From: a virus | Virus record (IMG/VR): IMGVR_UViG_3300005825_000044 | Span: 37,616-101,615 of that record | Strand: one strand, 5' to 3' | Length of the DNA: 64,000 nucleotides | Part shown: positions 1-64,000 of the stretch, in pieces | Layout of the letters: each line of letters begins with the position of its first letter | Numbering within the stretch: the first letter of the stretch is position 1 | Made by a program: the position numbers and the translations under genes | Notes under the pieces: model-generated | Told to the model about the DNA's origin: nothing | Databases searched by the model: none | What the model saw: the letters and a program-made list of their open reading frames with translations, nothing else

Positions 1-406
1 GCAGGTCGATCGACTGCCGCGCGTTGAAGCCCTGCTGCGTCAGCGCACGGAGCCCCTGCACAGCCTCGTCCGGACTGAACTGCGTCGCGATGCCGGCGTC
101 GATCGCGGCGCGGCGCAGGTTCACCAACTCGCTCGTGCTGGCCTGCGCGATCACGCGGACGCCCTCGAGCCCCTGAGTGAACTTCCCCGCGGCGTTCGCG
201 AACGCGAATGACGCGCCGAGACCCGCCGCACCGAGCCCGATCCCGATGATGGCACCGCCGAGCTTCTTCATGACCCCGTCGAGGTTGCGGACTGACGCGA
301 CGCCGTCCCGCTCGAGTTTCTTGAAAGAGTTGCTGAGCCTGCGGAGCCCGCCGGTCGCGAGGTCCTTGCTCGTGAAGAGGAAGCTTAGTCCGAGCGAGTT
401 GAGCAT
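1..406 (-). CDS. tail tape measure protein, N-terminal part (runs off the window)
   Basis: The reading frame opens with ATG at 406 and stays open to base 1, giving about 135 residues of a longer protein. A Gly/Ala-rich hydrophobic stretch (KKLGGAIIGIGLGAAGLGA) is followed by text such as AIDAGIATQFSPDEAV and LRALTQQGFNA, which resembles the start of the TP901-type tape measure domain. Tape measure proteins set tail length and sit in the tail lumen. The position directly after the frameshifted chaperone pair is the usual place for this gene. The start codon lies just after the TAG stop of the chaperone fusion. Length and C-terminal domains cannot be seen. Confidence 0.85.
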   Translation of the reverse strand, partial: MLNSLGLSFLFTSKDLATGGLRRLSNSFKKLERDGVASVRNLDGVMKKLGGAIIGIGLGAAGLGASFAFANAAGKFTQGLEGVRVIAQASTSELVNLRRAAIDAGIATQFSPDEAVQGLRALTQQGFNARQSIDL

Positions 407-1458
407 CTAACCGTCCACGGGACCGCCGCTCGGCGCCTTCGACAGAGCGCTGTACTCCGCAGCGCGCCTCTCCACGACGTCGTCATAGTAGCGGAGCAGG
501 TCACCCACCGCGACCTCGTCGCAGTCCCGCGGCGACCAGCCGAGACCGATGCCGCCGAACGAGTGCCAACCCAGCTCGAAGTAGACCGCGCGGAGCGTCT
601 CCGCGTCGATCACGTCGATCGCACCGAGCAGCTCGAGCCCGCTTACAGAGCCGCGCGAGTCGGTAGAAAGAAGCCCCGTTCGAAAGGGAGCTGGAGCTTC
701 GTCGTACCCCCGCAGTCCGGGCAGAGGACCTCTATCTCGACGCGGACGCCGAAGTCGACGTCGTCGAACGAGTCCACCAGCCTCGTCATGTCGGCGAGCG
801 GGAGGTCGTCGAGGAACGCCAGGATCTGCTTCACGCTCGGCGGGTTCCCGGTGACCCCGGGCGCCGCAGTGATCCGTGTCGCGGCGCCGACCAGGACGTT
901 GCGGCGCTCCGCGAGACCCGCGGTGCTCCCCTTCTCGACGATGTTCTTCGCGATGCGTGGCTGGGCCTCGAGGTCTCGCCCGGTCAGCAGCTTGTGCTTG
1001 ACCACGACTCCGCCGCTCAGCTCGGTCTCGAAGCTGTTCGTCCCGCCGAGGAGAGTCTCCAGGGTCGACTCCGGGATCTGCTTCACCTCGAGGTCGTTCA
1101 GGTCGACCTGCCACTTGATCTTCGCGCGGCACGCCATGACGCCGCAGTCGACGTCGAACTGGTAGAGGTGGTGGTCGGGGTACGTCGCGCGCCGGATCTG
1201 GAACAGCGCGTAGAACCGGTCCGCCGCGTAGCCGTCCGCCCAGTCGAAGCTCTCCGGGTAGACCCCGTGGTCCACGGTCTCGAGCCAGCACGCGTTCAGC
1301 ACGCGCGTCACGGCCGCCTCAGCCCCGCTCCCTACCCCGTCGAGGATCTCCCGTAGCTCGCGGCCCTTCATGCCGCGGACCCTGCCGGAGAGCCCGCTGG
1401 GGCACCGCACGAGCCCGTCGTCGACCGCCCCGATACCCGACTCGCCGCTTCCGTCCAT
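407..1458 (-). CDS. tail assembly chaperone, -1 frameshift fusion (GT-like)
   Basis: The -1 frame stays open past the stop of the upstream product down to 407. Its unique part (GLELLGAIDVIDAETLRAVY, then LGWHSFGGIGLGWSPRDCDE) looks like real protein and has no start of its own. Slippage on CCT TTC at 688-682 would join 259 residues of the first frame to 91 residues of the second, about 350 in all. Long-tailed phages commonly make such a fusion at low frequency to load the tape measure protein during tail assembly. The stop abuts the tape measure start. The mechanism is inferred from frame geometry and was not measured. Confidence 0.7.
643..1458 (-). CDS. tail assembly chaperone, upstream (G-like) product
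   Basis: This 271-residue frame ends at 643 and lies between the tube gene and the tape measure gene, the place of tail assembly chaperones. A CPDCGG motif followed by TTKLQLPFERGFF near the C-terminus resembles the zinc-binding region of T4 gp26/gp51-type baseplate assembly proteins, so a related role is possible. A slippery heptamer twelve codons before the stop allows part of the ribosomes to continue in the -1 frame. ATG at 1458 has no clear ribosome site; ATG at 1371 (MKGRELRE) is an alternative start. Family assignment rests on synteny and a short motif. Confidence 0.7.
   Translation of the reverse strand: MDGSGESGIGAVDDGLVRCPSGLSGRVRGMKGRELREILDGVGSGAEAAVTRVLNACWLETVDHGVYPESFDWADGYAADRFYALFQIRRATYPDHHLYQFDVDCGVMACRAKIKWQVDLNDLEVKQIPESTLETLLGGTNSFETELSGGVVVKHKLLTGRDLEAQPRIAKNIVEKGSTAGLAERRNVLVGAATRITAAPGVTGNPPSVKQILAFLDDLPLADMTRLVDSFDDVDFGVRVEIEVLCPDCGGTTKLQLPFERGFFLPTRAAL
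682..688 (-). promoter_or_regulatory. -1 ribosomal frameshift slippery heptamer C CCT TTC
   Basis: On the minus strand the zero-frame codons are CTC CCT TTC GAA, so the heptamer C CCT TTC has the X XXY YYZ form. Both tRNAs can re-pair in the -1 frame (CCC, TTT). The zero-frame stop follows twelve codons later, and the -1 frame is open to 407. Confidence 0.7.
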
Positions 1459-1512
1459 GCCAGCGACTACAGCACGGACCGGGGCCGCTGTTCAACAGGG
1501 GCCCGGAAAGAC

Positions 1513-1540
1513 GACGGGCCCGGCCGAAGCCGAGCCCGTC
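1513..1540 (-). terminator. hairpin with UUCG loop after the tail tube gene
   Basis: On the minus strand GACGGGC and GCCCGTC flank an inner CGGC-TTCG-GCCG, which gives a strong stem with a UUCG tetraloop followed by GTCTTTCC. It lies between the end of the tube gene (1590) and the start of the chaperone gene (1458). It probably ends or attenuates transcription of the abundant tube and sheath genes before the rarer chaperone and tape measure messages. Confidence 0.65.
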
Positions 1541-1589
1541 AGTGACCCACAGGAGGTGCAGGTTCCCTACTGGGTGGGGTGTAGCACGC

Positions 1590-2057
1590 TCAGGAGTTGC
1601 GCGGCAGCCCGAAGAAGTCGTACCGCAGCACCAGCGTCTCGATCACGTTCGCGTCCGCGGTGTTGTCCCAGTCGCCCGCGGAGAACCGCTTCGGCCACGC
1701 GTTGAACAGGCGCCAGACCTTGACCACGGCGCCGGTGCGGTCGCGCTGCTGAACGTCGACCATCCGCTTGAAGACCGGCACGGCGGCACCGGTACCCTTC
1801 GCCGCGTTCGTGGTCTCGTTGAACCAGTCGAACATGTCGCGGTCACTCGTCGCGCCGCGCATCAGCGTGACGTCCGGGATCGTGAGGCGGCCGGGCTGCT
1901 TGTCCGGGATGATGACGCCGCCCTCCCACTGGTCGATGTCGGCGTGCTCCCCGGCGATCTCCGAGCAGCTCTGGAATGCGGCAGCGCCGAAGCCGTCGAT
2001 GCTGACGGTGAACTTGAACTTCGGCTGGTAGACGCGCGGTGTTCCGATGACGGTCAT
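1590..2057 (-). CDS. tail tube protein (T4 gp19-like)
   Basis: The 155-residue product has the size and layout of gp19-family tube proteins: a conserved beta-rich start (KFKFTVSIDGFGAAAFQSCS), a middle RLTIPDVTLMRGATSDRDMF, then FNETTNAAKG and a C-terminal NAWPKRFSAGDWD. The protein polymerises into the inner tube that is driven into the cell when the sheath contracts. It lies directly downstream of the sheath gene, the usual order in contractile phages, and a hairpin follows it. Assignment is confident from pattern and context. Confidence 0.9.
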   Translation of the reverse strand: MTVIGTPRVYQPKFKFTVSIDGFGAAAFQSCSEIAGEHADIDQWEGGVIIPDKQPGRLTIPDVTLMRGATSDRDMFDWFNETTNAAKGTGAAVPVFKRMVDVQQRDRTGAVVKVWRLFNAWPKRFSAGDWDNTADANVIETLVLRYDFFGLPRNS

Positions 2058-2070
2058 CTAACGGCTCTCC

Positions 2071-4338
2071 TCATCCGTTCACGGCCGCGCTGATCTCAGC
2101 GTCGAGCGCTCGGGTGTCTTGGGTGAAGTCCAGGATCACGTACTCCGCGGGCTTCTGCGTGGCGAGCCCGATGCGCTGCCGGACCCGTCCAGCGAACTGC
2201 TCGCTCGGCGGATTGATGGCGGTGCCGGTGTCCACGTAGAACGCGGTGTCGGGGTCCTGCGTGCGGAACGCCTTCAGGCGCATCTGCATCAGCAGGAACG
2301 CGTTGGAGGTGCGGTCCATCTCGTCACGCAGCTCCTCGTCGTTGTTCCGGAACTTCGCGAACGCCATGCCCTTCTTGAGCGTCTGCTCGATGTACGTCGC
2401 ACCGAGCCGCTCCGCGATCGTCGGGAAGTTGCCGGTGCTGCTCAGCGTGCGGACGCCGTCCAGCGTGTAGGGCGAGGTGTCGGAGTCCCGCGAGATCGGG
2501 TTGATCCGCTTCGGGTACAGGACGTCGCGGCGACCCTCGTCGAGGACCTCGTCGGTCTCCAGCCCCGTGATGTACAGCGTACCCTTCGCGAGCCCGGCCG
2601 GGGGGTCGTAGACACCGCCGGCGCGCTGGCCAGCGGTGCGCGCGTAGACGCCAGCGACGAGCCCGCTGAACGGGACGACGATGCTGGCGTCCGACCCGTA
2701 CACCGACGCCCTCGGGTTGCTGACCTTCACGCGCGGCCAGTAGCAGGCACCGTGCTCCGTCAGCTCGAGCAGCGCAGCGGTCGTCCCGTAGTACGTCACG
2801 GCCTGGGCCGCGGTGAGTCCGGCTGGGCAGTCCGCGACGAAGAAGAACGCGCCGCCGCGCGTGGTCTCCGCGTAGGACGCCATGGCGACTCCCACTGCGG
2901 GGGTCGGTCGGTCCGGCACGGAGAGGATCCCGGAGTCGACGGGGATGTCGAAGCTGTGCAGCCCGTTCTTCGCCGCGTCCGAACCGACGAAGTCCGCGTC
3001 GGCGATCGCGCTGAGACCGTCGTCACCGCCTGCCAGGGGCCCGAACGGCACAGGGGTAGAGCCGGGGCTGTTCGCGGGGCGCTCCGCGCTCGGGGTCGAC
3101 GGGTTCACGTCGAGGTCGGTAACCGCGATGAACGCAGAGGGGTCCGTCGGGTCGTTGATCACGGTCTCCACGAAGCGCGCCGCGGTGTCGTCCATCGAGA
3201 GGTTGGCGTGCCGCTCCACGACGACGCCGTCCTGGAGCACAGCGAGGTTGAACTCGGCAGCGACGCCGCTCGTCGCGTCCTCGATCAGGATCGTGAGCCC
3301 GTTGCCGTACGCGCCGTAGTACCGTGCGTCGACCTTGAGAGTGTTCGCCGCAGCCCCGCTCGAGCCGGAATGCGTCGCGTTGTCGATCCCAAGCTCGTCG
3401 TCGAGCGTCGAGGTCGCCTCCACCTGGACGCTCGAGGTCGGCCCCGTGGTGTCCGAGGTGAACGTCGGGATACCGGCTGCGTCGGTCACGGTCACGCCCG
3501 CGACGTCGGCCTCCACGACCGTCTTGATCTCAGCGACCGTGACCTGGGTGATGTCCACGACGTCGCCGGTGCCGTCGACCTGTACGGTCGAGAACCCCAG
3601 CGCGCCGTTCGCGGTGCCGCCGTTGACCTTCACGCTCGAGCCGGTGCCCTTCGTGTCCGAAGTGATGCGGGGGTCGCCGGAGTTGAGGTCGGCGAGCGCG
3701 CCGCTGATCTTCGCGTTGATCACGGCAGCGACCTCGGCACCCGTCGCCGCACCGATGCTCACGAACTCGCCGGTCAGGAAGGTGATCGTCTGCTCCGACC
3801 CGCCGTCGATCTCGACCAGCAGGGTCTGGCCGTTCGACAGCGCGTACGTCGGCGAGCTGCCGGCAGTGAGCGCGGCGGCCGTGGCGTCGAACGTCGCAGT
3901 GTCGGTGCCGCCGCCGTCGATCGAGAAGTCCAGCGTGCCGCCGGGCGAGAACTCGAACGGGGCCGCGTTCGTGCCGGCAGCGACGCCGGCCGATGCAGCG
4001 GCCGCGGCCGTCGCGAGGTTCAGCGTGGCCTTCACGGCAGCGACGGCCGCCGGGTTGTCGACGTCCGTGTAGTGGACGACGCGCGTGAAGTAGCACTTCG
4101 CTCCCTCGCCGGCGTGCTGGAAGAAGCCGCGCACCGAGTTGGAGCCGTAGCCCGCCGCGATGTCCCTGCCGAAGATCCGGACGTAGTCGTCGTAACCCGT
4201 CAGCAGGGTGGCGACGCCGACCGGGCCCTTCTCGGAGATGCCGAGGCAGCACCACGTCGACACGTCGACCCCCTGAGGGATCCTCGTCTTCGGGGGAGAC
4301 TCCTCGACGCTGACCTTCGCGGATAGCTGTTGTGCCAT
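2071..4338 (-). CDS. contractile tail sheath protein
   Basis: The 755-residue protein has a sheath N-terminus (ISEKGPVGVATLLTGYDDYV) and a sheath C-terminal domain (KKGMAFAKFRNNDEELRDEM, NPPSEQFAGRVRQRIGLATQ, ending VILDFTQDTRALDAEISAAV). The middle, roughly residues 110-400, is a low-complexity Gly/Ser/Thr/Ala-rich insertion that looks like surface beta domains and makes the protein longer than many sheaths. Subunits wrap the tube and contract on infection. This gene is the main evidence that the phage is a myovirus. The tube gene follows 13 bases later. Confidence 0.92.
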   Translation of the reverse strand: MAQQLSAKVSVEESPPKTRIPQGVDVSTWCCLGISEKGPVGVATLLTGYDDYVRIFGRDIAAGYGSNSVRGFFQHAGEGAKCYFTRVVHYTDVDNPAAVAAVKATLNLATAAAAASAGVAAGTNAAPFEFSPGGTLDFSIDGGGTDTATFDATAAALTAGSSPTYALSNGQTLLVEIDGGSEQTITFLTGEFVSIGAATGAEVAAVINAKISGALADLNSGDPRITSDTKGTGSSVKVNGGTANGALGFSTVQVDGTGDVVDITQVTVAEIKTVVEADVAGVTVTDAAGIPTFTSDTTGPTSSVQVEATSTLDDELGIDNATHSGSSGAAANTLKVDARYYGAYGNGLTILIEDATSGVAAEFNLAVLQDGVVVERHANLSMDDTAARFVETVINDPTDPSAFIAVTDLDVNPSTPSAERPANSPGSTPVPFGPLAGGDDGLSAIADADFVGSDAAKNGLHSFDIPVDSGILSVPDRPTPAVGVAMASYAETTRGGAFFFVADCPAGLTAAQAVTYYGTTAALLELTEHGACYWPRVKVSNPRASVYGSDASIVVPFSGLVAGVYARTAGQRAGGVYDPPAGLAKGTLYITGLETDEVLDEGRRDVLYPKRINPISRDSDTSPYTLDGVRTLSSTGNFPTIAERLGATYIEQTLKKGMAFAKFRNNDEELRDEMDRTSNAFLLMQMRLKAFRTQDPDTAFYVDTGTAINPPSEQFAGRVRQRIGLATQKPAEYVILDFTQDTRALDAEISAAVNG

Positions 4339-4352
4339 CTAACCAGTCCTCC

Positions 4353-4790
4353 TCATTCGCTGTCCGGCTCGCCCGGCTCGTCGGTGCTCGGTGCCTTCGC
4401 AGGCATGCTCGCACGGCGCCGCGCGCCACCGCGAGTCCGCGTCACCGACTGCTGCCTCTCGCCGTCGTCCGAGTCGACCCGGGAGATCGTGATCATCCCG
4501 CTCGCCAGCAGGCCTGCGACCTGAGTGCATCGCTCGAACTCCGCGGGGAGACCCTCGAGTACGCCCCCCGGCATGATCGTCACCGAGCCGGGGCTCTCCA
4601 GACGCTTCCGCGTCGGCGACGCCGCTGGCCTGACGATCTTCCCGTCACGGGTGCCGACCGCGGCGCGGCCCCCCGTGGTCACGACGCGCCGGGAGAACCC
4701 GAAGCGGCGCTCGCGGAAGCGGGGGTGGTCGAGCACCACGACCACTGCGGTCCTGAGCTTCTTCGTCGCGGTCACGTTCACAGTGGTCAT
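4353..4790 (-). CDS. hypothetical protein upstream of sheath gene
   Basis: The 145-residue product is not recognised. It starts MTTVNVTATKKLRTAVVVVL and has a basic, Arg-rich first half and a disordered, charged C-terminus. It lies between the gene at 4809 and the sheath gene with short gaps on each side, so it is probably co-expressed with the tail genes. A small tail or neck accessory role is a guess from position only. Confidence 0.55.
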   Translation of the reverse strand: MTTVNVTATKKLRTAVVVVLDHPRFRERRFGFSRRVVTTGGRAAVGTRDGKIVRPAASPTRKRLESPGSVTIMPGGVLEGLPAEFERCTQVAGLLASGMITISRVDSDDGERQQSVTRTRGGARRRASMPAKAPSTDEPGEPDSE

Positions 4791-4808
4791 TTCAGATCTC
4801 CCTGCTCA

Positions 4809-5783
4809 TCAGATTGAGGTCACCTCGATGACGGCGTCCTCGGTGACGGTGTGCTGCATGTCGACGACCTCGCTGAACCCTGCGTCGTCCTCGATGTCGA
4901 AACCCCGGATCATGAAGCGCCCCGAGAAGAATCCGACGTTGCTGGTGCTCGCGCTAGGGTCTACGCGGAGATCGCCGCCGGCTGCAAGCTCCAGCACGTA
5001 GCGGACGGTGCCGGCGCCGGGGTCGCTGGGGTCGCGCAGCATCGCGACGTACCGGTTCCGGCGGAAGAAGACGCGCGTCGACGCGAGCAGCCCGAGCAGC
5101 TCCATCGGGTTGTCGCTGACGCCAACGATGTCGAAGCCGACGCTCACGGTGTCGGACGAGCGACGGACCTCGGTCACGAGCCCCGTGGTCAGCTTCACGT
5201 CCTGGTTGTCGCGGTAGAACAGGTCGTCGCTCAGCGTGACGCCGAAGATCACCAGCGCCGGCATCTCCGCGACGGTCCGCGCGATAGCGTCCACGAACTC
5301 GAGCTTGTCGGAGTCCGCGTAGTCGGTGTGGGTCGTGATCGAGACGTTCGCGATCACCTGGGCCCGCAGCGCGCGGAGCATCGTCCGCGTGAGCCGCTGC
5401 AGGTCGCTCTCCACCGCGAGCTGCGGCCGCTGGTACGCGAACGCGCCGGCGGCCGTGACGACCTCCCCGGCAACGTCGACACCAGAGGCGTCCACGTTGC
5501 GGACCTCGACGTCGACGGCACCCTCGCCGTAGTCGGGCTGCACGACCTCGAGCGGCGTCTGCGGTACCCGCGCGTAGACCACTGTGTCGGAGACCGCGAC
5601 CACGTACTCGCTCTCGGCACCGCCGAACCGCACCGCGACCGGGGAGACGTACGCCGCACCGGGACCCGCGCTCGCCGCTGGGATCGTCCAGGTCCGGAAG
5701 CCGGTGCCGGTGATCTTCACGAGGTAGCCGCCGCCGGGAAGGCCTACCGCGGGTGACACCGCAGTGATCGTCGGGACTGCCAT
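4809..5783 (-). CDS. virion protein with N-terminal IPT/TIG-like domain
   Basis: The 324-residue product opens with PTITAVSPAVGLPGGGYLVK and ITGTGFRTW, the pattern of IPT/TIG immunoglobulin-like domains, over roughly residues 1-110. The rest is beta-rich (DLRVDPSASTSNVGFFSGRF, MIRGFDIEDDAGF) and unassigned. It lies between a tail-completion-type gene and the sheath gene, so a neck, tail terminator or decoration role is plausible. Such domains often lie on virion surfaces, where they may bind polysaccharide. Confidence 0.6.
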   Translation of the reverse strand: MAVPTITAVSPAVGLPGGGYLVKITGTGFRTWTIPAASAGPGAAYVSPVAVRFGGAESEYVVAVSDTVVYARVPQTPLEVVQPDYGEGAVDVEVRNVDASGVDVAGEVVTAAGAFAYQRPQLAVESDLQRLTRTMLRALRAQVIANVSITTHTDYADSDKLEFVDAIARTVAEMPALVIFGVTLSDDLFYRDNQDVKLTTGLVTEVRRSSDTVSVGFDIVGVSDNPMELLGLLASTRVFFRRNRYVAMLRDPSDPGAGTVRYVLELAAGGDLRVDPSASTSNVGFFSGRFMIRGFDIEDDAGFSEVVDMQHTVTEDAVIEVTSI

Positions 5784-5788
5784 GACCG

Positions 5789-6421
5789 CTACTTTCCACC
5801 GAACGCGAAGCCGGTGTCGACAGCGATGCTGCGCGCGAGCCGCAGCTTGACCGCGACGGGGTTCGCGATGATCTGCTCGATCACCGGCGACATGAAGGGC
5901 CTCGGAGGGATCCTCACGATCACGACGCGGTCCGACGATGCGCGGGTCCCGCTACCGGTCCACTCGGAGAAGTCCACGTCGTCGCTGCTCCAGTCGAACA
6001 GCACCGCGAAGTAGCGCATCATCGCGGGCGTCATCTTCATCACGTGCACGGAGCCGAACTCCTGCACAGCGGCGACGTTCACGAGGTCCTCGCCGCTCGG
6101 TGTGCGGGCGCCCCGGAGCACGCCCATCACGAACGTGCCGGGCCCGAGCCGCTTCACGGTAACGCTCCTCCGCAGCGCCCCGGTGCGGCTCAGTGCCTTG
6201 GTGCCGCGGAAGCCCTGGAGCCGGCGCGCCGCGAGGGTGCTCGCAGCCAGCGGCTTGAACGGGCGGCCGCCCGGCGCCTGCTTCGCGATGCCGTCGACGA
6301 CCTGGCCGCGGGCCCGCAGAGCCTCGCGGTACACCGCGTTGTCCAGCGCCAGCGCGAGCCGAGCCCGGGCCGCGATCGCCGCGCGCGCGGTGCCCCACTG
6401 TCCGGTGAGCTTCAGCTCCAT
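5789..6421 (-). CDS. virion morphogenesis / tail completion-like protein
   Basis: The 210-residue product carries the layout of phage virion morphogenesis or HK97-gp10-type tail completion proteins: GGRPFKPLAASTLAARRLQG, LSRTGALRRSVTV, VNVAAVQEFGSVHV and the C-terminal IPPRPFMSPVIEQI. These proteins help join heads and tails. The chosen ATG at 6421 lies just after the stop of the upstream gene; an overlapping GTG at 6457 would add 12 residues. Context in the head-tail joining block supports the call. Confidence 0.7.
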   Translation of the reverse strand: MELKLTGQWGTARAAIAARARLALALDNAVYREALRARGQVVDGIAKQAPGGRPFKPLAASTLAARRLQGFRGTKALSRTGALRRSVTVKRLGPGTFVMGVLRGARTPSGEDLVNVAAVQEFGSVHVMKMTPAMMRYFAVLFDWSSDDVDFSEWTGSGTRASSDRVVIVRIPPRPFMSPVIEQIIANPVAVKLRLARSIAVDTGFAFGGK

Positions 6422-6434
6422 CCCGGACAGAGTC

Positions 6435-6938
6435 TCAGCGCGGTGCCGATCTGTCACGCTGCTCGAACACGACCAGAAACAGGTTCCGCTTCGGCCCGAG
6501 CCCGAACCCGATACTCCGGGCCTCCACAGCGTAGAACCCGCCGGCGTCGCCGGAGAGGTCCTCGACGAGCGCGCACGACCCGGGCTCCCTGATCTCCACG
6601 AGCTTGTCGCCGGGGTCGCCGAGCAGCGGCTTGCCGGCAGCGTCGACGAGCGATAGCCGCTCGAGGTCGCGGAAGTGGAAGATCAGGACGCGGTGATTCT
6701 TCGGGCTCTTGCCCGCAGCGAGCATGCGGAGCCGTGCCTGCTCGTCGCTCTCGACCTGCGCCGGCACCGTGACCCTGCAGGTCTCCCGCACGACAGCGCC
6801 GCGCGCGGAGCCCGAGCCCGGGGTGATCGTCGGCGCGCGGAAGTCGTCGTCGTAGCCGCCGTCGGTGTGCGCGGTGAGCCCGGCGTCGACCCGCTCGATC
6901 GTGCAGTCGAACGGAAAGATCAGTCGGCCGCGGGCCAT
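6435..6938 (-). CDS. hypothetical head-tail joining region protein
   Basis: The start ATG at 6938 overlaps the TGA of the preceding gene as TGATG. The 167-residue product starts MARGRLIFPFDCTIERVDAG and has a mixed alpha/beta composition with no motif I recognise. Its place between a putative connector and the tail completion gene suggests a small head-tail joining or tail terminator protein. The function is inferred from order only. Confidence 0.6.
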   Translation of the reverse strand: MARGRLIFPFDCTIERVDAGLTAHTDGGYDDDFRAPTITPGSGSARGAVVRETCRVTVPAQVESDEQARLRMLAAGKSPKNHRVLIFHFRDLERLSLVDAAGKPLLGDPGDKLVEIREPGSCALVEDLSGDAGGFYAVEARSIGFGLGPKRNLFLVVFEQRDRSAPR

Positions 6939-7996
6939 CAGACAGCCCCGATGCTCGGCGCCGCGACGAACGGGAGGACGAGGTCGTCGATCTCTCGGTC
7001 CCCGCTGAGCGCCCCGATAAGCGAGGAACCGCCACCGCCCGACGACGATCCGTCGGAGTAGGTGATCGACTGGTCGCGGGTCCTGATCTGCGTGATGCGG
7101 GTCGCGGCCCGGGTGTCCGCGCGGTCGGAGTCGCTCAGGACCGCGAGGTCGCGCACCACTAGCAGGACCGCGGCGCGCACGAGGTCCTCGGGGATGGTCC
7201 CGGCGCTGACCAGCGGTGACCACTCCGTGTAGCCGAACGCACCCGTCACGAAGACGTTCCGGGTACCCGGCGGCCAGAACGTGAACAGCCGGTCGAAGTC
7301 AGAGACGTCGCCGCGGATCGCGATCCGCGGCAGGTAGAGGTCGTCGGCGACACCGGCCCCGAGGTGGCGGTTGTAGACGACGACGTCGTCCAGGGAGACC
7401 GCGGTCAGTTCCGGCGAGACCCCGCGGCTGAACACGGACACCGCGGAGACGCCCACGATCGGCTGCTGCACGAACAGCGTGTCGTGCTCCGGCCCGTCAA
7501 GCTCGAGCCGCATCGCGCGCGGCCCGAACCACCGCCGGGTCCAGCGCTCGACGAGCCGGGTCGCGATCCGGATCCGGCGCGCCAGCAGAGTGTCCGACGC
7601 AGTCGCTGTAGCGACGCCCTCGTCGCGGAGGTCGATGACCCTGCACAGCGCACCGGCCGCAAGCTCCATCTTGCCGGCGCCGACGACCTCGTAGTCGCGG
7701 TGAACCTCCGTGACCTCGGGAGCCGCGCCGATCGTGTAGTACCACCGCACCTCGATGCCGCGCGCGGCGCCGTCCGCCGCCCAGGTCGCCGCGTAGTACC
7801 CCGTGCCGAGCCGGCCCGTGCCGCCGGTGTCGACGGCCTGGCGGCCCGACACCGGGTAGAACTGCACGCCGGCGGTGTCGTGGAGGGTGAACTCCAGCGA
7901 GTCGACGTCGACGAGTCGCTCACCGGACCGAACGAACAGCTCGATCTTCGCCGCGCTGGTGTGGTCGTACGTCTTGCCGCTGACGAGTGTGGTCAC
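6938..7996 (-). CDS. putative head-tail connector with Ig-like N-terminus
   Basis: The 352-residue protein has a beta-rich first 115 residues (AAKIELFVRSGERLVDVDSL, YYAATWAADG, IEVRWYYTIG) resembling the N-terminal domain of phage baseplate or fibre proteins. An alpha-helical part follows (ARRIRIATRLVERWTRRWFG) with text typical of gp6-like connectors (PEDLVRAAVLLVVRDLAVLS, and a Gly/Ser-rich linker near the end). It lies in the block between capsid and tail completion genes. A fusion of an adhesin-like domain to a connector would be unusual, so the assignment is tentative. Confidence 0.55.
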   Translation of the reverse strand: MTTLVSGKTYDHTSAAKIELFVRSGERLVDVDSLEFTLHDTAGVQFYPVSGRQAVDTGGTGRLGTGYYAATWAADGAARGIEVRWYYTIGAAPEVTEVHRDYEVVGAGKMELAAGALCRVIDLRDEGVATATASDTLLARRIRIATRLVERWTRRWFGPRAMRLELDGPEHDTLFVQQPIVGVSAVSVFSRGVSPELTAVSLDDVVVYNRHLGAGVADDLYLPRIAIRGDVSDFDRLFTFWPPGTRNVFVTGAFGYTEWSPLVSAGTIPEDLVRAAVLLVVRDLAVLSDSDRADTRAATRITQIRTRDQSITYSDGSSSGGGGSSLIGALSGDREIDDLVLPFVAAPSIGAV

Positions 7997-8005
7997 GTGC
8001 AGAGG

Positions 8006-8191
8006 CTACGACGTGACGGGGGCCCCCGTCACCAGTTCGATAATCTCCGCGATCTCGTCGAGTAGTATGGATGGGTACAGCCAGCCGACCATCGTACTGA
8101 TCACCCGCCGACGTTCAGCGATCTCGTCAGCCACGATCTGGTCGGTCAAAAACCCGACAGACGCGAGTTCGCGAAGCAGTCGAAGTTCCAC
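8006..8191 (-). CDS. small hypothetical protein
   Basis: GTG at 8191 follows the TAA stop of the upstream gene with an AAGGG ribosome site in between. The 61-residue product (VELRLLRELASVGFLTDQIV onward) is predicted to be helical and acidic. It lies in the head-tail joining block and has no recognised family. Confidence 0.55.
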   Translation of the reverse strand: MELRLLRELASVGFLTDQIVADEIAERRRVISTMVGWLYPSILLDEIAEIIELVTGAPVTS

Positions 8192-8198
8192 CGCGCCC

Positions 8199-8666
8199 TT
8201 ACTTCTTGCGACGACGCCGAGTGGCAGCCGGCTTGTCACCGTTGCCGGAGACCCGCCCGATCGGGACGAGCCCGTCGGTGTCGTCGTCATCCTCGCCTTC
8301 ATCGTCGGGCTGCAGCATCTCCTGGGGGCCGCCACCGCGGGGCTTCTCCGTGGGTCGCCGCGCGGTCTCCACGCTCTTGCGCGGCGCGTTGGCGCGGCCG
8401 ACAGGGGCGCGCTCCTGCACAACCGACTCCCTGTTCTCGAGCGCCTCTGCCTGCTCTCGGGTGCAGACGTCGAACGCCAGCGGGGAGCCGGGGTCGTAGC
8501 AGTCCTGGCGGTGAGTCTCGAGCTTGCGCGCGAGCCCCGCGGGGACCTCGTACCAGCCGAGCCTCTCCTCGAAGCGGTAGCCCTCCGCGACGTACTTCCG
8601 GAGCTTGTGGCCGATTCGCGGGTTGTGCGGCTTCAGCCTGACGAGGAGTGTCTTCGGGTCGCTCAT
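8199..8666 (-). CDS. hypothetical structural-region protein with acidic linker and basic tail
   Basis: The 155-residue product starts MSDPKTLLVRLKPHNPRIGH at ATG 8666. The first 75 residues look folded (RYEFEERLGW-like text, VPAGLARKLETHRQD). An acidic linker (DDEGEDDDDTDG) and a basic end (TRRRRKK) follow. The frame remains open upstream through the palindrome at 8710, but the ATG is the better start because it excludes the repeat. Function unknown. Confidence 0.6.
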   Translation of the reverse strand: MSDPKTLLVRLKPHNPRIGHKLRKYVAEGYRFEERLGWYEVPAGLARKLETHRQDCYDPGSPLAFDVCTREQAEALENRESVVQERAPVGRANAPRKSVETARRPTEKPRGGGPQEMLQPDDEGEDDDDTDGLVPIGRVSGNGDKPAATRRRRKK

Positions 8667-8705
8667 GCCGCCGAGAGTACACCGAGGCGCGACGGACGCA
8701 AAACA

Positions 8706-8733
8706 CCCCGTGTCTCCTCGAGGAGACACGGGG
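8706..8733. repeat. dispersed palindrome copy 1, terminator-like
   Basis: The 20-bp core GTGTCTCCTCGAGGAGACAC at 8710-8729 is extended by CCCC/GGGG to a 28-bp perfect palindrome. It lies about 30 bases after a stop codon. On the minus strand it is followed by TGTTTTGC, so this copy could work as an intrinsic terminator. It is the only copy with a T-rich flank. Confidence 0.9.
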
Positions 8734-8761
8734 CGCGGAGCACACCGGAGCGACCCCGCGG

Positions 8762-9064
8762 TCAGCCCTTGGTCGTCAGCAGCGTCGCGCCACTGGATGC
8801 CGTCACCTTCGCCGTCAGCTCGATCACGGTCGCGCGTAGCTCGTTCACGAGCGCGCGCAGCGCGGCCATCTCGCCAGCGGTCGGCCCGTCCGTGAACGCC
8901 GGCAGCGCGGCCTCCGTGACGGGTGCAGCGACCGCTGTGGGCTGCAGCGCGGCGAGGTCGTCGGCGACGTCGCGCAGCGCAGTGGCGAGCGTGGGGTCGC
9001 CGCCGCTCTTGCCAGGCGAGAGGTTCGCCCCGCCGCTTCCGAATCGTTCAGTAATCGCCGCCAT
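8762..9064 (-). CDS. hypothetical small virion-region protein
   Basis: The 100-residue product has a flexible Gly/Ser start (RFGSGGANLSPGKSGG), a short helix (TLATALRDVADDLAALQ), an Ala/Pro-rich linker and a second helix with a coiled-coil pattern (EMAALRALVNELRATVIELT). It lies after the small protein downstream of the capsid gene and before palindrome copy 1. It may be a minor head protein. No family is recognised. Confidence 0.6.
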   Translation of the reverse strand: MAAITERFGSGGANLSPGKSGGDPTLATALRDVADDLAALQPTAVAAPVTEAALPAFTDGPTAGEMAALRALVNELRATVIELTAKVTASSGATLLTTKG

Positions 9065-9121
9065 CGTTCACCTCTCCGGAGTCTTCGTTCAGGTTCGTGG
9101 GTCTTCGTTCACGCGCGACGA

Positions 9122-9460
9122 CTACTTCGAGATCACCAGCACGACGAACGTCACCGCCGCGAGGTTCGTCGCGTTCGGGACCTGGATGTCGGGACCGTCA
9201 GCGACCGCGTCCAGGTCCGAGTAGTAGGCCTTCAGCTTGTCGTTCGCCTTGTCGTAGCAGGGGTGGTAGCCGCCGCAGTCCTGCGGGATCACCGCGAGGA
9301 TCTCGACGGCGCCCTTGCCGAGCGCGGCGCGGACCGCTGCCTGGAATGCCGCGGTGCCGCCCGTCGGGTAGGCGCCGTCCGCGGCGAACGAGATCAGGTC
9401 GGCGTTGAAGGGGCCCCGCGCCGCCGACTTCTCCACCACAGTGATTGCACCGATTGCCAT
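9122..9460 (-). CDS. hypothetical capsid-adjacent protein
   Basis: The 112-residue product starts MAIGAITVVEKSAARGPFNA directly after the major capsid gene. The start resembles small beta-rich virion proteins made in large amounts. Its place next to the capsid gene suggests a head decoration or similar role, which is inference only. Two Cys residues flank a GGYHP segment near residue 65. Confidence 0.6.
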   Translation of the reverse strand: MAIGAITVVEKSAARGPFNADLISFAADGAYPTGGTAAFQAAVRAALGKGAVEILAVIPQDCGGYHPCYDKANDKLKAYYSDLDAVADGPDIQVPNATNLAAVTFVVLVISK

Positions 9461-9517
9461 CGCGTCTTTCTCCTCTGTTCGTTCGACGAAAGTGACCGCT
9501 ACGAGAGCGGCGCGAGA

Positions 9518-10468
9518 TCAGGCGACCTTGATTCCGGTGGCCTTCACCACCGCGGTCTCCTCGATGTACTTGAAGTCGTAGCGCAGGCTGACGACGATCT
9601 TCACGACGCCCTCGGAGATGTCCTTGTCGGTCTCGATGCGGATCTGGCGCCAGATGCCGACCGCGAAGTTCTTCGGGTCGGTAAGCAGAGCCACGGTCTC
9701 GTTCGTGCCGCCGCCGAGGTTCTCCGGGAACACCGGGACGTCGGTCAGCATCACGCCGCCGTAGCCGACGGGGGCCGCACCCTCGAGAGCGCGGTCACCG
9801 CTCGGGGTCGCGCGGTCCGAGAGCGTGTCGCGGTAGTCCAACTCGGCGTCGACCGAGGTGAAGATCCGCATCGCCGCCTTGTTGCGCAAGAACGGGCTCG
9901 GCATCGTCTTGAGCATGTCCCGCCAGATCGTCTTGTTCGCCTGGACGGTGCCGGCAGCGACGACGTTCGAGGTCGCCGACTTGATGGCACCGTCGAACAG
10001 CGCGAGGAAGGAGTCAGCCGAGGTCGTGTCGCCGTTCGCGATGCCCTCGTCCATGTCCAGGGCCACGCGCTCGCCGATCAGCGACATGATCGTCTGCCGG
10101 AGCGTGTCGCGCTCGATGTTGTCCTCGAGCGTCTCGTTGTCGATTCGGACCTCGGCCTTCGCCAGCTTCGCGTCCAGCTCGACCTTGGAGAGGTCGGGCT
10201 TCGCGCGGTCCGCTTCGGAGAGCGCCGTCGCGGATGCACCGGCGCGCATGATGCGGCTCGCGAAGCGGATCTTCTCGACGCGCTGCTTCTGCGACTTCAT
10301 CGGCACGACCGACGCGACCTTCATCAGCCGGCTCTCGTCGATCAGGATCCGGATGAACTTCTGCGCCTGGGCGGGAAGGAGCAAACCGCCAGACGTGAGG
10401 TCGGCCAGCGCGAGGTCGGCCTTCGCGAGTAGATCGCGGTTGTCTTGGATTCCACCGTCGGCTGCCAT
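9518..10468 (-). CDS. major capsid protein (HK97 fold)
   Basis: ATG at 10468 is preceded by a GGAG ribosome site. The 316-residue protein shows an N-terminal arm rich in Ala/Leu, a KIRFASRIMRAG segment, an E-loop-like stretch, a spine-helix region (DNIERDTLRQTIMSLIGERV) and the C-terminal VFPENLGGGTNETVALLTDP followed by FAVGIWRQIRIETDKDISEG, a typical capsid A-domain ending. It forms the icosahedral shell. The scaffold-like and protease genes lie directly upstream, as in many phages. Confidence 0.85.
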   Translation of the reverse strand: MAADGGIQDNRDLLAKADLALADLTSGGLLLPAQAQKFIRILIDESRLMKVASVVPMKSQKQRVEKIRFASRIMRAGASATALSEADRAKPDLSKVELDAKLAKAEVRIDNETLEDNIERDTLRQTIMSLIGERVALDMDEGIANGDTTSADSFLALFDGAIKSATSNVVAAGTVQANKTIWRDMLKTMPSPFLRNKAAMRIFTSVDAELDYRDTLSDRATPSGDRALEGAAPVGYGGVMLTDVPVFPENLGGGTNETVALLTDPKNFAVGIWRQIRIETDKDISEGVVKIVVSLRYDFKYIEETAVVKATGIKVA

Positions 10469-10550
10469 GTCTCGTTTCTCCGTTTCTGTTTCCGAGAACT
10501 TGCTGAGAGAGTCACACCGCGACGCGCTGTTCCGCAACGTCGCGACACCG

Positions 10551-11378
10551 TCAGGGCGTGAAGAACGACTTCTCGACCGGGGTGTTCGCCTTGGTCACGG
10601 GGCTGTTCATGTCGAGCGGCCACGACACGTCGGCTTCTCGCTTCTTCACGCGCTCGGCCTTCTCGAGGTCGACCTGCTGGGAGTCGCCGCGCGTGCTGCC
10701 GACCTTCTCGATCTTCTCGTCCAGACTGCCGATCATCGAGAGCACGCCGTCGAACGCCTTTCGGAGCTTATCGTTCAGCTCGCCGAACCGCTTCTCGACG
10801 TCGCTCTTCTCCGCCGCCGCCTCGTCGCCCTCACCACCGGCGGCCTCTGTGGCTGCGGGCGAAGGAGCCGCCTGCGGCTGAGCCGTGGCGCTCGGGGCGG
10901 TGCCGTCGAGCAGGTGACCGAGCAGGTTGCGGGCGTCCTCGAGCCGCGAGCGGAGACGCGCCTTCTCGACGTCTTCGGGCTTCTCTTCGGTACCGCTCGC
11001 AGCGGGAGTCTCCGCCTCTTCCTTCTGGACGCCGAACTCCTCGAGCCACGCCTCGTCTGCGCCGTCCTCGACGTCAGCACCCTCGAGCGCGGTCTTCAGC
11101 GCCGCGATCTTCTCCTCGAGCGCGGTCTTCATAGTCGCGCTGACCTTCTTCTTCTTTCCCGCAGCGGGTTGGTCGCCGGCCGACTGCTCGTCACCGCTCG
11201 CGCCGGCGATCTGACCGGGCTTCTTCTTCCCGGGGGGTACGGGAGGAGTCGCCGCCTTGACGACCAGGAACGAACGCTTGTTCGCGGCGCGGTCCACCGC
11301 GCTGACCTCCTCGGTCTCGATGTCGGTGAGGCGCGCGGTCGCTTCCTTGCGGATACGGGTGCGGTTGCGGGTCGTCAT
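10551..11378 (-). CDS. putative capsid scaffold / assembly protein
   Basis: The 275-residue product begins with a basic leader and the motif EVSAVDRAANKRSFLVVK, which also opens XkdF-type prohead proteases. It continues with long charged, Ala/Glu-rich coiled-coil segments (KTALEEKIAALKTALEG, RFGELNDKLRKAFDGVLSMI) and Pro/Ala linkers, the usual composition of a scaffold. Its last residues (SWPLDMNSPV, EKSFF) share a WP-x-DM motif with the gene at 12162. It lies between the protease and capsid genes. Scaffold function is inferred from composition and place. Confidence 0.65.
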   Translation of the reverse strand: MTTRNRTRIRKEATARLTDIETEEVSAVDRAANKRSFLVVKAATPPVPPGKKKPGQIAGASGDEQSAGDQPAAGKKKKVSATMKTALEEKIAALKTALEGADVEDGADEAWLEEFGVQKEEAETPAASGTEEKPEDVEKARLRSRLEDARNLLGHLLDGTAPSATAQPQAAPSPAATEAAGGEGDEAAAEKSDVEKRFGELNDKLRKAFDGVLSMIGSLDEKIEKVGSTRGDSQQVDLEKAERVKKREADVSWPLDMNSPVTKANTPVEKSFFTP

Positions 11379-11448
11379 CTGGTCGGTGTCCCTTCGGGTG
11401 TGGCAGAAAAACTAACAGCGCTGGGATCGGTGCCGCAAGCGAACCGCG

Positions 11449-12165
11449 TCAGAGTGCGGTTCGCTTCGCGGAGCCGCCGATCGAGAATCCGGTCAGGTCG
11501 CCCTTCTTGACGCCGCTCCACATCTCGTCGTCGACGACGCGGATCGCCATGCACCACGTGCCCTTCTTGACAGACTCCGTGCCGACCTCGAAGTCGCACG
11601 GGGCGATGAAGCTCTCCAGGATCTTGAGCTTGCCGGTGACGATCTCGGTGTGCTGCTTCCCGAGCTGCTGGTGGTTCTCCATGAAGCCGTGCGCGGTCTT
11701 CCGGATCTCGTCCGCGCTGTAGATGTCACCCTGGCTGTCCTCGGTCTCAGGCTCGAGCACGATCCCGAGAACGAAGCGCTCCTCTGCCGCATCGTCCTTC
11801 ACGACGCGGACGCTGCCGAGCGCCTTCTCCACGCTCTCGTCGACGCCGCTCGGCTCCGGTTCGGGAGCGACGAGCACGGTGACCCCGGCGTCCTTCCGAA
11901 CCGGCTCGGAGGTCACGAACAGAGCGCCCGGAGCGTCCGGGCTCCAGAACACGGTGTGCCCCTCCGGGACCGTCGACAGCGCCTTCTCGACGTCCGCGAA
12001 GCGGACCAGGACGTGGTCCTTCTTCTGGACCTCCGCGAGAGCAGGGTTCACGGAGCCGTCGTCGAGCACGTACGTCGGCTCGCCGCTGTGCTCCAGCGCG
12101 GAGCACGCGACGGCGAGCGTGGAGCCCGGCGCCGGTGCCGCGCTCTTTCGGACGCGGCGCCTCAC
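11449..12165 (-). CDS. prohead protease (XkdF-like, peptidase S78 type 2)
   Basis: GTG at 12165 overlaps the TGA of the upstream gene. Within the 238 residues, the C-terminal half shows the pattern of XkdF-like phage serine proteases: VLGIVLEPETEDSQGDIYSA, then HGFMENHQQLGKQHTEI, KILESFIAPCDFE, VKKGTWCMAIRVVDDEMW and DLTGFSIGGSAKR. These enzymes process scaffold and capsid during head maturation. The N-terminal half is less conserved. The order protease, scaffold, capsid supports the call. Confidence 0.8.
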   Translation of the reverse strand: MRRRVRKSAAPAPGSTLAVACSALEHSGEPTYVLDDGSVNPALAEVQKKDHVLVRFADVEKALSTVPEGHTVFWSPDAPGALFVTSEPVRKDAGVTVLVAPEPEPSGVDESVEKALGSVRVVKDDAAEERFVLGIVLEPETEDSQGDIYSADEIRKTAHGFMENHQQLGKQHTEIVTGKLKILESFIAPCDFEVGTESVKKGTWCMAIRVVDDEMWSGVKKGDLTGFSIGGSAKRTAL

Positions 12166-12743
12166 TTCTCGTCGGCTCCCCAGATCGCGTCGGGGTCGCT
12201 GTACTTGCCGCCGACGAACTTCGCGGCCGCCATGTCCGAGGGCCACATCACCTCGCCCGCCGACTTCTGGACACCGTCGTCAGCCGTCTTCGCCGCGGGC
12301 GTGCCGAGCAGGGTCTCCAGCATCGCGGCCTCCTGGAGCATGCCGATCAGCTTGGAGACCTTCCAGCGCGTGTCGTAGTCGTCCATGTTCGCCGACGCGA
12401 GGTCCATGTTCATCGACGCGCCGATCTCGGCGAGCTTCGCGGTCGCCGTGGACGCCTTCGAGATCGCGTCGCGCGCGGCGTCCGCGACGTCGCCGGTCTT
12501 GTCCTTGACCAGTGGCTCGACTTCGGCGACCGCCTCCTCGATCCGCTTCACGACGGCGCTGAGGTTCGACGCGACCGCGTTCGTGCCGGGGTTGCCAGAC
12601 GCCACGGACTGAGCGGAGACCTCGGTCTGCGTCGGTGCTGGCCGCTGCATCGGGTCCTTCGTCACCGCCGGCGCGGAGCCGCCCGTGGCCTGGAACTTGG
12701 CGATCTCTGCACGGCTCTTCTCGAGCTGCTTCGCGATGTCCAT
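12162..12743 (-). CDS. hypothetical head assembly protein with WP-x-DM C-terminal motif
   Basis: ATG at 12743 has a GAAAGGGA ribosome site. The 193-residue protein is mostly helical (KQLEKSRAEIAKFQA, AVVKRIEEAVAEVEPLVKDK, TRWKVSKLIGMLQEAAMLET). It ends with KSAGEVMWPSDMAAAKF, similar to the end of the scaffold-like protein at 10551 (ADVSWPLDMNSPV). The shared tail may be a docking or cleavage signal used in prohead assembly. It overlaps the protease start by four bases. Confidence 0.6.
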   Translation of the reverse strand: MDIAKQLEKSRAEIAKFQATGGSAPAVTKDPMQRPAPTQTEVSAQSVASGNPGTNAVASNLSAVVKRIEEAVAEVEPLVKDKTGDVADAARDAISKASTATAKLAEIGASMNMDLASANMDDYDTRWKVSKLIGMLQEAAMLETLLGTPAAKTADDGVQKSAGEVMWPSDMAAAKFVGGKYSDPDAIWGADEK

Positions 12744-12819
12744 TCTCGATTCCCTTTCGTGGGCCCGAGCCCAGCGTGAGTCTCCTCGGGCATTTATCAC
12801 ACCGCGAGCGGGGTCGCGT

Positions 12820-13146
12820 CTACCCCGGGCCGCTGTCTCCTCGAGGAGACACGTCGGGGGGCGCCCAGATCGATCGCTGGTTCTCGTGGGTCCACACTAG
12901 CCCGTCGAGCCGCGCGCGCAGCACGATCGGCAGCGTGTCGAGCACCCGCTCCAGCGACCACTTCGCACCGCTGCGCAGCTCTCGGAACTCACGCTCCAGG
13001 ATCCCGAAGCGGCGCCGCGTCTCGCTCATCGTGACCCGCGACTTGTCGTCGGCGAACGACTTCTCGATGGCGCGCACGAACGCGCGCTGGATCTTCTTCA
13101 GCGCTGCGGGGTCCTCTGCGATCGCGTGGAAGAACTCTCCGGACAC
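12820..13146 (-). CDS. hypothetical protein downstream of HNH gene
   Basis: The 108-residue product is helical and charged (ALKKIQRAFVRAIEKSFADD, RRFGILEREFRELRSG). Its last residues (DVSPRGDSGPG) are encoded by palindrome copy 2, so the C-terminus may have been extended by arrival of the repeat. It is separated by 10 bases from the HNH gene. No family is recognised. Confidence 0.55.
   Translation of the reverse strand: MSGEFFHAIAEDPAALKKIQRAFVRAIEKSFADDKSRVTMSETRRRFGILEREFRELRSGAKWSLERVLDTLPIVLRARLDGLVWTHENQRSIWAPPDVSPRGDSGPG
12834..12851. repeat. dispersed palindrome copy 2
   Basis: An 18-bp perfect core, TGTCTCC-TCGA-GGAGACA, lies in the last codons of the gene at 12820 and reads DVSPRGDS in that frame. 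A half-like copy (TGAGTCTCCTCGGG) lies 60 bases to the left, just upstream of the 12162 gene. Confidence 0.85.
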
Positions 13147-13156
13147 GCAGCGCAGT

Positions 13157-13879
13157 CTACACCGGGAACTCGTGCTGCGCGCGTAGAGCGTCGGCTACAT
13201 CCACGAACCGACCAACGTAGACCTTCCTCCCACCGCGCCGCGCCCAGACCTCGTGAACACCACCCTTGAGCCGGATGTTCGCGTACTCTGCCCGAGGCCT
13301 CACGATGCGAGATGCGTCGATCTCCTCGGCGCTGTGTGGAACCCCCTCCGGAAAGTTGAGCGGCGCCGTGGGTAGGTTGGCAATCGCGTAGTGGTCACGA
13401 GCGGATGCGGCAAGCTCCGGCGACTGAAAGACCCCGAGCTGAATCTGTTCACCGTTCACGTTGCAGTACGCCCTGAAGTTCCCCGAATCCTCGATCCTTG
13501 CGACTCCCCTGTAGCCCAGCACCGCACGTGTCGGTTTCGTCTGGTTCAGCATGTTCTCAGAAGCCGAGACGACTCGGAGATTGCTCCGCCGGTTGTTGAG
13601 TCCATCACCGTCGATGTGGTCGACCTGCTTGCCTGCGGGCGCTCCAAGAATCCAGCGGTGCAGGTAGACCCGATTATTCTTGCCGTCGACTACGAAGTCG
13701 CGAGCGGCATACACATGTCCTGTCGACCGCTCACTCGCGAACCAACAGCCAGCTACGACCGCGCGCGAGTAGTCTCCGGTATCCAGAAGCGTCGAGTAGC
13801 CCTTGGAGAGCACAAGCCTTCGGCAAAGGTGAAAACGCGCCACGCCACGAACCCTACCCACATACAGCCTTTCTGACAA
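13157..13879 (-). CDS. HNH homing endonuclease with AP2-type DNA-binding domain
   Basis: The 240-residue product contains an HNH core: LHRWILGAP (His 74), VDHIDGDGLNNRRSNLRV (Asp 87, His 88, Asn 96, Asn 100), then an AP2-like segment at roughly 120-175 (LGYRGVARIEDSGNFRAYCN, LGVFQSPELAASARDHYA). This arrangement is typical of free-standing phage homing endonucleases that nick or cut allelic DNA. It lies directly after the stop of the MuF-like gene across an A/T-rich junction. The listed TTG start is uncertain. Lower GC and less biased codons than the neighbours suggest recent arrival. Confidence 0.85.
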   Translation of the reverse strand: MSERLYVGRVRGVARFHLCRRLVLSKGYSTLLDTGDYSRAVVAGCWFASERSTGHVYAARDFVVDGKNNRVYLHRWILGAPAGKQVDHIDGDGLNNRRSNLRVVSASENMLNQTKPTRAVLGYRGVARIEDSGNFRAYCNVNGEQIQLGVFQSPELAASARDHYAIANLPTAPLNFPEGVPHSAEEIDASRIVRPRAEYANIRLKGGVHEVWARRGGRKVYVGRFVDVADALRAQHEFPV

Positions 13880-14941
13880 CTAAACCAAAAAAATGTCTGA
13901 GCGGCATAACCCGTGAAGGGGAGGCTCCGGCGGTGCCGCGTTCACAAGCTCGTCGCCGCGCAGCGTGGTCCCGTACGAGCCGCGGTCGTCGCGACTTCCG
14001 AAGCCGGAGCGCGTGACCTCCGCGATCGTGGTGCGCTCCCCGTTGCGCTCCGTGAACAGGATCCGGCCGCCGCTCTCGTCCCGTCCCTGGCGCACCCAGG
14101 GTGACGCGTTGCGGACCTCCTCCGGGTTGTCCAGCGACATCACGGACTCCATCTGCTCGACGCTCCGCGACGTCTGGAAGACCTGCCCGTCGTAGAACCT
14201 GCAGGTGTCGGTCGTCCGCTCGTCGAGCACGGCGCTGAACTGCCAGCGCTCCACGCCGGCGTCGGCGAGGCACATCACCTCGGAGTACGTCCGGGCCCGG
14301 TTCGTGTAGGCCGCCGCGACGACCTCGTAGTAGTGGTCGCTGCGCCGGATCTTCGACGCCAGCGCGTCGCCGAGCTGGCGGGCGACCTGCCTGCGGTCGA
14401 GCCCCTCGGAGAGCCCACGCGCGACGACCTCCCTGGCGACCGTCGACGCGGCGCCGGCGCGCCTGCCGAACTCGTCGCGGACGAAGTTCACGTTCATCGT
14501 CCGGATCAGCTTCTCCGCGGTGAGGTCGCGCTGCGCGAGGCTGCCCTCGATGCGGAGCGAGTGCCGCCGCTTGAACGACAGCCGGGTGTCCCCGACCAGC
14601 TGGGCGCCGGTGACCTCGAGCGCCTCGTCGATCTTCGGCAGCGCGCCGGCGAGAGCCTCTGACGCGCCGCGGTTCACGGCAGCCAGTGCCGCCTCGAACT
14701 GGCGGGGGTTCAGCAGCTCCCAGTCGACGTCGGCCGCCGCCATCGCGCTCTCCAGCGCGCCGGCCTCGAACGGGTCGGCCGCGGCACGCATCCGCCGAGC
14801 GATGCGTGCCACGATCAGATCGAAGCCCCGTCTGCTCAGCGGGTCGACGGCCTTCGCGATGTCGGCGAAGAACGCGCGCGCCGCAAGCTCCTCGACTGCG
14901 GCCGCGGCGTCCTCGAACGTGCTCGCAGCAGCGAGCGTCAC
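13880..14941 (-). CDS. MuF-like minor head protein
   Basis: The 353-residue protein has a helical N-terminal part and a C-terminal domain with the Mu F / SPP1 gp7 pattern: WQFSAVLDERTTDTCRFYDG, a Gly/Arg-rich middle and PPLHGLCRSDIF at the end. These proteins attach to the portal inside the head. GTG at 14941 overlaps the end of the portal gene, and the AGGAG within palindrome copy 3 lies 12 bases upstream and may serve as its ribosome site. The final residues (SDIFLV) depart from the usual ending next to the HNH gene, so the extreme C-terminus may have been altered by the insertion. Confidence 0.8.
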   Translation of the reverse strand: MTLAAASTFEDAAAAVEELAARAFFADIAKAVDPLSRRGFDLIVARIARRMRAAADPFEAGALESAMAAADVDWELLNPRQFEAALAAVNRGASEALAGALPKIDEALEVTGAQLVGDTRLSFKRRHSLRIEGSLAQRDLTAEKLIRTMNVNFVRDEFGRRAGAASTVAREVVARGLSEGLDRRQVARQLGDALASKIRRSDHYYEVVAAAYTNRARTYSEVMCLADAGVERWQFSAVLDERTTDTCRFYDGQVFQTSRSVEQMESVMSLDNPEEVRNASPWVRQGRDESGGRILFTERNGERTTIAEVTRSGFGSRDDRGSYGTTLRGDELVNAAPPEPPLHGLCRSDIFLV

Positions 14942-16857
14942 TCCGGTGTGTCTCCTCGAGGAGACACCGGCGCCGACACCGACACGATCTTCCCGAGCTG
15001 CTCATCGGAGAGCGCGATCCTGACGACCTCAGGCTCACCCTTCCGGACTTCCGCGTCGCGCGCCGCGTCGAGGTCGGCCGCTGCCTCCTCCTCCTCCGCC
15101 TTCCGGAACGCGTCGCGCAGCCTGATCAGGCGCCGGGCCCTGTGGTTCATCGCGCGGCGCCAAGCCTTGCTGACTCCGCCGTCGCCCACCTCGGGCTCCG
15201 GGATCTCGCCGTCGAGCCCGTCGTCGATCCCGAACCCCGCGATCGTGAGCGCCAGCGGTTGGTCGGCCCAGTCCGCGTCGATGTTTCCGAGCGGCACGTT
15301 GAAGACGTGGTCAGCGGCGAGCCTGCGGGCGTCACGCGGCGTCAGCGCGCCGCTGACGGTCTGCTCCGCGATCATCTTGGACATCACAGCGGGGTTGCGC
15401 TGCTGGATGCCGTTGCTAGTGAACTTCCAGTACCGGAAGCCGAGCCCGCGGAGCATGTCCCGCACGAGGTTGTCGAAGTCGACGCGCTCCGGCCCGAAGA
15501 CCTGCTCCTCGCAGAAGTCGAGCGCGGCCTCGGACGTCGCCCGGTTGAAGTCGCGGATGTCGCCGCGGACGATGCGGGGGAGCCTGAAGCTCATCCCGAC
15601 CTTGTCCATGTTGCGCTCGTCGTAGTTCTGGAACAGCGCGTCCTTGAGGTGCGCGTCGGTGAGCGACTTCACCTCGATGCGGACCCGCCCGTTGTCGGGT
15701 TGCATCTGCGCGGCGCTCGACGACTCAGCCTCGAGCACGAGGATCTTGTGGAAGTTCTTCTTGCCCTTGATCTCCTTCTCGATGTGGCCGCGGATCGCCT
15801 CGACCCCTCCGCTCACGAGCTTGCCACCGCTGACCGTGATCACGAGGGGCGGGATCGACTTGTTCTCGAAGTACGAGTAGTTGATCTCCTCCGCGAGTCG
15901 GGAGCCCAGCACGCTGAGCAGGTTGCCGATCCAGCGCGGCACCCCGTACGGGGTCCGTCGCGTCGCTGTGATCTTGAAGTGGATGACCTCGTTCGCGGTC
16001 TTCACGTCGGGGCTCTCAGAGACCGCGAGATCCCTCTCGTTCTTGTACCACTTGCCGGTGGCAGCGCTCATCACGCGGGGGTCGCCGAACTGCTTGAAGT
16101 ACGTGACGCCACCACCACCGTCGCTCTGCACGAAGCGGCGGAACTTGCGGTTCAGCTTCTCCTTGCCGAGCGTGTAGGGGCCGTCGAAGACCTCGACCTC
16201 CATCTCGACCGGTTCCTTGATCATGCCGAGCAGCGAGACCGACCAGCTCGGCATGTGAGCGAACTGCGTGACCTTTCCCTTCTTGTTGCGGATCACCTCC
16301 CAGTAGCCGTTGCCGGTGATCTCGATGTCGGCACGCGTCACGCGACGCAGCGCGACGAAGCTCGAGCCGGGGCAGCAGACGTTGAAGAACGCGTTGATCC
16401 TGACCTTCTCCGCGGCCGCGGCGACGCGCAGCTTTCCGAGACGGGCCTCGACCTCGGCGTCTGAGAACTCGGGCACGTCAGACGAACCGCGGACAGCGGC
16501 CTCGACCTCCATCATCGTGCGGATCTGGTCGACCGCGTCCTCCGCCTCGAAGTCCACGACCGGCTCGAGGTGGTGGCCGAACCCGTCGATGTTCGTGACG
16601 TAGGCGTCGACGCACTGCCTCAGGCTGTCGCTGTTCTCGTGCAGCGTCGTCAGCGTCTCCGGCGAGTACGGTGGCCGGATCGCCTCGGCGACCAGGCCCA
16701 CGTCTGCGCCGCGCTGCTCCCAGAGCCCGGAACCCTCTGCGACGCCGGAGAGCTGCTCGTCGACTGCCTTGAAGACCCTGGCGCGGTCGCCGTCGTCGCC
16801 GCCGAGCGTGCGCACGACCACCGTGGTCGTGCCTTCCCTATCGTTGCCGTCGGCCAT
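14938..16857 (-). CDS. portal protein
   Basis: The 639-residue product shows the portal pattern: a clip and wing region with LRQCVDAYVTNIDGFGHHLE, DIEITGNGYWEVIRNKKGKV, FKITATRRTPYGVPRWIGNL, ENKSIPPLVITVSGGKL, then a helical C-terminus (RDMLRGLGFRYWKF and ALTPRDARRLAADHV). The PYGVPRW motif is typical of PBSX-type portals. The dodecameric portal is the DNA gate of the head and the terminase docking site. The last residues (VSPRGDTPE) come from palindrome copy 3. Confidence 0.88.
   Translation of the reverse strand: MADGNDREGTTTVVVRTLGGDDGDRARVFKAVDEQLSGVAEGSGLWEQRGADVGLVAEAIRPPYSPETLTTLHENSDSLRQCVDAYVTNIDGFGHHLEPVVDFEAEDAVDQIRTMMEVEAAVRGSSDVPEFSDAEVEARLGKLRVAAAAEKVRINAFFNVCCPGSSFVALRRVTRADIEITGNGYWEVIRNKKGKVTQFAHMPSWSVSLLGMIKEPVEMEVEVFDGPYTLGKEKLNRKFRRFVQSDGGGGVTYFKQFGDPRVMSAATGKWYKNERDLAVSESPDVKTANEVIHFKITATRRTPYGVPRWIGNLLSVLGSRLAEEINYSYFENKSIPPLVITVSGGKLVSGGVEAIRGHIEKEIKGKKNFHKILVLEAESSSAAQMQPDNGRVRIEVKSLTDAHLKDALFQNYDERNMDKVGMSFRLPRIVRGDIRDFNRATSEAALDFCEEQVFGPERVDFDNLVRDMLRGLGFRYWKFTSNGIQQRNPAVMSKMIAEQTVSGALTPRDARRLAADHVFNVPLGNIDADWADQPLALTIAGFGIDDGLDGEIPEPEVGDGGVSKAWRRAMNHRARRLIRLRDAFRKAEEEEAAADLDAARDAEVRKGEPEVVRIALSDEQLGKIVSVSAPVSPRGDTPE
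14948..14967. repeat. dispersed palindrome copy 3
   Basis: A perfect GTGTCTCCTCGAGGAGACAC lies at the 3' end of the portal gene (read VSPRGDT) and directly before the GTG start of the MuF-like gene. Its right half supplies an AGGAG that could act as a ribosome site and would be closed off if the hairpin forms. Confidence 0.9.
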
Positions 16858-16861
16858 TGGT

Positions 16862-17158
16862 TCAGTCGGTGCGGGAGTTGCGCCCGCTGATCGCAGCCGC
16901 GGGCGTGCCGGAGCCGTACGTCGTCGTCTTGATCCGGACGTGCGTCACGGCCTGCGGCACCGGGTAGAAGCCAGCCGCGTTGATCGAGGTCGTGATGTCG
17001 CTGTAATTCGTACCGTCGATCGTGCCCTGGATCGAGAACGCGCACGCCGTCCCTGCGTCGATGATCTGCACGTACTTCTCGACGAGGTCCTCGACCTTCT
17101 GCGGGGCCCCCGTCGCTGTGGATGCCGGAACGGCCAGCGCGTAGTTCTCGTATCGCAT
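16862..17158 (-). CDS. small virion-region protein
   Basis: The 98-residue product (MRYENYALAVPASTATGAPQ) is beta-rich with a pattern common in small phage structural proteins (IQIIDAG-like text, FSIQGTIDGTNYSDI, VTHVRIKTTTYG). It lies directly upstream of the portal gene. A decoration or head accessory role is inferred from place. Confidence 0.6.
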   Translation of the reverse strand: MRYENYALAVPASTATGAPQKVEDLVEKYVQIIDAGTACAFSIQGTIDGTNYSDITTSINAAGFYPVPQAVTHVRIKTTTYGSGTPAAAISGRNSRTD

Positions 17159-17211
17159 CTCGTTCTCCTCCGCGCGAGGTTACTTCAGGGCGACCGGTGC
17201 CGCGAGAACCG

Positions 17212-17604
17212 CTACCACCCGAGTACGTCTTCACCCCTCGACGCCAGGAGGTAGGCCTCCGCCTCGTGCTCGGACGTGAACGCGACGTCGATGACAGGGA
17301 CCAGCCACTCGCCGTCGTCGTCGATCCGGATCCTGCCCGGCGGAGCAGAGCCGCGGCCCTTCTTCCGGGTCAGCGTCTCGTCGCGTCCGTGGCCGGCGAC
17401 GAGCTTGCCGGTGCGGGTGTCGCGCACGAAGGGCTCGACGTAGCCGAAGCGGTCCATCGACGCCTCGATCTCGTCGACGTCGTGCTCCTTCGGGTTGCGC
17501 GGCCACTGCCTGACGTCGGAGAGCCGGACCCAGCTCAGCGCGAGCCCGTGGTCATGCTCCGCATGCTTTGCCTTCTTCCGTGCCACCGCGGAGCACGGTC
17601 TCAC
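17212..17604 (-). CDS. ParB-like N-terminal domain protein
   Basis: The 130-residue product has the ParB/Srx N-terminal pattern: LSDVRQWPRNPKEHDVDEIE, then ASMDRFGYVEPFVRD, a GKLVAGHGRDETL box and VPVIDVAFTSEHEAEAYLLA. In this superfamily the GHxR box binds nucleotide. No helix-turn-helix or dimerisation part follows, so it is a stand-alone domain of the type often placed beside phage terminase, portal or methylase genes. Partition activity should not be assumed. Confidence 0.75.
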   Translation of the reverse strand: MRPCSAVARKKAKHAEHDHGLALSWVRLSDVRQWPRNPKEHDVDEIEASMDRFGYVEPFVRDTRTGKLVAGHGRDETLTRKKGRGSAPPGRIRIDDDGEWLVPVIDVAFTSEHEAEAYLLASRGEDVLGW

Positions 17605-17620
17605 GGAAGCCGCGCTGTGT

Positions 17621-17890
17621 TCAAGCAGGAACGTCGAAGACCACAGCGACCGAGAACTCGTTTCCGTACGAGCCCCTGACGGTGAACCCCGCAGCGCTGA
17701 CCAGGCGCTCCAGGTCAGCGGCGGTACCCCACATCACGCGGTAGCTCGCCACGTAGGCGCCGCGTCGCAGCACGTACTCGACGTCGGCATCCGGCGACGC
17801 GAGGGGGGCCGTGGTACGGACCTTCACGATGTGCGGGGACCCCGCATCCAGGAGCGCGCCCTGGATCTCCGCCAGCTTCTCGGCGCTCAC
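17621..17890 (-). CDS. hypothetical protein
   Basis: GTG at 17890 overlaps the TGA of the upstream gene. The 89-residue product starts MSAEKLAEIQGALLDAGSPH and has an alpha/beta pattern ending in GNEFSVAVVFDVPA. It is the penultimate gene of the operon driven by the promoter at 18669. Not recognised. Confidence 0.6.
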   Translation of the reverse strand: MSAEKLAEIQGALLDAGSPHIVKVRTTAPLASPDADVEYVLRRGAYVASYRVMWGTAADLERLVSAAGFTVRGSYGNEFSVAVVFDVPA

Positions 17891-18333
17891 AGCGCACCCC
17901 CGGCGGGCTTCGCGTAGGGGTCGAACAGCAGCTCAGAGCCGTCCCACACCTTGCCGTTGTAGGAGACCGTGACGCCCCTGCCGATCCTGCCGGTGGGGAA
18001 CGTCGATGCTCCCTCGCCGCTGGCGCTTCGCATGCCCGTCAGGGCTAGCTCGGCGCCCGATCCGTGAACGACAGCGGGCCGCTGCCAGCTCGCGTACGTG
18101 CGCACGAGGCGCCGGACGCGGCGGTTGTCGATCTTGCGATTCTTGATCGAGCGCTCGTAGTGCGCGTGGAGCAGGGTGCGTCCCTGGAAGAGCAAACCGT
18201 GCTGCTTGCCTCGCAGCTCCCGCATAGCCCGGAGATTGCCGGCAATGCGGTCGTCCGCGGCGAGCCAGACCGCGACGCCGTCGTGCCGGGCCTGGCGGAG
18301 AACCTCGAGAATGACTGCGGTGTCCTTCGTCAT
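17887..18333 (-). CDS. hypothetical protein
   Basis: ATG at 18333 has a strong GAGGAG ribosome site. The 148-residue product starts MTKDTAVILEVLRQARHDGV and contains a basic helical middle (RSIKNRKIDNRRVRRLVRTY) and a Gly/Ser-rich end. It resembles nothing I can name. It is the second gene after the promoter at 18669. Confidence 0.6.
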   Translation of the reverse strand: MTKDTAVILEVLRQARHDGVAVWLAADDRIAGNLRAMRELRGKQHGLLFQGRTLLHAHYERSIKNRKIDNRRVRRLVRTYASWQRPAVVHGSGAELALTGMRSASGEGASTFPTGRIGRGVTVSYNGKVWDGSELLFDPYAKPAGGAL

Positions 18334-18344
18334 GGCAGATCTCC

Positions 18345-18662
18345 TCAGCGCGCCCACTCCGGCACCCGTACCGCGAGGGTCGTGGTGTCCGCGTCGCGGG
18401 GCTCGAAGTGCTCGCAGCCCTCAGGGGTGACGAGGTAGAGCGCGGCCTCTGCCTTCTCCGTGGGGGCCCACACCGGGCGACCGCGCAACACGCGCGGAGC
18501 GACCAGGCCGCGCGCGTGCAGGGCTTGCCCGATGCCATAGGGCAGGTCCAAGCCTCCGCATTCTGCGGCGACCGAGCGGAAGAGGTCCTGCATGGTCAGG
18601 AACTGCTCGGCCGAGAGGGTTCCGATTGAGTAGCACTCGGTGATGTCGTTTCCGTTGACCAT
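18345..18662 (-). CDS. hypothetical protein, first gene after promoter module 1, possibly leaderless
   Basis: The ATG at 18662 falls at the expected transcription start, 7 bases after the TATAGT box, so the message may have no leader. The 105-residue product (MVNGNDITECYSIGTLSAEQ) ends in text typical of a small winged-helix fold (ARGLVAPRVLRGRPVWAPTE, AALYLVTPEGCEHF). No later in-frame start has a convincing ribosome site. DNA binding is only a possibility. Confidence 0.6.
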   Translation of the reverse strand: MVNGNDITECYSIGTLSAEQFLTMQDLFRSVAAECGGLDLPYGIGQALHARGLVAPRVLRGRPVWAPTEKAEAALYLVTPEGCEHFEPRDADTTTLAVRVPEWAR

Positions 18663-18668
18663 GAGAAG

Positions 18669-18697
18669 ACTATAAACCCGGTCCCCGGGGATGTCCA
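18669..18697 (-). promoter_or_regulatory. promoter module copy 1
   Basis: On the minus strand TGGACA (18697-18692) and TATAGT (18674-18669) are 17 bases apart, a near-consensus sigma70 promoter. The spacer contains the inverted repeat CCCGG-GGA-CCGGG. The upstream flank has A/T-rich ATTTCTCAAAATAAG and CGTACG. The same block recurs at four other sites to 26.2 kb. Confidence 0.85.
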
Positions 18698-18762
18698 CAC
18701 TTATTTTGAGAAATCGTACGAATCGTGTTTTCGCGCGAAATCGTCAAGTGACTGCGAAAGTG

Positions 18763-19089
18763 TCAAATGCAGTCCGGGGCCGCGCAGGAGCCCCTCTGCG
18801 GCAGGGCTCGCCCACAGGACCCGCAGCTCCGTGGATCGGATGCCCGGGCCCAGGCGTGCCGTATGGCGGCAGAGAGACCCCTCCCGGTGACCACTGCCCG
18901 GGGAGCCAGCCGGACCCAGCCCTCCGGGCTCTCGTAGCCGACCTCGACCGCGTGTCTCCTCGAGGAGACACGCTCGACTCGAACCGCGGCGCGGGCATGG
19001 GACGGCACCAGGAGCACGATGCCGGGGCCTGCCGGTTCAACCGTGCCGCTGATCGAGATCTCGTCGGTCACGTTGAAATCGAACTTCAC
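18763..19089 (-). CDS. hypothetical protein with C-terminal Cys cluster and in-frame palindrome
   Basis: The 108-residue product starts MKFDFNVTDEISISGTVEPA. Its C-terminus carries CGSCGRALPQRGSCAAPDC, a four-Cys cluster that probably binds zinc. Palindrome copy 4 lies in the middle of the gene and adds RVSSRRHA without breaking the frame. The start overlaps the stop of the upstream gene by four bases. It is the last gene of the operon started by promoter copy 2. Confidence 0.6.
   Translation of the reverse strand: MKFDFNVTDEISISGTVEPAGPGIVLLVPSHARAAVRVERVSSRRHAVEVGYESPEGWVRLAPRAVVTGRGLSAAIRHAWARASDPRSCGSCGRALPQRGSCAAPDCI
18952..18971. repeat. dispersed palindrome copy 4, inside a coding sequence
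   Basis: A perfect copy, extended by GC/GC to 24 bp, lies in the middle of the gene at 18763 and is read as VSSRRH. It is one of three copies internal to genes. Confidence 0.9.
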
Positions 19090-19337
19090 CTGCGAGCCTC
19101 AGCCGTGTTCTTGCGACGCTGCTCCGCGTAGAACGCGCCACGCTCTGCGAGCCCGAGCTGCGCGCGGCGTCGGGAACACCGGACCCGCCAGCAGAGGTAG
19201 AAGCCGGGCCCGTCGGTGCCGCCGCAGACCGCCTCGTCCGTGAGGTACTGACCCCGGATCGGCAGACCGCACCCGTCGCACCGGGTGTGCCGGGCGTAGC
19301 GCCCGGCGCGGTCCCTCTTCTGCTCCTCGCCGATCAC
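19086..19337 (-). CDS. small Cys-rich putative zinc-binding protein
   Basis: GTG at 19337 overlaps the upstream TGA. The 83-residue product is basic and contains RCDGCGLPIRGQ followed by a Cys in EAVCGG and LCWRVRCSRRR, a zinc-ribbon-like set of Cys pairs. It belongs to a long series of small Cys-rich proteins in this phage. Function unknown. Confidence 0.6.
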   Translation of the reverse strand: MIGEEQKRDRAGRYARHTRCDGCGLPIRGQYLTDEAVCGGTDGPGFYLCWRVRCSRRRAQLGLAERGAFYAEQRRKNTAEARR

Positions 19338-19672
19338 CGCGCACCGGCCCTCTCCGCCGCGGTCGCCTCGCGCAGCGGCCACAACCGAGCGCGAGCTGCG
19401 ATGCCGATCCGCAGGCAGGCGTCAGCGATCGTGTCGAAGCGCTCCGAGAGCCCGAGCACGCGGAGCAGGGTCGCGGCCTGGTCCCGGGTCCGGATCTTCG
19501 CGATGTCCCTCTCGATCGCGGCCGCATCCTCACGCGCGCGCTCCTGGCTCTCCGCCGGCAGCCATGTCGAGTACGCGGAGCCGAACGAGGTGCACAGCGT
19601 CCAGCCGTGCGCGCCCTCCGGGAGCACCGCGTCAGCCTCGTGAACCTCTTGCATGTCGTGGGTGAGCTTCAC
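19334..19672 (-). CDS. hypothetical protein
   Basis: GTG at 19672 overlaps the upstream TGA and is preceded by GGAGG. The 112-residue product starts VKLTHDMQEVHEADAVLPEG and has a helical second half (REDAAAIERDIAKIRTRDQA). It is the second gene of the operon from promoter copy 2. No family recognised. Confidence 0.6.
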   Translation of the reverse strand: MKLTHDMQEVHEADAVLPEGAHGWTLCTSFGSAYSTWLPAESQERAREDAAAIERDIAKIRTRDQAATLLRVLGLSERFDTIADACLRIGIAARARLWPLREATAAERAGAR

Positions 19673-19920
19673 CGCGAGCCTCCGTTCAGGGCGACCACAC
19701 CGGCGGGGGTCAACTCGATCGTCGCATCGCGCCCGGCTCCGCCGGAGCAAACCACAAGACCCTTCTTCGCGAGGCTAGCAGCCACACCGCCGGCGCTACG
19801 CCCGAATGCATCGCCGACGCTCGAAGCCCACACCGGGGCGAGCAGGTCGTTGCCGTCACGGTACTCGTCCTCGGCGACAGCCTTCAGGTAGGCACGTTCA
19901 AGAGCGGTTAGATGTTCCAT
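19669..19920 (-). CDS. small winged-helix-like protein
   Basis: ATG at 19920 has an AGGAGGAGG ribosome site. The 83-residue product starts MEHLTALERAYLKAVAEDEY and continues VWASSVGDAFGRSAGGVAAS, then LAKKGLVVCSGGAGRD and ELTPAGVVAL. This is the helix-helix-helix-wing arrangement of a small winged-helix domain. It is the first gene after promoter copy 2, so a regulatory role is plausible. Confidence 0.65.
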   Translation of the reverse strand: MEHLTALERAYLKAVAEDEYRDGNDLLAPVWASSVGDAFGRSAGGVAASLAKKGLVVCSGGAGRDATIELTPAGVVALNGGSR

Positions 19921-19961
19921 CGGTTCCTCCTCCTCGCCGGCGCATCGCCGACCGTGAGAAG

Positions 19962-19990
19962 ACTATAAACCCGGTCCCCGGGGGTGTCCA
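19962..19990 (-). promoter_or_regulatory. promoter module copy 2
   Basis: TGGACA (19990-19985), a 17-base spacer and TATAGT (19967-19962) are on the minus strand. Conservation with copy 3 extends over about 70 bases, from the GCGATGC leader to TTTCCGAAAATAAG and GTAC upstream. The upstream gene (19994) takes its stop codon from this block. Confidence 0.88.
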
Positions 19991-19993
19991 CAC

Positions 19994-20323
19994 TTATTTT
20001 CGGAAATCGTACAAAGCCCTCACTTTCTTGAGCAGCGCGGTCCCGGTCCGGTGGAGTCCGCGCGCTTCCCGAGCGCTGCCATACCCCTCGTGCTCCGCCC
20101 TCCCGGCTTCGACCGCGTCGTCGATCCCGTTGATTGCGTCGAGGATCATCCCGGCGACGAGGTCGTTCGGAACAGCCAAGTCTCCGCCGTGCTTCCTACC
20201 GAGGTGCTCGGCGACGACCTCTGCGGTTGCGCGGATGTCGGGGTCCTCGTCGTCGATGTACCGGTCGACGATCTCGACCTGGACGAACGACGCCTGGGCG
20301 GGGGTGAGCGGGAACATCTTCAC
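19994..20323 (-). CDS. hypothetical protein ending inside the promoter block
   Basis: GTG near 20323 overlaps the upstream TGA. The 109-residue product starts VKMFPLTPAQASFVQVEIVD and is acidic and helical (ATAEVVAEHLGRKHGGD). Its last residues (YDFRK) and TAA stop are encoded by the conserved upstream flank of promoter copy 2. Function unknown. Confidence 0.6.
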   Translation of the reverse strand: MKMFPLTPAQASFVQVEIVDRYIDDEDPDIRATAEVVAEHLGRKHGGDLAVPNDLVAGMILDAINGIDDAVEAGRAEHEGYGSAREARGLHRTGTALLKKVRALYDFRK

Positions 20324-20826
20324 GGCGACACCTCGACGCACTCAGCGGTCACGCGGAAGCTCGGAAGGTGCTCCCGACGAAGGTTCTCGATCGCGATCCG
20401 GCGCGCGAACACACCGGCGGTGTGGCTGACGATGTCGCGCGAGCCGGCACGGCGCGCGGTGTACTGCGTATCCCAGCCGGTGCCGGTGACGAGCACGCGC
20501 CAGCCAGCGACGTCGCACACCCCGCCGTCACCCGGGAGCAGCGAGAGGATCTCGGAAGTGAAGGGAGCGAGCGCGCTGTCCGCGTACTCGACGTCGAGGT
20601 ACGTGTTGCCGCCGGCGAGGATCTCCCCGGTGACCTCGCAGCGCCGCACATTCTCATGCTTGCGGGCGATGCTCTCGACGAGCGCGAGCGGGAGAGCCGC
20701 GTTCTTGATCTCGACGCGGATCGTGTAGCTGTACGTGCAGCGCTTCCTGGTGACCGACACGTCGCGCGACGTCCAGCCGGCAGCCTTGAGGGCGGTGCGA
20801 ATCTCCTTGGCGCGGTCCGTGATCAT
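20320..20826 (-). CDS. conserved phage-type protein (LPD29-like pattern)
   Basis: ATG at 20826 has an AGGAG site. The 168-residue product starts MITDRAKEIRTALKAAGWTS and continues RDVSVTRKRCTYSYTIRVEI. This resembles domains found in large polyvalent and accessory proteins of mobile elements (LPD29 type). The second half (LPGDGGVCDVAGWRVLVTG) is alpha/beta. It is the first gene after promoter copy 3. Biochemical role unknown. Confidence 0.65.
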   Translation of the reverse strand: MITDRAKEIRTALKAAGWTSRDVSVTRKRCTYSYTIRVEIKNAALPLALVESIARKHENVRRCEVTGEILAGGNTYLDVEYADSALAPFTSEILSLLPGDGGVCDVAGWRVLVTGTGWDTQYTARRAGSRDIVSHTAGVFARRIAIENLRREHLPSFRVTAECVEVSP

Positions 20827-20872
20827 CGTCGTTTCTCCTCTTTCTCGGTGGCGCATCGCCGACCGTGAGAAG

Positions 20873-20901
20873 ACTATAAACCCGGTCCCCGGGGGTGTCC
20901 A
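20873..20901 (-). promoter_or_regulatory. promoter module copy 3
   Basis: TGGACA (20901-20896), a 17-base spacer with CCCGG-GGA-CCGGG, and TATAGT (20878-20873) are on the minus strand. The block is nearly identical to copy 2 over about 70 bases. It drives the two-gene operon 20320-19994. Confidence 0.88.
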
Positions 20902-20943
20902 CACTTATTTTCGGAAATCGTACGAGGGCCGGAGAGTGCCGCC

Positions 20944-21909
20944 TTATTCGCGGGGTTCCGGGCCAGAACCGGCCCCATCGGTGCATCGGCTCATCAGCAC
21001 CCAGAGAGCGCGCGTGCACAGCACGTTCGGCGCTCGGTTGCCCTTCGCCTTGTGCTGCCGGCACGTCTTACCGTCGCGGCTCAGCTCCGCTGTCGAGCGG
21101 TGACCGCAGACGTCTAGCGCGACGATCACGCTCTCCTGCTTATGCACGGCCGCCGCGTAGCTGCCGACGCAGTGCTCCATCTCGCGGCCCTCGAGGCGCA
21201 GCAGACCCACCGTGTCGAGCAGGCGCGCGCAGCGCATCGGGCGCCACCAGCGCGGCACCGGCGCGAGTCGCTCTCCCTTGCTCGCGCGCTCGAGCAACCG
21301 CAGGTGCTCTGCCGAGACCCGCTGCGCTGCGGCCCTGTAGGTGTCCTCGACGCTCGGGCGCAGGTCACTCGCGCGCAGCTCGTCGGTGCGGTCCGCGTAG
21401 CGACCGCGCACGACCTGCCCGGCGACACGCTCCTCGCGCTCCCGCAGCATCGCGGATCTCCGCGGCGGGTCAGAGAACACTGCGATCAGCCAGCGCGCGC
21501 AGGCCACGTCATGCGGCGCGTCTAGGATGCCGACCGCCGCCAAGTCCTCATAATCCGAGAGCAGCCACAACGCGGGCGAAAGAGACGGCCACTCTGTGAG
21601 CCAGCGGTGAGCCTCTGCGCGCGTGAGCCCCCGGCTGATCTCGGACGGTGACTCGCCGAGCACGACGCGCGCGCGGATCGCTTCCGGAGCACTGGGGTAC
21701 GGCGCTCCTTCGAGAGCGCGAGCGACGTCCACGATGAAGCCGCCACCGCCGAACACTGAGGTGTACTGCGGGGTCAAGACCGCGATCGCAGCGGCTACCA
21801 ACTCACGGCGCGATTCGGGCACGCGCTCGAGCAGCGCGGCGTGCTCACGGAGCTTCTTCGACTCCGGCGCGAGACGCGCCGCGTCGATGATGGTCTGCGC
21901 GATCGTCAC
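20944..21909 (-). CDS. PcfJ-like protein
   Basis: GTG at 21909 overlaps the upstream TGA. The 321-residue product carries the PcfJ-like C-terminal pattern: LRLEGREMEHCVGSYAAAVH, SVIVALDVCGHRSTAELSRD and CRQHKAKGNRAPN. PcfJ-like proteins are common on conjugative plasmids and phages; their activity is not settled. The N-terminal half is helical and unassigned. It is the last gene of the operon from promoter copy 4. Confidence 0.75.
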   Translation of the reverse strand: MTIAQTIIDAARLAPESKKLREHAALLERVPESRRELVAAAIAVLTPQYTSVFGGGGFIVDVARALEGAPYPSAPEAIRARVVLGESPSEISRGLTRAEAHRWLTEWPSLSPALWLLSDYEDLAAVGILDAPHDVACARWLIAVFSDPPRRSAMLREREERVAGQVVRGRYADRTDELRASDLRPSVEDTYRAAAQRVSAEHLRLLERASKGERLAPVPRWWRPMRCARLLDTVGLLRLEGREMEHCVGSYAAAVHKQESVIVALDVCGHRSTAELSRDGKTCRQHKAKGNRAPNVLCTRALWVLMSRCTDGAGSGPEPRE

Positions 21910-22388
21910 AGCGCCACCCGCTCTGCATCTGCTCCGAGCCACGCCAGCACCCGGGAGCACTCGCTCTCGTGGAGACGCCCGATCGTGCAGGTAGTGAACC
22001 TGTCATCGCGCGCAGCGATCTCCTCGGCGTCCAGTGCAGCGAGCCGCTCGCTGCGACGATCGCTGCTGGCGCGCTCCATCGCGCAGGCATGCACCGCGCC
22101 GTCGCTCCCCAGGCGCAGCTCGTACCGCACCGCGCCCCAGTACGCGTACTGCTTGGCCTTCCCGCGCGCCTTCGCGCTCGAGACGCGCACGGCAGGGACC
22201 GGCCCGTGCGCGCGGATGTGCTCGGCGAGCCTGGCGCTGGGAGTCGTGTCCGGGAGACCCGCGGCGCGTGCCTCGAGCCGCGCGAGAGCGAAGTCGCAGT
22301 GGGCAGCCGCGCGGATCATGTCGGCCCGTCCGGCGAAGCGCGGCGCGGTGACGACCGCGGCGAGTAGCCGTGCGCTGCGGGTGCTCAT
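21906..22388 (-). CDS. hypothetical protein
   Basis: ATG at 22388 overlaps the upstream TGA. The 160-residue product starts MSTRSARLLAAVVTAPRFAG and contains KARGKAKQYAYWGAVRYELR and a C-terminal FTTCTIGRLHESECSRVLAW. The middle text suggests a small beta sheet. No family recognised. It lies between a zinc-ribbon protein and the PcfJ-like gene. Confidence 0.6.
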   Translation of the reverse strand: MSTRSARLLAAVVTAPRFAGRADMIRAAAHCDFALARLEARAAGLPDTTPSARLAEHIRAHGPVPAVRVSSAKARGKAKQYAYWGAVRYELRLGSDGAVHACAMERASSDRRSERLAALDAEEIAARDDRFTTCTIGRLHESECSRVLAWLGADAERVAL

Positions 22389-22714
22389 GACCGCACCGCC
22401 TCGTCGACGACGACGTCGAGCAGCATCCCGCAGCTGCACCGCGGCTCCGCGGAGCTACGCGCCCAGGACGACAGGGCTCGGCACTTCGGGCACTCCAGGG
22501 TGACCGCTGACAACGCGCTCCCGGTTCGGACGAGCGCGCAGTCTGTTACGTCTTCGTGCGACACGCCGTTCTTCCGCAACTCGTTGTAGGCCTCGATCGC
22601 TGCAACGTTCCCGTTCGCTGCCATGCGGCCCTTGAACCGCTCCTCGGTCTCGCCCTTCCCGGGAGAGTTGGGAGGCAGCACAGCGAACCGCATGGCAGCT
22701 CTGCGCCGGCTCAC
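22385..22714 (-). CDS. small zinc-ribbon protein
   Basis: GTG at 22714 overlaps the upstream TGA. The 109-residue product has a basic start and a C-terminal ribbon: ECPKCRALSSWARSS followed by RCSCGMLLD. Such ribbons bind zinc and often contact nucleic acid or protein. It is the second gene after promoter copy 4. Confidence 0.65.
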   Translation of the reverse strand: MSRRRAAMRFAVLPPNSPGKGETEERFKGRMAANGNVAAIEAYNELRKNGVSHEDVTDCALVRTGSALSAVTLECPKCRALSSWARSSAEPRCSCGMLLDVVVDEAVRS

Positions 22715-22908
22715 GACGCCACCTTCAGGGCAAGCTCCCAGATCCAGTGGTCGGAGTCGTCGAGCGGGCCCCCCAAGCTGTCGACGTCGAACGCGCGGGC
22801 GGCGTCCTCCGCGAGCTTCGTCATGTCGACCTCGCCGGTCCGCGCATCGACAGCTTCGCTACGGTGCGCGCGCATCCAGCTCAGCACTGCCGCCTTCGTG
22901 AAGTCCAT
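22711..22908 (-). CDS. small hypothetical protein, first gene after promoter copy 4
   Basis: The 65-residue acidic, helical product (MDFTKAAVLSWMRAHRSEAV) has a clear GGAGG site upstream of ATG 22908. It resembles small phage proteins made early after infection. No motif recognised. Confidence 0.65.
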   Translation of the reverse strand: MDFTKAAVLSWMRAHRSEAVDARTGEVDMTKLAEDAARAFDVDSLGGPLDDSDHWIWELALKVAS

Positions 22909-22952
22909 CTAGAAACCCTCCTCGGTCAGCGCCTCGCCGACCATCTGAGAAG

Positions 22953-22981
22953 ACTATAAACCAGGTCTCGGGGGGTGTCCA
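22953..22981 (-). promoter_or_regulatory. promoter module copy 4, variant spacer
   Basis: TGGACA (22981-22976) and TATAGT (22958-22953) are 17 bases apart. The spacer differs from the other copies at several positions (CCCGAGACCTGG instead of CCGGGGACCGGG), which weakens its inverted repeat. It drives the operon 22711 to 20944. Confidence 0.85.
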
Positions 22982-22990
22982 CACTTATTT

Positions 22991-23254
22991 TCAGGAATCG
23001 TACGAATCGAAAGGGACCTCCTTTACGAGGTATTCGACTGCCCCAGCGGTGCTATCGACCCGCATGTGAGGGTCGTATTTGTTGAGGACCCCGATCTCCC
23101 CACTGGCGATCATCGCCGCGGCCCTCCCCGCGGCCCTCCGCGCGAGCGTTTCCGCGCGGCGACGCGACGTGAACGCTCTCACCGGCCACTCGTCGCGGTC
23201 CGCGTACACCCCGGTCGTGCCGAAAACTACGTACACCGTACCTGTCGTTTTCAT
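22991..23254 (-). CDS. hypothetical protein ending inside the promoter block
   Basis: The 87-residue product (MKTTGTVYVVFGTTGVYADR) has a short beta start and a basic helix (SRRRAETLARRAAGRAAAMI), a pattern seen in small phage proteins. Its final residues and TGA stop lie in the conserved flank of promoter copy 4. Function unknown. Confidence 0.6.
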   Translation of the reverse strand: MKTTGTVYVVFGTTGVYADRDEWPVRAFTSRRRAETLARRAAGRAAAMIASGEIGVLNKYDPHMRVDSTAGAVEYLVKEVPFDSYDS

Positions 23255-23760
23255 CAGTCGTGCCTCCGTTCAGTTTCAACCCGCTTCCCGGCCTGGTACG
23301 TCGCGACGTGCCTGCCGTCTGCCCGGTCCAGCGTGACCCGTGCCACGGCGCGCACCGGCTCTGCGGAGTACTCGCTTGCCCTGAAGCTCAGCGAGCGGGC
23401 CTGACGCAGGGCCTCCCCGCGGTCCTCCGTGCGTAGGTACTCCCCGAGCGACTCCCCGGGGCGCTCCGGGGAGCACTCACAGACCACGTAGTCCGGCCGC
23501 GGTAGCGTGGGGTCCTGCACCACCGCTGCCCTCTCCGGGGCCCTGGCGCGGCCCCCGGGCCTGCGTAGCCCGTGCTTCTCGGCGACGGCGTCGAGCCGCT
23601 TCCAGAGCTTGTGCCGGCGGATCAGGTTGTACAGCGTCGGGACCGAGACCCCGAGCCGCGCCGCGGTCCGGTTCTTGTTCCCGTCGCACTCCAGGTACGC
23701 GGTGACGATCTCGTGCAGCGCCTTCGCGGCGTCCGTCGTCAGCTCGAGCGCGCTACCCAT
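23254..23760 (-). CDS. Fis-type helix-turn-helix protein
   Basis: The N-terminal 60 residues carry the HTH_8/Fis pattern: KALHEIVTAYLECDGNKNRT, AARLGVSVPTLYNLIRRHKL. In this family the pattern binds DNA. The rest of the 168 residues is basic then alpha/beta (REALRQARSLSFRASEYSAE). It may regulate the early operons, several of which start with shared promoters nearby. Confidence 0.75.
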   Translation of the reverse strand: MGSALELTTDAAKALHEIVTAYLECDGNKNRTAARLGVSVPTLYNLIRRHKLWKRLDAVAEKHGLRRPGGRARAPERAAVVQDPTLPRPDYVVCECSPERPGESLGEYLRTEDRGEALRQARSLSFRASEYSAEPVRAVARVTLDRADGRHVATYQAGKRVETERRHD

Positions 23761-24418
23761 CGGAGCGGTCCTCCTCGACTGTCAGCTCGTCGACGTCGAA
23801 CCAGAACCCGATCACGGGCCGACCGCTCGAGTGGATCGGCGCGGCGGGCTCGTCGAACTCCACGAGGTGCTTACCGGCGTTGCCAGGGTTCTCTGAGTGT
23901 CCGGCCACCGTGCCGCGGAGCCCGTCGAGCACGCGCGCGGCATCGCGCGTGTACGTCTCCGGTCGCTTGATGCTGACCCGCACTCGCTTGCCCTTCTCAA
24001 TCGTCTCCACATCGTCCTCCGTTGTTTCAACCGGTACCGCCGGCGTGCGTCCACACTTATTTTCGGAAATCGTACGACAGTCGCCGCACCAGCTCTCCGG
24101 GTGCAACATCGCGTCCCGGGCCGCGGCCCTGGAGCCGTGCCCGACGAGCGCGCTGTGGTCCTCGCACACCGTGAACCACGGCAGCTCCGGGTCGGTGTCG
24201 ATGCCGGCGAGGTCGGCCCTGTACAGCCCGACGAGAGTGCCCGTGCTCCGGGCCCGTCCCGTCGCGAACCTGCCAGCGGGCTCCATGCAGCGGAGGATCT
24301 CCCGGGCGCGGTTCCGGGCGTCGACGAGACGCGTCACGCCGCGACCGGCCTTGCGTCGCCGCGTGATCTCCCGACCGGCCCGGCGCACGAGCCGACGAAG
24401 CTCTGCCTCCGTGATCAC
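23753..24418 (-). CDS. composite ORF read through a degenerate promoter module
   Basis: The 221-residue frame has an N-terminal part that looks like one protein (MITEAELRRLVRRAGREITR to AMLHPESWCGDC) and a C-terminal part that looks like another (IEKGKRVRVSIKRPETYTRD, ending FDVDELTVEEDRSDG). They are joined by residues (RTISENKCGR) encoded by the upstream flank of the promoter module. A GTG at 24009 with a GGAGG site could start the second part alone. Either two genes were fused when the promoter decayed, or the C-terminal part is still made separately. Confidence 0.6.
   Translation of the reverse strand: MITEAELRRLVRRAGREITRRRKAGRGVTRLVDARNRAREILRCMEPAGRFATGRARSTGTLVGLYRADLAGIDTDPELPWFTVCEDHSALVGHGSRAAARDAMLHPESWCGDCRTISENKCGRTPAVPVETTEDDVETIEKGKRVRVSIKRPETYTRDAARVLDGLRGTVAGHSENPGNAGKHLVEFDEPAAPIHSSGRPVIGFWFDVDELTVEEDRSDG
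24049..24077 (-). promoter_or_regulatory. degenerate promoter module copy 5 (upstream half only)
   Basis: The flank GTACGATTTCCGAAAATAAG and GTGTGGAC are kept, but no TATAGT follows at 17 bases (TTGAAA instead). The block is read through in frame by the gene at 23753. It looks like a decayed promoter copy. Confidence 0.7.
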
Positions 24419-24507
24419 TGGACGGACCCCGCGATAGCGAGAGCGAAGATGTACGCGAACCCGGTCAGCAGAGCGACCTGGAGCGCTACCGTGAGCAGCC
24501 GCGTCAT
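24415..24507 (-). CDS. 30-residue predicted membrane peptide
   Basis: ATG at 24507 overlaps the upstream TGA as ATGA. The product (MTRLLTVALQVALLTGFAYI, then FALAIAGSVQ) is a single hydrophobic helix. Its stop overlaps the start of the next gene. Coupled starts on both sides support a real small gene. Function unknown. Confidence 0.55.
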   Translation of the reverse strand: MTRLLTVALQVALLTGFAYIFALAIAGSVQ

Positions 24508-24794
24508 CGCACGGACTCCTCGAGCAGCAGCAACTTGAGAACCGCGCCGTCTTCCAGGCCGAGCGCGTCGAACAGGTCGCTCGTCGCCAGGGTGTCTCCG
24601 GTGAGGTCCGCCTCGATGTCGCAGGCCTCCGTGAGCTTGCCCGACGCGGCTTCCGTGTCGCCGGTCTCGAGCAGGCGCTCGACCTCGAGCAGCGTGTCCT
24701 TCAGCCGGTCGCACTCAGCCGCGAAGTGGCTGGCGTGCTCCGCGACCCGCTCCTCGGCGCGCCGCAGCGCTGCCCCTCGCTCTCCGGTGATCAC
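24504..24794 (-). CDS. acidic coiled-coil protein
   Basis: GTG at 24794 overlaps the upstream TGA. The 96-residue product is helical and acidic with heptad-like spacing (RRAEERVAEHASHFAAECDR, KDTLLEVERLLETGDTEAAS). No family recognised. It lies between the Lar/SprT-like gene and the membrane peptide. Confidence 0.6.
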   Translation of the reverse strand: MITGERGAALRRAEERVAEHASHFAAECDRLKDTLLEVERLLETGDTEAASGKLTEACDIEADLTGDTLATSDLFDALGLEDGAVLKLLLLEESVR

Positions 24795-25633
24795 GGTGCA
24801 CCCCTCTTCGCGGCGACCGCCTTGCGGTCGTAGTAGCGGACCTTCTCCCGCCACTTCCGGGCGCGCAGCGCTGCACGGTGCTCGTCAACCTCCGCGCGCG
24901 CCAGCATCGCGCGGGCGTGCCGCTCCCTGCGCTCCGCCGCGGCCGCGCGCTTCTGCTCAGCGTCGGGCTCCGGCTTCGGTGCCGCAGCCACGCGCGGGAC
25001 GTAGTGCCCGGCTTCGAGTCGCTCTCCAAGCTCGCGCTCGATCACGTCGTCGATCCCGTACGCCAGCACTCCGTACTTCGCGGGGATCCTCGTCCAGTTC
25101 TCGACGGCAACCCCGAACACGGCGCGCGCGGTGCGCACCAGGAGGGAGCGATACGTCTCGTCGTGCCTGCTCTTCGGTGTCGCGGTGTGCACCAGCTCGT
25201 GGAGCAGCAGCTCGAGCGCGTGAGCGACGGTCGTGTCGCGCGCCAACGTCAGGACGATCCGCCGGGAGCCGAACGCCCTGCCGGACCCGCTCACGACGTG
25301 AGCCGTGTGCCGCACGTCGATCCGCGGCACACGGATCCTGAGCGCGCGACAGTACCGGTACGCCTCTGCCTGGAGGTCGACCCCGCGGAAGACGAGCGGC
25401 GTCTTCCGGCGTCGCGCCGCGTCGCGCCGCAGCTCTGCTCGCTTGACCTTGTAGAGCTGGATCCTGTTCCAGCTCTCGATCGTCTGCTCGGGGTCGCTGT
25501 TGGCAGCAGTGACCCTGCAGCACTCCAGCGTGAACACGATCCTCTCGCCACCGAACGGGTCGGGCTGTTCGCGCATCGCCGGTACCTCGCCGCAAGAGCA
25601 CGGCACCGCGGTCAGTTCTTGTTTCGGTGTCAT
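24791..25633 (-). CDS. Lar-like zinc finger fused to SprT-like metallopeptidase
   Basis: Residues 10-60 (VPCSCGEVPAMREQ, FTLECCRVTAANSDPEQTIE, SWNRI) match the restriction-alleviation (Lar) pattern of paired Cys and an ExxI-WN end. Residues 85-200 hold an SprT-like domain with the zinc motif LLLHELVHTATPKSRHDETY. The C-terminus is a long basic helix. Lar proteins of prophages modulate type I restriction; SprT-like enzymes cut DNA-protein crosslinks or act on replication proteins. The fusion in one 280-residue protein is uncommon. Third gene of the operon from promoter copy 6. Confidence 0.75.
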   Translation of the reverse strand: MTPKQELTAVPCSCGEVPAMREQPDPFGGERIVFTLECCRVTAANSDPEQTIESWNRIQLYKVKRAELRRDAARRRKTPLVFRGVDLQAEAYRYCRALRIRVPRIDVRHTAHVVSGSGRAFGSRRIVLTLARDTTVAHALELLLHELVHTATPKSRHDETYRSLLVRTARAVFGVAVENWTRIPAKYGVLAYGIDDVIERELGERLEAGHYVPRVAAAPKPEPDAEQKRAAAAERRERHARAMLARAEVDEHRAALRARKWREKVRYYDRKAVAAKRGAP

Positions 25634-25652
25634 CTGTAACGTCTCCCTTCGT

Positions 25653-25841
25653 TCAGTCCCTGGCGCACTTGCCGGGGTGTCCGTTCCCCAGGTAGCAGGC
25701 CCAGTCCTTCTGGCAGTCCGGCGAACGACGACGAGCGTCGATCGCGCGCAGCTCTTCGAGAGTCGGGCGGTCGCCCTTCACCATGCGCAGCTCGCGGTCA
25801 TTGAGAGCGAACGCCCTGCGGGTGTCGTCGGTGTTGACCAT
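25653..25841 (-). CDS. small hypothetical protein
   Basis: The 62-residue product (MVNTDDTRRAFALNDRELRM) is charged and ends with two Cys (DCQKDWACYLGNGHPGKC). It lies between the first gene of the operon and the Lar/SprT gene. Not recognised. Confidence 0.55.
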   Translation of the reverse strand: MVNTDDTRRAFALNDRELRMVKGDRPTLEELRAIDARRRSPDCQKDWACYLGNGHPGKCARD

Positions 25842-25842
25842 C

Positions 25843-26091
25843 TCAGCCGACCTCGCGCGTGTTGCGCTCGAATGTGCGGACCACTTCGGCGTCGAGGAGC
25901 GCGCCGTGCTTCGCGTTGAACTGACCGCTGTGAGGGTCGAGCTTCACCAGCTTGTGCGCGACGTACGCCCGAGCGACGCGCTCGAGGACAGCGTCGTCTT
26001 CGGTGTCGAGAGCGCGCGACAGAAACTCCTTGAGCCGCTTGAACGCCTCCTGCTGACGCGCCGCGAGAACCCATGCACCCTTTGCAGTCAT
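25843..26091 (-). CDS. small hypothetical protein, first gene after promoter copy 6
   Basis: ATG at 26091 has a GGAGACG site. The 82-residue product (MTAKGAWVLAARQQEAFKRL) is helical and basic with an acidic middle (LDTEDDAVLERVARAY). It is probably made early. No motif recognised. Confidence 0.6.
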   Translation of the reverse strand: MTAKGAWVLAARQQEAFKRLKEFLSRALDTEDDAVLERVARAYVAHKLVKLDPHSGQFNAKHGALLDAEVVRTFERNTREVG

Positions 26092-26135
26092 CTGCGTCTC
26101 CGTTCGTCCGCCGGCGCATCGCCGACCGTGAGAAG

Positions 26136-26164
26136 ACTATAAACCCGGTCCCCGGGGATGTCCA
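26136..26164 (-). promoter_or_regulatory. promoter module copy 6, beside a divergent regulator gene
   Basis: TGGACA (26164-26159), a 17-base spacer with CCCGG-GGA-CCGGG, and TATAGT (26141-26136) are on the minus strand. The upstream flank is replaced by a T-run and the start of a plus-strand gene, so a regulator made from that gene could act here in cis. Confidence 0.87.
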
Positions 26165-26173
26165 CTGCTTTTT

Positions 26174-26629
26174 TTGAAAATCGACAACAGCCAGAATGCG
26201 GGGGTGACGCGGCGTAGGGTCGGCGATATGCGGGGAGTACCCGCACGTGAATCCGTACCGGCCGCGGCGACGCGCCGGCCACCCGAACCGGAGCCCGTCG
26301 TCGTGGAGGCTGCGGCCGCGCCGGGGAGCGACCCCTGGGCGGTGCTGCCGTGGGAGCAGCACGAGGAGGCTCGGCGCGCCGTCGCGGAGAACCCGGAGGG
26401 GATGACCCTCGAACTGATCGGCTCATGGATGGGCGTGACGCGGGAGCGCGTGCGACAGATCGAAGTCAGCGCGCTCGCGAAGCTCAGGACGGAGAGCGGC
26501 GCGGACACCGGTGAGCACGACGGCGTCGTGTTCGCGATCATCGACTGCCGGCGCTGCGGCGAGCCCTACGCGCGGCTCGGCAACGCGGTCTACTGCGAGC
26601 TGTGCGAGTCGAAGCGTCGCCGTCGATGA
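26174..26629 (+). CDS. sigma region 4-like HTH protein (candidate early regulator)
   Basis: This is one of only two convincing plus-strand genes. After a Pro/Ala-rich N-terminus, residues 78-108 read MTLELIGSWMGVTRERVRQI and EVSALAKLR, the helix-turn-helix of sigma70 region 4. A zinc ribbon follows (CRRCGEPY, then YCELCESKRRRR). There is no region 2, so it is not a full sigma factor. It starts within ten bases of promoter copy 6. The listed start is TTG at 26174; ATG at 26228 with an upstream AGGG is an alternative. It could bind the shared promoter or modify host RNA polymerase. Confidence 0.75.
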   Translation: MKIDNSQNAGVTRRRVGDMRGVPARESVPAAATRRPPEPEPVVVEAAAAPGSDPWAVLPWEQHEEARRAVAENPEGMTLELIGSWMGVTRERVRQIEVSALAKLRTESGADTGEHDGVVFAIIDCRRCGEPYARLGNAVYCELCESKRRRR

Positions 26630-26631
26630 GC

Positions 26632-26651
26632 GTGTCTCCTCGAGGAGACAC
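26632..26651. repeat. dispersed palindrome copy 5, between convergent genes
   Basis: A perfect copy, extended by GC/GC to 24 bp, fills the 27-base gap between the stop of the plus-strand regulator and the stop of the minus-strand lipoprotein gene. This is where a bidirectional terminator would be expected, although no T-tract follows on either side. Confidence 0.92.
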
Positions 26652-26656
26652 GCGGC

Positions 26657-26986
26657 TCAGCACTCGCTGATCGCGGCGCACGTCGGTGCCGTCGACATGC
26701 ACGCTAGGTCGAGGCTGTAACCGAACCGGAGCTGGTTGTCGCAGACGTCCTCGCACGACGCGCCGCCAGGGCTCGGGTCGCCGAGCCCGCAGTCCGGCAG
26801 CGCGCGCGCGTGCTCGCAGTACGTCGCGCAGCTCGGGTCCGCAGGCACAGGCCCCGGCGGCGTCACCGGGCCGGGGTTCGGCGGTACCGGGCCGACGCTG
26901 CACCCCGCGAGCAGTGCCGCGAGGAGAGCCGCCGCTACAAGCCGGGCGGTACCGGCGCCTGCTCGATGATCGTGAAGCTGCCGCAC
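26657..26986 (-). CDS. Cys-rich lipoprotein
   Basis: The 109-residue product has an Arg-containing start, a hydrophobic stretch (LVAAALLAALLAGC) and the lipobox LLAGC, then a Pro-rich linker (VGPVPPNPGPVTPPGPVP) and eight Cys in the mature part (CATYCEHARALPDCG, CEDVCDN, LACMSTAPTCAAISEC). It should be lipid-anchored outside the inner membrane, with disulfides. The GTG start at 26986 lies inside the upstream peptidase gene and is uncertain. A Pro-rich lipoprotein near lysis genes could be an outer spanin, but superinfection exclusion is also possible. Confidence 0.65.
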   Translation of the reverse strand: MRQLHDHRAGAGTARLVAAALLAALLAGCSVGPVPPNPGPVTPPGPVPADPSCATYCEHARALPDCGLGDPSPGGASCEDVCDNQLRFGYSLDLACMSTAPTCAAISEC

Positions 26987-27774
26987 AGTGGACCTCCGAT
27001 GTGCTCCCAGGTGAAGTAGAACCAACCCTTGTCGCCGAAGTCGTAGTCCCACGAGTTGGGCCCCTTCACGCCGACGTCGTCGTACTCAGCTGCGACGAGC
27101 GCGTGGCCTCCCGCAGACGGGTCGCCGGCGCGCGGAGTCGGGTTCGGGCGCTTCGGGTCGAAGTCGTTCATGCAGAACTGCTCCGACACGTCGGTCCGGA
27201 ACACGACGAGACGCTTCCGCATGATCGCGCGCTTGACCTGCTCGGCGCGCTCGTCGTCGACGCCGTAGATCCGGCGGTACGCGAGCGCTCGGCTCGTCTT
27301 CGTGTCGATCGCTGCCTGGAACGCCTCCTGGCTCGGACGTGCCCGCCACCGCGGCACCAGTACGCCGCCGCGCATGACCCGCTCGTCGGGCCGGTACGGC
27401 CAGAGGTGCTCCGGTGGAGCGCCGAGCACCGCGCGCTGCTCGACCCCGGTCTCGATGTACGTACCGGAGTCGTTGTTCTCGTCGCCGTGCTTGAGCCGCG
27501 CCGACATGTACCCGAACAGCCGAGCGCAAAGCTCAGCCCACTTCCCGGTCTGCCGCCGGACGTCGCCGCGGATCGCCTGCTCGAGCGCGTTGATCACGCA
27601 GCTCCCGAGCCCGCCCTGGTTCAGCACGCCGCGGATCAGCTCGCGCGCCGTGGCCTCGCGCGCGACGGGGTCCTCACCGAGGATCTCCGCGGCGTCGAGG
27701 TGTGACCTCGCACCCGCCTTGAAGTCGTCGCGCTCTCCGATGCAGCCGAGCCCGCGTGGCGAGAGCGCGATCAC
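26935..27774 (-). CDS. papain-like (C1 family) cysteine peptidase
   Basis: The 279-residue product carries the papain triad in order: NQGGLGSCVINA with Cys 59, AGGHALVAAEYDD with His 224, and GPNSWDYDFGDKGWFY with Asn 240. A Gln at 53 fits the oxyanion position. No signal peptide is seen, so it may act in the cytoplasm, in the virion, or after lysis. GTG at 27774 overlaps the upstream TGA. Papain-like peptidases are rare in phages; processing of a virion or host protein is possible. Confidence 0.8.
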   Translation of the reverse strand: MIALSPRGLGCIGERDDFKAGARSHLDAAEILGEDPVAREATARELIRGVLNQGGLGSCVINALEQAIRGDVRRQTGKWAELCARLFGYMSARLKHGDENNDSGTYIETGVEQRAVLGAPPEHLWPYRPDERVMRGGVLVPRWRARPSQEAFQAAIDTKTSRALAYRRIYGVDDERAEQVKRAIMRKRLVVFRTDVSEQFCMNDFDPKRPNPTPRAGDPSAGGHALVAAEYDDVGVKGPNSWDYDFGDKGWFYFTWEHIGGPLCGSFTIIEQAPVPPGL

Positions 27775-28277
27775 GACGACGGCTCGTGCGAGAGCATCTC
27801 CGGGGGAGCGATCGTGCGCTGACCCGGTAGTGCGCGGTCCTTCTCGCCGGGCATCGCGAGGTGAACCGGTGCCCTGATCGACCGGCAGAAGTCAGCAAGC
27901 TCCGCGTAGCTCGTCTTGAACTTCTCGAACGCCTCGTCGACCCGCTTGTCGCCGAGGTCGTCGGCGCCGTCGGTGGCGTGGAGAGCCGCGCTCAGTAAGA
28001 CGCGGCAGCCCGCGAGCCTCTCCTTGAACTGCGCCTGCTGCGGGGGGTTCGGGTTCGTCGCGTACCACGCGTCGACCGCGGACTCGACTTGACTGAGGAT
28101 CAGCGCGGCGTCCGTCACGTACTTCGTGATGATCGGCAGCGCGGCCGCTAGAGCTGCGCACCCGCAGAGGCTACCGGCGAGCACGACCGGTACGAGCCGG
28201 CGCGCGCTGACTCGCAGCAGTAACGAGAAGAAGACGACGGAGAACGCGGTGATCATCACGTAGTCGTAGAGCGTCAT
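27771..28277 (-). CDS. membrane protein of the lysis region
   Basis: The 168-residue product has an N-terminal hydrophobic segment (VMITAFSVVFFSLLL) and a second one (VPVVLAGSLCGCAALAAALP) that contains a lipobox-like LCGC. A helical soluble part follows. It could be a two-helix holin-like or spanin-related protein. It lies between the anchored coiled-coil gene and the peptidase, in the same operon as the amidase. Confidence 0.55.
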   Translation of the reverse strand: MTLYDYVMITAFSVVFFSLLLRVSARRLVPVVLAGSLCGCAALAAALPIITKYVTDAALILSQVESAVDAWYATNPNPPQQAQFKERLAGCRVLLSAALHATDGADDLGDKRVDEAFEKFKTSYAELADFCRSIRAPVHLAMPGEKDRALPGQRTIAPPEMLSHEPSS

Positions 28278-28310
28278 GCACCAGAGGTTGGCACCGCGCG
28301 GTGCCGGAGT

Positions 28311-28841
28311 CTACAGGTCGTCCAGCCCGTCCCGCAGCGGCTTCCCGGAGCGGAGGTTCGACAGCGCCTTCTTCTTGACGTCGCTCCACACCGTGCGCGA
28401 TCGACGCGCGTCCCTGTACTTGTCGGCGATCGAGTCGGCGAACCGCTCCGCGCGGTCCTCGTACACGGAGTCGGCGAGCTGGCCCACTGCCTTCGCGGTG
28501 TCGTCGACCTTGGTGCTCAGCGACTCGACCGCACCGACCTGCTCGTCGACGCGCGCGCTGAGACCGCTCACGATCTGCGCAGTGGGGAGAGCGACGGGGT
28601 TCCCCTTCTGGTCGCTCGTGATCACGATCGGGTGCGCGCCGGAGTCCAGGTTGTGACCGACGAGTTGGTCCTTCGTCGCGAGCCCGCTCGTGAAGACAGT
28701 CCAGGCCGCGGCACCCATGCCGACCGCTGCCACGATCATGATCGCGGTCTTCCAGGACATGCTGACGCCGGTCTGGTCGACGTTGATCGCGCGCGGCGGC
28801 CAACTCCCGTCTGAGTTGTGGGCTGACGGGCGCTCGGTCAC
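28311..28841 (-). CDS. single-pass membrane protein with coiled coil (inner-spanin-like)
   Basis: GTG at 28841 overlaps the stop of the amidase gene. The 176-residue product has a polar first 30 residues, a membrane helix (TAIMIVAAVGMGAAAWTVFT) and a long periplasm-facing helical part (DEQVGAVESLSTKVDDTAKA). An anchored coiled coil beside an amidase resembles the inner spanin of Gram-negative phages. A tail-fibre or holin accessory role cannot be excluded. Confidence 0.55.
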   Translation of the reverse strand: MTERPSAHNSDGSWPPRAINVDQTGVSMSWKTAIMIVAAVGMGAAAWTVFTSGLATKDQLVGHNLDSGAHPIVITSDQKGNPVALPTAQIVSGLSARVDEQVGAVESLSTKVDDTAKAVGQLADSVYEDRAERFADSIADKYRDARRSRTVWSDVKKKALSNLRSGKPLRDGLDDL

Positions 28842-29539
28842 GACCACCTCACCGAGCCCGCGGAGACGAAGTCGTCGTCGATCTGCTGCATCACCCACGA
28901 GCCGGGGTCACGCTTGCGGTCCGTGACGTGGTAGTGGCCCCACACGCCGCTGAACGCGTGCTGCTCCGCAGCGGTCAGCGCCCGGTTCGTGACCTCAGGC
29001 ACGCGCCGGGGGACGTTCAGGACGGTGCACAGCGTCCGCACGAGCTGCTTCAGCGCCGTCATCTGCCACGGGTACGGCTTCGCGTGGATCTTCTCGACCC
29101 CGTGGAGCCTGTCGGCGTAGCACTCCCTGTCGCGCGCTACAGGGGGCACGCGGAACACCCGCCGCCGGGGGTCCCAGCCAGCGAAGCCGTAGCAGGCGAC
29201 CTCGATGTTCACCGTACGAGCGTTCACGCCGCCGGCCCCTGCAGCGTCGATCACGAGGGGGTCGCAGAGCTGCTGCACGACTCCGAGCCGCGACACGAAG
29301 AACTCCACGCCGTAGCCCCGCGTCTGCAGCGTGGAGAGGAGCTGGGCAAGCTCCCCCTCGCCGCCGGTCCAGTGCACCGTGACCGTGTCGATCTGCTCGT
29401 TGCCCGTCGCGATCGCGTTGTGCCCAGTCGCGAGCAGCTCGAGCCCGGTGTCCCGCCAGTCGAGGACCGGGACCGGCACCTCGCCGAGGGAGACCTCGAG
29501 CGGATACGTGCGCCCACCCACTGTGATCCCTTCAGCCAT
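28838..29539 (-). CDS. endolysin: N-acetylmuramoyl-L-alanine amidase (PGRP type)
   Basis: The 233-residue product shows the amidase-2/PGRP pattern: TVTVHWTGGEGELAQ with the zinc His 56, VNIEVACYGFAGW, AVEKIHAKPYPW-like text and a C-terminal WGHYHVTDRKRDPGSW with the second zinc His and the DPG end. It cuts the bond between muramic acid and L-Ala in peptidoglycan. There is no signal peptide, so a holin would be needed for export. The holin-like gene is directly upstream. Confidence 0.85.
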   Translation of the reverse strand: MAEGITVGGRTYPLEVSLGEVPVPVLDWRDTGLELLATGHNAIATGNEQIDTVTVHWTGGEGELAQLLSTLQTRGYGVEFFVSRLGVVQQLCDPLVIDAAGAGGVNARTVNIEVACYGFAGWDPRRRVFRVPPVARDRECYADRLHGVEKIHAKPYPWQMTALKQLVRTLCTVLNVPRRVPEVTNRALTAAEQHAFSGVWGHYHVTDRKRDPGSWVMQQIDDDFVSAGSVRWS

Positions 29540-29545
29540 GGCACT

Positions 29546-29764
29546 TCACAGCGGCGCGGGTTGAGACTTCCTCGCGATCGCGGCCTGCGCGCGCGTGCTC
29601 TGCGGCGCCCACTCCTTGCCGAGCAGGAAGACGCCGGCGTAGCTCAGCTTGCCGACAAGCTCGAGCTGACCGAGCCCCCACTTCGCAGCGAGCAGCTCGA
29701 TCACCGCACCTACCAGCAGAGCACCGATACCCAAGCAAGCCTGAGGACTGAGATGAAACTGCAT
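29546..29764 (-). CDS. holin-like small membrane protein
   Basis: ATG at 29764 has a GGAGG site. The 72-residue product has a hydrophobic stretch (CLGIGALLVGAVIELLAAKW), a short turn, a second weaker one (LVGKLSYAGVFLLGKEW) and a basic tail. Size, topology and position beside the amidase gene suggest a holin. It is not assigned to a named family. Confidence 0.6.
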   Translation of the reverse strand: MQFHLSPQACLGIGALLVGAVIELLAAKWGLGQLELVGKLSYAGVFLLGKEWAPQSTRAQAAIARKSQPAPL

Positions 29765-29801
29765 CGCGACACCTCCACCTGAAACGAACGGTAACTGCGC
29801 G

Positions 29802-30071
29802 TCAGCGCTTCCGTCGAGTGCTGTGCGGCACATCGAAGACCTCGGGGGTCACGTCGTCCCACTTGTCGTCACGCAGAACCGTGCGGACCCTCTGACCCGA
29901 CGGCTTCTCGACAGCGGTGCACAGCTCCACGCACTGGACACCGTACTCCTCGAGGTCGCTGAGGATCTCGGGGTCGAGCGAGCCGGGGTCGATCCCGAGC
30001 CTGCGCGACAACTTCTCCAGGAGGATCGGCCGCAGCGGCAGGATGCGCTTCTTTACTTCGTACTTTTTCAC
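29802..30071 (-). CDS. small hypothetical protein
   Basis: The 89-residue product is basic at both ends and contains KRILPLRPILLEKLSRRLGI and a Cys pair (VQCVELCTAVEK). It lies between the fibre genes and the holin-like gene. Not recognised. Confidence 0.55.
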   Translation of the reverse strand: MKKYEVKKRILPLRPILLEKLSRRLGIDPGSLDPEILSDLEEYGVQCVELCTAVEKPSGQRVRTVLRDDKWDDVTPEVFDVPHSTRRKR

Positions 30072-30108
30072 GGGGCACCCCCGCTCTCGAGAGTCGCACG
30101 CGACAGCG

Positions 30109-30426
30109 TCAGGTCGCCAAGCGAGGGCCTATGCTGATCCTGCCGGTCGCCGAGTAGATGTCGAGGTCGCCGCCGTACTTCCCGTGCCACTCGACGTCGT
30201 AGTCACCCTCTTCGTCGGGGGTCCACACGTATTCGGCGATGTTCGAAGCGACGAGGTCGCCGGCGGCCGCGTCGATTGTGAGGGCTCCTGCATCTGTGCG
30301 GATCGTGACCGACGCGGACTCGAGCGCGAGCGCGGCCCCGGTCTTGTCGACGAGACGGAACTGGAGCGCGATGTCGTCGCCCACCTTGCCAGATTCGTAG
30401 GTCTTCTGTGATCCGCCGCAGCTCAC
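30109..30426 (-). CDS. beta-rich baseplate/fibre-type protein
   Basis: The 105-residue product (MSCGGSQKTYESGKVGDDIA) resembles the N-terminal domain of baseplate upper proteins: LQFRLVDKTGAALALESASV, VASNIAEYVWTPDEEGDYDV, EWHGKYGGDLDIYSATGRIS. These domains anchor receptor-binding parts. It overlaps the repeat-rich fibre gene by four bases and is probably co-assembled with it. Confidence 0.65.
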   Translation of the reverse strand: MSCGGSQKTYESGKVGDDIALQFRLVDKTGAALALESASVTIRTDAGALTIDAAAGDLVASNIAEYVWTPDEEGDYDVEWHGKYGGDLDIYSATGRISIGPRLAT

Positions 30427-32726
30427 GTGACCGTCCTCCGTTCCGTGATCCTACGCAGGGGGACGCGCTGAGTGATAGCCCGCGACGGAACTCGCTCGGT
30501 CACACGCCACGACGACTCCCTGTACGGCGAGAGTACCTGGCCGCGCGCGAGCGGGACGATCTGCCCGACTGTCGTTTCGCTGCTGCCGGAGAACGTGTCG
30601 CCCACGAGCCCCGCTGCTGACTGAACAACACCACCAACCGTCGTGCTGCTCGTGCCCTGGACCTCCACCACAGTCGCGGTCGACGAGACGACCTGACCCA
30701 CAGTCGTGCTGCTCGAGCCTTGGACGGCAACATCCGCAGTCGCGCTCTGCGTGACACCACCCACCGTCGTGCTGCTAGTGGCGTTGACGGTGTCGTCGAC
30801 ATCCGCGGTCGCGCTCTGCGTGACTTGACCGACGGTCGTGCTGCTCGTTGCACCGACCTCCACCACGGTCGCGGTCGACGGGGTGACGCCGCCGACCGTC
30901 TCATCGCTGCTGCACTCGACCTCCACCGTCGTCGCAGTCGACGGGGTGACCTGACCAACCACCGTGTTGCTCGTTGCATCGACACCCACCGTCGCCGCAG
31001 TCGACGAGACGACCTGACCAACGGTCTCGTCGCTGCTGCCGGTGATCTCCACCGTCGCAGCAGTCGACGGGGTGACGCCGCCGACAGTGGTGCTGGACTC
31101 TCCGAAAATAGAGTCGCCAACCTCTGCGGTAGCGCTCTGCGTGACACCACCCACCGTCGTGCTGCTAGTGGCGCCGACCCCCACCGTCGTCGCAGTCGAC
31201 GGGGTGACTTGGCCCACGGTCTCGTCGCTACTGCACTCGACCCCCACCGTCGTCGCAGTCGACGGGGTGACTTGACCCACCGTCGTGCTGCTCGTGCCTT
31301 GGACATCCACCGTCGCAGCGGTCGACGAGGTGACTTGACCCACCGTCGTGCTGCTGCTGCCCCCAACGGCTACCTCTGAGACGGTGCTCTGCGTGATCTG
31401 ACCGACGGTCGTGCTGCTCGTGCCTTGGACATCCACCGTCGCAGCGGTCGACGAGACAACCTGACCAACAGTCGTGCTGCTCGTGCTCTCGACCTCCACG
31501 GTCGTCGCAGTCGACGGAGTGACTTGACCCACCGTCGTGCTGCTCGTGCCGGTAATCTCGGAACCGACATCCGCGGTCGCACTCTGCGTGACTTGACCGA
31601 CGGTCGTGCTGCTCGTGCCTTGGACATCCACAGTCGTCGCAGTCGACGGGGTGACCTGGCCAACCACCGTGTTGCTCGTTGCATCGACACCCACAGTCGT
31701 CGCAGTCGACGGGGTGACTTGACCGACGGTCGTGCTGCTCGTTGCATTGACGTCGACCCCTGTAGCGGTCGACGAGGTGACCTGACCCACAGTCGTGCTG
31801 CTCGTTGCACCGACCCCCACCGTCGTCGCAGTTGACGGGGTGATGCCGCCGACGGTCTCGTCACTGCTGCACTCGACCTCCACCGTCGCCGCAGTCGACG
31901 AGACGACCTGACCAACAGTCGTGCTGCTCGTGCCTTGGACATCCACCGTCGCAGCGGTAGACGGGGTGACCTGACCCACAGTCGTGCTGCTCGTTGCACC
32001 GACCCCCACCGTCGTCGCGGTCGACGGGGTGACCTGGCCAACAGTCGTGCTGCTCGAGCCCTCAGTACCGCTGCTGATCGACGGGTCGGGCTCTGTCGAG
32101 TCGGTCTGAAGCGTGCCGGTTACCGAGTAGTTGCCGCCCGTGCCGAGGTTCGTGCCCGCGTTCGTGGGCGAGTCAAAGTCGTGCTCGGCCTGCGAGGTAC
32201 CCGGAAACGAGAAGCTCGCAGACGCGGTCAGGAGAGCCGCATCCGAAAGGCGCGACGCTTCGAAGATCCAAGAACGGATCGAGACGTCGTCGCACGCCTC
32301 GCCGAAGCCGTTGACCCCGTACCGCGCCTCGAAGTTGGCGCCGTCGATCTCGGTGCCGGTGTCTAGCGATAGCGAGGTGAAAGAGGTCTCGCCCTGCTTT
32401 CGGATCTTTAGATCGTAGACGCTCGTGCCACCTGTGTGCTGGATCCCAACGAACAGCCAAGAGGTGTCGGAGCTGCTCAACAGGGTGACGGTGTCGAGCG
32501 TGCCGCCGTCCCAGAGGTTCGCCTCGATGGCATCCGCGGCGGCGTTCTGCTGGATCAGGCACCCCTGACCGCCGTCGTCGTAGCTCGTGACTGTGCCGTA
32601 GCCCGTCGAATAGACGGCGTTCTTGAACCACCCGTAGCGCGTCCAAGATCCGGTTGGACTCGGCGAGTTGCTCGTGCCGCTGTCGATGTGGACGCTGCTG
32701 CCGTTTACGATCCGAACGCTCGTCAC
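30423..32726 (-). CDS. tandem-repeat tail fibre / adhesin
   Basis: The 767-residue protein has an N-terminal lectin-like domain, about residues 1-205 (SWTRYGWFKNAVYSTGYGTV, VYDLKIRKQGETSFTSLSLD, AEHDFDSPTNAGTNLGTGGN), in the style of a concanavalin/LamG fold. Residues 225-734 are about 24 units of 21-23 residues with the consensus SSTTVGQVTPSTATTV plus a variable spacer. The last 33 residues hold a shorter Arg-rich repeat (RVTERVPSRAITQRVP). The whole looks like an extensible fibre whose length can change by recombination. It probably binds the host surface. Confidence 0.75.
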   Translation of the reverse strand: MTSVRIVNGSSVHIDSGTSNSPSPTGSWTRYGWFKNAVYSTGYGTVTSYDDGGQGCLIQQNAAADAIEANLWDGGTLDTVTLLSSSDTSWLFVGIQHTGGTSVYDLKIRKQGETSFTSLSLDTGTEIDGANFEARYGVNGFGEACDDVSIRSWIFEASRLSDAALLTASASFSFPGTSQAEHDFDSPTNAGTNLGTGGNYSVTGTLQTDSTEPDPSISSGTEGSSSTTVGQVTPSTATTVGVGATSSTTVGQVTPSTAATVDVQGTSSTTVGQVVSSTAATVEVECSSDETVGGITPSTATTVGVGATSSTTVGQVTSSTATGVDVNATSSTTVGQVTPSTATTVGVDATSNTVVGQVTPSTATTVDVQGTSSTTVGQVTQSATADVGSEITGTSSTTVGQVTPSTATTVEVESTSSTTVGQVVSSTAATVDVQGTSSTTVGQITQSTVSEVAVGGSSSTTVGQVTSSTAATVDVQGTSSTTVGQVTPSTATTVGVECSSDETVGQVTPSTATTVGVGATSSTTVGGVTQSATAEVGDSIFGESSTTVGGVTPSTAATVEITGSSDETVGQVVSSTAATVGVDATSNTVVGQVTPSTATTVEVECSSDETVGGVTPSTATVVEVGATSSTTVGQVTQSATADVDDTVNATSSTTVGGVTQSATADVAVQGSSSTTVGQVVSSTATVVEVQGTSSTTVGGVVQSAAGLVGDTFSGSSETTVGQIVPLARGQVLSPYRESSWRVTERVPSRAITQRVPLRRITERRTVT
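30525..32054 (-). repeat. about 24 tandem coding repeats of 63-69 bp
   Basis: The units encode SSTTVGQVTPSTATTV-type blocks in the fibre gene. Many are nearly identical at DNA level while spacer residues vary (VGVGAT, VDVQGT, VEVECS). Most units are 63 bp; four are 69 bp. Homologous recombination between units would change fibre length. Confidence 0.9.
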
Positions 32727-32980
32727 GACCTACCCCGCGGGCGCCCGAGCAGCGTCTTCGCCTCGGTGAGGCCAAACGCGATGCCGCCAGCGATCAGCCG
32801 ATAGACTTCGTTCGGCGTACACCCGAGCCGCCGCGCACACTCTGCAAGCGTTAGCCCGAGCCGCTGCTTTTCGGCGCGAAACTCAGCAGATTCCGGCGTG
32901 TCGTTCCAGGCCGGCAGATCCTGCCCGAAGCGGCGCACCGTGCGTGTTGGCGTGCGGGTGTTTGAGACGTTGAGCGGCAC
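32723..32980 (-). CDS. small XRE-like helix-turn-helix protein in the fibre operon
   Basis: The 85-residue product has a basic N-terminus and the segment EFRAEKQRLGLTLAECARRL, GCTPNEVYRLIAGG, which fits an XRE-type helix-turn-helix. Its stop overlaps the start of the repeat-rich fibre gene. A DNA-binding protein coupled to an adhesin gene is unusual; local control is possible but unproven. Confidence 0.65.
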   Translation of the reverse strand: MPLNVSNTRTPTRTVRRFGQDLPAWNDTPESAEFRAEKQRLGLTLAECARRLGCTPNEVYRLIAGGIAFGLTEAKTLLGRPRGRS

Positions 32981-33030
32981 GTTGGAGCCTCGCTTGCGAC
33001 GGGTCCGGAACGGCCGCCGCCGTCAGAGAC

Positions 33031-33438
33031 TTACGCGCCGGCGATCGTCTTCTGCCAGGTAGTGATCGTCACAGGCTGACCCGCGTTGATCGACGTGTTC
33101 TGAACCTCGAGGTCGCCTCCACCACTCGTCACAGTCACGGTGCCCTGCTCGTGGCAGGTCGTGCCGTCCGAAGCATACAGCCGGTAGTACTGCGCGGTCC
33201 CCGTCGCGTCGGCGGACGCGTCCTGCCAGGTACCAGCCTTCGCACCGACGCCACCGGAGAACGCCGCCATCCAGTCAGACGGCAGGTTGAGAGTCGCGAG
33301 CACCGTGCCGGCGTCCGCAGTCGCGCAGTCGGCGGGCTTCGTACCGTCGAAGATCTTCAAGATCGCCGAGGTCCCGATCGTGGACTCGATCGAGTTGCCC
33401 ATCGCGTTGCGAACTGCGTCAGAGAACTGAACGGTCAT
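33031..33438 (-). CDS. conserved phage virion-associated protein
   Basis: The 135-residue product has a pattern I recognise from many phages: SDAVRNAMGNSIESTIGTSA, CATADAGTVLATLNLPSDWM, KAGTWQDASADATGTAQYYR, LYASDGTTCHEQGTV. Members lie with tail fibre genes and are probably structural. The exact role is not established. Confidence 0.7.
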   Translation of the reverse strand: MTVQFSDAVRNAMGNSIESTIGTSAILKIFDGTKPADCATADAGTVLATLNLPSDWMAAFSGGVGAKAGTWQDASADATGTAQYYRLYASDGTTCHEQGTVTVTSGGGDLEVQNTSINAGQPVTITTWQKTIAGA

Positions 33439-33514
33439 GATGCAGGGCTCCTTTTGGCTTGCCCCGGCAGAATCGCCCAGCGACTACAAGTTCCGCAACG
33501 TCGTGACAGCGCCG

Positions 33515-34201
33515 CTATGAGAAGTCGCGGCGCTCGACGAACAACGCGGACGCGACGCGGGTCAGCCTGTACAGCGTACCCGTGGTGCGCGGGCCGGAGT
33601 CGCCACCGCTCAGGATGGTGGCGCCGGGCGCGGAGAACGCGACCGTGCCGTTGCCCTGCACGTACACGTCAACCCTGCCACCGGGCCGAAGACCGCGGAG
33701 CGAGACCGTCGTGTTCTGCGAGATCACGACGTGCGCGACCCCGGTCATGCGCGCGTTGATCAGCGCGGCCCCGCCTGAAGCGACGACCGTGTCGACCTCG
33801 ACCTCGAGCGCGCCGACGCGCGCCCTGCCGAGCACCTCGAGGTCACCCGCGACGCGGTAGCCGTTCTCCGTGCGTCGCGCCGACGGGACGCGGTCCACGA
33901 GCACGGTGCCGGCCCGCACGAAGACCAGGAACAGCGTCGGGCCCACCTCGTAGGGCTGCTCCGGCGGAAGCTCCGCCCCGGGCCTGCTGTTGACGTGGAG
34001 CGCAGCGCCCCAGTCGATGCCGCTCACCGGAGAGCCGTCGACCTGCTCGACGAACAGCCTGAGGTTCGTGCCGTTGACCGGGCCAGAGAACGAGACGACC
34101 TCGCCGGGCTGGTCGAGCCTGCACTCCACCTCCGGCGCCGACCCGTCCGCGGGGACCTCGAACGATCCGGAGACCCTATCGATTACGGTACGCTGCATCA
34201 C
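33515..34201 (-). CDS. hypothetical tail fibre region protein
   Basis: The 228-residue product is beta-rich with repeated short strands (FEVPADGSAPEVECRLDQPG, VISQNTTVSLRGLRPGGRVD). The text suggests a fibre tip or accessory protein. GTG or ATG at 34201 overlaps the stop of the large fibre gene by four bases, so the two are coupled. Confidence 0.6.
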   Translation of the reverse strand: MMQRTVIDRVSGSFEVPADGSAPEVECRLDQPGEVVSFSGPVNGTNLRLFVEQVDGSPVSGIDWGAALHVNSRPGAELPPEQPYEVGPTLFLVFVRAGTVLVDRVPSARRTENGYRVAGDLEVLGRARVGALEVEVDTVVASGGAALINARMTGVAHVVISQNTTVSLRGLRPGGRVDVYVQGNGTVAFSAPGATILSGGDSGPRTTGTLYRLTRVASALFVERRDFS

Positions 34202-37200
34202 TCCACCGCCCGCGCGTAGCAGACCATCCGGTTACCGCTCCCCGCACCCAGTGACCACGGACCGGCTCCGGTCAGTGCACCGCTGGTGGTCCGGGTCCCG
34301 TTGGCGTTCGTGTTGCTGGTGTCCGTGTCGCCGAGCCCGTTGCCCTGGGTAGTGGCCATGTCGCGGCGGTGACCGGCCCACAACGCGACACCGCCGTCGA
34401 CCCACTGGCCGGCCCCGCTGTTGAAGCCGTTCGTGTTCCGCTTCACACCCGTCGTCGTCAGGTCGTCCAGCGTGCCGTCCGCAACGATCTTGTTGAGCGT
34501 CGGGAGCGAGCCGGGAACCGGGGGTGCCGCGGAGTACGCCAGCGCGACCTCCGCGGTCTGAGCGCCGCTCCCCGCACTGCCGACCTCGAACTCGACGTAC
34601 ATGATCCGCATCGCCCGCGGCGTGATCCCGAGGTAGGTCCAGTACGCGGTGTCGGCGACGACCGTGTTCGACCCCGCGTCGTTCGGGAACCGCGCCGGCC
34701 CGAGCACGAGGTCGACCCCGCCGGCGAGGTGCGGTGCCACGACGCACCACCGCTGAGTCGTCGTGTCGTAGACGATCTCGAGCACCGGAGTGTGCGGCGA
34801 CAGGATGGCCCCGGTCGGGTTGAGGATGCGTGCAGTCGCAGCGCTGCCGGTGTCCTCGCTCGGCAACCTGCACCAGCCGTCGGTACCGAAGAACCGCAGC
34901 GTCTTCTTGTATCGGGACGACAGGTTTCCGACTGGCGGGTCGAATCCAGTGATCACGATCCCGGCAGCGGTCGTCGAGAATCTCCAGACATCCGCGGTGT
35001 CCCAGCCAGAGGGACCGAAGTCGTCCTGGGTCGCGCTCAGCCCAGTCGACGTCCCGTACGACAGCACCTCGTTGACCGGGACCGAGAATCCCCCGTCAGC
35101 GCTGAGGAACGCGCCGGCTGCCGCCGCGCCGGCCCCGGGCGCGGGAACGAGCCCCTTAGTACCGCCAGCACCGCTGTCCCCGACGAACGCGTCGATGATG
35201 GCGGTCGCCTGTGCGGACGAGAGGTCCGTGGGGGCACCGGTGCCGGCCCCGTCAGCGCGACCCTTCAGGGTCTTCTGCGCCATGTTCGCGAGCTTCGCGT
35301 TCGTGACGGCAGAGTTGACGATCTTCGTCGTGGTCACAGCGTCTGCCACGATCGCAAACGAGCCGCTCGAGACCGCGACGTCGCCGTACGTGCCGTCAGG
35401 GAGGTCCGTGGTGGCGGGCCGCTTGTAGGTGCCGTCTGCGTGCAGGTACTTCTTGCCCGCCGCGTCCCCGGCCGCCGGTGCCGGAACCATGCCCTTCGTT
35501 CCACCGGACCCGGAGTCGCCGACGAACGCGTTGGGGATCGCCGTGAGCTGGGCCGCGTCGAGGTCTACAGGGTCGCCGGTGCCGGCCCCGACCGCGCGGC
35601 CCTTCACGGTAGCCTCGGCCATGTTCGAGAGCTTCGCGTTCGTGACCGCGTCGTCGTCGATCGTCATCGTCGTGCCGCTGCCGCCGACTGTAACGTCGCC
35701 GTAGTCGCCGTCGGCGAGCCCGCTAGCGGAGACCTCAGCGACGTTGTTCCAGACCGCGGCGCCCACAGAGGGGTCGACGCAGACCCAGACCTCCTCCTCG
35801 GTCGGGTCGATCCAGTAGCTCCCGGTCTCGTAGCCGGCGCTCGAGTCGTCGTTGACCCCGGGTGGACCCGACGCGCTGCGGTTCGACTTCGGCTGCAGGC
35901 CGGGGCCCTCCGAGCTGACCAGCGCAGACGGGGACAGCACGCGCCACCGCGCGGTCGACGTGTCGTAGACGACAGCGACGCTGCCGCCCGCCGGGATGTA
36001 CACGGCGTCCCCGCCGGGGGTCAGGAACCGGTTAGCCCCAGTGCTGCTGGAAGAGTCGTTGGGCAGCACGATCCCGCGCCCAGTCGACGCCGCGTTGACG
36101 TTCTCGATCGTCACGACGCGGCCGTCCTGGGATGCAGCGAGGAGCCCGGTCACCTGCCGGCCGTCAGCGTCGCTGCTCAGGCGGATCCGGGTAGCAGTCG
36201 TCACACCCGACGGAGTGAAGTCGTTCACGTCCGAGGTCAGCCCGCCGACCGGCGTGATGTCGTTCCCGAGCACGAAGCGGTTCGGGATGTCGCCGGGCTC
36301 CGCGCCGACGATGCTCGTACCGGACCGCCGCAGCTCCTGGCCGTTCGCGACGGCGCCCATCGACAGGAGCGTGCCGCCGCTCTCCCGAACACCGCGGACG
36401 TCGGGGCTCGCTGCGGTACCGCCGAGCTGCCCGGCGAGGGCCACGACGTCCGCGTCGCTGATCGCAGCGTTCAGCTCGGCGAGGGTCCCCGCGACGAGGT
36501 TCGCGACCGAGGTGGCGTGCGGGTTCGCGGTGTCCGCGACGTGGGCGTTGATCGCGGTGAGCAGCGCGTCGAGCGCGGCCGCGACTGTGGCACCTGACAC
36601 CGAGCTGTCGTTGCCGACCAGGCTCGCGACGTAGTCGTTGATCACGGCGACGACTGCGCCGATCCGGCCGAACACGCTGCTCACCGGAGCCGCGCCGGCG
36701 GCCGCCGTGTCGACGTACAGCTTCGTCGCGAGGTGGGTGTCCGCAGTAGGTGTAGCGCCGGCCACGGGCGCGCTGAACGCGCGAGACCCGTCCGCGAGCG
36801 AGTACTGAGGGTGGTCGTCGTCGGTCCTGCCGGTCAGCGCGCCGTGGTCCGTGACGCCGCCCACGATCGCGTCGACCTCCTCCACCAGCTCACGGATCGA
36901 GCGGACCCAACCCTCGACGGTCCCTCCGGGGTTGCGCTCGGTCTTCGCGATGACCGCTGCACCGTCGTTGAGCAGCGACGCAGTGGGGTCGCCGCGCTCG
37001 TTGAGCGCCGGGACCTGGAGCCCGCGGTTCGGGCTCGGCACACCGGCGATCAGGACAAGCTCCTCGGTCGTGACCCCGTCGGTGCGGACGAGCCGGACCC
37101 GGAACGGTCCCCACGCGCCGGCGTCCCAGTCGATCTGCCACACCGTCGGGCTGTTCTGGCTCAGGACAGAGTTGGCACCGCCGCCGCTGCGCGGCTCGTC

Positions 37201-37371
37201 CAGGACCTCGAACGTGTCCGCGAAGCTGCCGCCCGCGGGGTCCGTGACGGTGAGCACGACGGGGTGAGCGGCACCGCCGCCGGCGTCTGCGGAGGAGAGG
37301 TCCTCTCGGGCGCGCCCGGCGACGCCGGCGCTGAGACCCGCGCCGGGCTGGTCGATCTTGAAGCTCGTCAC
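34198..37371 (-). CDS. large tail fibre protein
   Basis: The 1057-residue protein begins with a baseplate-type beta domain (residues 1-115). A fibre shaft motif follows: DHGALTGRTDDDHPQYSLAD, GATPTADTHLATKLYVD. A later part contains two copies of an about 75-residue block (VTNAKLSNMAEATVKGRAVG and VTNAKLANMAQKTLKGRADG). The C-terminus (YWTYLGITPRAMRIMYVEFE onward) resembles a receptor-binding tip. It should form a trimeric fibre. Many Ala/Gly/Thr residues fit a shaft. Confidence 0.8.
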   Translation of the reverse strand: MTSFKIDQPGAGLSAGVAGRAREDLSSADAGGGAAHPVVLTVTDPAGGSFADTFEVLDEPRSGGGANSVLSQNSPTVWQIDWDAGAWGPFRVRLVRTDGVTTEELVLIAGVPSPNRGLQVPALNERGDPTASLLNDGAAVIAKTERNPGGTVEGWVRSIRELVEEVDAIVGGVTDHGALTGRTDDDHPQYSLADGSRAFSAPVAGATPTADTHLATKLYVDTAAAGAAPVSSVFGRIGAVVAVINDYVASLVGNDSSVSGATVAAALDALLTAINAHVADTANPHATSVANLVAGTLAELNAAISDADVVALAGQLGGTAASPDVRGVRESGGTLLSMGAVANGQELRRSGTSIVGAEPGDIPNRFVLGNDITPVGGLTSDVNDFTPSGVTTATRIRLSSDADGRQVTGLLAASQDGRVVTIENVNAASTGRGIVLPNDSSSSTGANRFLTPGGDAVYIPAGGSVAVVYDTSTARWRVLSPSALVSSEGPGLQPKSNRSASGPPGVNDDSSAGYETGSYWIDPTEEEVWVCVDPSVGAAVWNNVAEVSASGLADGDYGDVTVGGSGTTMTIDDDAVTNAKLSNMAEATVKGRAVGAGTGDPVDLDAAQLTAIPNAFVGDSGSGGTKGMVPAPAAGDAAGKKYLHADGTYKRPATTDLPDGTYGDVAVSSGSFAIVADAVTTTKIVNSAVTNAKLANMAQKTLKGRADGAGTGAPTDLSSAQATAIIDAFVGDSGAGGTKGLVPAPGAGAAAAGAFLSADGGFSVPVNEVLSYGTSTGLSATQDDFGPSGWDTADVWRFSTTAAGIVITGFDPPVGNLSSRYKKTLRFFGTDGWCRLPSEDTGSAATARILNPTGAILSPHTPVLEIVYDTTTQRWCVVAPHLAGGVDLVLGPARFPNDAGSNTVVADTAYWTYLGITPRAMRIMYVEFEVGSAGSGAQTAEVALAYSAAPPVPGSLPTLNKIVADGTLDDLTTTGVKRNTNGFNSGAGQWVDGGVALWAGHRRDMATTQGNGLGDTDTSNTNANGTRTTSGALTGAGPWSLGAGSGNRMVCYARAVE

Positions 37372-37404
37372 CCCGCGAGCATGCCGCGCGGCGCGCCGGA
37401 TCGG

Positions 37405-37599
37405 CTAGGGGTCCGGCGTGTCTCCTCGAGGAGACACGTCCCCGCTCTCCTCCACCAGGCAGATGCCGTCGAGCCTGATACCGTCGCCGTCGACGAACTC
37501 GTCGTACGGGTCACCGGCAGCCCTGAGCTTGTCAGCGATCTCGCGGTACGCGCTCGAGCTGACCTCAAGCTTGGCGTACGTCTTCGTCATTCGGATCAT
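37405..37599 (-). CDS. small hypothetical protein with palindrome-encoded C-terminus
   Basis: ATG at 37599 has an AGGAG site. The 64-residue product starts MIRMTKTYAKLEVSSSAYRE and ends VSPRGDTPDP, where VSPRGDT is encoded by palindrome copy 6. It overlaps the upstream gene by 35 bases. The body looks like a short alpha/beta domain. Function unknown. Confidence 0.55.
   Translation of the reverse strand: MIRMTKTYAKLEVSSSAYREIADKLRAAGDPYDEFVDGDGIRLDGICLVEESGDVSPRGDTPDP
37417..37438. repeat. dispersed palindrome copy 6
   Basis: A perfect core at 37418-37437, extended by C/G, lies in the last codons of the gene at 37405 and about 45 bases before the start of the large fibre gene. Confidence 0.9.
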
Positions 37600-37831
37600 C
37601 AGCAGACTCCTCTCCGGCGACCACCTGGTCATTTGCCAGGTGGAGAAGCAGCTTCCTCAAGTGTCCCTTGTCGACGGTGCCTGCCATGTTCGTCGACGCA
37701 GCCCCGCCGTCGTGCGGCAGCATGACCACGAGTAGGAACCTCGCGCCGGAGCCCGAGACCTGCCCGGCGACACTCCTGGCGACTCTGTTCGTCAGGTCGT
37801 CAACAATCTTATCGGTCTCGTCCTTCGTCAC
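37565..37831 (-). CDS. small hypothetical protein
   Basis: The 88-residue product (MTKDETDKIVDDLTNRVARS) has a helical start, a short beta stretch (GARFLLVVMLPHDGG) and an acidic end. It lies between the lipoprotein peptidase gene and the small gene at 37405. Not recognised. Confidence 0.55.
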   Translation of the reverse strand: MTKDETDKIVDDLTNRVARSVAGQVSGSGARFLLVVMLPHDGGAASTNMAGTVDKGHLRKLLLHLANDQVVAGEESADDPNDEDVRQA

Positions 37832-37835
37832 AGTG

Positions 37836-38237
37836 TCACCAGGCCGGGTAACCGACCCACAGCGGCAGCGTGTGGCCGGGGTCGCCGTTGTCGCGCATGC
37901 CGGAGCAGACCAGCAGCCAGTGCACGGCCTCGTGCCGCACCAGCAGCTCGAGCCCGTCGTTGAAGTACAGCCCGTCGTCGACCGAGATCACGCGCCGCAC
38001 CGTGTCGTCGTCCTGCCAGTAGTACGAGCAGCCCAGCAGCTCTTCGTCGCAGATCCCGAACGTGTTCCCGACGTCGATCACAATGAGGTCGCGCTCCTCC
38101 ACGCAGCGCTCCGGGGAGCCCCACTCCTCGACGATGTCGTCGAGCATCTCGTCGATCGTCTCCGGTGCCGGGTTCTCCGCGACGCAGGAACACAGGGACG
38201 CCGCGACGCACGCGACAACCACCCCGGCGCGGTTCAC
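37836..38237 (-). CDS. putative lipoprotein zinc metallopeptidase
   Basis: GTG at 38237 overlaps the thyX stop. The 133-residue product has a signal-like start (NRAGVVVACVAASLCSC) with a lipobox-like LCSC. Later it holds LLVRHEAVHWLLVCSG with the HExxH zinc motif, followed by MRDNGDPGH that could give a third ligand. It is small for a gluzincin or metzincin, so a protein that kept only the core is possible. It would act outside the inner membrane, perhaps on the host envelope. Confidence 0.65.
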   Translation of the reverse strand: MNRAGVVVACVAASLCSCVAENPAPETIDEMLDDIVEEWGSPERCVEERDLIVIDVGNTFGICDEELLGCSYYWQDDDTVRRVISVDDGLYFNDGLELLVRHEAVHWLLVCSGMRDNGDPGHTLPLWVGYPAW

Positions 38238-38998
38238 GAAGACACCTCTTCGAACAGAGCCCATGTCCGGGGGAACGCGTCTGCGACAAGCTCCCCGACC
38301 GCGTCGGAGTACTGACGGATCTCCCACTGCGCGTTCGGAGCGGAGCGCAGCGTGATGAACGAGAGCCAGTTGCGGAGACACGTGCTCGCGCGCATCCGGG
38401 AGTACCGACCCACCGGTAGATGGACACGTGCCAGCTCTTTCGGCACCCCGTCAGCGAGCGCGGAGTCGTAGAGCGCCTGGGCATTCTCGTAGGAGACGCG
38501 AAGCCTCTGCCTGAAAATCTCCGCCGTCGTCTCGGTGAGCACCGCGGACCCCGTGAGCGCGGCCGCCTGCCTGTTCGTCGCACTGCTCATCAGCAGGCGC
38601 TCGACCGTCGGGATGTAGTTCAGGTCCGGCAACGGCGAGTAGCGCGCCGACGCCTCGTTGTACGACTGCGTGCGGTGCCGGTGCCACTCCCTGAACACGA
38701 AGATAGGTGCCTGAACCTCGACCACGAGACCGCCGAACTCGAACGGTGTCGCATGCTGGTTCTCCACGAGGTAGCGCAGCAGCTTCTCGTCGCCGGGTAG
38801 CCACTTGTCGGGCCGTGAGCAATCGCTGAGGTGGTGGGCGAGGTCCGTGGTGCGCTTGTAGCCGCAGTCCGCGCAGCGCTCCCCCCAGCCCTTGAAGCCC
38901 TGCTGCGTCGACATCCGCGCAGACTCGACGACGCGCTCGTCAGATCCCCAGACGTCGACCAGCTTCACGTACCCGTGGTCGAGTAGATTCTTCATCAC
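38234..38998 (-). CDS. thyX: flavin-dependent thymidylate synthase ThyX
   Basis: The 254-residue product has the ThyX signature RHRTQSYNEASARYS at residues 107-121 and the upstream QHATPFEFGG box. The enzyme makes dTMP from dUMP with methylene-tetrahydrofolate, FAD and NADPH, and supplies thymidylate for phage DNA. Residues 42-60 contain CADCGYKRTTDLAHHLSDC, a Cys/His cluster that is not part of the usual ThyX core and looks like a small zinc-binding insertion. It overlaps both neighbours by four bases. Confidence 0.92.
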   Translation of the reverse strand: MMKNLLDHGYVKLVDVWGSDERVVESARMSTQQGFKGWGERCADCGYKRTTDLAHHLSDCSRPDKWLPGDEKLLRYLVENQHATPFEFGGLVVEVQAPIFVFREWHRHRTQSYNEASARYSPLPDLNYIPTVERLLMSSATNRQAAALTGSAVLTETTAEIFRQRLRVSYENAQALYDSALADGVPKELARVHLPVGRYSRMRASTCLRNWLSFITLRSAPNAQWEIRQYSDAVGELVADAFPRTWALFEEVSS

Positions 38999-39432
38999 GC
39001 CGCTCCTGTCGGGATGTGAGGGGTCACCAGGGTGAAGCCCTCGTACTCGTTGTGGCGCCGGGCCCGAAGGACGTAGAGCGCAAGCGCGCCGTCAGCCTCA
39101 GCGACCGCGCGCTTCGCGGAATCGAAGACGCGCTTCTGCTCCTCCCACTCCTCGAGAAGCAGCGCGTTGGCAGCGACTACACCGCGGGCGTGCTCCGCGT
39201 AGCTCGCGGGGAGGTTGGAGATCTCCCCCTCCGAGAGCTGCGGCTGAACGCCGAAGTTCTCCGCCGTACCGGGGTCGAGGATCACGTAGGTCTTGAGGCG
39301 GTGCGCGACGACCTCCAGGCTCGCTCGGAGTAGCGCGTCGCGGTCCTCGCACAGGTAGTAGGACGGCGTGTGCTTCTCGTAGAGCACCAGGATCTTCGGC
39401 CACTCACTCTCTGTCACCCTCGGGTCAGTCAT
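38995..39432 (-). CDS. hypothetical protein upstream of thyX
   Basis: ATG at 39432 overlaps the upstream TGA. The 145-residue product (MTDPRVTESEWPKILVLYEK) is acidic and mixed alpha/beta with a long helix (ALLLEEWEEQKRVFDSAKRA). It is coupled to thyX. Function unknown. Confidence 0.6.
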   Translation of the reverse strand: MTDPRVTESEWPKILVLYEKHTPSYYLCEDRDALLRASLEVVAHRLKTYVILDPGTAENFGVQPQLSEGEISNLPASYAEHARGVVAANALLLEEWEEQKRVFDSAKRAVAEADGALALYVLRARRHNEYEGFTLVTPHIPTGAA

Positions 39433-39674
39433 GTCCGGCACCTCTCGCAAAGCTTACCGGCGCAGCGCGCGCAGCGGCCGTGGTAAAGCTCCGACACGAG
39501 CAGCAGCTCGCCGCAGCACTCGCAACCCGGGGCGCACTGCTCGGGCTCGTCGTCGCGGACGCAACCCTCGGGCGTCGGCGCGACGTCTCGGCGCTCGACA
39601 CCACCGCACTGCTGCTCGTGGACGCAGCGCTCCCGCGGCGTAGGGCAGCCCTCGCAGAGCCCGAAGCCGGTCAC
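39429..39674 (-). CDS. small Cys-rich zinc-binding protein
   Basis: GTG at 39674 overlaps the upstream TGA. The 81-residue product has fourteen Cys, many in CxxC pairs (CEGCPTPRERC, CECCGELL, CARCAGKLCERC). It probably folds around two or more zinc ions. It is one of the many Cys-rich small proteins of this phage. Confidence 0.65.
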   Translation of the reverse strand: MTGFGLCEGCPTPRERCVHEQQCGGVERRDVAPTPEGCVRDDEPEQCAPGCECCGELLLVSELYHGRCARCAGKLCERCRT

Positions 39675-40132
39675 TTGCCGAACCCCGGGGTGTGCCGCGG
39701 GTACTCCCCGCGGATGTACGCGCCGATCGACTGCGGCGGCAGCGTCCTCGCCTCGGCGACGAGTTGGCCAGTCTTCCGGTGAAAGACGCTGAGGTACCCG
39801 GGGCCCGGTATGTAGTCGTCGCTGCGAAAGAAGGACTCCCAGGCACGCTCCATCCCGGTAGGCTCGTCGTCCTTCCGCAGGCCCCACCCGAGGTCGACGT
39901 AGAACGCGCGGAGGTCAGCCTTCGCGGCCCACGCGAGCCCCGCCGCGACACCGAACTCGCGCTGCCGCGGGTCGGTGTCGTCGAGGAACTGCGTGAAGAA
40001 CAGGTGGCTCGCGTACGCGGCCTCGCCACGCACGAAGCAGTCGTGCGCGCACCACAGCGCGTAGAGGCGGTTGCGCTCGTGGTCCTCGGGCGTTGCCGCG
40101 CGGAGCGGTGACTCAATCGCTACGAGTCTCAT
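39671..40132 (-). CDS. DUF7768-like protein (nucleoside deoxyribosyltransferase-like)
   Basis: The 153-residue product starts MRLVAIESPLRAATPEDHER and has CAHDCFVRGEAAYASHLFFT, then QREFGVAAGLAWAAKADLRA and FYVDLGWGL. This matches a phage-associated family related to the nucleoside 2-deoxyribosyltransferase fold. These proteins may act on nucleosides or nucleotide signals. The activity is inferred from the fold pattern. Coupled by ATGA to the upstream gene. Confidence 0.75.
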   Translation of the reverse strand: MRLVAIESPLRAATPEDHERNRLYALWCAHDCFVRGEAAYASHLFFTQFLDDTDPRQREFGVAAGLAWAAKADLRAFYVDLGWGLRKDDEPTGMERAWESFFRSDDYIPGPGYLSVFHRKTGQLVAEARTLPPQSIGAYIRGEYPRHTPGFGK

Positions 40133-40662
40133 CGCAGAGCGCTCCCTCGAAGCTCTCGAAGCTCCGACATCCTGCCGGCGACCTCGAGCGCGAACGACCC
40201 GCCGCTCTCGTAGTGCGTGAGCACGCGGTCGCGGTAGTCGTGGAAGAAGCACTCCGCAGTGATCACCGGCCACGCCTTTCCGTCGGTGAAGACGACCCCG
40301 TACTCGGCAGTGAACCGGTAGAACAGCGGCCCGCCCTCTTCGCCGAACCCGCGCGCGTCGCAGGCGCCGCGCTCGAACCACACCGCGATCGCAGTGAGCG
40401 CGATCGAGAGGTCCTCGAACTCGTAGACGTACGGCAGATCATTCTCGGACAGCGCGGGCGCGTCCGGCTCCTCCGCGACCTCTCCCCGGGCCTCGAGCCA
40501 CAACCGCTCGGCCGTCTCCGGAGTCGGCGGTGCATCCACGTCCTCGCCCCGAAACACGAGCACAGCTGTGGCTGCTTCAGAGATCGCGAGACCGCGGTCT
40601 CCGCTCGCCCGCAGCACGAGCGCGAACGCGGCTGCCCACACCCTCTTCTCGTCCGTCGTCAT
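40129..40662 (-). CDS. hypothetical protein
   Basis: The 177-residue acidic product (MTTDEKRVWAAAFALVLRAS) has a helical start and an alpha/beta end (YGVVFTDGKAWPVITAECFF). No motif recognised. It follows the nuclease-like gene and palindrome copy 7. Confidence 0.6.
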   Translation of the reverse strand: MTTDEKRVWAAAFALVLRASGDRGLAISEAATAVLVFRGEDVDAPPTPETAERLWLEARGEVAEEPDAPALSENDLPYVYEFEDLSIALTAIAVWFERGACDARGFGEEGGPLFYRFTAEYGVVFTDGKAWPVITAECFFHDYRDRVLTHYESGGSFALEVAGRMSELRELRGSALR

Positions 40663-40701
40663 GCCGTAACCCTTACCACTCGAGCTGCGAGCGCGGCCCC
40701 T

Positions 40702-41394
40702 CTACGGGGGTTCGGGCACCGTGTCCCCTCGAGGGGACACGGCCGCGACCACCTCGGGCCAGCGCAGATCGGGCAGCAGACCGGGGCGCTCCGAGTCCTC
40801 CGTGTAGACCCCGTTACCGTCGGTGACGAGGCACCTCGACGGGCCGCGGAGCCACCACCGCGGGTCGACCCCGTGCTCCCGGAAGTCGGCCCTCGTCAGG
40901 AAGCCCCGGGCCCGGAGCACGGCGCAGAGCTTCACGGCCGCGACCTTCCACCGCGTGACGAGCCGCGGCCCCGGCACACCGGCAGGGACCTCCACGGGCC
41001 GCTCCGGGACCCAGGCCGGCTCCGGGTGCTGCCACACCCTGGCGCGCGACAGTGCCCACCGAGGGCCTCCCCCGGGCAGCAGCACCGCGATCCCGGCCGC
41101 GCGAGCCACCGCGCTGAGCTGGTAGTTGGGCACCGGGATCAGCACGGCGTGCCGGGCCGGGCCTGGTTGCTTCTCCGGGGGCTGCAGCGCCTGGCAGAGG
41201 ACCTCGAGCCCGGCCCGGAGCTTGGCCTGGACGCCGGCCTGGGTGCCGTCGGTGTCGACCAGCAGGACGTCCCAGCCCGACGTCTCGGGGTGCACGACGT
41301 AGCCGTCTGCCCGGGCGTGCGCGATCAGGTCAGCGCAGAGGTCGGCCTCGCTGCCCTGCCACTTCTCGAACCGCGGCCTCCTGCGTCGCGCCAC
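40702..41394 (-). CDS. putative PD-(D/E)xK-like nuclease
   Basis: The 230-residue product contains SGWDVLLVDTDGTQAGVQAK near residue 40-60, where Asp and QxK could be the catalytic pair of a PD-(D/E)xK nuclease with Gln in place of Glu. A winged-helix-like part follows (KLCAVLRARGFLTRADFREH). Residues VSPRGDT at the end are encoded by palindrome copy 7. It overlaps the previous gene by 65 bases. Nuclease activity is an inference from a short pattern. Confidence 0.55.
   Translation of the reverse strand: MARRRRPRFEKWQGSEADLCADLIAHARADGYVVHPETSGWDVLLVDTDGTQAGVQAKLRAGLEVLCQALQPPEKQPGPARHAVLIPVPNYQLSAVARAAGIAVLLPGGGPRWALSRARVWQHPEPAWVPERPVEVPAGVPGPRLVTRWKVAAVKLCAVLRARGFLTRADFREHGVDPRWWLRGPSRCLVTDGNGVYTEDSERPGLLPDLRWPEVVAAVSPRGDTVPEPP
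40719..40742. repeat. dispersed palindrome copy 7 with compensatory change
   Basis: This copy reads GTGTCCCCTCGAGGGGACAC, with T to C in the left arm and A to G in the right arm, so symmetry is kept. CC/GG flanks extend it to 24 bp. It lies near the 3' end of the nuclease-like gene. Confidence 0.92.
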
Positions 41395-41533
41395 CGCCAG
41401 AGGCTACCACTGGTTCGCCATCTATGATCCGGCGCACCTCCGCGCGAAGCTCCGCGTCGGTCGGCTCTCGCCCGAGCCGGTCGCACAACCGGTCCCAGAT
41501 CGTGAAGTGACTGGAACTCGCGTATCGGATCAT
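41330..41533 (-). CDS. small hypothetical protein
   Basis: ATG at 41533 overlaps the upstream TGA. The 67-residue product (MIRYASSSHFTIWDRLCDRL) is charged and partly helical (EPTDAELRAEVRRIIDGEPV). It overlaps the start of the nuclease-like gene by 65 bases, so one of the two starts may be wrong. Confidence 0.5.
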   Translation of the reverse strand: MIRYASSSHFTIWDRLCDRLGREPTDAELRAEVRRIIDGEPVVASGGGATQEAAVREVAGQRGRPLR

Positions 41534-41976
41534 GAGCACGCCTCGACCGCGAACCGCAGCGCGGCGCGCGCCATGCCCTCAGCGCCCGGTTCGTTCCAGG
41601 CGCGGTTCAGACCGCTGGGGTGCGGCAGCGACACGAGCACGCGCTCGCCGGCAGCGACCGAGCAGAACGGGGCGACCGCGTCGACGCGCGCTGCCCCGCA
41701 CACCGCGACGGTGACCTTCCGACCGAGCATCACGAGCACGCCGCTCGGCCGCTCCTCGAGGATGGCGCGCGCGTTCCTACGCGCGGCCGCCGCGGACCAC
41801 CGCTCGCCGACGACGAGGTTCATCCGGTCGAAGCGCTCCAGGTACTCGTCCTCGGTCATCCCGAGTCTCATCATCAGTCGGTGGCCGCTGGCGCGCTTCG
41901 GCCACGGCAGCAGCGCGTCGTCCTGGTAGTAGCTGTACGGGTTGTGCTCCCCGATCAGGAGCGGCAGCGCCGTCAC
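41530..41976 (-). CDS. uracil-DNA glycosylase-like phage protein
   Basis: The 148-residue product has a pattern known from a conserved phage family of UDG-like proteins: LIGEHNPYSYYQDDALLPWP, LMMRLGMTEDEYLERFDRMN, GVLVMLGRKVTVAVCG and VSLPHPSGLNRAWN. The HPSGLNR end corresponds to the catalytic loop of UDG superfamily enzymes. It may act in base excision or only bind DNA. Confidence 0.7.
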   Translation of the reverse strand: MTALPLLIGEHNPYSYYQDDALLPWPKRASGHRLMMRLGMTEDEYLERFDRMNLVVGERWSAAAARRNARAILEERPSGVLVMLGRKVTVAVCGAARVDAVAPFCSVAAGERVLVSLPHPSGLNRAWNEPGAEGMARAALRFAVEACS

Positions 41977-43742
41977 ACGCGCACCGGAAGGGCATCAGAG
42001 AACAGCTCCGGTGACGCCCGAAGCTCCGCACCGACGCTCTCCACAAGCTCGAGCGCGCGGAGCTTCCCGAGGTTGTTGGAGAACGTGCTGCTCCGCACGC
42101 TGACGCCAGCGGCTTTCCCGATCGTCTCGCGAGTGAGCGCGCCGGGGTACGCGTCGCAGAGCACGCGCAGCACGCGCCCGCCCGCCGAGTCACCGAACCG
42201 CGAGAGCCAGTATTCTCGCAGGCCGCTGCCCGTCGGCAGCGCCTCGTACTCACCGAGCGCTGCCTCGCCGGCCGCCGTGATCGAGATCCCCCTGCTGCCG
42301 ACCTCCACCCAGCCGTTCGCGCGAGCGCGCCCGAGGTTGTTCGAGAACGTGCTGCTCCGCACGCTGACGCCCGACCTCACGCCGATCTGCGTCCGCGTCA
42401 GCGGGGAGCGCTGGGCAAGCGCTGTCATGACGCGGCGGAGCGCGCCTCCGCCGACCATGAACGGAGTCACCGTAAGTGACACAGGACTCATGCGCGGCTC
42501 GACGTCGCGGCGCGCTACAGGGCCGACGCCGCCGACGGTCCTGTGCAGCAGTCCGGGTACCTCAGCGACCGGGACGGTGCCACCTCGCTTGAGCAGGCGG
42601 AGATCGCCGAGCATGCTTGCGAGCTTGTCACGCTCGCCCACCAGGTCAGCCTGAAGACAGGCGACGCCGGCGTGCGCGGTCTCGATCCTCCTGACCAGCT
42701 TCTCGATGCGACCCGCTACTGCCGCGAGGGCCTTCACGTCGACCACGGGCTCCGCGGGGTCCGGCACCCTCTTCTCGAGCACGGTGACCTTCTTCCGCAG
42801 CCTCGCGACCTCTGCGCGGAGCACTGCCGGGTCATCGTCCTCGGCGCGCTTCACCGCGGCAGCCATCTCCTCGCGGAGCTTCGCGACGTCGATCTCAGAC
42901 AGCGCGGCCTCCTGGTAGGCGCGCTCTCCGACGACGGGGGTCCTGGAGGTGTCCCGCGAGCGGATCGGCAGCACGCGTACCTGGCGCGAGACGTCGAGCC
43001 AGCTCGGGCTCCAGACGTAGGGGTTGCCGACCTCGAGCCGCGGTAGGACGTCGGAGAGCTTCTCGTCGGCGCCCTTCGTGGAGAGCCAGTACTGGAGCGC
43101 CTTGCGCTCGTGCGGGCCGGTGAGCTGGAACGCGAAGACGCACTCGCACTGGTTCAGCGCCTTCTTGTTGACCTCCTGCGGCCGCTGGCTGACGAAGCTG
43201 ACGCCGATGCCGAGCGCGCGGCCCTGCTTCGCGACGCGGTGCCACTCGTGCAGCAGCTTCTCCTCGCCGCGCTGCGGCTCCTGCGGCACGACGTCCTGGG
43301 CCTCGTCGAGCACGATGTGGACAGCTGACCGCGACCGCCGCTTCCGCTCGAAGAACCGTCGGCCGAACGCGGTCAGGAACCGGGTCCGCTCCGCGTCGGT
43401 CATCAGGCTGACGTCGAGCACTGCGGAGACCCCGCGCTCCACAGCGAGCGACGCCACGAACTCGCCGGCGTCGGGCTCGAGCGGGAGGTCACCGTAGAGA
43501 CCGCCGAGCACGTAGACCGGGAACGGCTTCTCGCCGAGCCGGAGCCCAGCCCAGACGCCCATCGTGTCGACCACCACTACCTGGACGCCGGCGTCGAGCA
43601 TCTGCTCGACGAAGCGCTTGGCGCCGTACGTCTTGCCTGACCCGGTGCGACCGAACCACGCAATCTTCTGCGTCGCGGCGTTCGGCGGCAGCGTGAGGTC
43701 GTCTGCGACCGCGTAGCCCCGAAGCGTCGTCTTCCTCGCCAT
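41973..43742 (-). CDS. HerA/FtsK-like ATPase with tandem winged-helix repeats
   Basis: ATG at 43742 has a GGGAGG site. The 589-residue protein has Walker A GRTGSGKT at 31-38 and Walker B HIVLDEAQD at 142-150, with an FGRTGSGKTYGAKRFVEQML context as in the HerA/DUF87 group. A central coiled coil follows (EVARLRKKVTVLEKRV). The C-terminus holds two similar winged-helix units, each with GVSVRSSTFSNNLG. It could be a DNA-pumping ATPase used in replication, repair or packaging. The nearby nuclease-like gene could be a partner. Confidence 0.75.
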   Translation of the reverse strand: MARKTTLRGYAVADDLTLPPNAATQKIAWFGRTGSGKTYGAKRFVEQMLDAGVQVVVVDTMGVWAGLRLGEKPFPVYVLGGLYGDLPLEPDAGEFVASLAVERGVSAVLDVSLMTDAERTRFLTAFGRRFFERKRRSRSAVHIVLDEAQDVVPQEPQRGEEKLLHEWHRVAKQGRALGIGVSFVSQRPQEVNKKALNQCECVFAFQLTGPHERKALQYWLSTKGADEKLSDVLPRLEVGNPYVWSPSWLDVSRQVRVLPIRSRDTSRTPVVGERAYQEAALSEIDVAKLREEMAAAVKRAEDDDPAVLRAEVARLRKKVTVLEKRVPDPAEPVVDVKALAAVAGRIEKLVRRIETAHAGVACLQADLVGERDKLASMLGDLRLLKRGGTVPVAEVPGLLHRTVGGVGPVARRDVEPRMSPVSLTVTPFMVGGGALRRVMTALAQRSPLTRTQIGVRSGVSVRSSTFSNNLGRARANGWVEVGSRGISITAAGEAALGEYEALPTGSGLREYWLSRFGDSAGGRVLRVLCDAYPGALTRETIGKAAGVSVRSSTFSNNLGKLRALELVESVGAELRASPELFSDALPVRV

Positions 43743-43859
43743 ACAGGCCTCCCGAAAAGAAACAGGCCCGCGCCCACCCGTTAGGTAGGGGGCACCGCGC
43801 ACCGACCGTAGTGCCGGGCTCGGGCCCCGCGCGCGCCGCGGACGCGGGCCTACCCGAAC
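43743..43859 (-). other. GC-rich gap with long-range inverted repeat
   Basis: On the minus strand GGCCCGCG and CGCGGGCC lie about 80 bases apart, and the second is followed by TGTTTCTTTTC. This might form a terminator-like structure before the ATPase gene. I see no gene in it. Confidence 0.35.
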
Positions 43860-44180
43860 CTATACCGCGGGCGGGGCCGGAGTGGCCGGCAGCCTGTAGT
43901 ACCGCCGCGACTGACCGGAGCGTCGCCGCCAGACGTTGCTGCCGGTCTCGCCCTTCTCCTCGATGACGCTGGCCCGAGACAGCGTGCGGCCGCACAGCGC
44001 GCCGCACCTCTCGTGGTAGGCGAGCGCGGTCTTGACCACCCTGTACTCGAGACCGGTGAGGTCCATCACGTCACCGACGTACAGCTCCTCACCACGGCCG
44101 AAGCACTCCAGCACAACGCGCCTGGCATCGTGCCGGAGCAGGCGCCGTACCGGTACGGCCCGAGCCGAGACTCGGCTCAC
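43860..44180 (-). CDS. putative winged-helix protein
   Basis: The 106-residue basic product includes HDARRVVLECFGRGEELYVG, VMDLTGLEYRVVKTALAYHE and a C-terminal Arg-rich wing-like part. This fits a small winged-helix DNA-binding domain. It overlaps the nucleotidyltransferase-like gene by four bases. Confidence 0.55.
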   Translation of the reverse strand: MSRVSARAVPVRRLLRHDARRVVLECFGRGEELYVGDVMDLTGLEYRVVKTALAYHERCGALCGRTLSRASVIEEKGETGSNVWRRRSGQSRRYYRLPATPAPPAV

Positions 44181-44566
44181 GGCTCGGCTCCCGTGGTCAT
44201 CATCTGCGTGCGGATCCCGAGAGCAGAGCGCATGCCGGGGTATTCAGCGTTCGCCGCTTCGGTCTCCTGAAACTGAAAGTCGATCGGTAGCCCGGTCTGC
44301 GACGCGAGCAGTGCGGAGTACGCGAGGCACGACACCTCCCAGCGAGCGTGCATGAACGGCTTCCCCGGGTCCGCCCCGGGGAACATGCCGTCCCAGTCCG
44401 CACGCGAGAGCAGCACGCGCACGTCGACGTCCCGGAAGTCAGGCCGGAGAAGACACGAGCCGACGAGGTACACGTGAGCGTCGTAGGCGCGGCTCAGCGG
44501 CTCGCACGCGAGGTCGAGCCTCATCAGGCTCGGTCGGTTCAGGAACGAATACCGACGCTCGCTCAC
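44177..44566 (-). CDS. minimal nucleotidyltransferase-like protein
   Basis: The 129-residue product has HVYLVGSCLLRPDFRDVDVR and a later GLPIDFQFQ, which fit the GS, DxD and third acidic strand of the DNA polymerase beta-type nucleotidyltransferase fold. Similar proteins occur in many phages without known substrate. It could modify a tRNA, protein or nucleotide. Confidence 0.65.
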   Translation of the reverse strand: MSERRYSFLNRPSLMRLDLACEPLSRAYDAHVYLVGSCLLRPDFRDVDVRVLLSRADWDGMFPGADPGKPFMHARWEVSCLAYSALLASQTGLPIDFQFQETEAANAEYPGMRSALGIRTQMMTTGAEP

Positions 44567-45048
44567 GGTTTTGCATCCCCCGCCGTTCGCGGTTCCCGGT
44601 CCTCAACCACGGCGCGCTCGCACTCGTCAAGCTCTGCACCCCACCCGCTGAATATGAAGCAGGGCTCGCGCCCAGTCAGGTTGCGGTAAGCGCGGCGGAC
44701 AGCCTCGCGCATCGGCAAGTCGTCACCGGGGAGCAGGTCGCTCTCTTCAGCCTCGCCGATCTTGCAGCTCCAGATCTTCTTTTTCACCGCAGGCTTCCCG
44801 TCGCGGTCAAGCCGCGCACACCACGGGCACTCCCCGCGCTCATGCCGCTCCGCGTGCCTCAGCCACGGCTCGATCCACACAGCGGCGCCAGAGTAACCGC
44901 GCGGCTGAATAGCGATGCCGCCAGCATCGAAGCGCTCACCGTTGTCTAGGACGAGCGTGCCGTCGCCTAACACGAGAGCGATACGATTCTGGATGCTGCT
45001 GCAATGCCCGCTTCCGTTGACCACTATCACGATGTCACCAAGTCTCAC
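44563..45048 (-). CDS. hypothetical protein with zinc-finger-like Cys pairs
   Basis: GTG at 45048 overlaps the upstream TGA. The 161-residue product has a beta start (VRLGDIVIVVNGSGHCSSIQ) and CPWCARLDRDGKPAVKKKIW SC-type Cys spacing. Its last residues (GDAKP) and the bases around its stop repeat those at the end of the upstream gene (RDAKP), a small duplication at the gene junction. Confidence 0.6.
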   Translation of the reverse strand: MRLGDIVIVVNGSGHCSSIQNRIALVLGDGTLVLDNGERFDAGGIAIQPRGYSGAAVWIEPWLRHAERHERGECPWCARLDRDGKPAVKKKIWSCKIGEAEESDLLPGDDLPMREAVRRAYRNLTGREPCFIFSGWGAELDECERAVVEDREPRTAGDAKP

Positions 45049-45464
45049 GGCTTTGCATCCCTCGCCGGCAGCGTCGCCGAGCGCAATGACGGCGACCACG
45101 CGCGCTCTTGCTCGCGGTCGCGCTCAGCCTTCTCTAACCACAGCCCGGTGACCGTCATCACCGCGCCGAACACCGCGAACGCGATCACACCGGCACGGAT
45201 GCGCTCCCGCGTCGGCGGCCTCGGCGGGCGCGTGAGGTAGCGCACTGCGGGTGATGCCGAGCACCGCACGCACAACGTGTCCTTCGCGGTGAGCAGCCCG
45301 CAGACGCAGCGATACAGCGTGATCGGCTGCATCGGCTTTGCGGGCTCGCGCATCCGCGGAGATGCGGGCTCAACCTCCGCGACGTGCTCCGCGCGCTCGA
45401 GCGCTGCTGCGACTGACTCGGGCGGTGCCGATGTGAAGCGGCGTATCGGGAGTGCGGCGTTCAT
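45045..45464 (-). CDS. zinc-ribbon membrane protein
   Basis: ATG at 45464 overlaps the upstream TGA. The 139-residue product has a zinc-ribbon-like stretch (CVCGLLTAKDTLCVRC), then a membrane helix (AGVIAFAVFGAVMTVTGLWL) and a charged tail. The ribbon is on the N-terminal side. Function unknown. Confidence 0.6.
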   Translation of the reverse strand: MNAALPIRRFTSAPPESVAAALERAEHVAEVEPASPRMREPAKPMQPITLYRCVCGLLTAKDTLCVRCSASPAVRYLTRPPRPPTRERIRAGVIAFAVFGAVMTVTGLWLEKAERDREQERAWSPSLRSATLPARDAKP

Positions 45465-45919
45465 TTGTCCACGATCCTCGCAGCGTCCTGAAGCGTAGGC
45501 CCCCTGGTCCTGTCCGCCTTCGCACGGCGAAGCTTGCCGACGAACTCCCAGCCCGCGTCGGTGAGGCGAAATACAGGAAGCAGCCCGGTACCCAACCACT
45601 CCAGCAGACCCGCCGCGACCAAGTCGTTGACGCAGTCCCAGTCGTCGTGTCCGTACAGCTCGGTACCGTCAGCCAAGTGGGTCGGGAAGTCACCCGGAGG
45701 CAGTGGCAAAGCACCGTCTCGTCCCGACACACTCCCGCGACGCGGGCGTCCCTTGCAGGTGCGCATCTGAGCCGCGACCGGCACACCGCCGTAGTCCACG
45801 CACCGAGTCTCGATGTAGAGCATCGTCGACTCGTGGTCGCGTCCCCACACCTCCTTCGGCAGCGTCGCGCCGTTGTAAAAAAGCTTCTTCGCTTTCTGTC
45901 TCTTCGCTCTCGCAGTCAC
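45461..45919 (-). CDS. hypothetical winged-helix-like protein
   Basis: GTG at 45919 overlaps the upstream TGA. The 152-residue product is basic at the start (TARAKRQKAKKLFYNGATLP) and has a C-terminal segment (CVNDLVAAGLLEWLGTGLLP, VFRLTDAGWEFVGKL) that resembles a winged helix. Possibly DNA-binding. Confidence 0.55.
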   Translation of the reverse strand: MTARAKRQKAKKLFYNGATLPKEVWGRDHESTMLYIETRCVDYGGVPVAAQMRTCKGRPRRGSVSGRDGALPLPPGDFPTHLADGTELYGHDDWDCVNDLVAAGLLEWLGTGLLPVFRLTDAGWEFVGKLRRAKADRTRGPTLQDAARIVDK

Positions 45920-47400
45920 ACGCACCTCGCCTTCGGACACCGGATGAACCTCAACGAGCACCCACCGACGCAGCGCACCCGCACGTAACCCTTGCGCAGC
46001 GCACGCCGCAGAGCGCGACCGGGAGAGCGCCACTGCGTTGCGCGACCCCTCGTGGGATCCCGCAGCTCGCCGCGCATGAACGCGTCGACGCGCGCGACGA
46101 CCTCGAGGCACACACCGGCGTCCCACTCCCCGGGGTAGCCGTCGGGCTCCGCGCAACTCGAGTCGAGGTAGCGGAGCCACGGCCTGTGGACCTGCGCATC
46201 GCTGAATCGCCACACCATCGCGTCAGCTGCGCCGATGATGTCGGTTCCGTGCGAGTCCGCGTAGCGCTGCAGCACGTGACCAGACGCAGCGTGCGAGCGC
46301 AGCGCGCGGGGGCCGACCTCTGCCCACCACACGCGCAGCAGCTCGTCGCGCTCCGCGAGAACGCCCTCGACCGCGACCCCATGCGATGCGCGGTCGAGGG
46401 CTGCCCAACTTGTTACCCGAAGTACCGCATGATCGATCTCCTCTGTTTGTGCCGGCTGGCTAGGCGAAATAGGCCCGTCTCTCCGGGCTGTCACCCACGC
46501 ACTGTAGCCACCAGACCGGGTTTGACTGGCGGTTAGGCTCGCCTCGTTCGGCGGAACGACCGCCGACGAGCCATGCTCTTGTTGCGTCGACTCAGCCAAC
46601 GCGGAGTTAGATGCCGGTCTTTCCCGGCTGTCATCGGTTCCCGTCGCTACCAGCCGAGAATCGCTCAGCCAATGCGGGGGTGTGGCGTGTGTGCTTGACC
46701 GAGGCTCAGCGCTTGTACCCTGGCCACTTGGGTCTGCCGCGTAGTCGGACTTATCGGCAGAGATGTCGCGTTTTTTTTGGGTCCTGGCTAGACCAGTCTC
46801 CGACGACATGAACACGGAGTTATGTGCACGGATTACGCGCCGTGCCGCGACGTCAGGTAGGTTCCTAGCTTCCCTTGGGACTTCCCAGTAGAGCTGGCAG
46901 GGGGAAGGGTCCGTATCACCGAACCCGTCGCCTGACGTACCGACGGCGGAGTTGGATGCCCGGCTCGACGCTGTAGAGGCGCCGCCGGGCGGACCTTCGC
47001 TCGATGCTCCGCGCCGCAAGACGTGGCGAGCCAAAGCCGAAGATGGTGCACGGATTACGCGCCGTGCCGCGTTCGGTTGTTGGACGTGGGCGTGTTCCCT
47101 TTGTGGTCGCGACCACTGCCGACCGTGGCTGACGTCTCGGCCTCGGGCCGCCGGAGCGGTTTGACGGTCTCCAACAAACGAAGTCTCTTGCGCGCTGGCA
47201 GTGCAGGCGCGGAATGCGATCCAGGCCAAGCCTGACAGTACGAGCACCACAAGCAAGAAGCAGAGCGTTTGCAGCATCGCGTCACTCCTCCCGCTCCGAT
47301 ACGCTGCGGCCACGTCATCGCAGGACGCCTTGCGGAGACATCGAGGATGACGCGATTGCGCCGGCGAGCGGCAGCCAAGGCAACGCTCCGGTTCGCGCAT
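45916..47400 (-). CDS. Cys-rich membrane protein with degenerate-repeat middle
   Basis: ATG at 47400 overlaps the upstream TGA. Residues 1-35 (CLGCRSPAQSRHPRC, CDDVAAAYRSGRSDA) match the Cys/AYDAG pattern of the paralogs at 48310 and 48940. A membrane helix follows (LCFLLVVLVLSGLAWIAF). Residues about 85-310 are disordered, of lower GC, and contain degenerate repeats such as AARRVIRA and SNSA. The C-terminal 180 residues look folded (WRFSDAQVHRPWLRYLDSSC). The middle may be a recent insertion or a flexible linker. Confidence 0.55.
   Translation of the reverse strand: MREPERCLGCRSPAQSRHPRCLRKASCDDVAAAYRSGRSDAMLQTLCFLLVVLVLSGLAWIAFRACTASAQETSFVGDRQTAPAARGRDVSHGRQWSRPQREHAHVQQPNAARRVIRAPSSALARHVLRRGASSEGPPGGASTASSRASNSAVGTSGDGFGDTDPSPCQLYWEVPREARNLPDVAARRVIRAHNSVFMSSETGLARTQKKRDISADKSDYAADPSGQGTSAEPRSSTHATPPHWLSDSRLVATGTDDSRERPASNSALAESTQQEHGSSAVVPPNEASLTASQTRSGGYSAWVTARRDGPISPSQPAQTEEIDHAVLRVTSWAALDRASHGVAVEGVLAERDELLRVWWAEVGPRALRSHAASGHVLQRYADSHGTDIIGAADAMVWRFSDAQVHRPWLRYLDSSCAEPDGYPGEWDAGVCLEVVARVDAFMRGELRDPTRGRATQWRSPGRALRRALRKGYVRVRCVGGCSLRFIRCPKARCV
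46490..47075. repeat. degenerate repeats and a 26-bp exact direct repeat
   Basis: A 26-bp stretch is exact at 46824-46849 and 47046-47071. Motifs of the form CGGAGTTrGATGC occur near 46605 and 46946, with a diverged form near 46813. A block around CCGGGCTGTCA near 46490 recurs with changes near 46625. The region is less GC-rich than its surroundings. Confidence 0.65.
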
Positions 47401-47687
47401 CACTTGCCGACCTTTCTGCGCTCTGCCTCACGAAGCGCGGCCACTCCACCAAGCCGCTGTCCATCGGTCATCTGGACGTATGCAGCGCTCTCGCGACCGT
47501 GCCCACAGCACGCGTTCGCAACGCCGCTCAAGAGACCGATGCATGCGTCGGCGCCGTCTTTACGGTTCGGCAGGCCGCAGTGCCCGCAGCGCCTGCACGG
47601 ATCATCCGATACCAGCCGCCCGTCGTCGTATCGCCATGCGCCGCGCACGAACGACATTGGATGCCCGCGGTGGAAGCCTCTCGGCAT
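47400..47687 (-). CDS. conserved phage Cys-rich protein
   Basis: ATG at 47687 overlaps the upstream TGA. The 95-residue product contains DPCRRCGHCGLPNRKDGADA, CIGLLSGVANACCGHG and AYVQMTDGQRLGGVAALREA. This is a pattern I recognise from many phages, with a zinc-knuckle-like core. Its role is not established. Confidence 0.7.
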   Translation of the reverse strand: MPRGFHRGHPMSFVRGAWRYDDGRLVSDDPCRRCGHCGLPNRKDGADACIGLLSGVANACCGHGRESAAYVQMTDGQRLGGVAALREAERRKVGK

Positions 47688-47755
47688 CACGCAGCCCTCG
47701 CGATCGAGTCGCACAGCAGGTACGCGGACGCCAGCACCAGCGCGACGTAGAACAT
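47687..47755 (-). CDS. 22-residue predicted membrane peptide
   Basis: ATG at 47755 opens a short frame (MFYVALVLASAYLLCDSIAR, then AA) whose TGA overlaps the next ATG. It is hydrophobic. No ribosome site is visible, so it may be translated weakly or not be a gene. Confidence 0.4.
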   Translation of the reverse strand: MFYVALVLASAYLLCDSIARAA

Positions 47756-47797
47756 CGCGGTCAGCGGGGAGAGCGGGGGAGGGGGGTAGGTGGCGGG

Positions 47798-48310
47798 TCA
47801 CTCGGCCTCTGTTGGGTAGAACGCGCCGATGCGCGACCTTCGGCGGCCGGCGCAGTGGACCGCTGGTTTCATCGGGCGAAAACATCCTTCGGATGTCGTG
47901 ATGATCATGTCTGCGAAACCGAGTAGCCGCACGGCCAAGCCGGGTCCGCCGTTGGCCTTCAAGTCGCCGTGGGTGCAGCGCAGCCCGTCCCTGTAGTCAC
48001 AGGGGCCGCACAGTTTCGGAAACGCCCCTGGCTCTCCGGTGTCTTCCTCGTACAAGCGAGCGTGCGCCACCATCTTGCGTTGGCATTCCTCGTGCTCGTA
48101 TCCAAGGAACAACAGCGCATCGTTGCCCGGGATCGGCCAGTCGTGCTCATCGTGCTCGCGGTACGCCTCAAGCCCCAGCGGGCAGTTTTGGTCACCGTCG
48201 ACGAATCGCTCGCCACACAGGTTGCACGCCGACAGCGGATCGCTCGGGCGTCGCGAATACTGCGTCAGGCGACCGGCCTTCACGATCGCAGCAGCAGACG
48301 GCTTGCGCAT
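47798..48310 (-). CDS. hypothetical Cys-rich protein
   Basis: ATG at 48310 overlaps the upstream stop as TAATG. The 170-residue product has Cys pairs (ACNLCGERFVDGDQNCPLG, KLCGPCDYRDGLRC) and ends PTEAE, like the ends of its neighbours. It probably binds zinc. Function unknown. Confidence 0.6.
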   Translation of the reverse strand: MRKPSAAAIVKAGRLTQYSRRPSDPLSACNLCGERFVDGDQNCPLGLEAYREHDEHDWPIPGNDALLFLGYEHEECQRKMVAHARLYEEDTGEPGAFPKLCGPCDYRDGLRCTHGDLKANGGPGLAVRLLGFADMIITTSEGCFRPMKPAVHCAGRRRSRIGAFYPTEAE

Positions 48311-48552
48311 TACTCGGCCTCCTTCGCTGGCGGGAGCGAACATGTCAGCGCGACGCTCAAAGCAGAGTCCCAAATCGCCTGTGTCTCCGGGTCACCGGCC
48401 TCCTTCGCTACGCACATGCGAAGGTGCGCAACGATTTGATCCTTCGCATCCCGCGCGCCAGCGTCGTAGGCTGACATCACTTCGTCGCACACGTCGCAGC
48501 CTGACTGACGGTCGTCGCGTATGCACACATCGCACATTTTGGGCCTAGCCAT
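48310..48552 (-). CDS. small Cys-rich paralog A
   Basis: ATG at 48552 overlaps the upstream TGA. The 80-residue product (MARPKMCDVCIRDDRQSGCD, then VCDEVMSAYDAGARDAKD) ends LPPAKEAE. Start and end match the gene at 48940, so the two are paralogs; the middle differs. Probably zinc-binding. Confidence 0.65.
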   Translation of the reverse strand: MARPKMCDVCIRDDRQSGCDVCDEVMSAYDAGARDAKDQIVAHLRMCVAKEAGDPETQAIWDSALSVALTCSLPPAKEAE

Positions 48553-48782
48553 CACGCGCCAGCCTTCTCAATCGGATACCACCACAGCCGCACACGTTCG
48601 AGCGCTGCGAGCGCTTCTTCTACGCGCCCTTCTTGTAGCAGGCCATCAGCTTCGTGTGCTGTGTCGATCAGCGTGCGTTCGCGTTCGCGCAGACGCTCGA
48701 TCTCAGGCTCCATGCAGTGCGGGCAAAGATGCATGCGCTTGCGGTACTGCACGCCGTGCGGGCAATCGCGGGGGTCGGTCAT
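48552..48782 (-). CDS. small zinc-finger-like protein
   Basis: ATG at 48782 overlaps the upstream TGA. The 76-residue product has CPHGVQYRKRMHLCPHCMEP followed by a charged helix (EIERLRERERTLIDTAHEAD). A C-terminal helix follows. Not recognised. Confidence 0.6.
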   Translation of the reverse strand: MTDPRDCPHGVQYRKRMHLCPHCMEPEIERLRERERTLIDTAHEADGLLQEGRVEEALAALERVRLWWYPIEKAGA

Positions 48783-48940
48783 TGAGTGTTCCCGAGGTTG
48801 ATGTCGTCCACCAGTTGATCGCACGCCTCGCACCTCGGGCACTCGTCGCATTCTCCGCGCGGCTGCTCGTGCAGCAGGCACACGTCGAGACGCTCATCGT
48901 ATTCCGGGCTGTGCCAGCAGTTCCCGCTGTGCGTGTGCAT
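48779..48940 (-). CDS. 53-residue His/Cys-rich protein
   Basis: ATG at 48940 overlaps the TGA of the upstream paralog and the stop overlaps the next ATG. The product (MHTHSGNCWHSPEYDERLDV, CLLHEQPRGECDECPRCEAC, DQLVDDINLGNTQ) has seven Cys and four His, so it probably binds metal. Coupled starts on both sides support it as a real gene. Confidence 0.6.
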   Translation of the reverse strand: MHTHSGNCWHSPEYDERLDVCLLHEQPRGECDECPRCEACDQLVDDINLGNTQ

Positions 48941-49380
48941 CACTCGGCCTCCTTCGCTGGCGGGATCGCCTCAAGTACAGCGCCAAGGGCCGCCTGCTCT
49001 CGTAGCGCCTCGCCGCGAGACAGGGCCTGCAACAAATCCCATGCCGCGACGCTCACCGGCGCCAGCGCATCCCGCGCGCCAGCGTCGCGCTCCGACTTGA
49101 GCAGGGCACGAAGCGTGTCGGCGATGATCGAGACGCGCATCCCGCCGCTCATCGTCGCGATGTCGTTTTCATCGCGGTCCGACCAGAACCAAAAACCTTG
49201 GTCACGATCGGCAGCCGCGCGCGCTTCATTGAGCATCGGGACGAGGGCATCCTTCGTGTCCCGCGTGCCTGCGTCGTAGGCGGCTTGGAGGTCGTGGCAG
49301 TACAGCCCGTCATGACACCGGCACACCGCGCTGCGCGCACCGACAGCCTTGCACGCGCTGCACAACTCGGGCCTAGCCAC
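48940..49380 (-). CDS. small Cys-rich paralog B
   Basis: The 146-residue product starts MARPELCSACKAVGARSAVC, continues with RCHDGLYCHDLQAAYDAGTR DTKD-type text, and ends IPPAKEAE. It is a longer paralog of 48310 with an extra helical middle. It is the first gene downstream of the sigma factor gene. Confidence 0.65.
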   Translation of the reverse strand: MARPELCSACKAVGARSAVCRCHDGLYCHDLQAAYDAGTRDTKDALVPMLNEARAAADRDQGFWFWSDRDENDIATMSGGMRVSIIADTLRALLKSERDAGARDALAPVSVAAWDLLQALSRGEALREQAALGAVLEAIPPAKEAE

Positions 49381-49413
49381 GGTCGGCCTCCATGTCTCGT
49401 GATCGCTCGGCCA

Positions 49414-50808
49414 TCACGCAACCCTTACCCGGGAGACGCGCTGCGCGGCACCGAGTAGCACGGAGCGGGCCCACTCCGAAGTCGTGGTACCGGCCCGGTC
49501 AGCGGCCCAGTCCAGCTCCGCGCGCTCTGTAGCGGAGAACCGGGCCGCGAGCCTGGAGCCCTCCGGAGGGCCCCCTGGCAGCTCTACGCGCTCCCCCGGT
49601 GCGGGGCGGGTACCGTCAGGCGGCACCTCGGGCGCCGGCCTCTGCGTGTCTCCTCGAGGGGACACGGTCTGGTAGCGGTGACGGGCACAGGCCCGGCAGC
49701 CACCGGAGGGGAACCTCGAGCCGGGTTCACCGAGATCGTGCCCACGCCCGCACCGCGTCCTCCTGTTGGTGAGTCCCGCATCGACCGAGACCGCGCGCTC
49801 CGGCGACCAGCCGAGCTTGTCGACCCTGCCGACGATCGCCGAGTAGCTGATACCGGTGACGTCCGACCACTCCGTGATCGTGCGGCTGACACCGTCGACC
49901 ACTAGGACGCGGGCGTCCGGTCGCTTCTTCGGGGCCTCCTTCTTCGGCTTCGCTGGCGCCGGGATCGCGACGGGTGTCGACGGCGCGGTACCCAGGGCGC
50001 GATGCAGCTCCGCGTCGTCGCGGACCGCCGCGCTGAACAGCTTCCGGACGCGGGTCTCGAGCTGCCGGATCCTCTCGCGCGTCACGCGCCATCGCGCGCC
50101 GACCTCGCGGAGTGCCACGCGGTCTCGCGGGTCGCACCAGACCCTGCGTTCGAAGACGTCGCGCTGCCGCGCGTCGAGCGTGGCGCGGAACCGGTCCACT
50201 GCGGCACTCACCGCCGCGAGGTCGTCGTCGCTGCCGACCCGCTCGTCCTGCAGCTCGCCGGGGTCCGCGACGAAGTCGAGGAAGCACGAGCTGTCGGGGT
50301 CGTCCCCGACGCGTTCGTCCAGCGACAGCGTCGGGCCGCGGCGCAGCGCGGCGAGCACGCGGCGCACAGTCTCCGGCTTGGACCTGTATCTCTCAGCGAC
50401 GACGGCGAGCGCGGCGTCGTGGCCGAGACCCTCGGCGAGCGCGGCGTCGTAGTCGACCAGGTACTTCTTGCGGTTCAGGTCGGCGCGGTTCACCTCTGCG
50501 GCGTCCTGCGCCGCGCGCCTGACGTGGTTCTTGATCCACCACGTCGCGTACGACAGGAAAAGGACGCCCTGGTCGGGATCGAACAGCTCGATCGCCCGCA
50601 GCACCCCGAAGACGCCCTCGCTGACGAGGTCGTCAAGCTCGAGCCTGCCCCGCGCGAGCGGGAGTGCCCGGGACGCGTGGTAGGCGACGGCGCGCATCGT
50701 CGTGGTCACGAGCATGTCGCGCGCCGCGGCGTCACCTGCCCTGGCCCTCACCGCCAGCTCGATCTGCTCCTTCGCTGGGAGCGGCCTCTTGAAGAGCGCG
50801 GCGTCCAT
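49414..50808 (-). CDS. sigma70-family RNA polymerase sigma factor with extended C-terminus
   Basis: ATG at 50808. Residues 57-98 match sigma region 2 (LELDDLVSEGVFGVLRAIEL, FDPDQGVLFLSYATWWIKNH), and residues 210-258 match region 4 (VALREVGARWRVTRERIRQL, ETRVRKLF). About 200 further residues follow: a segment like nuclease-associated DNA-binding modules (RTITEWSDVTGISYSAIVGR, GWSPERAV), a Cys/His cluster (RCGRGHDLGE, GGCRACARHRY), residues encoded by palindrome copy 8, and a last helical part. It may direct RNA polymerase to phage promoters. Which ones is unknown. Confidence 0.8.
   Translation of the reverse strand: MDAALFKRPLPAKEQIELAVRARAGDAAARDMLVTTTMRAVAYHASRALPLARGRLELDDLVSEGVFGVLRAIELFDPDQGVLFLSYATWWIKNHVRRAAQDAAEVNRADLNRKKYLVDYDAALAEGLGHDAALAVVAERYRSKPETVRRVLAALRRGPTLSLDERVGDDPDSSCFLDFVADPGELQDERVGSDDDLAAVSAAVDRFRATLDARQRDVFERRVWCDPRDRVALREVGARWRVTRERIRQLETRVRKLFSAAVRDDAELHRALGTAPSTPVAIPAPAKPKKEAPKKRPDARVLVVDGVSRTITEWSDVTGISYSAIVGRVDKLGWSPERAVSVDAGLTNRRTRCGRGHDLGEPGSRFPSGGCRACARHRYQTVSPRGDTQRPAPEVPPDGTRPAPGERVELPGGPPEGSRLAARFSATERAELDWAADRAGTTTSEWARSVLLGAAQRVSRVRVA
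49646..49665. repeat. dispersed palindrome copy 8, inside the sigma factor gene
   Basis: The sequence is GTGTCTCCTCGAGGGGACAC, one change from perfect. It is read VSPRGDT in frame at about residue 382 of the sigma factor, between two predicted domains. Confidence 0.88.
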
Positions 50809-50821
50809 GGCAACCAGAAGT

Positions 50822-51280
50822 CTACCCGTGTCTCCTCGAGGAGACACGTCGCCGAAGAGACTTGTAGTCGCGCTCCCAAACAGAGAAGTCGACATCGAGC
50901 CCGAGTGCCGCGAACGCCCGCGTCACGGTACGCAGCGAAGGGTTGCACCGGGGATCCTCGAGCTTCGCTACGCGCTGTTGCGTGAGCCCCGCTAGCTTGG
51001 CGAGACCTACCTGCGTGTGGCCGTACCTACAACGAGCCCGACGAATCAGCACCGCGATAGCTATGCGGGGGTCAACGAAGATGCGACGCCCCCTACGATC
51101 GCGCGGTTCGGGAGGCAGATTCCCGTGTGCCATGTGAGCGCAGAGCCACCCCTCTAACGCCTCTGTCGCGGCCGCCCACAATTCGTCGCGACTGGCTGCG
51201 TAGGTCTGACACCCCGGCGCGTCGGGGAACTCTGCTAGCCAGTGACTACCCTCTCGGCGAAAGCGGACCGCGTAGTGCAT
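50822..51280 (-). CDS. HicB-like protein with XRE helix-turn-helix
   Basis: The first 50 residues have the HicB antitoxin fold pattern (MHYAVRFRREGSHWLAEFPD, APGCQTYAASRDELWAAATE). Residues 80-135 hold an XRE helix-turn-helix (HTQVGLAKLAGLTQQRVAKL). HicB proteins usually neutralise a HicA toxin and repress their own operon. No HicA-like gene is next to it, so it may act as a repressor. Palindrome copies 9 and 10 lie at its 3' end and 39 bases before its start. Its last residues (RVSSRRHG) come from copy 9. Confidence 0.75.
   Translation of the reverse strand: MHYAVRFRREGSHWLAEFPDAPGCQTYAASRDELWAAATEALEGWLCAHMAHGNLPPEPRDRRGRRIFVDPRIAIAVLIRRARCRYGHTQVGLAKLAGLTQQRVAKLEDPRCNPSLRTVTRAFAALGLDVDFSVWERDYKSLRRRVSSRRHG
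50827..50848. repeat. dispersed palindrome copy 9, at the 3' end of the hicB-like gene
   Basis: A perfect core at 50828-50847 with C/G flanks lies in the last codons of the hicB-like gene and 20 bases before the sigma factor ATG. Confidence 0.92.
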
Positions 51281-51594
51281 GCCGTAACCGATACCGAACC
51301 ACGATAGACCGCGGCTCCGTGTCTCCTCGAGGAGACACGCTCGGGAGGGATCAGCGCGATGTGGACGATCGTGACTCGGAGGAACGGTTGCCGGCGCCCG
51401 TTCTCTACTCCGGGCGCGGCCAAAGTTTGCCCTATCGCCCTCGCGGGCTCATGCCGAGCGTGGGTTTGACAGCCCACGCGTCCCGTCGTTTCGGGTTGTT
51501 CGATGGGGGCCATGCATCGCCCCCTCCGCTCCCAGCAACCGTTCCTACGAGTCACACCGAATACGTACCGCGCCGGCCCTACAAGCGGGCCCTA
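51281..51594. other. 314-bp gap upstream of the hicB-like gene
   Basis: This gap holds palindrome copy 10 and a hairpin around 51454-51476 (GCGTGGG and CCCACGC arms with a loop containing TTGACA). I see no convincing gene. It probably contains the hicB control region, but no clear promoter could be read. Confidence 0.5.
51318..51339. repeat. dispersed palindrome copy 10, upstream of the hicB-like gene
   Basis: A perfect core at 51319-51338 with C/G flanks lies 39 bases before the hicB-like start codon. This is a likely position for an operator or leader hairpin. Confidence 0.92.
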
Positions 51595-51897
51595 CTACCA
51601 TCGCACCCGCCTGCAGCGCCGCTCCGCGGCCCACTGCGCGGCCTCGGCGAGCATCGCCGCATGCTGCACGGTCCGCACCGGGGAGAGCCCGAGGTCGAGC
51701 CGCGGCGCGTACTGCTCCGCGCGCCTCGCCACCGCTGCAGAGCTGCACGGCGGCAGGACGTCGACCACGGCGCGCCCCTTCTCGCGGGGGTGGGGGTACG
51801 CCGTGGCCAGCGTGTCGCCGTCCCTCACGATGACGGGACCGCGGTGCTTGAACGCGTGCTTCGCGGCGTGCCGCTGGATCCGAGTGACGTCAGCCAC
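51595..51897 (-). CDS. small hypothetical protein
   Basis: The 100-residue basic product (MADVTRIQRHAAKHAFKHRG) contains VIVRDGDTLATAYPHPREKG and an Ala-rich helical end. It overlaps the upstream zinc-ribbon gene. Not recognised. Confidence 0.55.
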   Translation of the reverse strand: MADVTRIQRHAAKHAFKHRGPVIVRDGDTLATAYPHPREKGRAVVDVLPPCSSAAVARRAEQYAPRLDLGLSPVRTVQHAAMLAEAAQWAAERRCRRVRW

Positions 51898-52183
51898 GAC
51901 CGGCCTCCCGCTTGCGACCCTCGATCCCGAGCCTCGCGGTCCGGGCCAGCCTCGCGATGTTACCGAGCCTCGCGTGGTTCTCCCGCACGTAGACGCGGAG
52001 GTCCTCGCCGCTCAGGACGCCGGAGAGCACGCGTACCAGGACCTCCGCGTCGCGCTCGTCGATGCTCACCGACGCCCGCGTCGGGGTCTGCTGCACGTAC
52101 GAGCCGGCGCAGGTCGCCGTGGGGTGCTCGCCGCGTCGGAGCCCGCAGGTACGGCACTTCGCGCTGGGTCTCGTCCGCGCCAT
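51890..52183 (-). CDS. small zinc-ribbon-like protein
   Basis: The 97-residue product starts MARTRPSAKCRTCGLRRGEH with a further Cys in ATCAG. A helical part follows (DERDAEVLVRVLSGVLSGED). A short treble-clef-like finger is possible. Function unknown. Confidence 0.6.
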   Translation of the reverse strand: MARTRPSAKCRTCGLRRGEHPTATCAGSYVQQTPTRASVSIDERDAEVLVRVLSGVLSGEDLRVYVRENHARLGNIARLARTARLGIEGRKREAGRG

Positions 52184-52629
52184 CAGAGCCCCACCGACTC
52201 GAGGATGTCCGCGGCACGGAGGTAGGCGCTGGGCCTCGCCGCGCTGTCTACCGTGGGTGACGGGTTGCTCCGGATCTCCCTAGACGCGCGCCCGACAGCC
52301 ATGATCTGCGATTCCGACAAGTCACGCACCTCATTCACCAGCCCGATATCGCGCAGCGCCTCGAAGACGGCCCCGCGCCGCACCATGTCGATCGCCTCGA
52401 GCTTTTTGGAAGTGTAGTGGCCCCGCCCCCAGGGAACCGCCCTTACCCCAACCGACACACCGAGCGAGTACAACATCACGCAGCCCGCCATGCACGCCGC
52501 GCAAGCTCCTCCTCTACCGGCGACCCACTCGCTCATGTCGAGCACGACGCCGGGGTCACGAGAGCCGCGCTTCGTGTCGCGGACCGCGACCCTGATCAGC
52601 GCGCTCAGCGTGTCCGGTAGCTCGCTCAT
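52183..52629 (-). CDS. hypothetical protein with Cys motif
   Basis: The 148-residue product contains EWVAGRGGACAACMAGCVML and a helical C-terminus (ESQIMAVGRASREIRS). Closely similar text occurs in uncharacterised phage proteins as far as I can recall. It lies between the ASCH-like gene and the zinc-ribbon gene. Confidence 0.6.
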   Translation of the reverse strand: MSELPDTLSALIRVAVRDTKRGSRDPGVVLDMSEWVAGRGGACAACMAGCVMLYSLGVSVGVRAVPWGRGHYTSKKLEAIDMVRRGAVFEALRDIGLVNEVRDLSESQIMAVGRASREIRSNPSPTVDSAARPSAYLRAADILESVGL

Positions 52630-53186
52630 GGCGCATGCTCCTGCCGCACAGCGGTCGCGAGGCGAGCCGCGCGCTCAGCCTCGACCACGGCGCGCTCCAC
52701 GTCACTGGGCAGCGTCCAGAGACCCTGCCTGCCGCGGCACGGTACGGGCTCCGCGAACCTCACGCGCTCCGCGAGGACCCAGCCGACCGAGGAGCGCTGC
52801 ACGGTGCCGGCGAACCACCGGTTACGGACGACGTACTCGGCCTCAGTGCGGGTCAGTGCAGGACTCTTCTCGATCACACCGAGCCTCATCCGGTGACTGT
52901 GCTCTTCGAAGGGCACCATGCCGCCGCCGAACACCCAGCCGCGGAGCAGCACGGTGCCGACGACGCCCTCGTCGCGGAGCCCCTGAGTGTCCTCCCACTC
53001 CCAGAGCCACGGTTTGACGCGCTCGACCGCGGAGTCGTCGAACGCGCGGCCGGCGTGGATCGCGATGCGGGTGCCGACCACGCTGTCCGGCGGCTTCCAG
53101 GACCGGTTCTCGATCTGCTTCCACGAGTCGCCGCCGAGCCCGAAGATGAACGCCGGCCACGGTCGGTGAAGGGTCAGGCACCTCAT
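52626..53186 (-). CDS. ASCH domain protein
   Basis: The 186-residue product has the ASCH pattern at the N-terminus (MRCLTLHRPWPAFIFGLGGD, KQIENRSWKPPDSVVGTRIA, IHAGRAFD) and later GVVGTVLLRGWV, VGWVLAERVRFAEPVPCRGR and QGLWTLP. ASCH domains resemble PUA domains and are thought to bind RNA or modified bases; some act on N4-acetylcytidine. The long form with both halves is common in phages. Confidence 0.8.
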   Translation of the reverse strand: MRCLTLHRPWPAFIFGLGGDSWKQIENRSWKPPDSVVGTRIAIHAGRAFDDSAVERVKPWLWEWEDTQGLRDEGVVGTVLLRGWVFGGGMVPFEEHSHRMRLGVIEKSPALTRTEAEYVVRNRWFAGTVQRSSVGWVLAERVRFAEPVPCRGRQGLWTLPSDVERAVVEAERAARLATAVRQEHAP

Positions 53187-53220
53187 GGGAGAACCTGTAC
53201 CGCGACGCGCGCCGCTGCGG

Positions 53221-53478
53221 TCACTGGACGATCCTCCACTCGTGGCAGCGCCGCTCGACGTTCCAGCGGCACTCCACGCAGCCGTCGAACTCGAGCTGCA
53301 GCAGGATCCCGCGCTCGGCCCGGAGCGTGCGGACGTCGTGCCACTCCCCGTCGACCAACTCGTTGAGGGCAGCGGTGCACGCCGTGTTCTCGGGGCCGCA
53401 GATAGCCCTCACCAGCTCGGTGACGACCACGGCAACCATCCACCCGAGTACGAACAAGACGACGGTCGTGACGTTCAT
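53221..53478 (-). CDS. small membrane protein
   Basis: ATG at 53478 has a GGTCTCCTGATG context with a weak site. The 85-residue product has one membrane helix (TVVLFVLGWMVAVVVTELVR) and a soluble part with Cys residues (FDGCVECRWNVERRCHEW). Function unknown. Confidence 0.55.
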   Translation of the reverse strand: MNVTTVVLFVLGWMVAVVVTELVRAICGPENTACTAALNELVDGEWHDVRTLRAERGILLQLEFDGCVECRWNVERRCHEWRIVQ

Positions 53479-53566
53479 CAGGAGACCACGCGGGAAAGAA
53501 GACGGGGTACCCCCGGAGATGGGCGGCTCAGACCGGACCGTGACGAGTGTCGCCCCGGTAGGTGGA

Positions 53567-53591
53567 GCGGGCCTTCCGAAAGGCACCCCGC
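53567..53591 (-). terminator. possible hairpin terminator
   Basis: On the minus strand GCGGGGTGCCTT-TCGG-AAGGCCCGC forms a hairpin in the gap after the gene at 53619. No T-tract follows, so terminator function is uncertain. Confidence 0.4.
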
Positions 53592-53618
53592 ACTGGAACA
53601 CGTACCGGCCCGACGCGC

Positions 53619-53945
53619 TCAGCGGTCACCGAAGTGCGGGTCGTAGCAGCGCTCGCCGCTGAGCGTGAGCCACTCCTCGACCTCGTGCTCCAGCACTGCC
53701 ATGACGACAGCCTTCACGGCATCCGCGATCGACTCCCTGTCGAACAGGTCGCGGAAGCGCGTCTGCTCGGACACCACGTCGATCGTGCGGTGCGTCGGGT
53801 CGCGGGCGTCCGCGCACCTCATCACGACGCGTACCCTGACGTCACCGCCAGGATCCGGCATCGTGGTCAGGTCGATCCGCTCGATCCGGAGACCGCGCAG
53901 CGACGCGACCCACGGCTGCGACGTGTGGTCGTCGATGCGGATCAC
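53619..53945 (-). CDS. hypothetical protein
   Basis: The 108-residue product (MIRIDDHTSQPWVASLRGLR) is beta then alpha, with VRVVMRCADARDPTHRTIDV. It lies downstream of the terminase large subunit gene. Not recognised. Confidence 0.6.
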   Translation of the reverse strand: MIRIDDHTSQPWVASLRGLRIERIDLTTMPDPGGDVRVRVVMRCADARDPTHRTIDVVSEQTRFRDLFDRESIADAVKAVVMAVLEHEVEEWLTLSGERCYDPHFGDR

Positions 53946-54060
53946 AGGTCCACCTACTCTGCGTGCTCCAGAGCGCGCTCCGCCAGCGACCTGACCCGAT
54001 AGAGCGCGTCGGACCAGTTGCGGGGGTCGTGCGCACCAGCAGCAGCAGTCTCATCGCGGG
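53946..54060 (-). other. 115-bp gap after the terminase gene
   Basis: One frame reads DPRNWSDALYRVRSLAERAL followed by EHAE and a stop, which looks like real protein, but it has no ATG, GTG or TTG start. It may be a remnant or use an unusual start. Confidence 0.35.
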
Positions 54061-56652
54061 CTAGCCGATCGTGGACACCGAGACGCCGCCGCCCGTGGCG
54101 ATGCCGTGCACCCGAGCGTGGAGTCGCCGAGCGACCTCGCGGGCTATCCAGCTCGCCATCAGCACGTCGCCGCTGTGCTGGTCCGGCATGTAGTCGATGC
54201 CCTCGGCCTCCCAGAGCCGCAGCGCCTCGTAGGCCTCCTCGAGCGCGGGGTCCGCGGTCGGTGCCGCGGGGATGACCCAGCGCCCGGTCTCTAGCTCGGC
54301 CGCGAGCGTGGCGAGCCCGAAGCGGGGATCCGTCTTGTTCTTGCCGGTGTTGAACGGGACGATCGGTGCCAGCGTGAGGCTGTTCTCCGACGCGAGGTCG
54401 ACGAGGTGCTGCTGGATACCGTTGCTCTCGACCGCGATGATCCCACCGAAGCACGCCGCCGCAGTCATGATGCGGAAGATCAGGTCAGGTCCGCGCCAGT
54501 TGCCGGCGCTGACGTGCAGCGGCTGCCGCTTACCGCTGGGGTGCACCAGCAGCACGAAGATCGCCGACTTGCCGTTCGTGCGGCGCTTGCCGCCGAGGTC
54601 GACGCCGGTGACCACGACGCAGCCCTCCGGGATCTCGTCGAGCCTCTTGATCAGCGCGACGTCGTGGCGACGACACGCGTCGTACCACTGCGGCTGGAAG
54701 GTGCGGTTCGCCTGGTCAGTCGCCACCAGTTCGAAGAACCGGAGGAACTCCTCCACCGTCATCTCAGCGCGAGCCGTCGCGAGCCGTGCCTCGTTCCACT
54801 GCTTGGTGTGGATGCTGCCGTCCGGGTCTCGGATCGGGCGGTTCAGCTCGTGCCAGCCCCGCTTCACCAGCTCGACGTCGAGCGCTCGGGGGTGCCACGG
54901 GTTCGTCGCGAACACCTTGACCGCGCCGTCGGTCATGCGGCGCAGCGGGGTCTGCCGGAACCAGCTCGAGGCTGCGCTGCGCTGCACCTCGGTCTGCGTG
55001 TTCTCGAAGTCCAGGAAGTCGTCCGCGAATAGACCGTCGCAGCGGGAGCCCTGCACCGCGCCGTGGTAGCCGACGGCCTGCAGCGAGGGGTCTCTGCTGT
55101 AGACGGTGCGGCGCACCGTGATCCGGTTCTCCTGCCACACCGGGCCCGGCACGAGGTCGGGGAACACCTCATGCAGTGCGGCGCTCTCCTCGACGTACTT
55201 CTTGACGACGCGGACCGTCTTCTTCGCGCCCTCCATCTCGTTGCCGAGCGCGACGAAGCGCTTCCACGGCGCGTTGCCGAGGTCGAACAGGATGCGGCCC
55301 ACGATCTGCGTGCTGTTGTGCGTGACGGTGTACGCCCTACCGGCGAGGTAAGTGTGGTCGGGCGAGTCGACGGTTATGCACTTCGCGGGGCACGACGGAA
55401 TCTCATCGATGCCGACCACCGACTTGAACCTGTGACGACCGCCGACGCGGGACGCGTCACCGAGTCTCTGCCGCTCGAGCTTGCGGGGAAGCTTGAACAC
55501 AGGGACCCGCGCGGTGAACGTGACCCTCCACCGCCGGCCCACAACCCGACCGTCGATCACAGCATCAGACTCCTTCATGCTCGCCTTGAGACCGAGCCCG
55601 CGTGCGAGTTGAAGGAAGTCCCGTGCCAGCCGCGGCGAGCAGGAGCAGTACTCGACACGCGAGCTACCTCCCGACGGTCCGTTGCTGACCGAGCCGTCTG
55701 TATCAAGCAACCCGGCGAGAAGCTCGAACCGGTCACTAACCGACGCGTGCAGATACTCAGGAGGGATGTGCTTCTCGTTCGGCCACAGCACCTCCAGCTC
55801 GCGCAGTACAGCCCTCACCTCGCCCCAGCTCGCGCCGAGGGTCCCGTTCATAATACCGGGCCTCCACGAGTAAGACCGAGCCTCCCTACCCCCAACGAAC
55901 TGCACGCAGCGGTCCCAGATGAAGCGGTCCTTCTCGTGAAACGTAATCCTCGAGTCCCTGCTGTTACCGTCACCGAGCCAAACGCCCAGCACGTACGGCG
56001 GCAGCACAAGAGCGGGGCCGGCGTCCATGACGGGGCCGCACACCGGTACGTGCCACTTCCACTTCAGGTCAGAGGTGCGAAGACCGCGCCGCAGCATCTC
56101 GTCGGTGCTCACGACTCGCTCCGAGCCGCCGCAGTACGTGGCGGTCCAGAGGTGGTCTCCATCCGCGTCAAGCCATGACCCGTCGTCGAACCGGACCCTG
56201 AACATCCTGCCCATCTCGATACGGCTCACCGCCGTGACGCTGCACGGAGCCCCGTCACGCCCGAACACGACGTCGCCGACGCGCACAGCTCCCATGCGCT
56301 TCCACCCACCGACGACTGGAATCTCGGTATCGACGGAGAGCCGCTTGCCGCTCTCCGGGTGGCTCCTGACGACGACGCCGCGGGCGCCGTGCCGGTCCAC
56401 AGCGTGCTGCAGCCGCACGTGGAACGGCTCCTGCCGGACGGGGTCGCCCTTCTCGTCACGGATCACGTGCTCCACGAACGCGTTGACGTCGGTGCGGCAG
56501 TACTGGAAGTACAGCGCTCGTGCCCGCTCCCCGGCGCTCCGGATGCCAGCGGCCTCGAGGTCGACGCCCTCAGCGTCGGGGGCAGCTACCTCGGCAGTCG
56601 CGGCGGCCCGGTCCGGAGCGTGTCCCCTCAAGGAGACACGCTTACGAGCCAT
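54061..56652 (-). CDS. terL: terminase large subunit, interrupted by an intein
   Basis: The 863-residue precursor is a large terminase (ATPase and nuclease that packages DNA). The Walker A motif SHPESGK-STQIVG is split between Lys 103 and Ser 447. Walker B is LFADDF at 541-546, motif III VFATNPWH at 580-587. Nuclease acidic residues are in GVDLGG (Asp 685), AVESNG (Glu 742) and GDVLMA (Asp 829). Removing residues 104-446 leaves a 520-residue enzyme. Without splicing the P-loop is broken, so packaging depends on intein removal. Palindrome copy 11 encodes residues 5-11. Confidence 0.9.
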   Translation of the reverse strand: MARKRVSLRGHAPDRAAATAEVAAPDAEGVDLEAAGIRSAGERARALYFQYCRTDVNAFVEHVIRDEKGDPVRQEPFHVRLQHAVDRHGARGVVVRSHPESGKRLSVDTEIPVVGGWKRMGAVRVGDVVFGRDGAPCSVTAVSRIEMGRMFRVRFDDGSWLDADGDHLWTATYCGGSERVVSTDEMLRRGLRTSDLKWKWHVPVCGPVMDAGPALVLPPYVLGVWLGDGNSRDSRITFHEKDRFIWDRCVQFVGGREARSYSWRPGIMNGTLGASWGEVRAVLRELEVLWPNEKHIPPEYLHASVSDRFELLAGLLDTDGSVSNGPSGGSSRVEYCSCSPRLARDFLQLARGLGLKASMKESDAVIDGRVVGRRWRVTFTARVPVFKLPRKLERQRLGDASRVGGRHRFKSVVGIDEIPSCPAKCITVDSPDHTYLAGRAYTVTHNSTQIVGRILFDLGNAPWKRFVALGNEMEGAKKTVRVVKKYVEESAALHEVFPDLVPGPVWQENRITVRRTVYSRDPSLQAVGYHGAVQGSRCDGLFADDFLDFENTQTEVQRSAASSWFRQTPLRRMTDGAVKVFATNPWHPRALDVELVKRGWHELNRPIRDPDGSIHTKQWNEARLATARAEMTVEEFLRFFELVATDQANRTFQPQWYDACRRHDVALIKRLDEIPEGCVVVTGVDLGGKRRTNGKSAIFVLLVHPSGKRQPLHVSAGNWRGPDLIFRIMTAAACFGGIIAVESNGIQQHLVDLASENSLTLAPIVPFNTGKNKTDPRFGLATLAAELETGRWVIPAAPTADPALEEAYEALRLWEAEGIDYMPDQHSGDVLMASWIAREVARRLHARVHGIATGGGVSVSTIG
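55315..56343 (-). mobile_element. class 3-type intein with LAGLIDADG endonuclease, in the terminase P-loop
   Basis: Residues 104-446 of the terminase form a 343-residue intein. Position 1 is Arg (RLSVDTEIPV), not Cys, Ser or Ala. The class 3 triad is present: Trp 169 in GDHLW (block B), Cys 425 in AKCITVD (block F) and Thr 444 in YTVTHN (block G). His 445 and Asn 446 end it, and Ser 447 follows. Two LAGLIDADG motifs lie at 222-229 (LGVWLGDG) and about 311-320 (LLAGLLDTDG). This should splice by attack from Cys 425 and home into terminase genes without an intein. Confidence 0.87.
56620..56639. repeat. dispersed palindrome copy 11, diverged, in the start of terL
   Basis: The sequence is GTGTCCCCTCAAGGAGACAC, with two changes that break symmetry at two positions. 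In the minus-strand RNA one pair becomes a G-U wobble. It is read RVSLRGH near the terminase N-terminus. Confidence 0.8.
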
Positions 56653-57478
56653 CGCCGTCGCCCTGGTCTACCTCCACAACGTCGACGAGCAGCGCGGCCC
56701 GAGCACGGGCCCGCTTCACCATCTCGGCGGCCTCCTCGATCCAGATCATCGACCGCTCGGTGGAGAGCTGCTCGCCGTCGTCGGCACCCTCCGGAGGCGC
56801 GATCGGGGCGCCCATGATGACGCGCTCGGTGTGCACGGAGAGCTTGCTGGCCTCGTTGCTGAACCTCGTCACTGTGGCGATCTGCCGGAGCAGCGCGATG
56901 CTCTCCTTCACGCTCACGCTTGGGTCGTCGGCCCGCAGCTCGAGCTGCCGCCGTACCCGCTCGCTGAGCTTCATCGCGCCCTGGAGCATGCTCGCCGTGG
57001 CGAGACCCAGCGCGAGCGCGTTGCGACGCGCGGCCTGGGCGACGCGGCCCTCCTCGGCCATCGTCTCTGCGCGGTCGCGCTCCAGCGCGAGCCTCCGCTT
57101 CTCCCGGTCCATCAGCACCGCGATGTGCTTCACCTGGGCGGGGTCGTCGGGGCTCGGGCCCATCGCCCGGAGCGCGCGGGCCTCGCGCCGCAGCTCGAGC
57201 ACGGTCTCCTTGATCGGCGGCCGCGTGCCGTCGCCGAGGTGCCAGTACTTGTGCGACGTCACCGGGGAGGCTCCGAGTGCCTTCGCGACGACCTGCGGCT
57301 GCCCGGGCCGCTGCGCGAACGCCTCGACCCAGACCGACCACTCGTCGTCGGTCAGAGCGTTCGGCCGCGGCCTGCCGAGCTTCTTGCCCTTCCGGTTCCC
57401 TGCCCTCTTCGAGACGCGCTGCTGACCGCCATCCGCTGCCACGCGGAGCACCGTACCACGGTGCCGCGCCGGATTCAT
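56642..57478 (-). CDS. putative terminase small subunit
   Basis: The 278-residue product has an N-terminal helix-turn-helix-like part (RPNALTDDEWSVWVEAFAQR, VAKALGASPVTSHKYWHLGD), a long coiled-coil middle (VLELRREARALRAMGPSPDD, REKRRLALERDRAETMAEEG) and a helical C-terminus. A DNA-binding head plus a long helix directly before the large subunit is the usual small-subunit arrangement. It overlaps terL by eleven bases. The start could be ATG 57478 or a later GTG. Small subunits vary greatly, so this rests on context. Confidence 0.65.
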   Translation of the reverse strand: MNPARHRGTVLRVAADGGQQRVSKRAGNRKGKKLGRPRPNALTDDEWSVWVEAFAQRPGQPQVVAKALGASPVTSHKYWHLGDGTRPPIKETVLELRREARALRAMGPSPDDPAQVKHIAVLMDREKRRLALERDRAETMAEEGRVAQAARRNALALGLATASMLQGAMKLSERVRRQLELRADDPSVSVKESIALLRQIATVTRFSNEASKLSVHTERVIMGAPIAPPEGADDGEQLSTERSMIWIEEAAEMVKRARARAALLVDVVEVDQGDGDGS

Positions 57479-57606
57479 TTCGCACCGTGCTGGACCGCCA
57501 GCCCGCGCGGCCGGCACGCCCCGCGAGGACCGTCATCCACGCCGGGCGAAGGGGCCCTACTACCGACCGCGCGAGCACACGGTTAGTCGGGGAGTGTAGG
57601 GGAACC

Positions 57607-57659
57607 CGACGTCGCGTCCAGCTCTGCGATCAGCGCGTCGGCATACCCGATCGAGCTTC
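57607..57659. repeat. 53-bp direct repeat, left copy
   Basis: It is identical to 57878-57930. The right copy encodes the C-terminal residues of the gene at 57872; this one is non-coding. The two are 271 bp apart. Confidence 0.93.
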
Positions 57660-57740
57660 GGCCGCCGGGTTATCGCGCAGCGCGAGATGGTGCGCGTGCT
57701 TTCCCCGGCCGGTCGCGAAAGTGGCGGTTTGCACGAATAT

Positions 57741-57770
57741 ACAAAGAAAATCTCCTTTCGGAACAAGGAG
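57741..57770 (-). terminator. intrinsic terminator after the gene at 57872
   Basis: On the minus strand CTCCTT-GTTCCGA-AAGGAG forms a stem followed by ATTTTCTTTG, a good T-rich tract. It lies about 100 bases after the stop at 57872 and before the terminase genes. Confidence 0.65.
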
Positions 57771-57871
57771 TTAGACCTGGGCGCAAACTTCGTTGAGTTC
57801 CGTGTGCCCGCCCCGCTGCCCAGCGAATCGACCGGCGCGCGCGGGCGAATCCCAAATCCGGCCACTACCGA

Positions 57872-58147
57872 CTAACTCGACGTCGCGTCCAGCTCTGCGA
57901 TCAGCGCGTCGGCATACCCGATCGAGCTTCTGACCAGCGTGCGGTTCGCCTGGTCCGGGCTGAGCTTCGCGAGGTCTCGCATCGTCGCGGGGTTCGCGAG
58001 CGAGCCCTTCATCGCGGCAGTCGCGACGCGCTCTCTGCGGGCCTCGCGCTCCGCGTCGCAGGCCGCGTGGCTCCGTCCGTGAACGGAGCACATGACGGGT
58101 ACGCCGCTGTGGAAGAGGTCGCTGTTCTTCTCTGAGCACTTCTTCAC
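57872..58147 (-). CDS. small hypothetical protein with duplicated 3' end
   Basis: GTG at 58147 overlaps the upstream TGA. The 91-residue product starts VKKCSEKNSDLFHSGVPVMC and is helical later (DLAKLSPDQANRTLVRSSIG). Its last 17 codons lie in a 53-bp sequence that is repeated 271 bp downstream. Function unknown. Confidence 0.6.
   Translation of the reverse strand: MKKCSEKNSDLFHSGVPVMCSVHGRSHAACDAEREARRERVATAAMKGSLANPATMRDLAKLSPDQANRTLVRSSIGYADALIAELDATSS
57878..57930. repeat. 53-bp direct repeat, right copy (coding)
   Basis: It is identical to 57607-57659 and is part of the C-terminal coding sequence of the gene at 57872. Confidence 0.93.
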
Positions 58148-59037
58148 CGCGGTCCTCCTTTGTCGACGACGACGTACCCCATGCGCCTGTAGAGCGCGGC
58201 GTAGTGCGCGGGGTCGCTGAAGAAGTGCTGACCCCGTTCCCTGACGTGCGGGCCGGGGTCGCCCTCGGGGTACGGCGCCCCGCTCTCGTCGTGCGAGAAG
58301 TCGGCCCTCCACGCGATCGAGAAGTGACGTCGGCCGCGGTCATCGGGCTCGGTGAAGAACTCGAACCGCACGGTCCGGCACGGGGTGCAGAGCTTCCAGT
58401 GGCCGGTGTTGCTGCGCACCTCGGAGACTCCGGTGTCGCCGCAGAGGTCGCACCTCGCCGGGCTGCGGTGAAAGAGGTCGCGCAGCGCGGCCTCTGCCTC
58501 GGCGTCCTTTCGGAGTGCCGTCACACCGAGGCCGCCGCGGTTGAAGGACAGGGTGCCGCCGGGAAAGAACTGCACCGACTCTTGCCCGACGGTGTAGTAC
58601 AGCTCTCTCACCGTGACGGGGAACAGCACGCGGTCGCCGTCGCCGATGGATACCGCGCGGACCCCCACGTTGGCGGTGCCGCGGTTGTCGAACCAGACTC
58701 GGTCCGCGTTCGTGACTGCGGGACCGTTCACGTCCCAGCCCAGCGCGGAGCGCTCGACCGGGAACCTCTCGTAGCCGGGGCACGCGACCTCGAAGCGGCT
58801 CTGCGGGTCGCCGGGCTCCGGCGCGTAGAGGTGCAGGGCGACGCTGAGGTGCGCGGGGTCCCGCGCCACGGTGCGGCGCTGCAGCGCGCTCATGAACGCG
58901 TCGCGGGCACCGTCGACCTGGGTGGCCCCGTGCCGGATGCCGGCGGCGCACTCCGCGACGATGCGCAGGAAGTTGACCTCGGCGCTCCGGAGGTCGTCAT
59001 CCGCCCGGACCGCGTCGAGTTCCGACTCAGAAAGCAC
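58144..59037 (-). CDS. hypothetical protein with zinc ribbon
   Basis: The chosen GTG at 59037 has a GAGGGGG site; GTG at 59052 is an alternative. The product of about 297 residues has a helical start, a beta-rich middle (WDVNGPAVTNADRVWFDNRG, VLFPVTVRELYYTVGQESVQ) and a ribbon (CDLCGDTGVSEVRSNTGHWK, LCTPC) near residue 205. The ribbon suggests binding to nucleic acid or protein. Not recognised. Confidence 0.6.
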   Translation of the reverse strand: MLSESELDAVRADDDLRSAEVNFLRIVAECAAGIRHGATQVDGARDAFMSALQRRTVARDPAHLSVALHLYAPEPGDPQSRFEVACPGYERFPVERSALGWDVNGPAVTNADRVWFDNRGTANVGVRAVSIGDGDRVLFPVTVRELYYTVGQESVQFFPGGTLSFNRGGLGVTALRKDAEAEAALRDLFHRSPARCDLCGDTGVSEVRSNTGHWKLCTPCRTVRFEFFTEPDDRGRRHFSIAWRADFSHDESGAPYPEGDPGPHVRERGQHFFSDPAHYAALYRRMGYVVVDKGGPR

Positions 59038-59085
59038 GGCGCACCCCCTCACCGCAGCGTCGCGGGTTCGAGCCTGGGCGCTCGG

Positions 59086-59748
59086 CTATTCCCGGCCATC
59101 GGCGACGTTCTCCCTGGCGATCACCCAAAGCTCCGCATACTGCTCATCACCGATCAGGTCTTTCACCAGGCTCTTGAACTCCTCGAGTTCTTTGTCGACT
59201 ACAGAGGAGCGATGCTGCGCCTTCAGTTCGGTGAGCCGAACCTGAATCGCCTGCGAACGCATGCCGAGCTTCTGCATCCGCTCCTGCAGTCGGCCGAACT
59301 TTTCACGGTCCATGTACTTCCCACGGATCGCCGCTTGCTTCGTGGCTTCCCGAAGCTTCGCCCTCACCTCCTGCCTCTCGGTGTCCACGTCGTGCTTCTC
59401 CGCGATCAGGCCAGCACGCTCCTTGTCGGTAGCGGATCCAGAAGCGTCGAGTCGCGCGACGGTCTTCGCCACGTCCAGGTTCGCGCGCTGCTGGCGCTCC
59501 GCCTTCTCTGCGGACAGCAGCTCTGCCACTGCCGGGGTGTAGCGACCGGGGGCGCCCTCTGTGATGCGGTACTCGACCCCGTAGCCTTCAAACGCCTTAT
59601 GCACGCCGGCCTTGGTAAACGGCGCATCCAGAACCGGAAGGTCGACCTCGGCTCCATCGTCTGCAAAGAGCACGATGGCGTTTGGCTTCGTCGGAAACAC
59701 CATGATCCGAATCGGCAGCGTCGCCGGGTCGAGCTTGGGCGCGCTCAC
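59086..59748 (-). CDS. coiled-coil protein
   Basis: GTG at 59748 overlaps the upstream TGA. The 220-residue product starts VSAPKLDPATLPIRIMVFPT. After about 95 residues it becomes a long charged coiled coil (KTVARLDASGSATDKERAGL, RLQERMQKLGMRSQAIQVRL). Its N-terminus APKLD repeats that of the next gene upstream (TAPKLDST). Function unknown. Confidence 0.6.
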   Translation of the reverse strand: MSAPKLDPATLPIRIMVFPTKPNAIVLFADDGAEVDLPVLDAPFTKAGVHKAFEGYGVEYRITEGAPGRYTPAVAELLSAEKAERQQRANLDVAKTVARLDASGSATDKERAGLIAEKHDVDTERQEVRAKLREATKQAAIRGKYMDREKFGRLQERMQKLGMRSQAIQVRLTELKAQHRSSVVDKELEEFKSLVKDLIGDEQYAELWVIARENVADGRE

Positions 59749-60035
59749 TTGCCCGGCTCCGTGAAGTCGACCACGCCGAGGCGGTCGGCGATGCGGCACA
59801 TCTGATTCGAGCCCGTGTCGTAGAAACCGCGGCACACGATGGCCTCTCCGGCAATGGTCCCTTTGTGACACAGGAAGTAGGTGCCCTTTCGTTGGCACTC
59901 GCGCAGGAGGCTCGCTCGTCGCCTGTCGCTGACGATCTTGCCATCGGACATCAAGCATTCTGCGCAACGCTTGCTCATGACGCGCAGCCGGCCGTTCACG
60001 ACGGCATTGGTCGAGTCGAGCTTGGGCGCGGTCAT
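59745..60035 (-). CDS. conserved phage Cys-containing protein
   Basis: ATG at 60035 overlaps the upstream TGA. The 96-residue product has RCAECLMSDGKIVSDRRRAS, FLCHKGTIAGEAIVCRGFYD and MCRIADRLGVVDF, a pattern I have seen in other phages. Its Cys and His residues suggest a zinc site. The role is not known. Confidence 0.65.
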   Translation of the reverse strand: MTAPKLDSTNAVVNGRLRVMSKRCAECLMSDGKIVSDRRRASLLRECQRKGTYFLCHKGTIAGEAIVCRGFYDTGSNQMCRIADRLGVVDFTEPGK

Positions 60036-60907
60036 TCGGCCTCCGTCGCGCGCAGCTCGGCGGCGAGGTCGAAGATCGCATGCCACCTGTTGGATGCGAT
60101 CGCATCCAGCAACTCCCTCACCTTCTCTGGCGGGTAGCCGGACTCGGCGGGCGCGTCCTCTCTGACAGCGTCGACGATGTCCTTCGGCACCGGCGGTGGG
60201 TTGCGGATCAACTCACCGAGCGCTTCCCATTCGGCCGCGTTGAGATGACCGGCGACCCTCTCGCGCGCGTCCCCTTTGAGCACGCCGCAGATGTTGCGGA
60301 GCGCTTCACGGATGCTGACGAGCGCTTCGTCTGGCTCTTGGCCGCAGCTCGCCGCAATGAACTCTCGCGCGGCTTGGATCACTTCTGCTCGCTGTGTCAT
60401 TCGGTCTCCTCCAGTACTCCTGCGGGCCGCCGCGATCTTCTTGCGCGCGACCGCGAGGTCCTCCGCTACCTGCCCCGGCCAACTCTCCCGCGCGGCGTGT
60501 CCCGGCAGCGGCTCGCCCATCACGAGGGGCCAGAGGTGGTCGGCGAGAGCCATGGCCTCCGTGTTCAGCGGGGCCCGGAGCGCGGCGTCCAGCAGCGCGC
60601 AGAGGACCTCCGCACCGGTGCCCGGTTCGAGGCACTCCCCGGCCACGTGCCGGGCCGCGACCTCCCGGCAGTGCGCGCGGTAGACCTGCTCGCCCTTGCC
60701 CCGGAGAGGACCGTCAGGACGGCACCGCATGAACGCTGGACTGGAGCCCGGCCCGGTCGCCCCGGCCCGTTGCAGCTCGGTCTCCGCGATCTCAATCCTG
60801 CGGAGCGCGTCGGCGACCTCGGACCCGGCCCCATCGGGGAGCGCGCGGAACGCGTGATCGATCGAAGAGCCGTCTCGGAAGATCATCTCGGTCTGCTGCT
60901 CGCTCAT
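60032..60907 (-). CDS. two-part hypothetical protein with internal start
   Basis: ATG at 60907 opens a 291-residue frame. The first part (IFRDGSSIDHAFRALPDGAG, APLNTEAMALADHLWPLVMG) is joined to a second that begins MTQRAEVIQAAREFIAASCG at 60400. That internal ATG has a strong GGAGGAG site. The second part alone (122 residues, ending ATEAE) may also be made. Either a fused gene or a nested pair. Confidence 0.6.
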   Translation of the reverse strand: MSEQQTEMIFRDGSSIDHAFRALPDGAGSEVADALRRIEIAETELQRAGATGPGSSPAFMRCRPDGPLRGKGEQVYRAHCREVAARHVAGECLEPGTGAEVLCALLDAALRAPLNTEAMALADHLWPLVMGEPLPGHAARESWPGQVAEDLAVARKKIAAARRSTGGDRMTQRAEVIQAAREFIAASCGQEPDEALVSIREALRNICGVLKGDARERVAGHLNAAEWEALGELIRNPPPVPKDIVDAVREDAPAESGYPPEKVRELLDAIASNRWHAIFDLAAELRATEAE

Positions 60908-61158
60908 CTGACCACGCTCCTTGCAGGCTCGTAGGAGCCCGGACACCACCTGCCGTGACCGAACCACCCGCCACCGTCGCCACGCGGCTCACTGCCAAGC
61001 TCGGACGGTGGGAGGTGCCGGTACGGCGCCACCAGACCGCTACGGGACCGCGCAGGAACCCTTCCGTTGACGATGCGGCCGCACCGCGCGCAGACGCACC
61101 TGGTGTGCGCGGCAGACAGCGCTCTCTCCGTACCCTCACCGCCGCTGTCTGGTGCCAT
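60904..61158 (-). CDS. small zinc-finger-like protein
   Basis: The stop overlaps the next ATG as ATGA. The product of about 84 residues contains TRCVCARCGRIVNGRV and HGRWCPGSYEP. The Cys and His residues could bind zinc. ATG at 61158 has an AAGGG site; GTG/TTG at 61179 is possible. Confidence 0.55.
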   Translation of the reverse strand: MAPDSGGEGTERALSAAHTRCVCARCGRIVNGRVPARSRSGLVAPYRHLPPSELGSEPRGDGGGWFGHGRWCPGSYEPARSVVR

Positions 61159-61203
61159 CAAGTGAACCCTTACCAACACTGCCCGGCGCGCGGACCGATG
61201 CCG

Positions 61204-61446
61204 TCAGCAGGACGTGCAGTACGCGACGTGGCCGCGCATCGTCAGCATCACCAGCGTCAGGTGGTACCCGCCGAGCTTGTCCTGGAAGCGGACCTCGCTG
61301 CGGTACAGGTAGCCGCGTTCGATCAGAGACTCCACCGCACGGGACGTCGACTGGATGCCGCGGCTACCCGCAGCCTCGGCAGCGAAGACGCGGCCCAGCA
61401 CGAGGATGTCGACCTTCGTCAGCCTCTCACGTTTCACACACACCAC
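61204..61446 (-). CDS. small winged-helix-like protein
   Basis: The 80-residue product (MVCVKRERLTKVDILVLGRV) has GSRGIQSTSRAVESLIERGY and a wing-like end (LGGYHLTLVMLTMRGHVAYC). This fits a small winged helix, so DNA binding is likely. It overlaps the upstream gene by 20 bases. Confidence 0.6.
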   Translation of the reverse strand: MVCVKRERLTKVDILVLGRVFAAEAAGSRGIQSTSRAVESLIERGYLYRSEVRFQDKLGGYHLTLVMLTMRGHVAYCTSC

Positions 61447-61870
61447 CGCTCTCGCGCCTCTTCCACTGGCGAAACGTGATCCCGCGTTCGGGGTTCTTCG
61501 CCAGCGCTTCTAACCAATCGTGCATCCCGATCGCTTGTGAGCGATCAACCGCGTCGCTGCGACGCTTGCACCCGTCCAGCTCGACCGCGACGCAGTCGAT
61601 TATCAACTCGGCCAGCGCGCGGTGAGGTCCACTTATCGACAGCAGTACGCGACCGCTCGGGAGGTGGTCGATGATCAGGTCACCGGGCGACGTCCTGATC
61701 GACCACGCTCCGTTCGAGTCGGTATACATGCAGTAATCGTCACAGACCCGCAGCGCGAAGTCGCCCCTGCGCGCGCCGCGGTGCACGCGGGGTCCGTTGA
61801 CGTACATCACCTCGTACTCGCACTCGGTCGGGTCACGCTCCGCTTCCGGAGTCTGACCACCGGCAGTCAC
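61427..61870 (-). CDS. hypothetical protein
   Basis: GTG at 61870 overlaps the upstream TGA. The 147-residue product has a beta-rich start (CEYEVMYVNGPRVHRGARRG) and ALAELIIDCVAVELDGCKRR. It includes two Cys near the end. Not recognised. Confidence 0.6.
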   Translation of the reverse strand: MTAGGQTPEAERDPTECEYEVMYVNGPRVHRGARRGDFALRVCDDYCMYTDSNGAWSIRTSPGDLIIDHLPSGRVLLSISGPHRALAELIIDCVAVELDGCKRRSDAVDRSQAIGMHDWLEALAKNPERGITFRQWKRRESGGVCET

Positions 61871-62052
61871 GCGACCCTCGTGTAGGTCCGGATGAAGATC
61901 TGCTCGCCGGGCCTCGGCTGCGTGGCCCCGTACGCCGTCAGGCACTCCTCGCAGACGTTGTACCACCGCTCGCTGTTGTTCGAGCTGCGCTCCTTGTGAG
62001 CACTGGTCTCGCACCGGCAGCGCGGACACCAGATCAGGAACACGCACGTCAC
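61867..62052 (-). CDS. small zinc-ribbon protein using the palindrome as ribosome site
   Basis: GTG at 62052 is preceded by GAGGAGACACGCGCC, where GAGGAG comes from palindrome copy 12. The 61-residue product has LIWCPRCRCETSAHKERSSN and NVCEECLTAYG, a clear four-Cys ribbon. It is the first minus-strand gene left of the divergent gap. Confidence 0.7.
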   Translation of the reverse strand: MTCVFLIWCPRCRCETSAHKERSSNNSERWYNVCEECLTAYGATQPRPGEQIFIRTYTRVA

Positions 62053-62055
62053 GGC

Positions 62056-62079
62056 GCGTGTCTCCTCGAGGGGACACGC
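62056..62079. repeat. dispersed palindrome copy 12, in a divergent gap
   Basis: The core GTGTCTCCTCGAGGGGACAC at 62058-62077 has one asymmetric change and GC/GC flanks. It lies 6 bases upstream of the minus-strand zinc-ribbon gene and about 155 bases before the divergent plus-strand gene. Confidence 0.9.
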
Positions 62080-62234
62080 TGCAGCACGGCACGGACCAGC
62101 ACCCACCACGTCGACGGTGGGTGCTGCATCAGCACGAACACGACCTCGTCGACCGGGATCCCGAATGGGTGGAAGTGCATCGCGCCAAGCTCTCCTTACG
62201 GCAATACGTACCGCGGGCGTACGCTGCACGGACA

Positions 62235-62795
62235 GTGAGGATCCGCTGCCACCTGCTTGAGCCCACCGACGTCGGCGCAGTCAGCCTGCGGAGGTTCGGC
62301 GGCGCGTGTGCTCTGCCGCACGGCTACCACAACGCGGAGGTCGGCATCGGCACCGCCCCGTTCGTCGGCGACTACCGGACCGCGGGCTACAGGAGGGGGC
62401 CCGACGTCGAGGAGCTGACGACGCTGCCGTGGCCGGAGCGCTGCGGTTGCGGGTACGTGTTCTCGCCGGACGACTCCTGGCAGCACGTCACGGAGCGTCT
62501 GTACTGGCGGGCCGACAGCAGCGCCACGGTCAGGCTACGCGACGCCGAGGTCGGCGCGATGTGGTTCGCGCCGTGGTACGAGGACGTCTGGAAGGGCCCC
62601 GACGGCCGCTGCCTGATCGTGATGACACCGGGGGGTGAGTGGACAGTCGACGGGCCGGCTAACAACGGGCCGGGCTGGCGCCGCTCCGGGACGCCGCCAC
62701 TCGTCACCGCCCACCCCAGTATCGGGTTCAAGAACCCAGACGGGTCGTGGCGGTACCACGGCTGGCTCCGCGACGGGTACCTCGTCGACGCCTAG
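62235..62795 (+). CDS. conserved phage protein on the plus strand
   Basis: GTG at 62235 opens a 186-residue product (VRIRCHLLEPTDVGAVSLRR) with WPERCGCGYVFSPDDSWQHV, ERLYWRADSSATVRLRDAEV, GAMWFAPWYEDVWKGPDGRC, LIVMTPGGEWTVDGPANNGP and WRYHGWLRDGYLVDA. I recognise this pattern from other phages, where the role is unknown. The frame is open further upstream to the palindrome, but the conserved part starts here. It converges with the gene at 62792 and overlaps it by four bases. Confidence 0.75.
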   Translation: MRIRCHLLEPTDVGAVSLRRFGGACALPHGYHNAEVGIGTAPFVGDYRTAGYRRGPDVEELTTLPWPERCGCGYVFSPDDSWQHVTERLYWRADSSATVRLRDAEVGAMWFAPWYEDVWKGPDGRCLIVMTPGGEWTVDGPANNGPGWRRSGTPPLVTAHPSIGFKNPDGSWRYHGWLRDGYLVDA

Positions 62796-62986
62796 TCATC
62801 GTCGCAGAGCAGCTTGGCCAGCACCTCGAGGTAGCGTCTGTCGCAGACGTCCTGAGCCAGCTCCTCCCGGCCGATCGGCCACAGCCTGTGGGTGCCGTAG
62901 TGCGGGGTGCCCTCGGGACCGAGGCAGCCGCAGCGGGCGCGGCGCGCCTTCGGGATCGACGTCGTCACGACGAAGCGCGGGCTCAC
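62792..62986 (-). CDS. small hypothetical protein
   Basis: GTG at 62986 overlaps the upstream TGA. The 64-residue product (SPRFVVTTSIPKARRARCGC) has RLWPIGREELAQDVCDRRYL and an acidic end. Its stop overlaps the end of the plus-strand gene. Not recognised. Confidence 0.55.
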   Translation of the reverse strand: MSPRFVVTTSIPKARRARCGCLGPEGTPHYGTHRLWPIGREELAQDVCDRRYLEVLAKLLCDDD

Positions 62987-63192
62987 GACACGTCTCCCGC
63001 GGCAGTGACGCGCAGCGCCCTGCCGACCAGTGCGTGGGTACCGTCCCGCTCGCAGTGGAACTCCACCCACGCACAACCGCGGCGCCGCGCGTAGGCCACC
63101 GCGCGCTGCTCCGTCTTCTCGCCCCGGGTCTCGTGCCGCGCGAGGTCCGCGTAGCACGTGCCGGGATCGTACGTGTCGACCGAGAGCTTCAC
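62983..63192 (-). CDS. small hypothetical protein
   Basis: GTG at 63192 overlaps the upstream TGA. The 69-residue product (VKLSVDTYDPGTCYADLARH) has a basic helix (EQRAVAYARRRGCAWVEFHC). Alpha/beta pattern. Function unknown. Confidence 0.55.
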   Translation of the reverse strand: MKLSVDTYDPGTCYADLARHETRGEKTEQRAVAYARRRGCAWVEFHCERDGTHALVGRALRVTAAGDVS

Positions 63193-63455
63193 GGCGACCC
63201 CTCGATCTTTGCGAGCGCCGCGTCGTACCCGCTGGCGAACGCATACGCACAATCTCTCTCGTGACCGCGCGCGTTCGTCGAGTTGTACTCAGCGAGCGTT
63301 CGCTTGCCGAGCTTCACGACGTACCGCCTCGGCATCTCACCGATGTTGAGGGGGCGGCCCAGCCGCTTCACCTCTCTCTCAGCCTCTGCGTATTCGGCGT
63401 CGATATCGCGAGTGACCGTCGTCCGACTCATCTTCTTTTTCTTCTTCGCTGCCAT
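63189..63455 (-). CDS. small basic hypothetical protein
   Basis: ATG at 63455 has a GGAGG site. The 88-residue product has a Lys-rich start (MAAKKKKKMSRTTVTRDIDA) and a helical acidic part (EYAEAEREVKRLG). The Lys run suggests nucleic acid contact. It follows the helicase gene by one base. Confidence 0.55.
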   Translation of the reverse strand: MAAKKKKKMSRTTVTRDIDAEYAEAEREVKRLGRPLNIGEMPRRYVVKLGKRTLAEYNSTNARGHERDCAYAFASGYDAALAKIEGSP

Positions 63456-63456
63456 C

Positions 63457-64000
63457 TCACGCACCTCCGAGACCGCACTCCGCGGTCGTCTCCGGCCCGA
63501 GCTGCCGGCGGTACTTACGCACCAGCCGCTGCCCGAGCGCTGCCTGCCTCACGCTGAGCCTCGAGGAACCCGCGAGGCTGTGACCGATCCGGACGTCGAT
63601 CTTCGAGTAGCCGGCGCCGTCCTCCTGGCAGGCACCGTCGCAGCGTGCCGCGAGCACTCGCAGCGCGCCGTGGATCGCAGCGACCTGCTCCGCGGTGAGC
63701 CGCGACGCGACCTCCTCGATCTCCTTGCGCGGCGCCGTGGTGGCCGCGGGCTCCCGCACCGGCAGCACCGGCTCGTCGTCGAGCACTGCGTCGGCGACGC
63801 GCTGCTTCGCGACCAGCGTGTGCGCCATGCGGGCGTCGAGCGTTCCGGCGACGACGATGTGCTGCACCAGCACCGAGTCGGTCTGCCCGATACGGTGGCA
63901 GCGGTCCTCGGCCTGCGTGACCTCCCCGGGGACCCAGCTCAGCTCGACGAAGACGACGTGGCTCGCCGCGGTCAGCGTGAGCCCGACGCCGGCCGCCGTG
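63457..64000 (-). CDS. SNF2-type helicase, C-terminal part (gene runs off the window)
   Basis: The visible 180 residues begin with motif V and VI text of SNF2 helicases: TAAGVGLTLTAASHVVFVEL, SWVPGEVTQAEDRCHRIGQT. VLVQHIVVAGTLDARM follows. A C-terminal tail contains a short helical domain (EEVASRLTAEQVAAIHGALR) and CRACQED-like Cys text. Such helicases occur in phage replication modules. The ATP-binding part must lie beyond 64000. Confidence 0.85.
   Translation of the reverse strand, partial: TAAGVGLTLTAASHVVFVELSWVPGEVTQAEDRCHRIGQTDSVLVQHIVVAGTLDARMAHTLVAKQRVADAVLDDEPVLPVREPAATTAPRKEIEEVASRLTAEQVAAIHGALRVLAARCDGACQEDGAGYSKIDVRIGHSLAGSSRLSVRQAALGQRLVRKYRRQLGPETTAECGLGGA

Follow-up and report, generated by a model that had tools for sequence, protein, structure and literature searches.

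Multi-copy putative sigma-70-type promoters with leader hairpins in a phage genome, and units of similar layout in its relatives

Seven copies of a module formed by TGGACA, a spacer of 17 nt and TATAGT are dispersed in a phage genome, and are best explained (with a probability of about 0.8) as copies of one strong sigma-70-type promoter joined to a 5' leader, which would start about seven operons. Across related phages it is the layout of the unit, not its letters, that appears to be kept. The analysis was centred on a stretch of 64,000 nt (hereafter, the window) spanning positions 37616-101615 of the IMG/VR virus record IMGVR_UViG_3300005825_000044 (G000; 101,615 bp). Promoter plus leader units are referred to as cassettes.

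Table 1. Cassette copies and candidate regulators in the window, and repeated units of the relatives. Transcription start sites (TSS) are predicted.
Feature	Position	Strand	Remarks
Copy with leaderless start	18660..18721	-	-35 18697-18692; 17-nt spacer; -10 18674-18669; TSS 18662
Full copy	19939..20014	-	-10 19962-19967; TSS 19955; leader hairpin; upstream of genes 19669-19920 and on
Full copy	20850..20925	-	TSS 20866; leader hairpin; upstream of genes 20320-20826 and 19994-20341
Full copy	22924..23005	-	TSS 22946; spacer and leader variant; upstream of 22711-22908 and on
Copy with A+T-rich flank of other sequence	26113..26185	-	TSS 26129; upstream of 25843-26091 and on
Half copy	24049..24077	-	upstream flank and TGGAC kept; spacer, -10 and leader gone
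Small protein, sigma-70 region 4 and C-terminal zinc-ribbon-like motif	26174..26629	+	Pfam Sigma70_r4 1.5e-9; PDB sequence matches to sigma region 4
HTH protein, Fis/PucR type at N terminus	23254..23760	-	no link to cassettes found
Phage sigma factor, regions 2, 3 and 4	49414..50895	-	phrog_351 5.7e-43
G002 unit			8 copies TGGCNN-17-TATACC-TAAATC-A; hairpin GGGG-NNNN-CCCC, then AAGGAG
G004 unit			at least 8 copies TTGNNN-17-TATATC; hairpin CGGGG-CUCG-CCCCG
G006 unit			11 copies, TTGACC type with CATAAC; hairpin GGGC-AACGGA-GCCC
G007 unit			3 copies TGG...-17-GATACT
G005 unit			7 copies, TTGCAC unit; without hairpin

Number and distribution of the copies

Exact TGGACA-N17-TATAGT sequences reside in the window at 18669, 19962, 20873, 22953 and 26136, all on the minus strand, as reported in a first-pass annotation of the same DNA; the number expected by chance, estimated from 100 dinucleotide shuffles, is 0. 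The rest of the record adds two exact copies, at its positions 19179 and 1928, and brings the total to exactly seven, always on the minus strand. The half copy noted at 24049 was also recovered, and sits within ORF 23753-24418, which is likely a fusion of two genes. The shared flanks, set in the annotation at up to 70 bp, extend between the 19962 and 20873 copies to 95 nt at 93% identity.

Sequence features of the putative promoters

All seven copies agree with the sigma-70 consensus in 10/12 positions, the hexamers being close to TTGACA/TATAAT, and no other site at this level was detected by scanning the record. One more site, at record position 24189, matches at 9/12, and also lies ahead of replication genes. 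The spacer, near-identical in sequence, is 17 nt long in 7/7 copies. The 22 nt upstream of the -35 hexamer are 66% A+T, vs. 32% for the genome, and the flanks of the seven copies and of the half copy are among the most A+T-rich 30-mers of the genome. The discriminator is CTTCTC (CTTCAC in one copy), and base 7 past the -10 hexamer is an A in every copy. The TG of extended -10 elements (TGn) is missing in the copies of this phage, and present in G002. Hexamers and spacing support the assignment of the modules to the sigma-70 type. That they are promoters, as the annotation had proposed, is supported by the consensus match, the A+T-rich flank, the placement relative to start codons and, above all, by the multi-copy promoters with 17-nt spacing predicted in the relatives.

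Repeated units in related genomes

The exact pattern hit IMG/VR once, in a 39% GC contig, and the hit was judged to be due to chance. Genome contigs, scanned for the module, gave no match, nor did IMG/VR when scanned for the dispersed palindrome, and phage DNA similarity searches were equally negative. The 26174 region-4 protein retrieved no confirmed relative from IMG/VR, and the portal two distant relatives, both devoid of such modules. When GTDB genomes were searched with the DNA polymerase to trace the host, a 6.5-kb MAG contig bearing the label Planctomycetota was matched at 37% identity, along with one weak match. In the window, neither Rfam families nor tRNAs were detected.

Eight IMG/VR records, found with a DNA polymerase profile, were each read whole; none is a close relative, the nearest polymerase being ~57% identical. 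The unit of this phage was not found in the relatives, six of which were searched by exact pattern, G002 and G003 lacking it among their repeats. Tracking the module in relatives, as suggested in the annotation, failed to reveal the same unit, but disclosed other multi-copy units with 17-nt spacing. Five relatives (G002, G004, G005, G006 and G007) carry a repeated promoter-like unit of their own, with sequences unrelated between phages; no cassettes were seen in G003, G008 and G009. In G002, G004, G006 and G007 the unit is made up by a -35 hexamer, 17 bases (a spacing imposed in part by the patterns with which G004 and G006 were searched), a -10 hexamer, usually an A 7 bases on, a G+C-rich hairpin, a Shine-Dalgarno site and the start codon. 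The -35 hexamers include TTGACC in G006 and the variants TTGACA and TTGACG in G004; the -10 hexamers TATACC, CATAAC and GATACT are imperfect, and G007 copies have no obvious A+T-rich flank. G002 copies were gathered by the -10 region alone, and TGGC is found exactly 17 nt upstream of it in 8/8 copies. Flanks in G002 are 40% identical, and spacers, as would fit the 16-18 nt of free sequence of sigma-70-type promoters, are 64% identical at length 17; a constant spacer length combined with a drifting sequence reads as the mark of a promoter.

Spacer repeat and candidate regulators

The modules might alternatively contain one operator, the spacer repeat or palindromes in the flank being bound by a phage regulator (the 26174 or the 23254 protein) able to switch all the copies together. 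The 26174 gene begins on the opposite strand, 10 bases from the -35 hexamer of copy 26136 and head to head with that copy, and homologues of its product are found in G002, G005, G006 and G007. The protein features region 4 only, and does not qualify as a sigma factor, which has regions 2 and 4; plausibly, it could bind the -35 hexamer and regulate the cassette class. The exact spacer repeat, CCCGG-GGA-CCGGG, is moreover found nowhere else in the window. Yet the repeat, described in the annotation as a component of the module, is intact in 5/7 copies and broken in the remaining two, retaining 3/5 pairs in 22953 and 4/5 in 19179. Over eight sites, half copy included, TCGTACGA is perfect in four, is found as TTGTACGA in two and is absent in two, and TTTCCGAAA is exact in 3/8 sites only. 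The spacer repeat has no counterpart in the relatives, the spacers of which drift. Since they differ from copy to copy and lack counterparts in the relatives, spacer repeat, TTTCCGAAA and TCGTACGA are not supported as operators, nor are the binding sites postulated in the annotation; variation of the repeat in relatives, which the annotation itself had named as a ground for refutation, weighs against this part of the proposal only, not against promoters. G004 carries cassettes, and no region-4 homologue was detected in its 87-kb, possibly incomplete, record, a result which weakens the idea that the cassettes require the 26174 protein. Control through a common operator is accordingly regarded as unlikely.

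Leader hairpins

In 6/7 copies a G+C-rich hairpin of 15-19 nt, lacking a U run, begins at most 5 bases from the predicted 5' end, and ends ahead of the Shine-Dalgarno site. Leaders differ in sequence yet pair, as a GGCG-AUG-CGCC core with varied outer pairs, GGUCGGCG-AGG-CGCUGACC, or GGUCGGC-GAUGA-GCCGGCC, and pairing is retained in the variant leader of the 22953 copy. Within the genome, pairing is kept mainly via changes at the 3' side, not by double substitutions. Hairpins are similarly found in 7/8 G002, 8/8 G004, 11/11 G006 and 2/3 G007 copies, and pairing survives changes from GGGG/CCCC to GGG/CCC in G004, and of the loop-closing C-G to U-A in G002. Hairpins with four G-C pairs occur in 41-44% of random 44-nt segments, and in ~12% of 20-nt segments, of the G+C-rich genomes (17% and 3%, respectively, in G006). 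Since such hairpins are common in G+C-rich genomes, their presence in one genome is weak evidence; the case is based on their occurrence at the same place in four genomes, within unrelated sequences, and by pairing retained through change.

The seventh copy, at 18669, differs in that the predicted start coincides with the first base of the ATG which opens gene 18345-18662, and its mRNA would hence be leaderless. The G002 copy at 66540 is similarly leaderless, or nearly so.

That the hairpin immediately follows the predicted start in most copies, and that a long operon lies behind copy 19179, would also suit a put- or nut-like RNA element favouring read-through of terminators, few promoters serving long operons. 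This is quite improbable, as the sequence of the hairpin is wholly different between relatives, leaderless copies are devoid of it, and put of phage HK022 is much longer. Termination of incoming transcription could be assigned to the spacer repeat followed by TTTAT, which would make the module a terminator-promoter joint akin to PeSL (see below), and a consensus scan scores CCCGGGGACCGGG-TTTATAGTCT as terminator-like in 4/5 window copies. With a stem of only 5 pairs and a poor T run, disrupted in two copies and without a counterpart in the relatives' spacers, the repeat is very unlikely to work as such.

Genomic context

Copies 26136, 22953, 20873 and 19962 head short series of small genes, hardly any of which has a family match, and each series ends near the next copy, as proposed in the annotation for all the copies in the window. 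This does not apply to copy 18669, from which the next copy is ~37 kb downstream, with portal and other structural genes in between. Copy 19179 heads the replication operon, encoding a UvrD-like helicase, a DNA polymerase and a RecA/UvsX-like recombinase. A copy is located between the primase and the UvrD-like helicase genes in this phage, in G004 and in G006, and a re-formed TGGACA-17-TAGGTT promoter is found there in G002. No copy resides in the window from 27 kb to 64 kb, a region which includes the terminase and the full sigma factor.

As two more copies lie outside the window, and one of these heads the replication operon, the class is genome-wide, not regional as in the single switch envisaged in the annotation, the trans factor of which is hypothetical. 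The distribution of the copies, the 27-64 kb gap included, indicates that the class is used in several parts of the genome, with room left for a further class of promoters, possibly read by the phage sigma factor, a candidate reader of other, later promoters. Expression of the cassette operons may be early, judging from gene content. The annotation mentions neither the conservation of the leader hairpin nor the leaderless copy, the two outside copies and the private cassettes of the relatives.

The extent of shared flank varies among copies, and breaks at the -35 hexamer in 24049, 26136 and 1928, as might a mobile or recombination repeat spreading between genes with no role in transcription, but this is the least probable explanation of all, copies having a single orientation and lying always just ahead of a start codon, hexamers being better conserved than the spacer, and the 17-nt spacing being kept in the unrelated units of the relatives.

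Model and implications

The repeated promoter and leader would operate as follows. TGGACA and TATAGT, 17 nt apart, would be recognised by host RNA polymerase, probably with the assistance of the A+T-rich flank as a UP element, and transcription would start at the A seven bases past the -10 hexamer; operons of the small-gene region and of the left end, and the replication operon, would be served in this way. Transcripts from six copies would open with the 15-19 nt hairpin, most likely shielding the 5' end or leaving the ribosome site accessible; transcripts from the seventh would start at the ATG. Copies would be homogenised within the genome, presumably by recombination, and swapped wholesale between lineages, which could explain why layout is conserved and sequence is not. 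A broader proposal, advanced here tentatively and with more doubt than confidence, is that the promoter-hairpin cassettes of the clade evolve in concert, every copy of a genome being rewritten along with the others, the primase-helicase copy included, so that even relatives whose replication proteins are ~45-57% identical have promoters of unrelated sequence; cassettes possibly track the host sigma factor or the region-4 protein, and may provide joints for gene exchange.

The set of genomes provides a test case in which the sequence of a putative promoter turns over fully, the features preserved being copy number, spacing, the leader hairpin and a single syntenic position. Both the causes of phage promoter homogenisation and the role of hairpins at mRNA 5' ends become directly testable. 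Promoters of uncultured phages may also be located by seeking repeated A+T-rich units which start operons.

Comparison with known systems

Repeated strong sigma-70 promoters, promoter plus stem-loop cassettes and predicted leaderless promoters are already known in phages; T4-type early promoters and PeSL cassettes come nearest to the units described here. In T4, early promoters are built of UP, -35, TGn and -10 elements (PMC2988021), and 58 early promoters with 17-bp spacers are found in Kayvirus (Twort-like) (PMC7698491). Cassettes are similar to both, as many copies of a strong sigma-70 promoter, here a putative one, are present per genome. In contrast to both, the homogenised unit runs here through spacer and leader, with a 5' hairpin beside the ribosome site, and the copies of this phage differ from T4 early promoters because devoid of TGn.

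SAS and ESAS repeats of cluster K mycobacteriophages are found in 11-19 copies before the starts of non-structural genes, and the ESAS consensus differs between subclusters (PMC3203893). The likeness resides in the short size, the location ahead of start codons and the subcluster-specific sequence; SAS, however, lack a -35/-10 pair, which cassettes carry, and have a proposed role in translation. The 13-bp SAS GGGATAGGAGCCC has 0 matches in the window, with up to 2 mismatches allowed. Cluster O mycobacteriophages feature predicted SigA promoters in A+T-rich gaps, some leaderless, and >30 copies of a 17-bp dyad (PMC4351075); descriptions of these promoters mention no near-identical copies bearing a hairpin leader. 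The literature searched yielded no account of a unit which joins promoter, 5' hairpin and ribosome site, is homogenised in each genome and differs wholly from one genome to another.

PeSL (promoter early stem-loop) cassettes of T4-like phages were reportedly described by Arbiol in 2010 and Comeau in 2014, and the stem-loop is said, in the latter work, to be a terminator. Here the hairpin is downstream of the predicted start and ahead of the ribosome site, and has no U run, hence does not resemble a PeSL terminator stem-loop. Passages of PMC4503421 and PMC5931544 cite PeSL as promoter plus stem-loop cassettes in T4-like phages. Like PeSL, which reside in gene-rich variable regions, the cassettes are repeated units of a (putative) promoter and a stem-loop; they lie among small genes without family matches but also at the replication operon, and may similarly represent joints for small-gene shuffling.

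Dispersed palindromes and other features of the virus and its relatives

In intact copies of the cassette, the repeated promoter-hairpin unit, the -10 (TATAGT) holds a TAG stop in the frame of the ORF that runs through the half cassette. The latter retains the upstream flank and TGGAC; the -10, and with it the stop, has been lost, and two genes therefore seem to have been fused into this single ORF.

GTGTCTCCTCGAGGAGACAC, a perfect palindrome, is dispersed in the window, and is often carried in frame by gene ends, where it encodes the peptide VSPRGDT. Relatives carry different palindromes of their own, TGTTCACCCGGGTGAACA in G002 (21 copies), AGTCTCCCCGGGGAGACT in G007 (4 copies), and AAACCCGGGTTT, common to G006, G008 and G009 (16-21 copies). 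The palindrome-rich gap at locus L009 is A+T-richer, and is a candidate replication origin. In G005, a relative with 40% GC, the repeated TTGCAC unit reaches into the beginning of the genes that form a paralogous family.

Location of repeats and other features
Feature	Sequence	Positions	Remarks
ORF through half cassette at 24049	window	23753-24418	
GTGTCTCCTCGAGGAGACAC, exact	window	8710, 14948, 18952, 26632, 37418, 50828, 51319	
GTGTCTCCTCGAGGAGACAC, 1-2 mismatches	window	12833, 40721, 49646, 56620, 62058	
Long protein of many STTVGQVTPSTATTV-type repeats	window	30423-32726	
Intein-like insertion, large terminase	window	54061-56652	judged by reading the sequence
Intein-like insertion, UvrD-like helicase	whole record, L008	15210-18098	judged by reading the sequence
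Palindrome-rich gap, 372 bp	whole record, L009	23877-24248	outside window; between tail and replication genes
TTGCAC promoter-like unit, repeated	G005, L038-L043	0-6 kb, 92-106 kb

Follow-up and report, generated by a model that had tools for sequence, protein, structure and literature searches.

The window analysed here, 64,000 nucleotides of a 101,615-base virus record (IMGVR_UViG_3300005825_000044), carries a terminase gene whose ATP-binding loop is split by a long insert, which raises the question of what the insert is, how it might leave the protein and how it came to occupy this site. An original prediction had described it as a class 3-type intein with an intact-looking LAGLIDADG pair and, since such inteins are known from mycobacteriophages and actinobacteria, had taken it as a possible sign of gene flow.

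The terminase gene and its insert

The interrupted gene, terL, occupies 54,061–56,652 on the minus strand, and recomputing its translation gave an open reading frame without internal stops encoding a precursor of 863 aa, or 520 aa after splicing. The extein matched the terminase large subunit family phrog_38 (2e−33) and, under that model's cut-off, NF033889 (1.3e−11), while the spliced 520-aa sequence had contiguous homologues in viral contigs, 80 of which were aligned, mostly over residues about 40–500. Judged by this family match, the product is a phage large terminase (TerL) with a predicted P-loop ATPase plus nuclease domain. Its N-extein (56,344–56,652, minus strand; residues 1–103) ends in HPESGK, the first half of Walker A, and its C-extein (54,061–55,314, minus strand, stop codon included) begins with the Ser (+1) and Thr of the same motif and contains a Walker B-like segment (GLFADDFLDFEN). 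The division agrees with intein-free relatives, among them L021 (45% identity), which has an uninterrupted HPESGKST loop.

Between the exteins lie the 343 residues of the insert (R104–N446; 55,315–56,343, minus strand), and all elements of the predicted boundaries proved exact when recomputed. The junctions in the precursor read VVVRSHPESGK / RLSVDTEIPVVGGWKRMG...KCITVDSPDHTYLAGRAYTVTHN / STQIVGRI, so that the insert enters terL exactly between the codons for the Lys and the Ser of Walker A, and the flanks HPESGK and STQIV place the insert between GK and ST of the P-loop, as originally proposed. A search for other inteins in the same record returned only a sub-threshold match (G000:C1:17034-17189, E 0.011).

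Upstream of terL, and overlapping its start by 11 bases, an open reading frame of 291 aa (56,642–57,517, minus strand) is a candidate small terminase by its position and an apparent helix-turn-helix; it had no match in Pfam or PHROG. Elsewhere in the window, a tail sheath (2,071–4,338, minus strand; phrog_17610, 1.1e−46) and a portal (14,938–16,857, minus strand; phrog_12, 3.7e−31), both identified by family match, mark the phage as contractile-tailed. A 609-aa HerA/AAA_10-like ATPase (41,973–43,802, minus strand) also matches phrog_2666, labelled terminase large subunit (2.6e−24), and gives this phage a second gene with a packaging-like ATPase label; it was not found in eight viral records with related terminases. 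A 493-aa phage sigma factor (49,414–50,895, minus strand; phrog_351, 5.7e−43) has a C-terminal part with weak matches of NikA-like and HNH-like type.

Class 3 signature, endonuclease and predicted fold

The defining residues of class 3 inteins are Trp B:12, Cys F:4 and Thr G:5; position 1 need not be a nucleophile, and the +1 residue is usually Ser or Thr (PMC5222942, PMC3196547). Their block B carries DxxH (PMC6195587). The insert begins with Arg (Arg104 of the precursor) rather than Cys, Ser or Thr, and the Trp169, Cys425 and Thr444 of the original prediction were found in place as intein residues W66, C322 and T341. The same held for His445, Asn446 and Ser447, which are the penultimate His (H342), the terminal Asn (N343) and the +1 residue. 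Block B (H-L-W within DGDHLW; 56,146–56,154, minus strand) contains, besides W66, His B:10 (H64) as part of a DxxH (D61-G-D-H64) that the prediction had left unmentioned. C322 (55,378–55,380, minus strand), the predicted first nucleophile, shares its column with the Cys in block F of Msm DnaBi1 (6bs8), and the block G Thr-His-Asn (T341-H342-N343) closes the intein at 55,315–55,323 (minus strand). H64, W66, C322 and T341 were each invariant in 60 aligned inteins.

Comparison by phmmer with solved class 3 DnaB inteins gave E values of 5.5e−17 for 6bs8 and 3e−16 for 6rix, and in the alignments with 6bs8, 6rix and 6riy the Trp, the Cys and the Thr-His-Asn fell in matching columns. The generic intein model TIGR01445 did not detect the TerL intein, nor is any of the 10 class 3 inteins of our alignment A1 listed for that model. 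On this sequence evidence the insert is an intein, far beyond chance agreement.

The predicted LAGLIDADG pair was also confirmed, with both motif aspartates intact. The first motif (LGVWLGDG, Asp125; 55,966–55,989, minus strand) has Asp in 58 of the 60 aligned inteins and Ala or Asn in the other 2, and the second (LAGLLDTDG, Asp216; 55,693–55,719, minus strand), matched by LAGLIDADG_3 (PF14528) at 2.2e−7, over the model's cut-off, has Asp in all 60. An AlphaFold2 model of the intein, built on the alignment of 60 inteins (pLDDT 92.1, pTM 0.91), showed a HINT fold of the class 3 kind together with a LAGLIDADG endonuclease fold. In Foldseek searches with this predicted structure, the best whole-length match was PI-SceI (TMq 0.74), and the class 3 DnaB inteins 6bs8 and 6rix (TMt about 0.8) were among the best matches to the splicing domain. 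Class 1 outgroups, a small set of 5–6 sequences, were split from class 3 by a branch with support 98 in an earlier tree and 100 in a later one; signature, fold and phylogeny thus bear out the class 3 assignment.

Relatives and distribution of the insert

A tblastn search with the intein matched 730 phage records, and confirmed relatives numbered at least 584 in viral contigs and at least 548 in bacterial genomes. Among 176 readable related inteins, the Cys F:4, Thr, His and Asn were present in every one, the W-C-T triplet together in 172 and the GK/S-T insertion site in 145, while position 1 was other than Cys, Ser or Thr in 173 of 175 (the remaining two having one Cys and one Ser); as these sets were picked by similarity to the window intein, such proportions describe its relatives and not inteins overall. 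Arg at position 1 occurred in 4 of the 176, namely L002, L080 and the seemingly similar pair L026 and L027. In cultured phages, a WCT intein lies between GK and T/S of the terminase loop in Rhodobacter RcDurkin, Acidovorax ACF1, Vibrio 489E54-1, Mycobacterium Mindy, Gordonia Ali17 and Escherichia MIZ5. The Arg-1 and the P-loop site of the TerL intein are therefore not special, both being known from published or public examples, and the intein belongs to a kind already known, with hundreds of related inserts in public sequences.

Two observations on these relatives stand apart. The inteins of two viral contigs (L049, L050), Vibrio phage 12VC501 (L014) and Lactococcus phage 949 (L017) have Ser, Asn or Ile instead of Trp at B:12 and keep Cys F:4 and Thr G:5, possibly as variants of the class 3 signature or through misaligned columns. 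In the helicase gene of Serratia phage vB_SmaM_ 2050HW (L020), at about 2001–3039, the intein match falls in two pieces on two annotated ORFs; the boundary (2486/2491) may reflect a frameshift, a sequencing error or a split intein.

Exact peptide patterns, whether taken from the full precursor or only from the intein, found no close relatives, a limit of patterns drawn from a single sequence; the spliced terminase and the alignments recovered them. No near-identical DNA was found among 50,697 phages. Among 81 TerL relatives, the intein was present in four (L208, L258, L260 and L261) and the site was empty in 77, including L205, L207 and L021; the 77 leave out L208, which aligns straight across the loop only because its intein end, THNT, fills the P-loop columns. 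The inteins of L208, L258 and L260 are 50–56% identical to that of the window, whereas the C-exteins of the same-site carriers are 39–43% identical; for L208 the intein (56%) exceeds the extein (43–47%). In the intein tree these three and the window formed one clade with support 100, in which the window paired with L208 (support 95). In an early tree lacking these allelic inteins, the window intein had joined L028 and L068, though weakly (support 29 for L028); that tree was superseded once they were added. The four carriers of the clade, the window terminase among them, stood apart in the TerL tree, where well-supported branches forced at least 4 state changes and empty alleles were neighbours of L208 (L207), L258 (L213/L214) and the window (L205). 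L207 and L208 are 86% identical in spliced TerL, the first empty and the second with the intein. This distribution is best explained by a single intein lineage that moves within one family of terminases and always occupies the same site, and its patchiness could reflect losses as well as gains.

The phylogeny also bears on the suggested gene flow. In the comparison with known class 3 and terminase inteins that the original prediction had proposed, the window intein fell inside class 3, and it grouped not with mycobacteriophage or DnaB inteins but with the same-site TerL inteins of uncultivated phages. Nor are class 3 inteins a mark of mycobacteriophages and actinobacteria: they occur in phages of Rhodobacter, Acidovorax, Vibrio, E. 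coli, Klebsiella and Bacteroides and in many bacterial phyla. A recent origin of the window intein from a class 3 intein of mycobacteriophages or actinobacteria has, in our estimate, next to no chance of being right. Mycobacteriophage inteins do align over its whole length at 33–36% identity, but much closer inteins share both its site and its terminase family and form a fully supported clade with it, and inteins equally distant from the window are also found in phages of many Gram-negative hosts. The gene-flow hint was accordingly dropped.

Proposed activity, alternatives and known systems

What was computed here is the anatomy and signature of the TerL intein, its predicted fold, the alleles with an empty site, the clade it belongs to and its patchy distribution; splicing, the order of its steps and DNA cleavage are inferred. 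Cys F:4 (C322), aided by His B:10, Trp B:12 and Thr G:5, would attack the Lys103–Arg104 bond, the acyl group would pass to Ser+1, and cyclisation of Asn343 would release the intein. The exteins would be joined as HPESGKST, rebuilding the P-loop, and the terminase would gain ATPase activity only once spliced. That unspliced TerL is inactive, as originally proposed for this protein, is a sound deduction, since Walker A Lys and Ser stand 343 residues apart and ATP hydrolysis and motor assembly are unlikely before splicing; PMC5050341 makes the same argument for TerL. The endonuclease would cut intein-free terL alleles of the family, and copying of the insert into them would spread it among related phages. 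PMC5050341 also shows that five tested TerL inteins of mycobacteriophages splice readily and that two cleave intein-free alleles, and its TerL inteins include class 3 members; carrying such activity over to the window intein is an extrapolation, because its nearest relative is only 56% identical. Sequence and model together make it very probable that the TerL insert is a class 3 intein in working order, equipped with a homing endonuclease, and a mobile element of this kind, which would restore a working P-loop by splicing out and would spread by homing, is in our judgement the best explanation by far, held with high confidence.

The closest competitor, which we regard as unlikely though worth keeping in mind, is that the intein still splices and persists by splicing alone, its endonuclease being dead or dying. 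The divergence of the intein from its nearest kin (50–56%), the altered first LAGLIDADG motif of 2 of the 60 aligned inteins and the fact that no near-identical intein-bearing phage was found would suit such decay, but the window intein has lost neither catalytic Asp nor any of the endonuclease fold, and its four-member clade is scattered across the TerL tree. Decay extending to splicing itself seems hardly credible: class 3-like inactive inteins exist, such as Arsp-FB24 Arth_1007 (PMC3196547), but that pseudogene lacks Cys F:4 and His B:10, whereas all catalytic positions are intact here, and a dead intein should be lethal because it would sit in the P-loop of the recognisable terL of the phage.

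A different proposal is that splicing is conditional, for example redox-sensitive, so that the intein delays DNA packaging as a checkpoint. The precedent is M. smegmatis DnaB, whose class 3 P-loop intein is inhibited by oxidation through a disulphide between the catalytic Cys118 and Cys48 (PMC6195587), and the window intein would need a catalytic Cys of the same kind. The phmmer alignment, however, puts Met at the position of Cys48, so a switch of the Cys48–Cys118 type is not expected. C318 and C322 were considered as a CxxxC redox pair and rejected: C318, four residues from C322 on one extended stretch of the model, is too far away for a disulphide, and it occurs in only 2 of the 60 aligned inteins. 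The TerL inteins tested in PMC5050341 also splice readily. We consider this checkpoint reading very unlikely, and would give equally slim prospects to a timer or stress checkpoint for genome packaging operated by a trigger other than that disulphide.

As a single case, the class 3 intein in TerL matters little, adding one more member to those at a favourite P-loop site. It also points to a terminase family, found in uncultivated phages, whose members variously carry and lack a single intein lineage at one fixed codon, and the L207/L208 pair offers a convenient natural system for intein homing between phages. In these two, both uncultivated, the 30-base DNA flanks on each side of the site differ at about 6 of 60 positions. 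The Arg-1 of several class 3 inteins may interest intein engineering.

Among known systems, the nearest are L208 (IMGVR_UViG_3300018422_000001), L258 and L260/L261, which share with the window the GK/S-T codon boundary, the TerL family, class 3 and LAGLIDADG; L208, L258 and L260 differ in having Ala instead of Arg at position 1 and lengths of 337–403 aa, and L260 in having Glu for the first LAGLIDADG Asp. The TerL inteins of RcDurkin, Mindy, 489E54-1, MIZ5 and Ali17 have the same WCT, THN and GK/S-T site, and that of RcDurkin also Arg-1, but they are only 31–36% identical to the window intein (BLASTP), and the window terminase did not match the exteins of these five at E 0.01. The mycobacteriophage TerL1-a to -e and RecB inteins, for some of which splicing and endonuclease activity were shown (Kelley et al. 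2016, PMC5050341), resemble it in including class 3 and P-loop TerL inteins; TerL1-a to -e belong to another host group and another terminase family, and the class of TerL1-a is unstated in the available portion of that report. The DnaB-1 class 3 inteins of M. smegmatis (6bs8) and M. chimaera (6rix, 6riy) share WCT, DxxH, the HINT fold and, in M. smegmatis, a P-loop site, but are endonuclease-free mini-inteins, that of M. smegmatis with the redox Cys48. PI-SceI has the same two-domain architecture with a LAGLIDADG endonuclease, but uses class 1 chemistry and is 16% identical.
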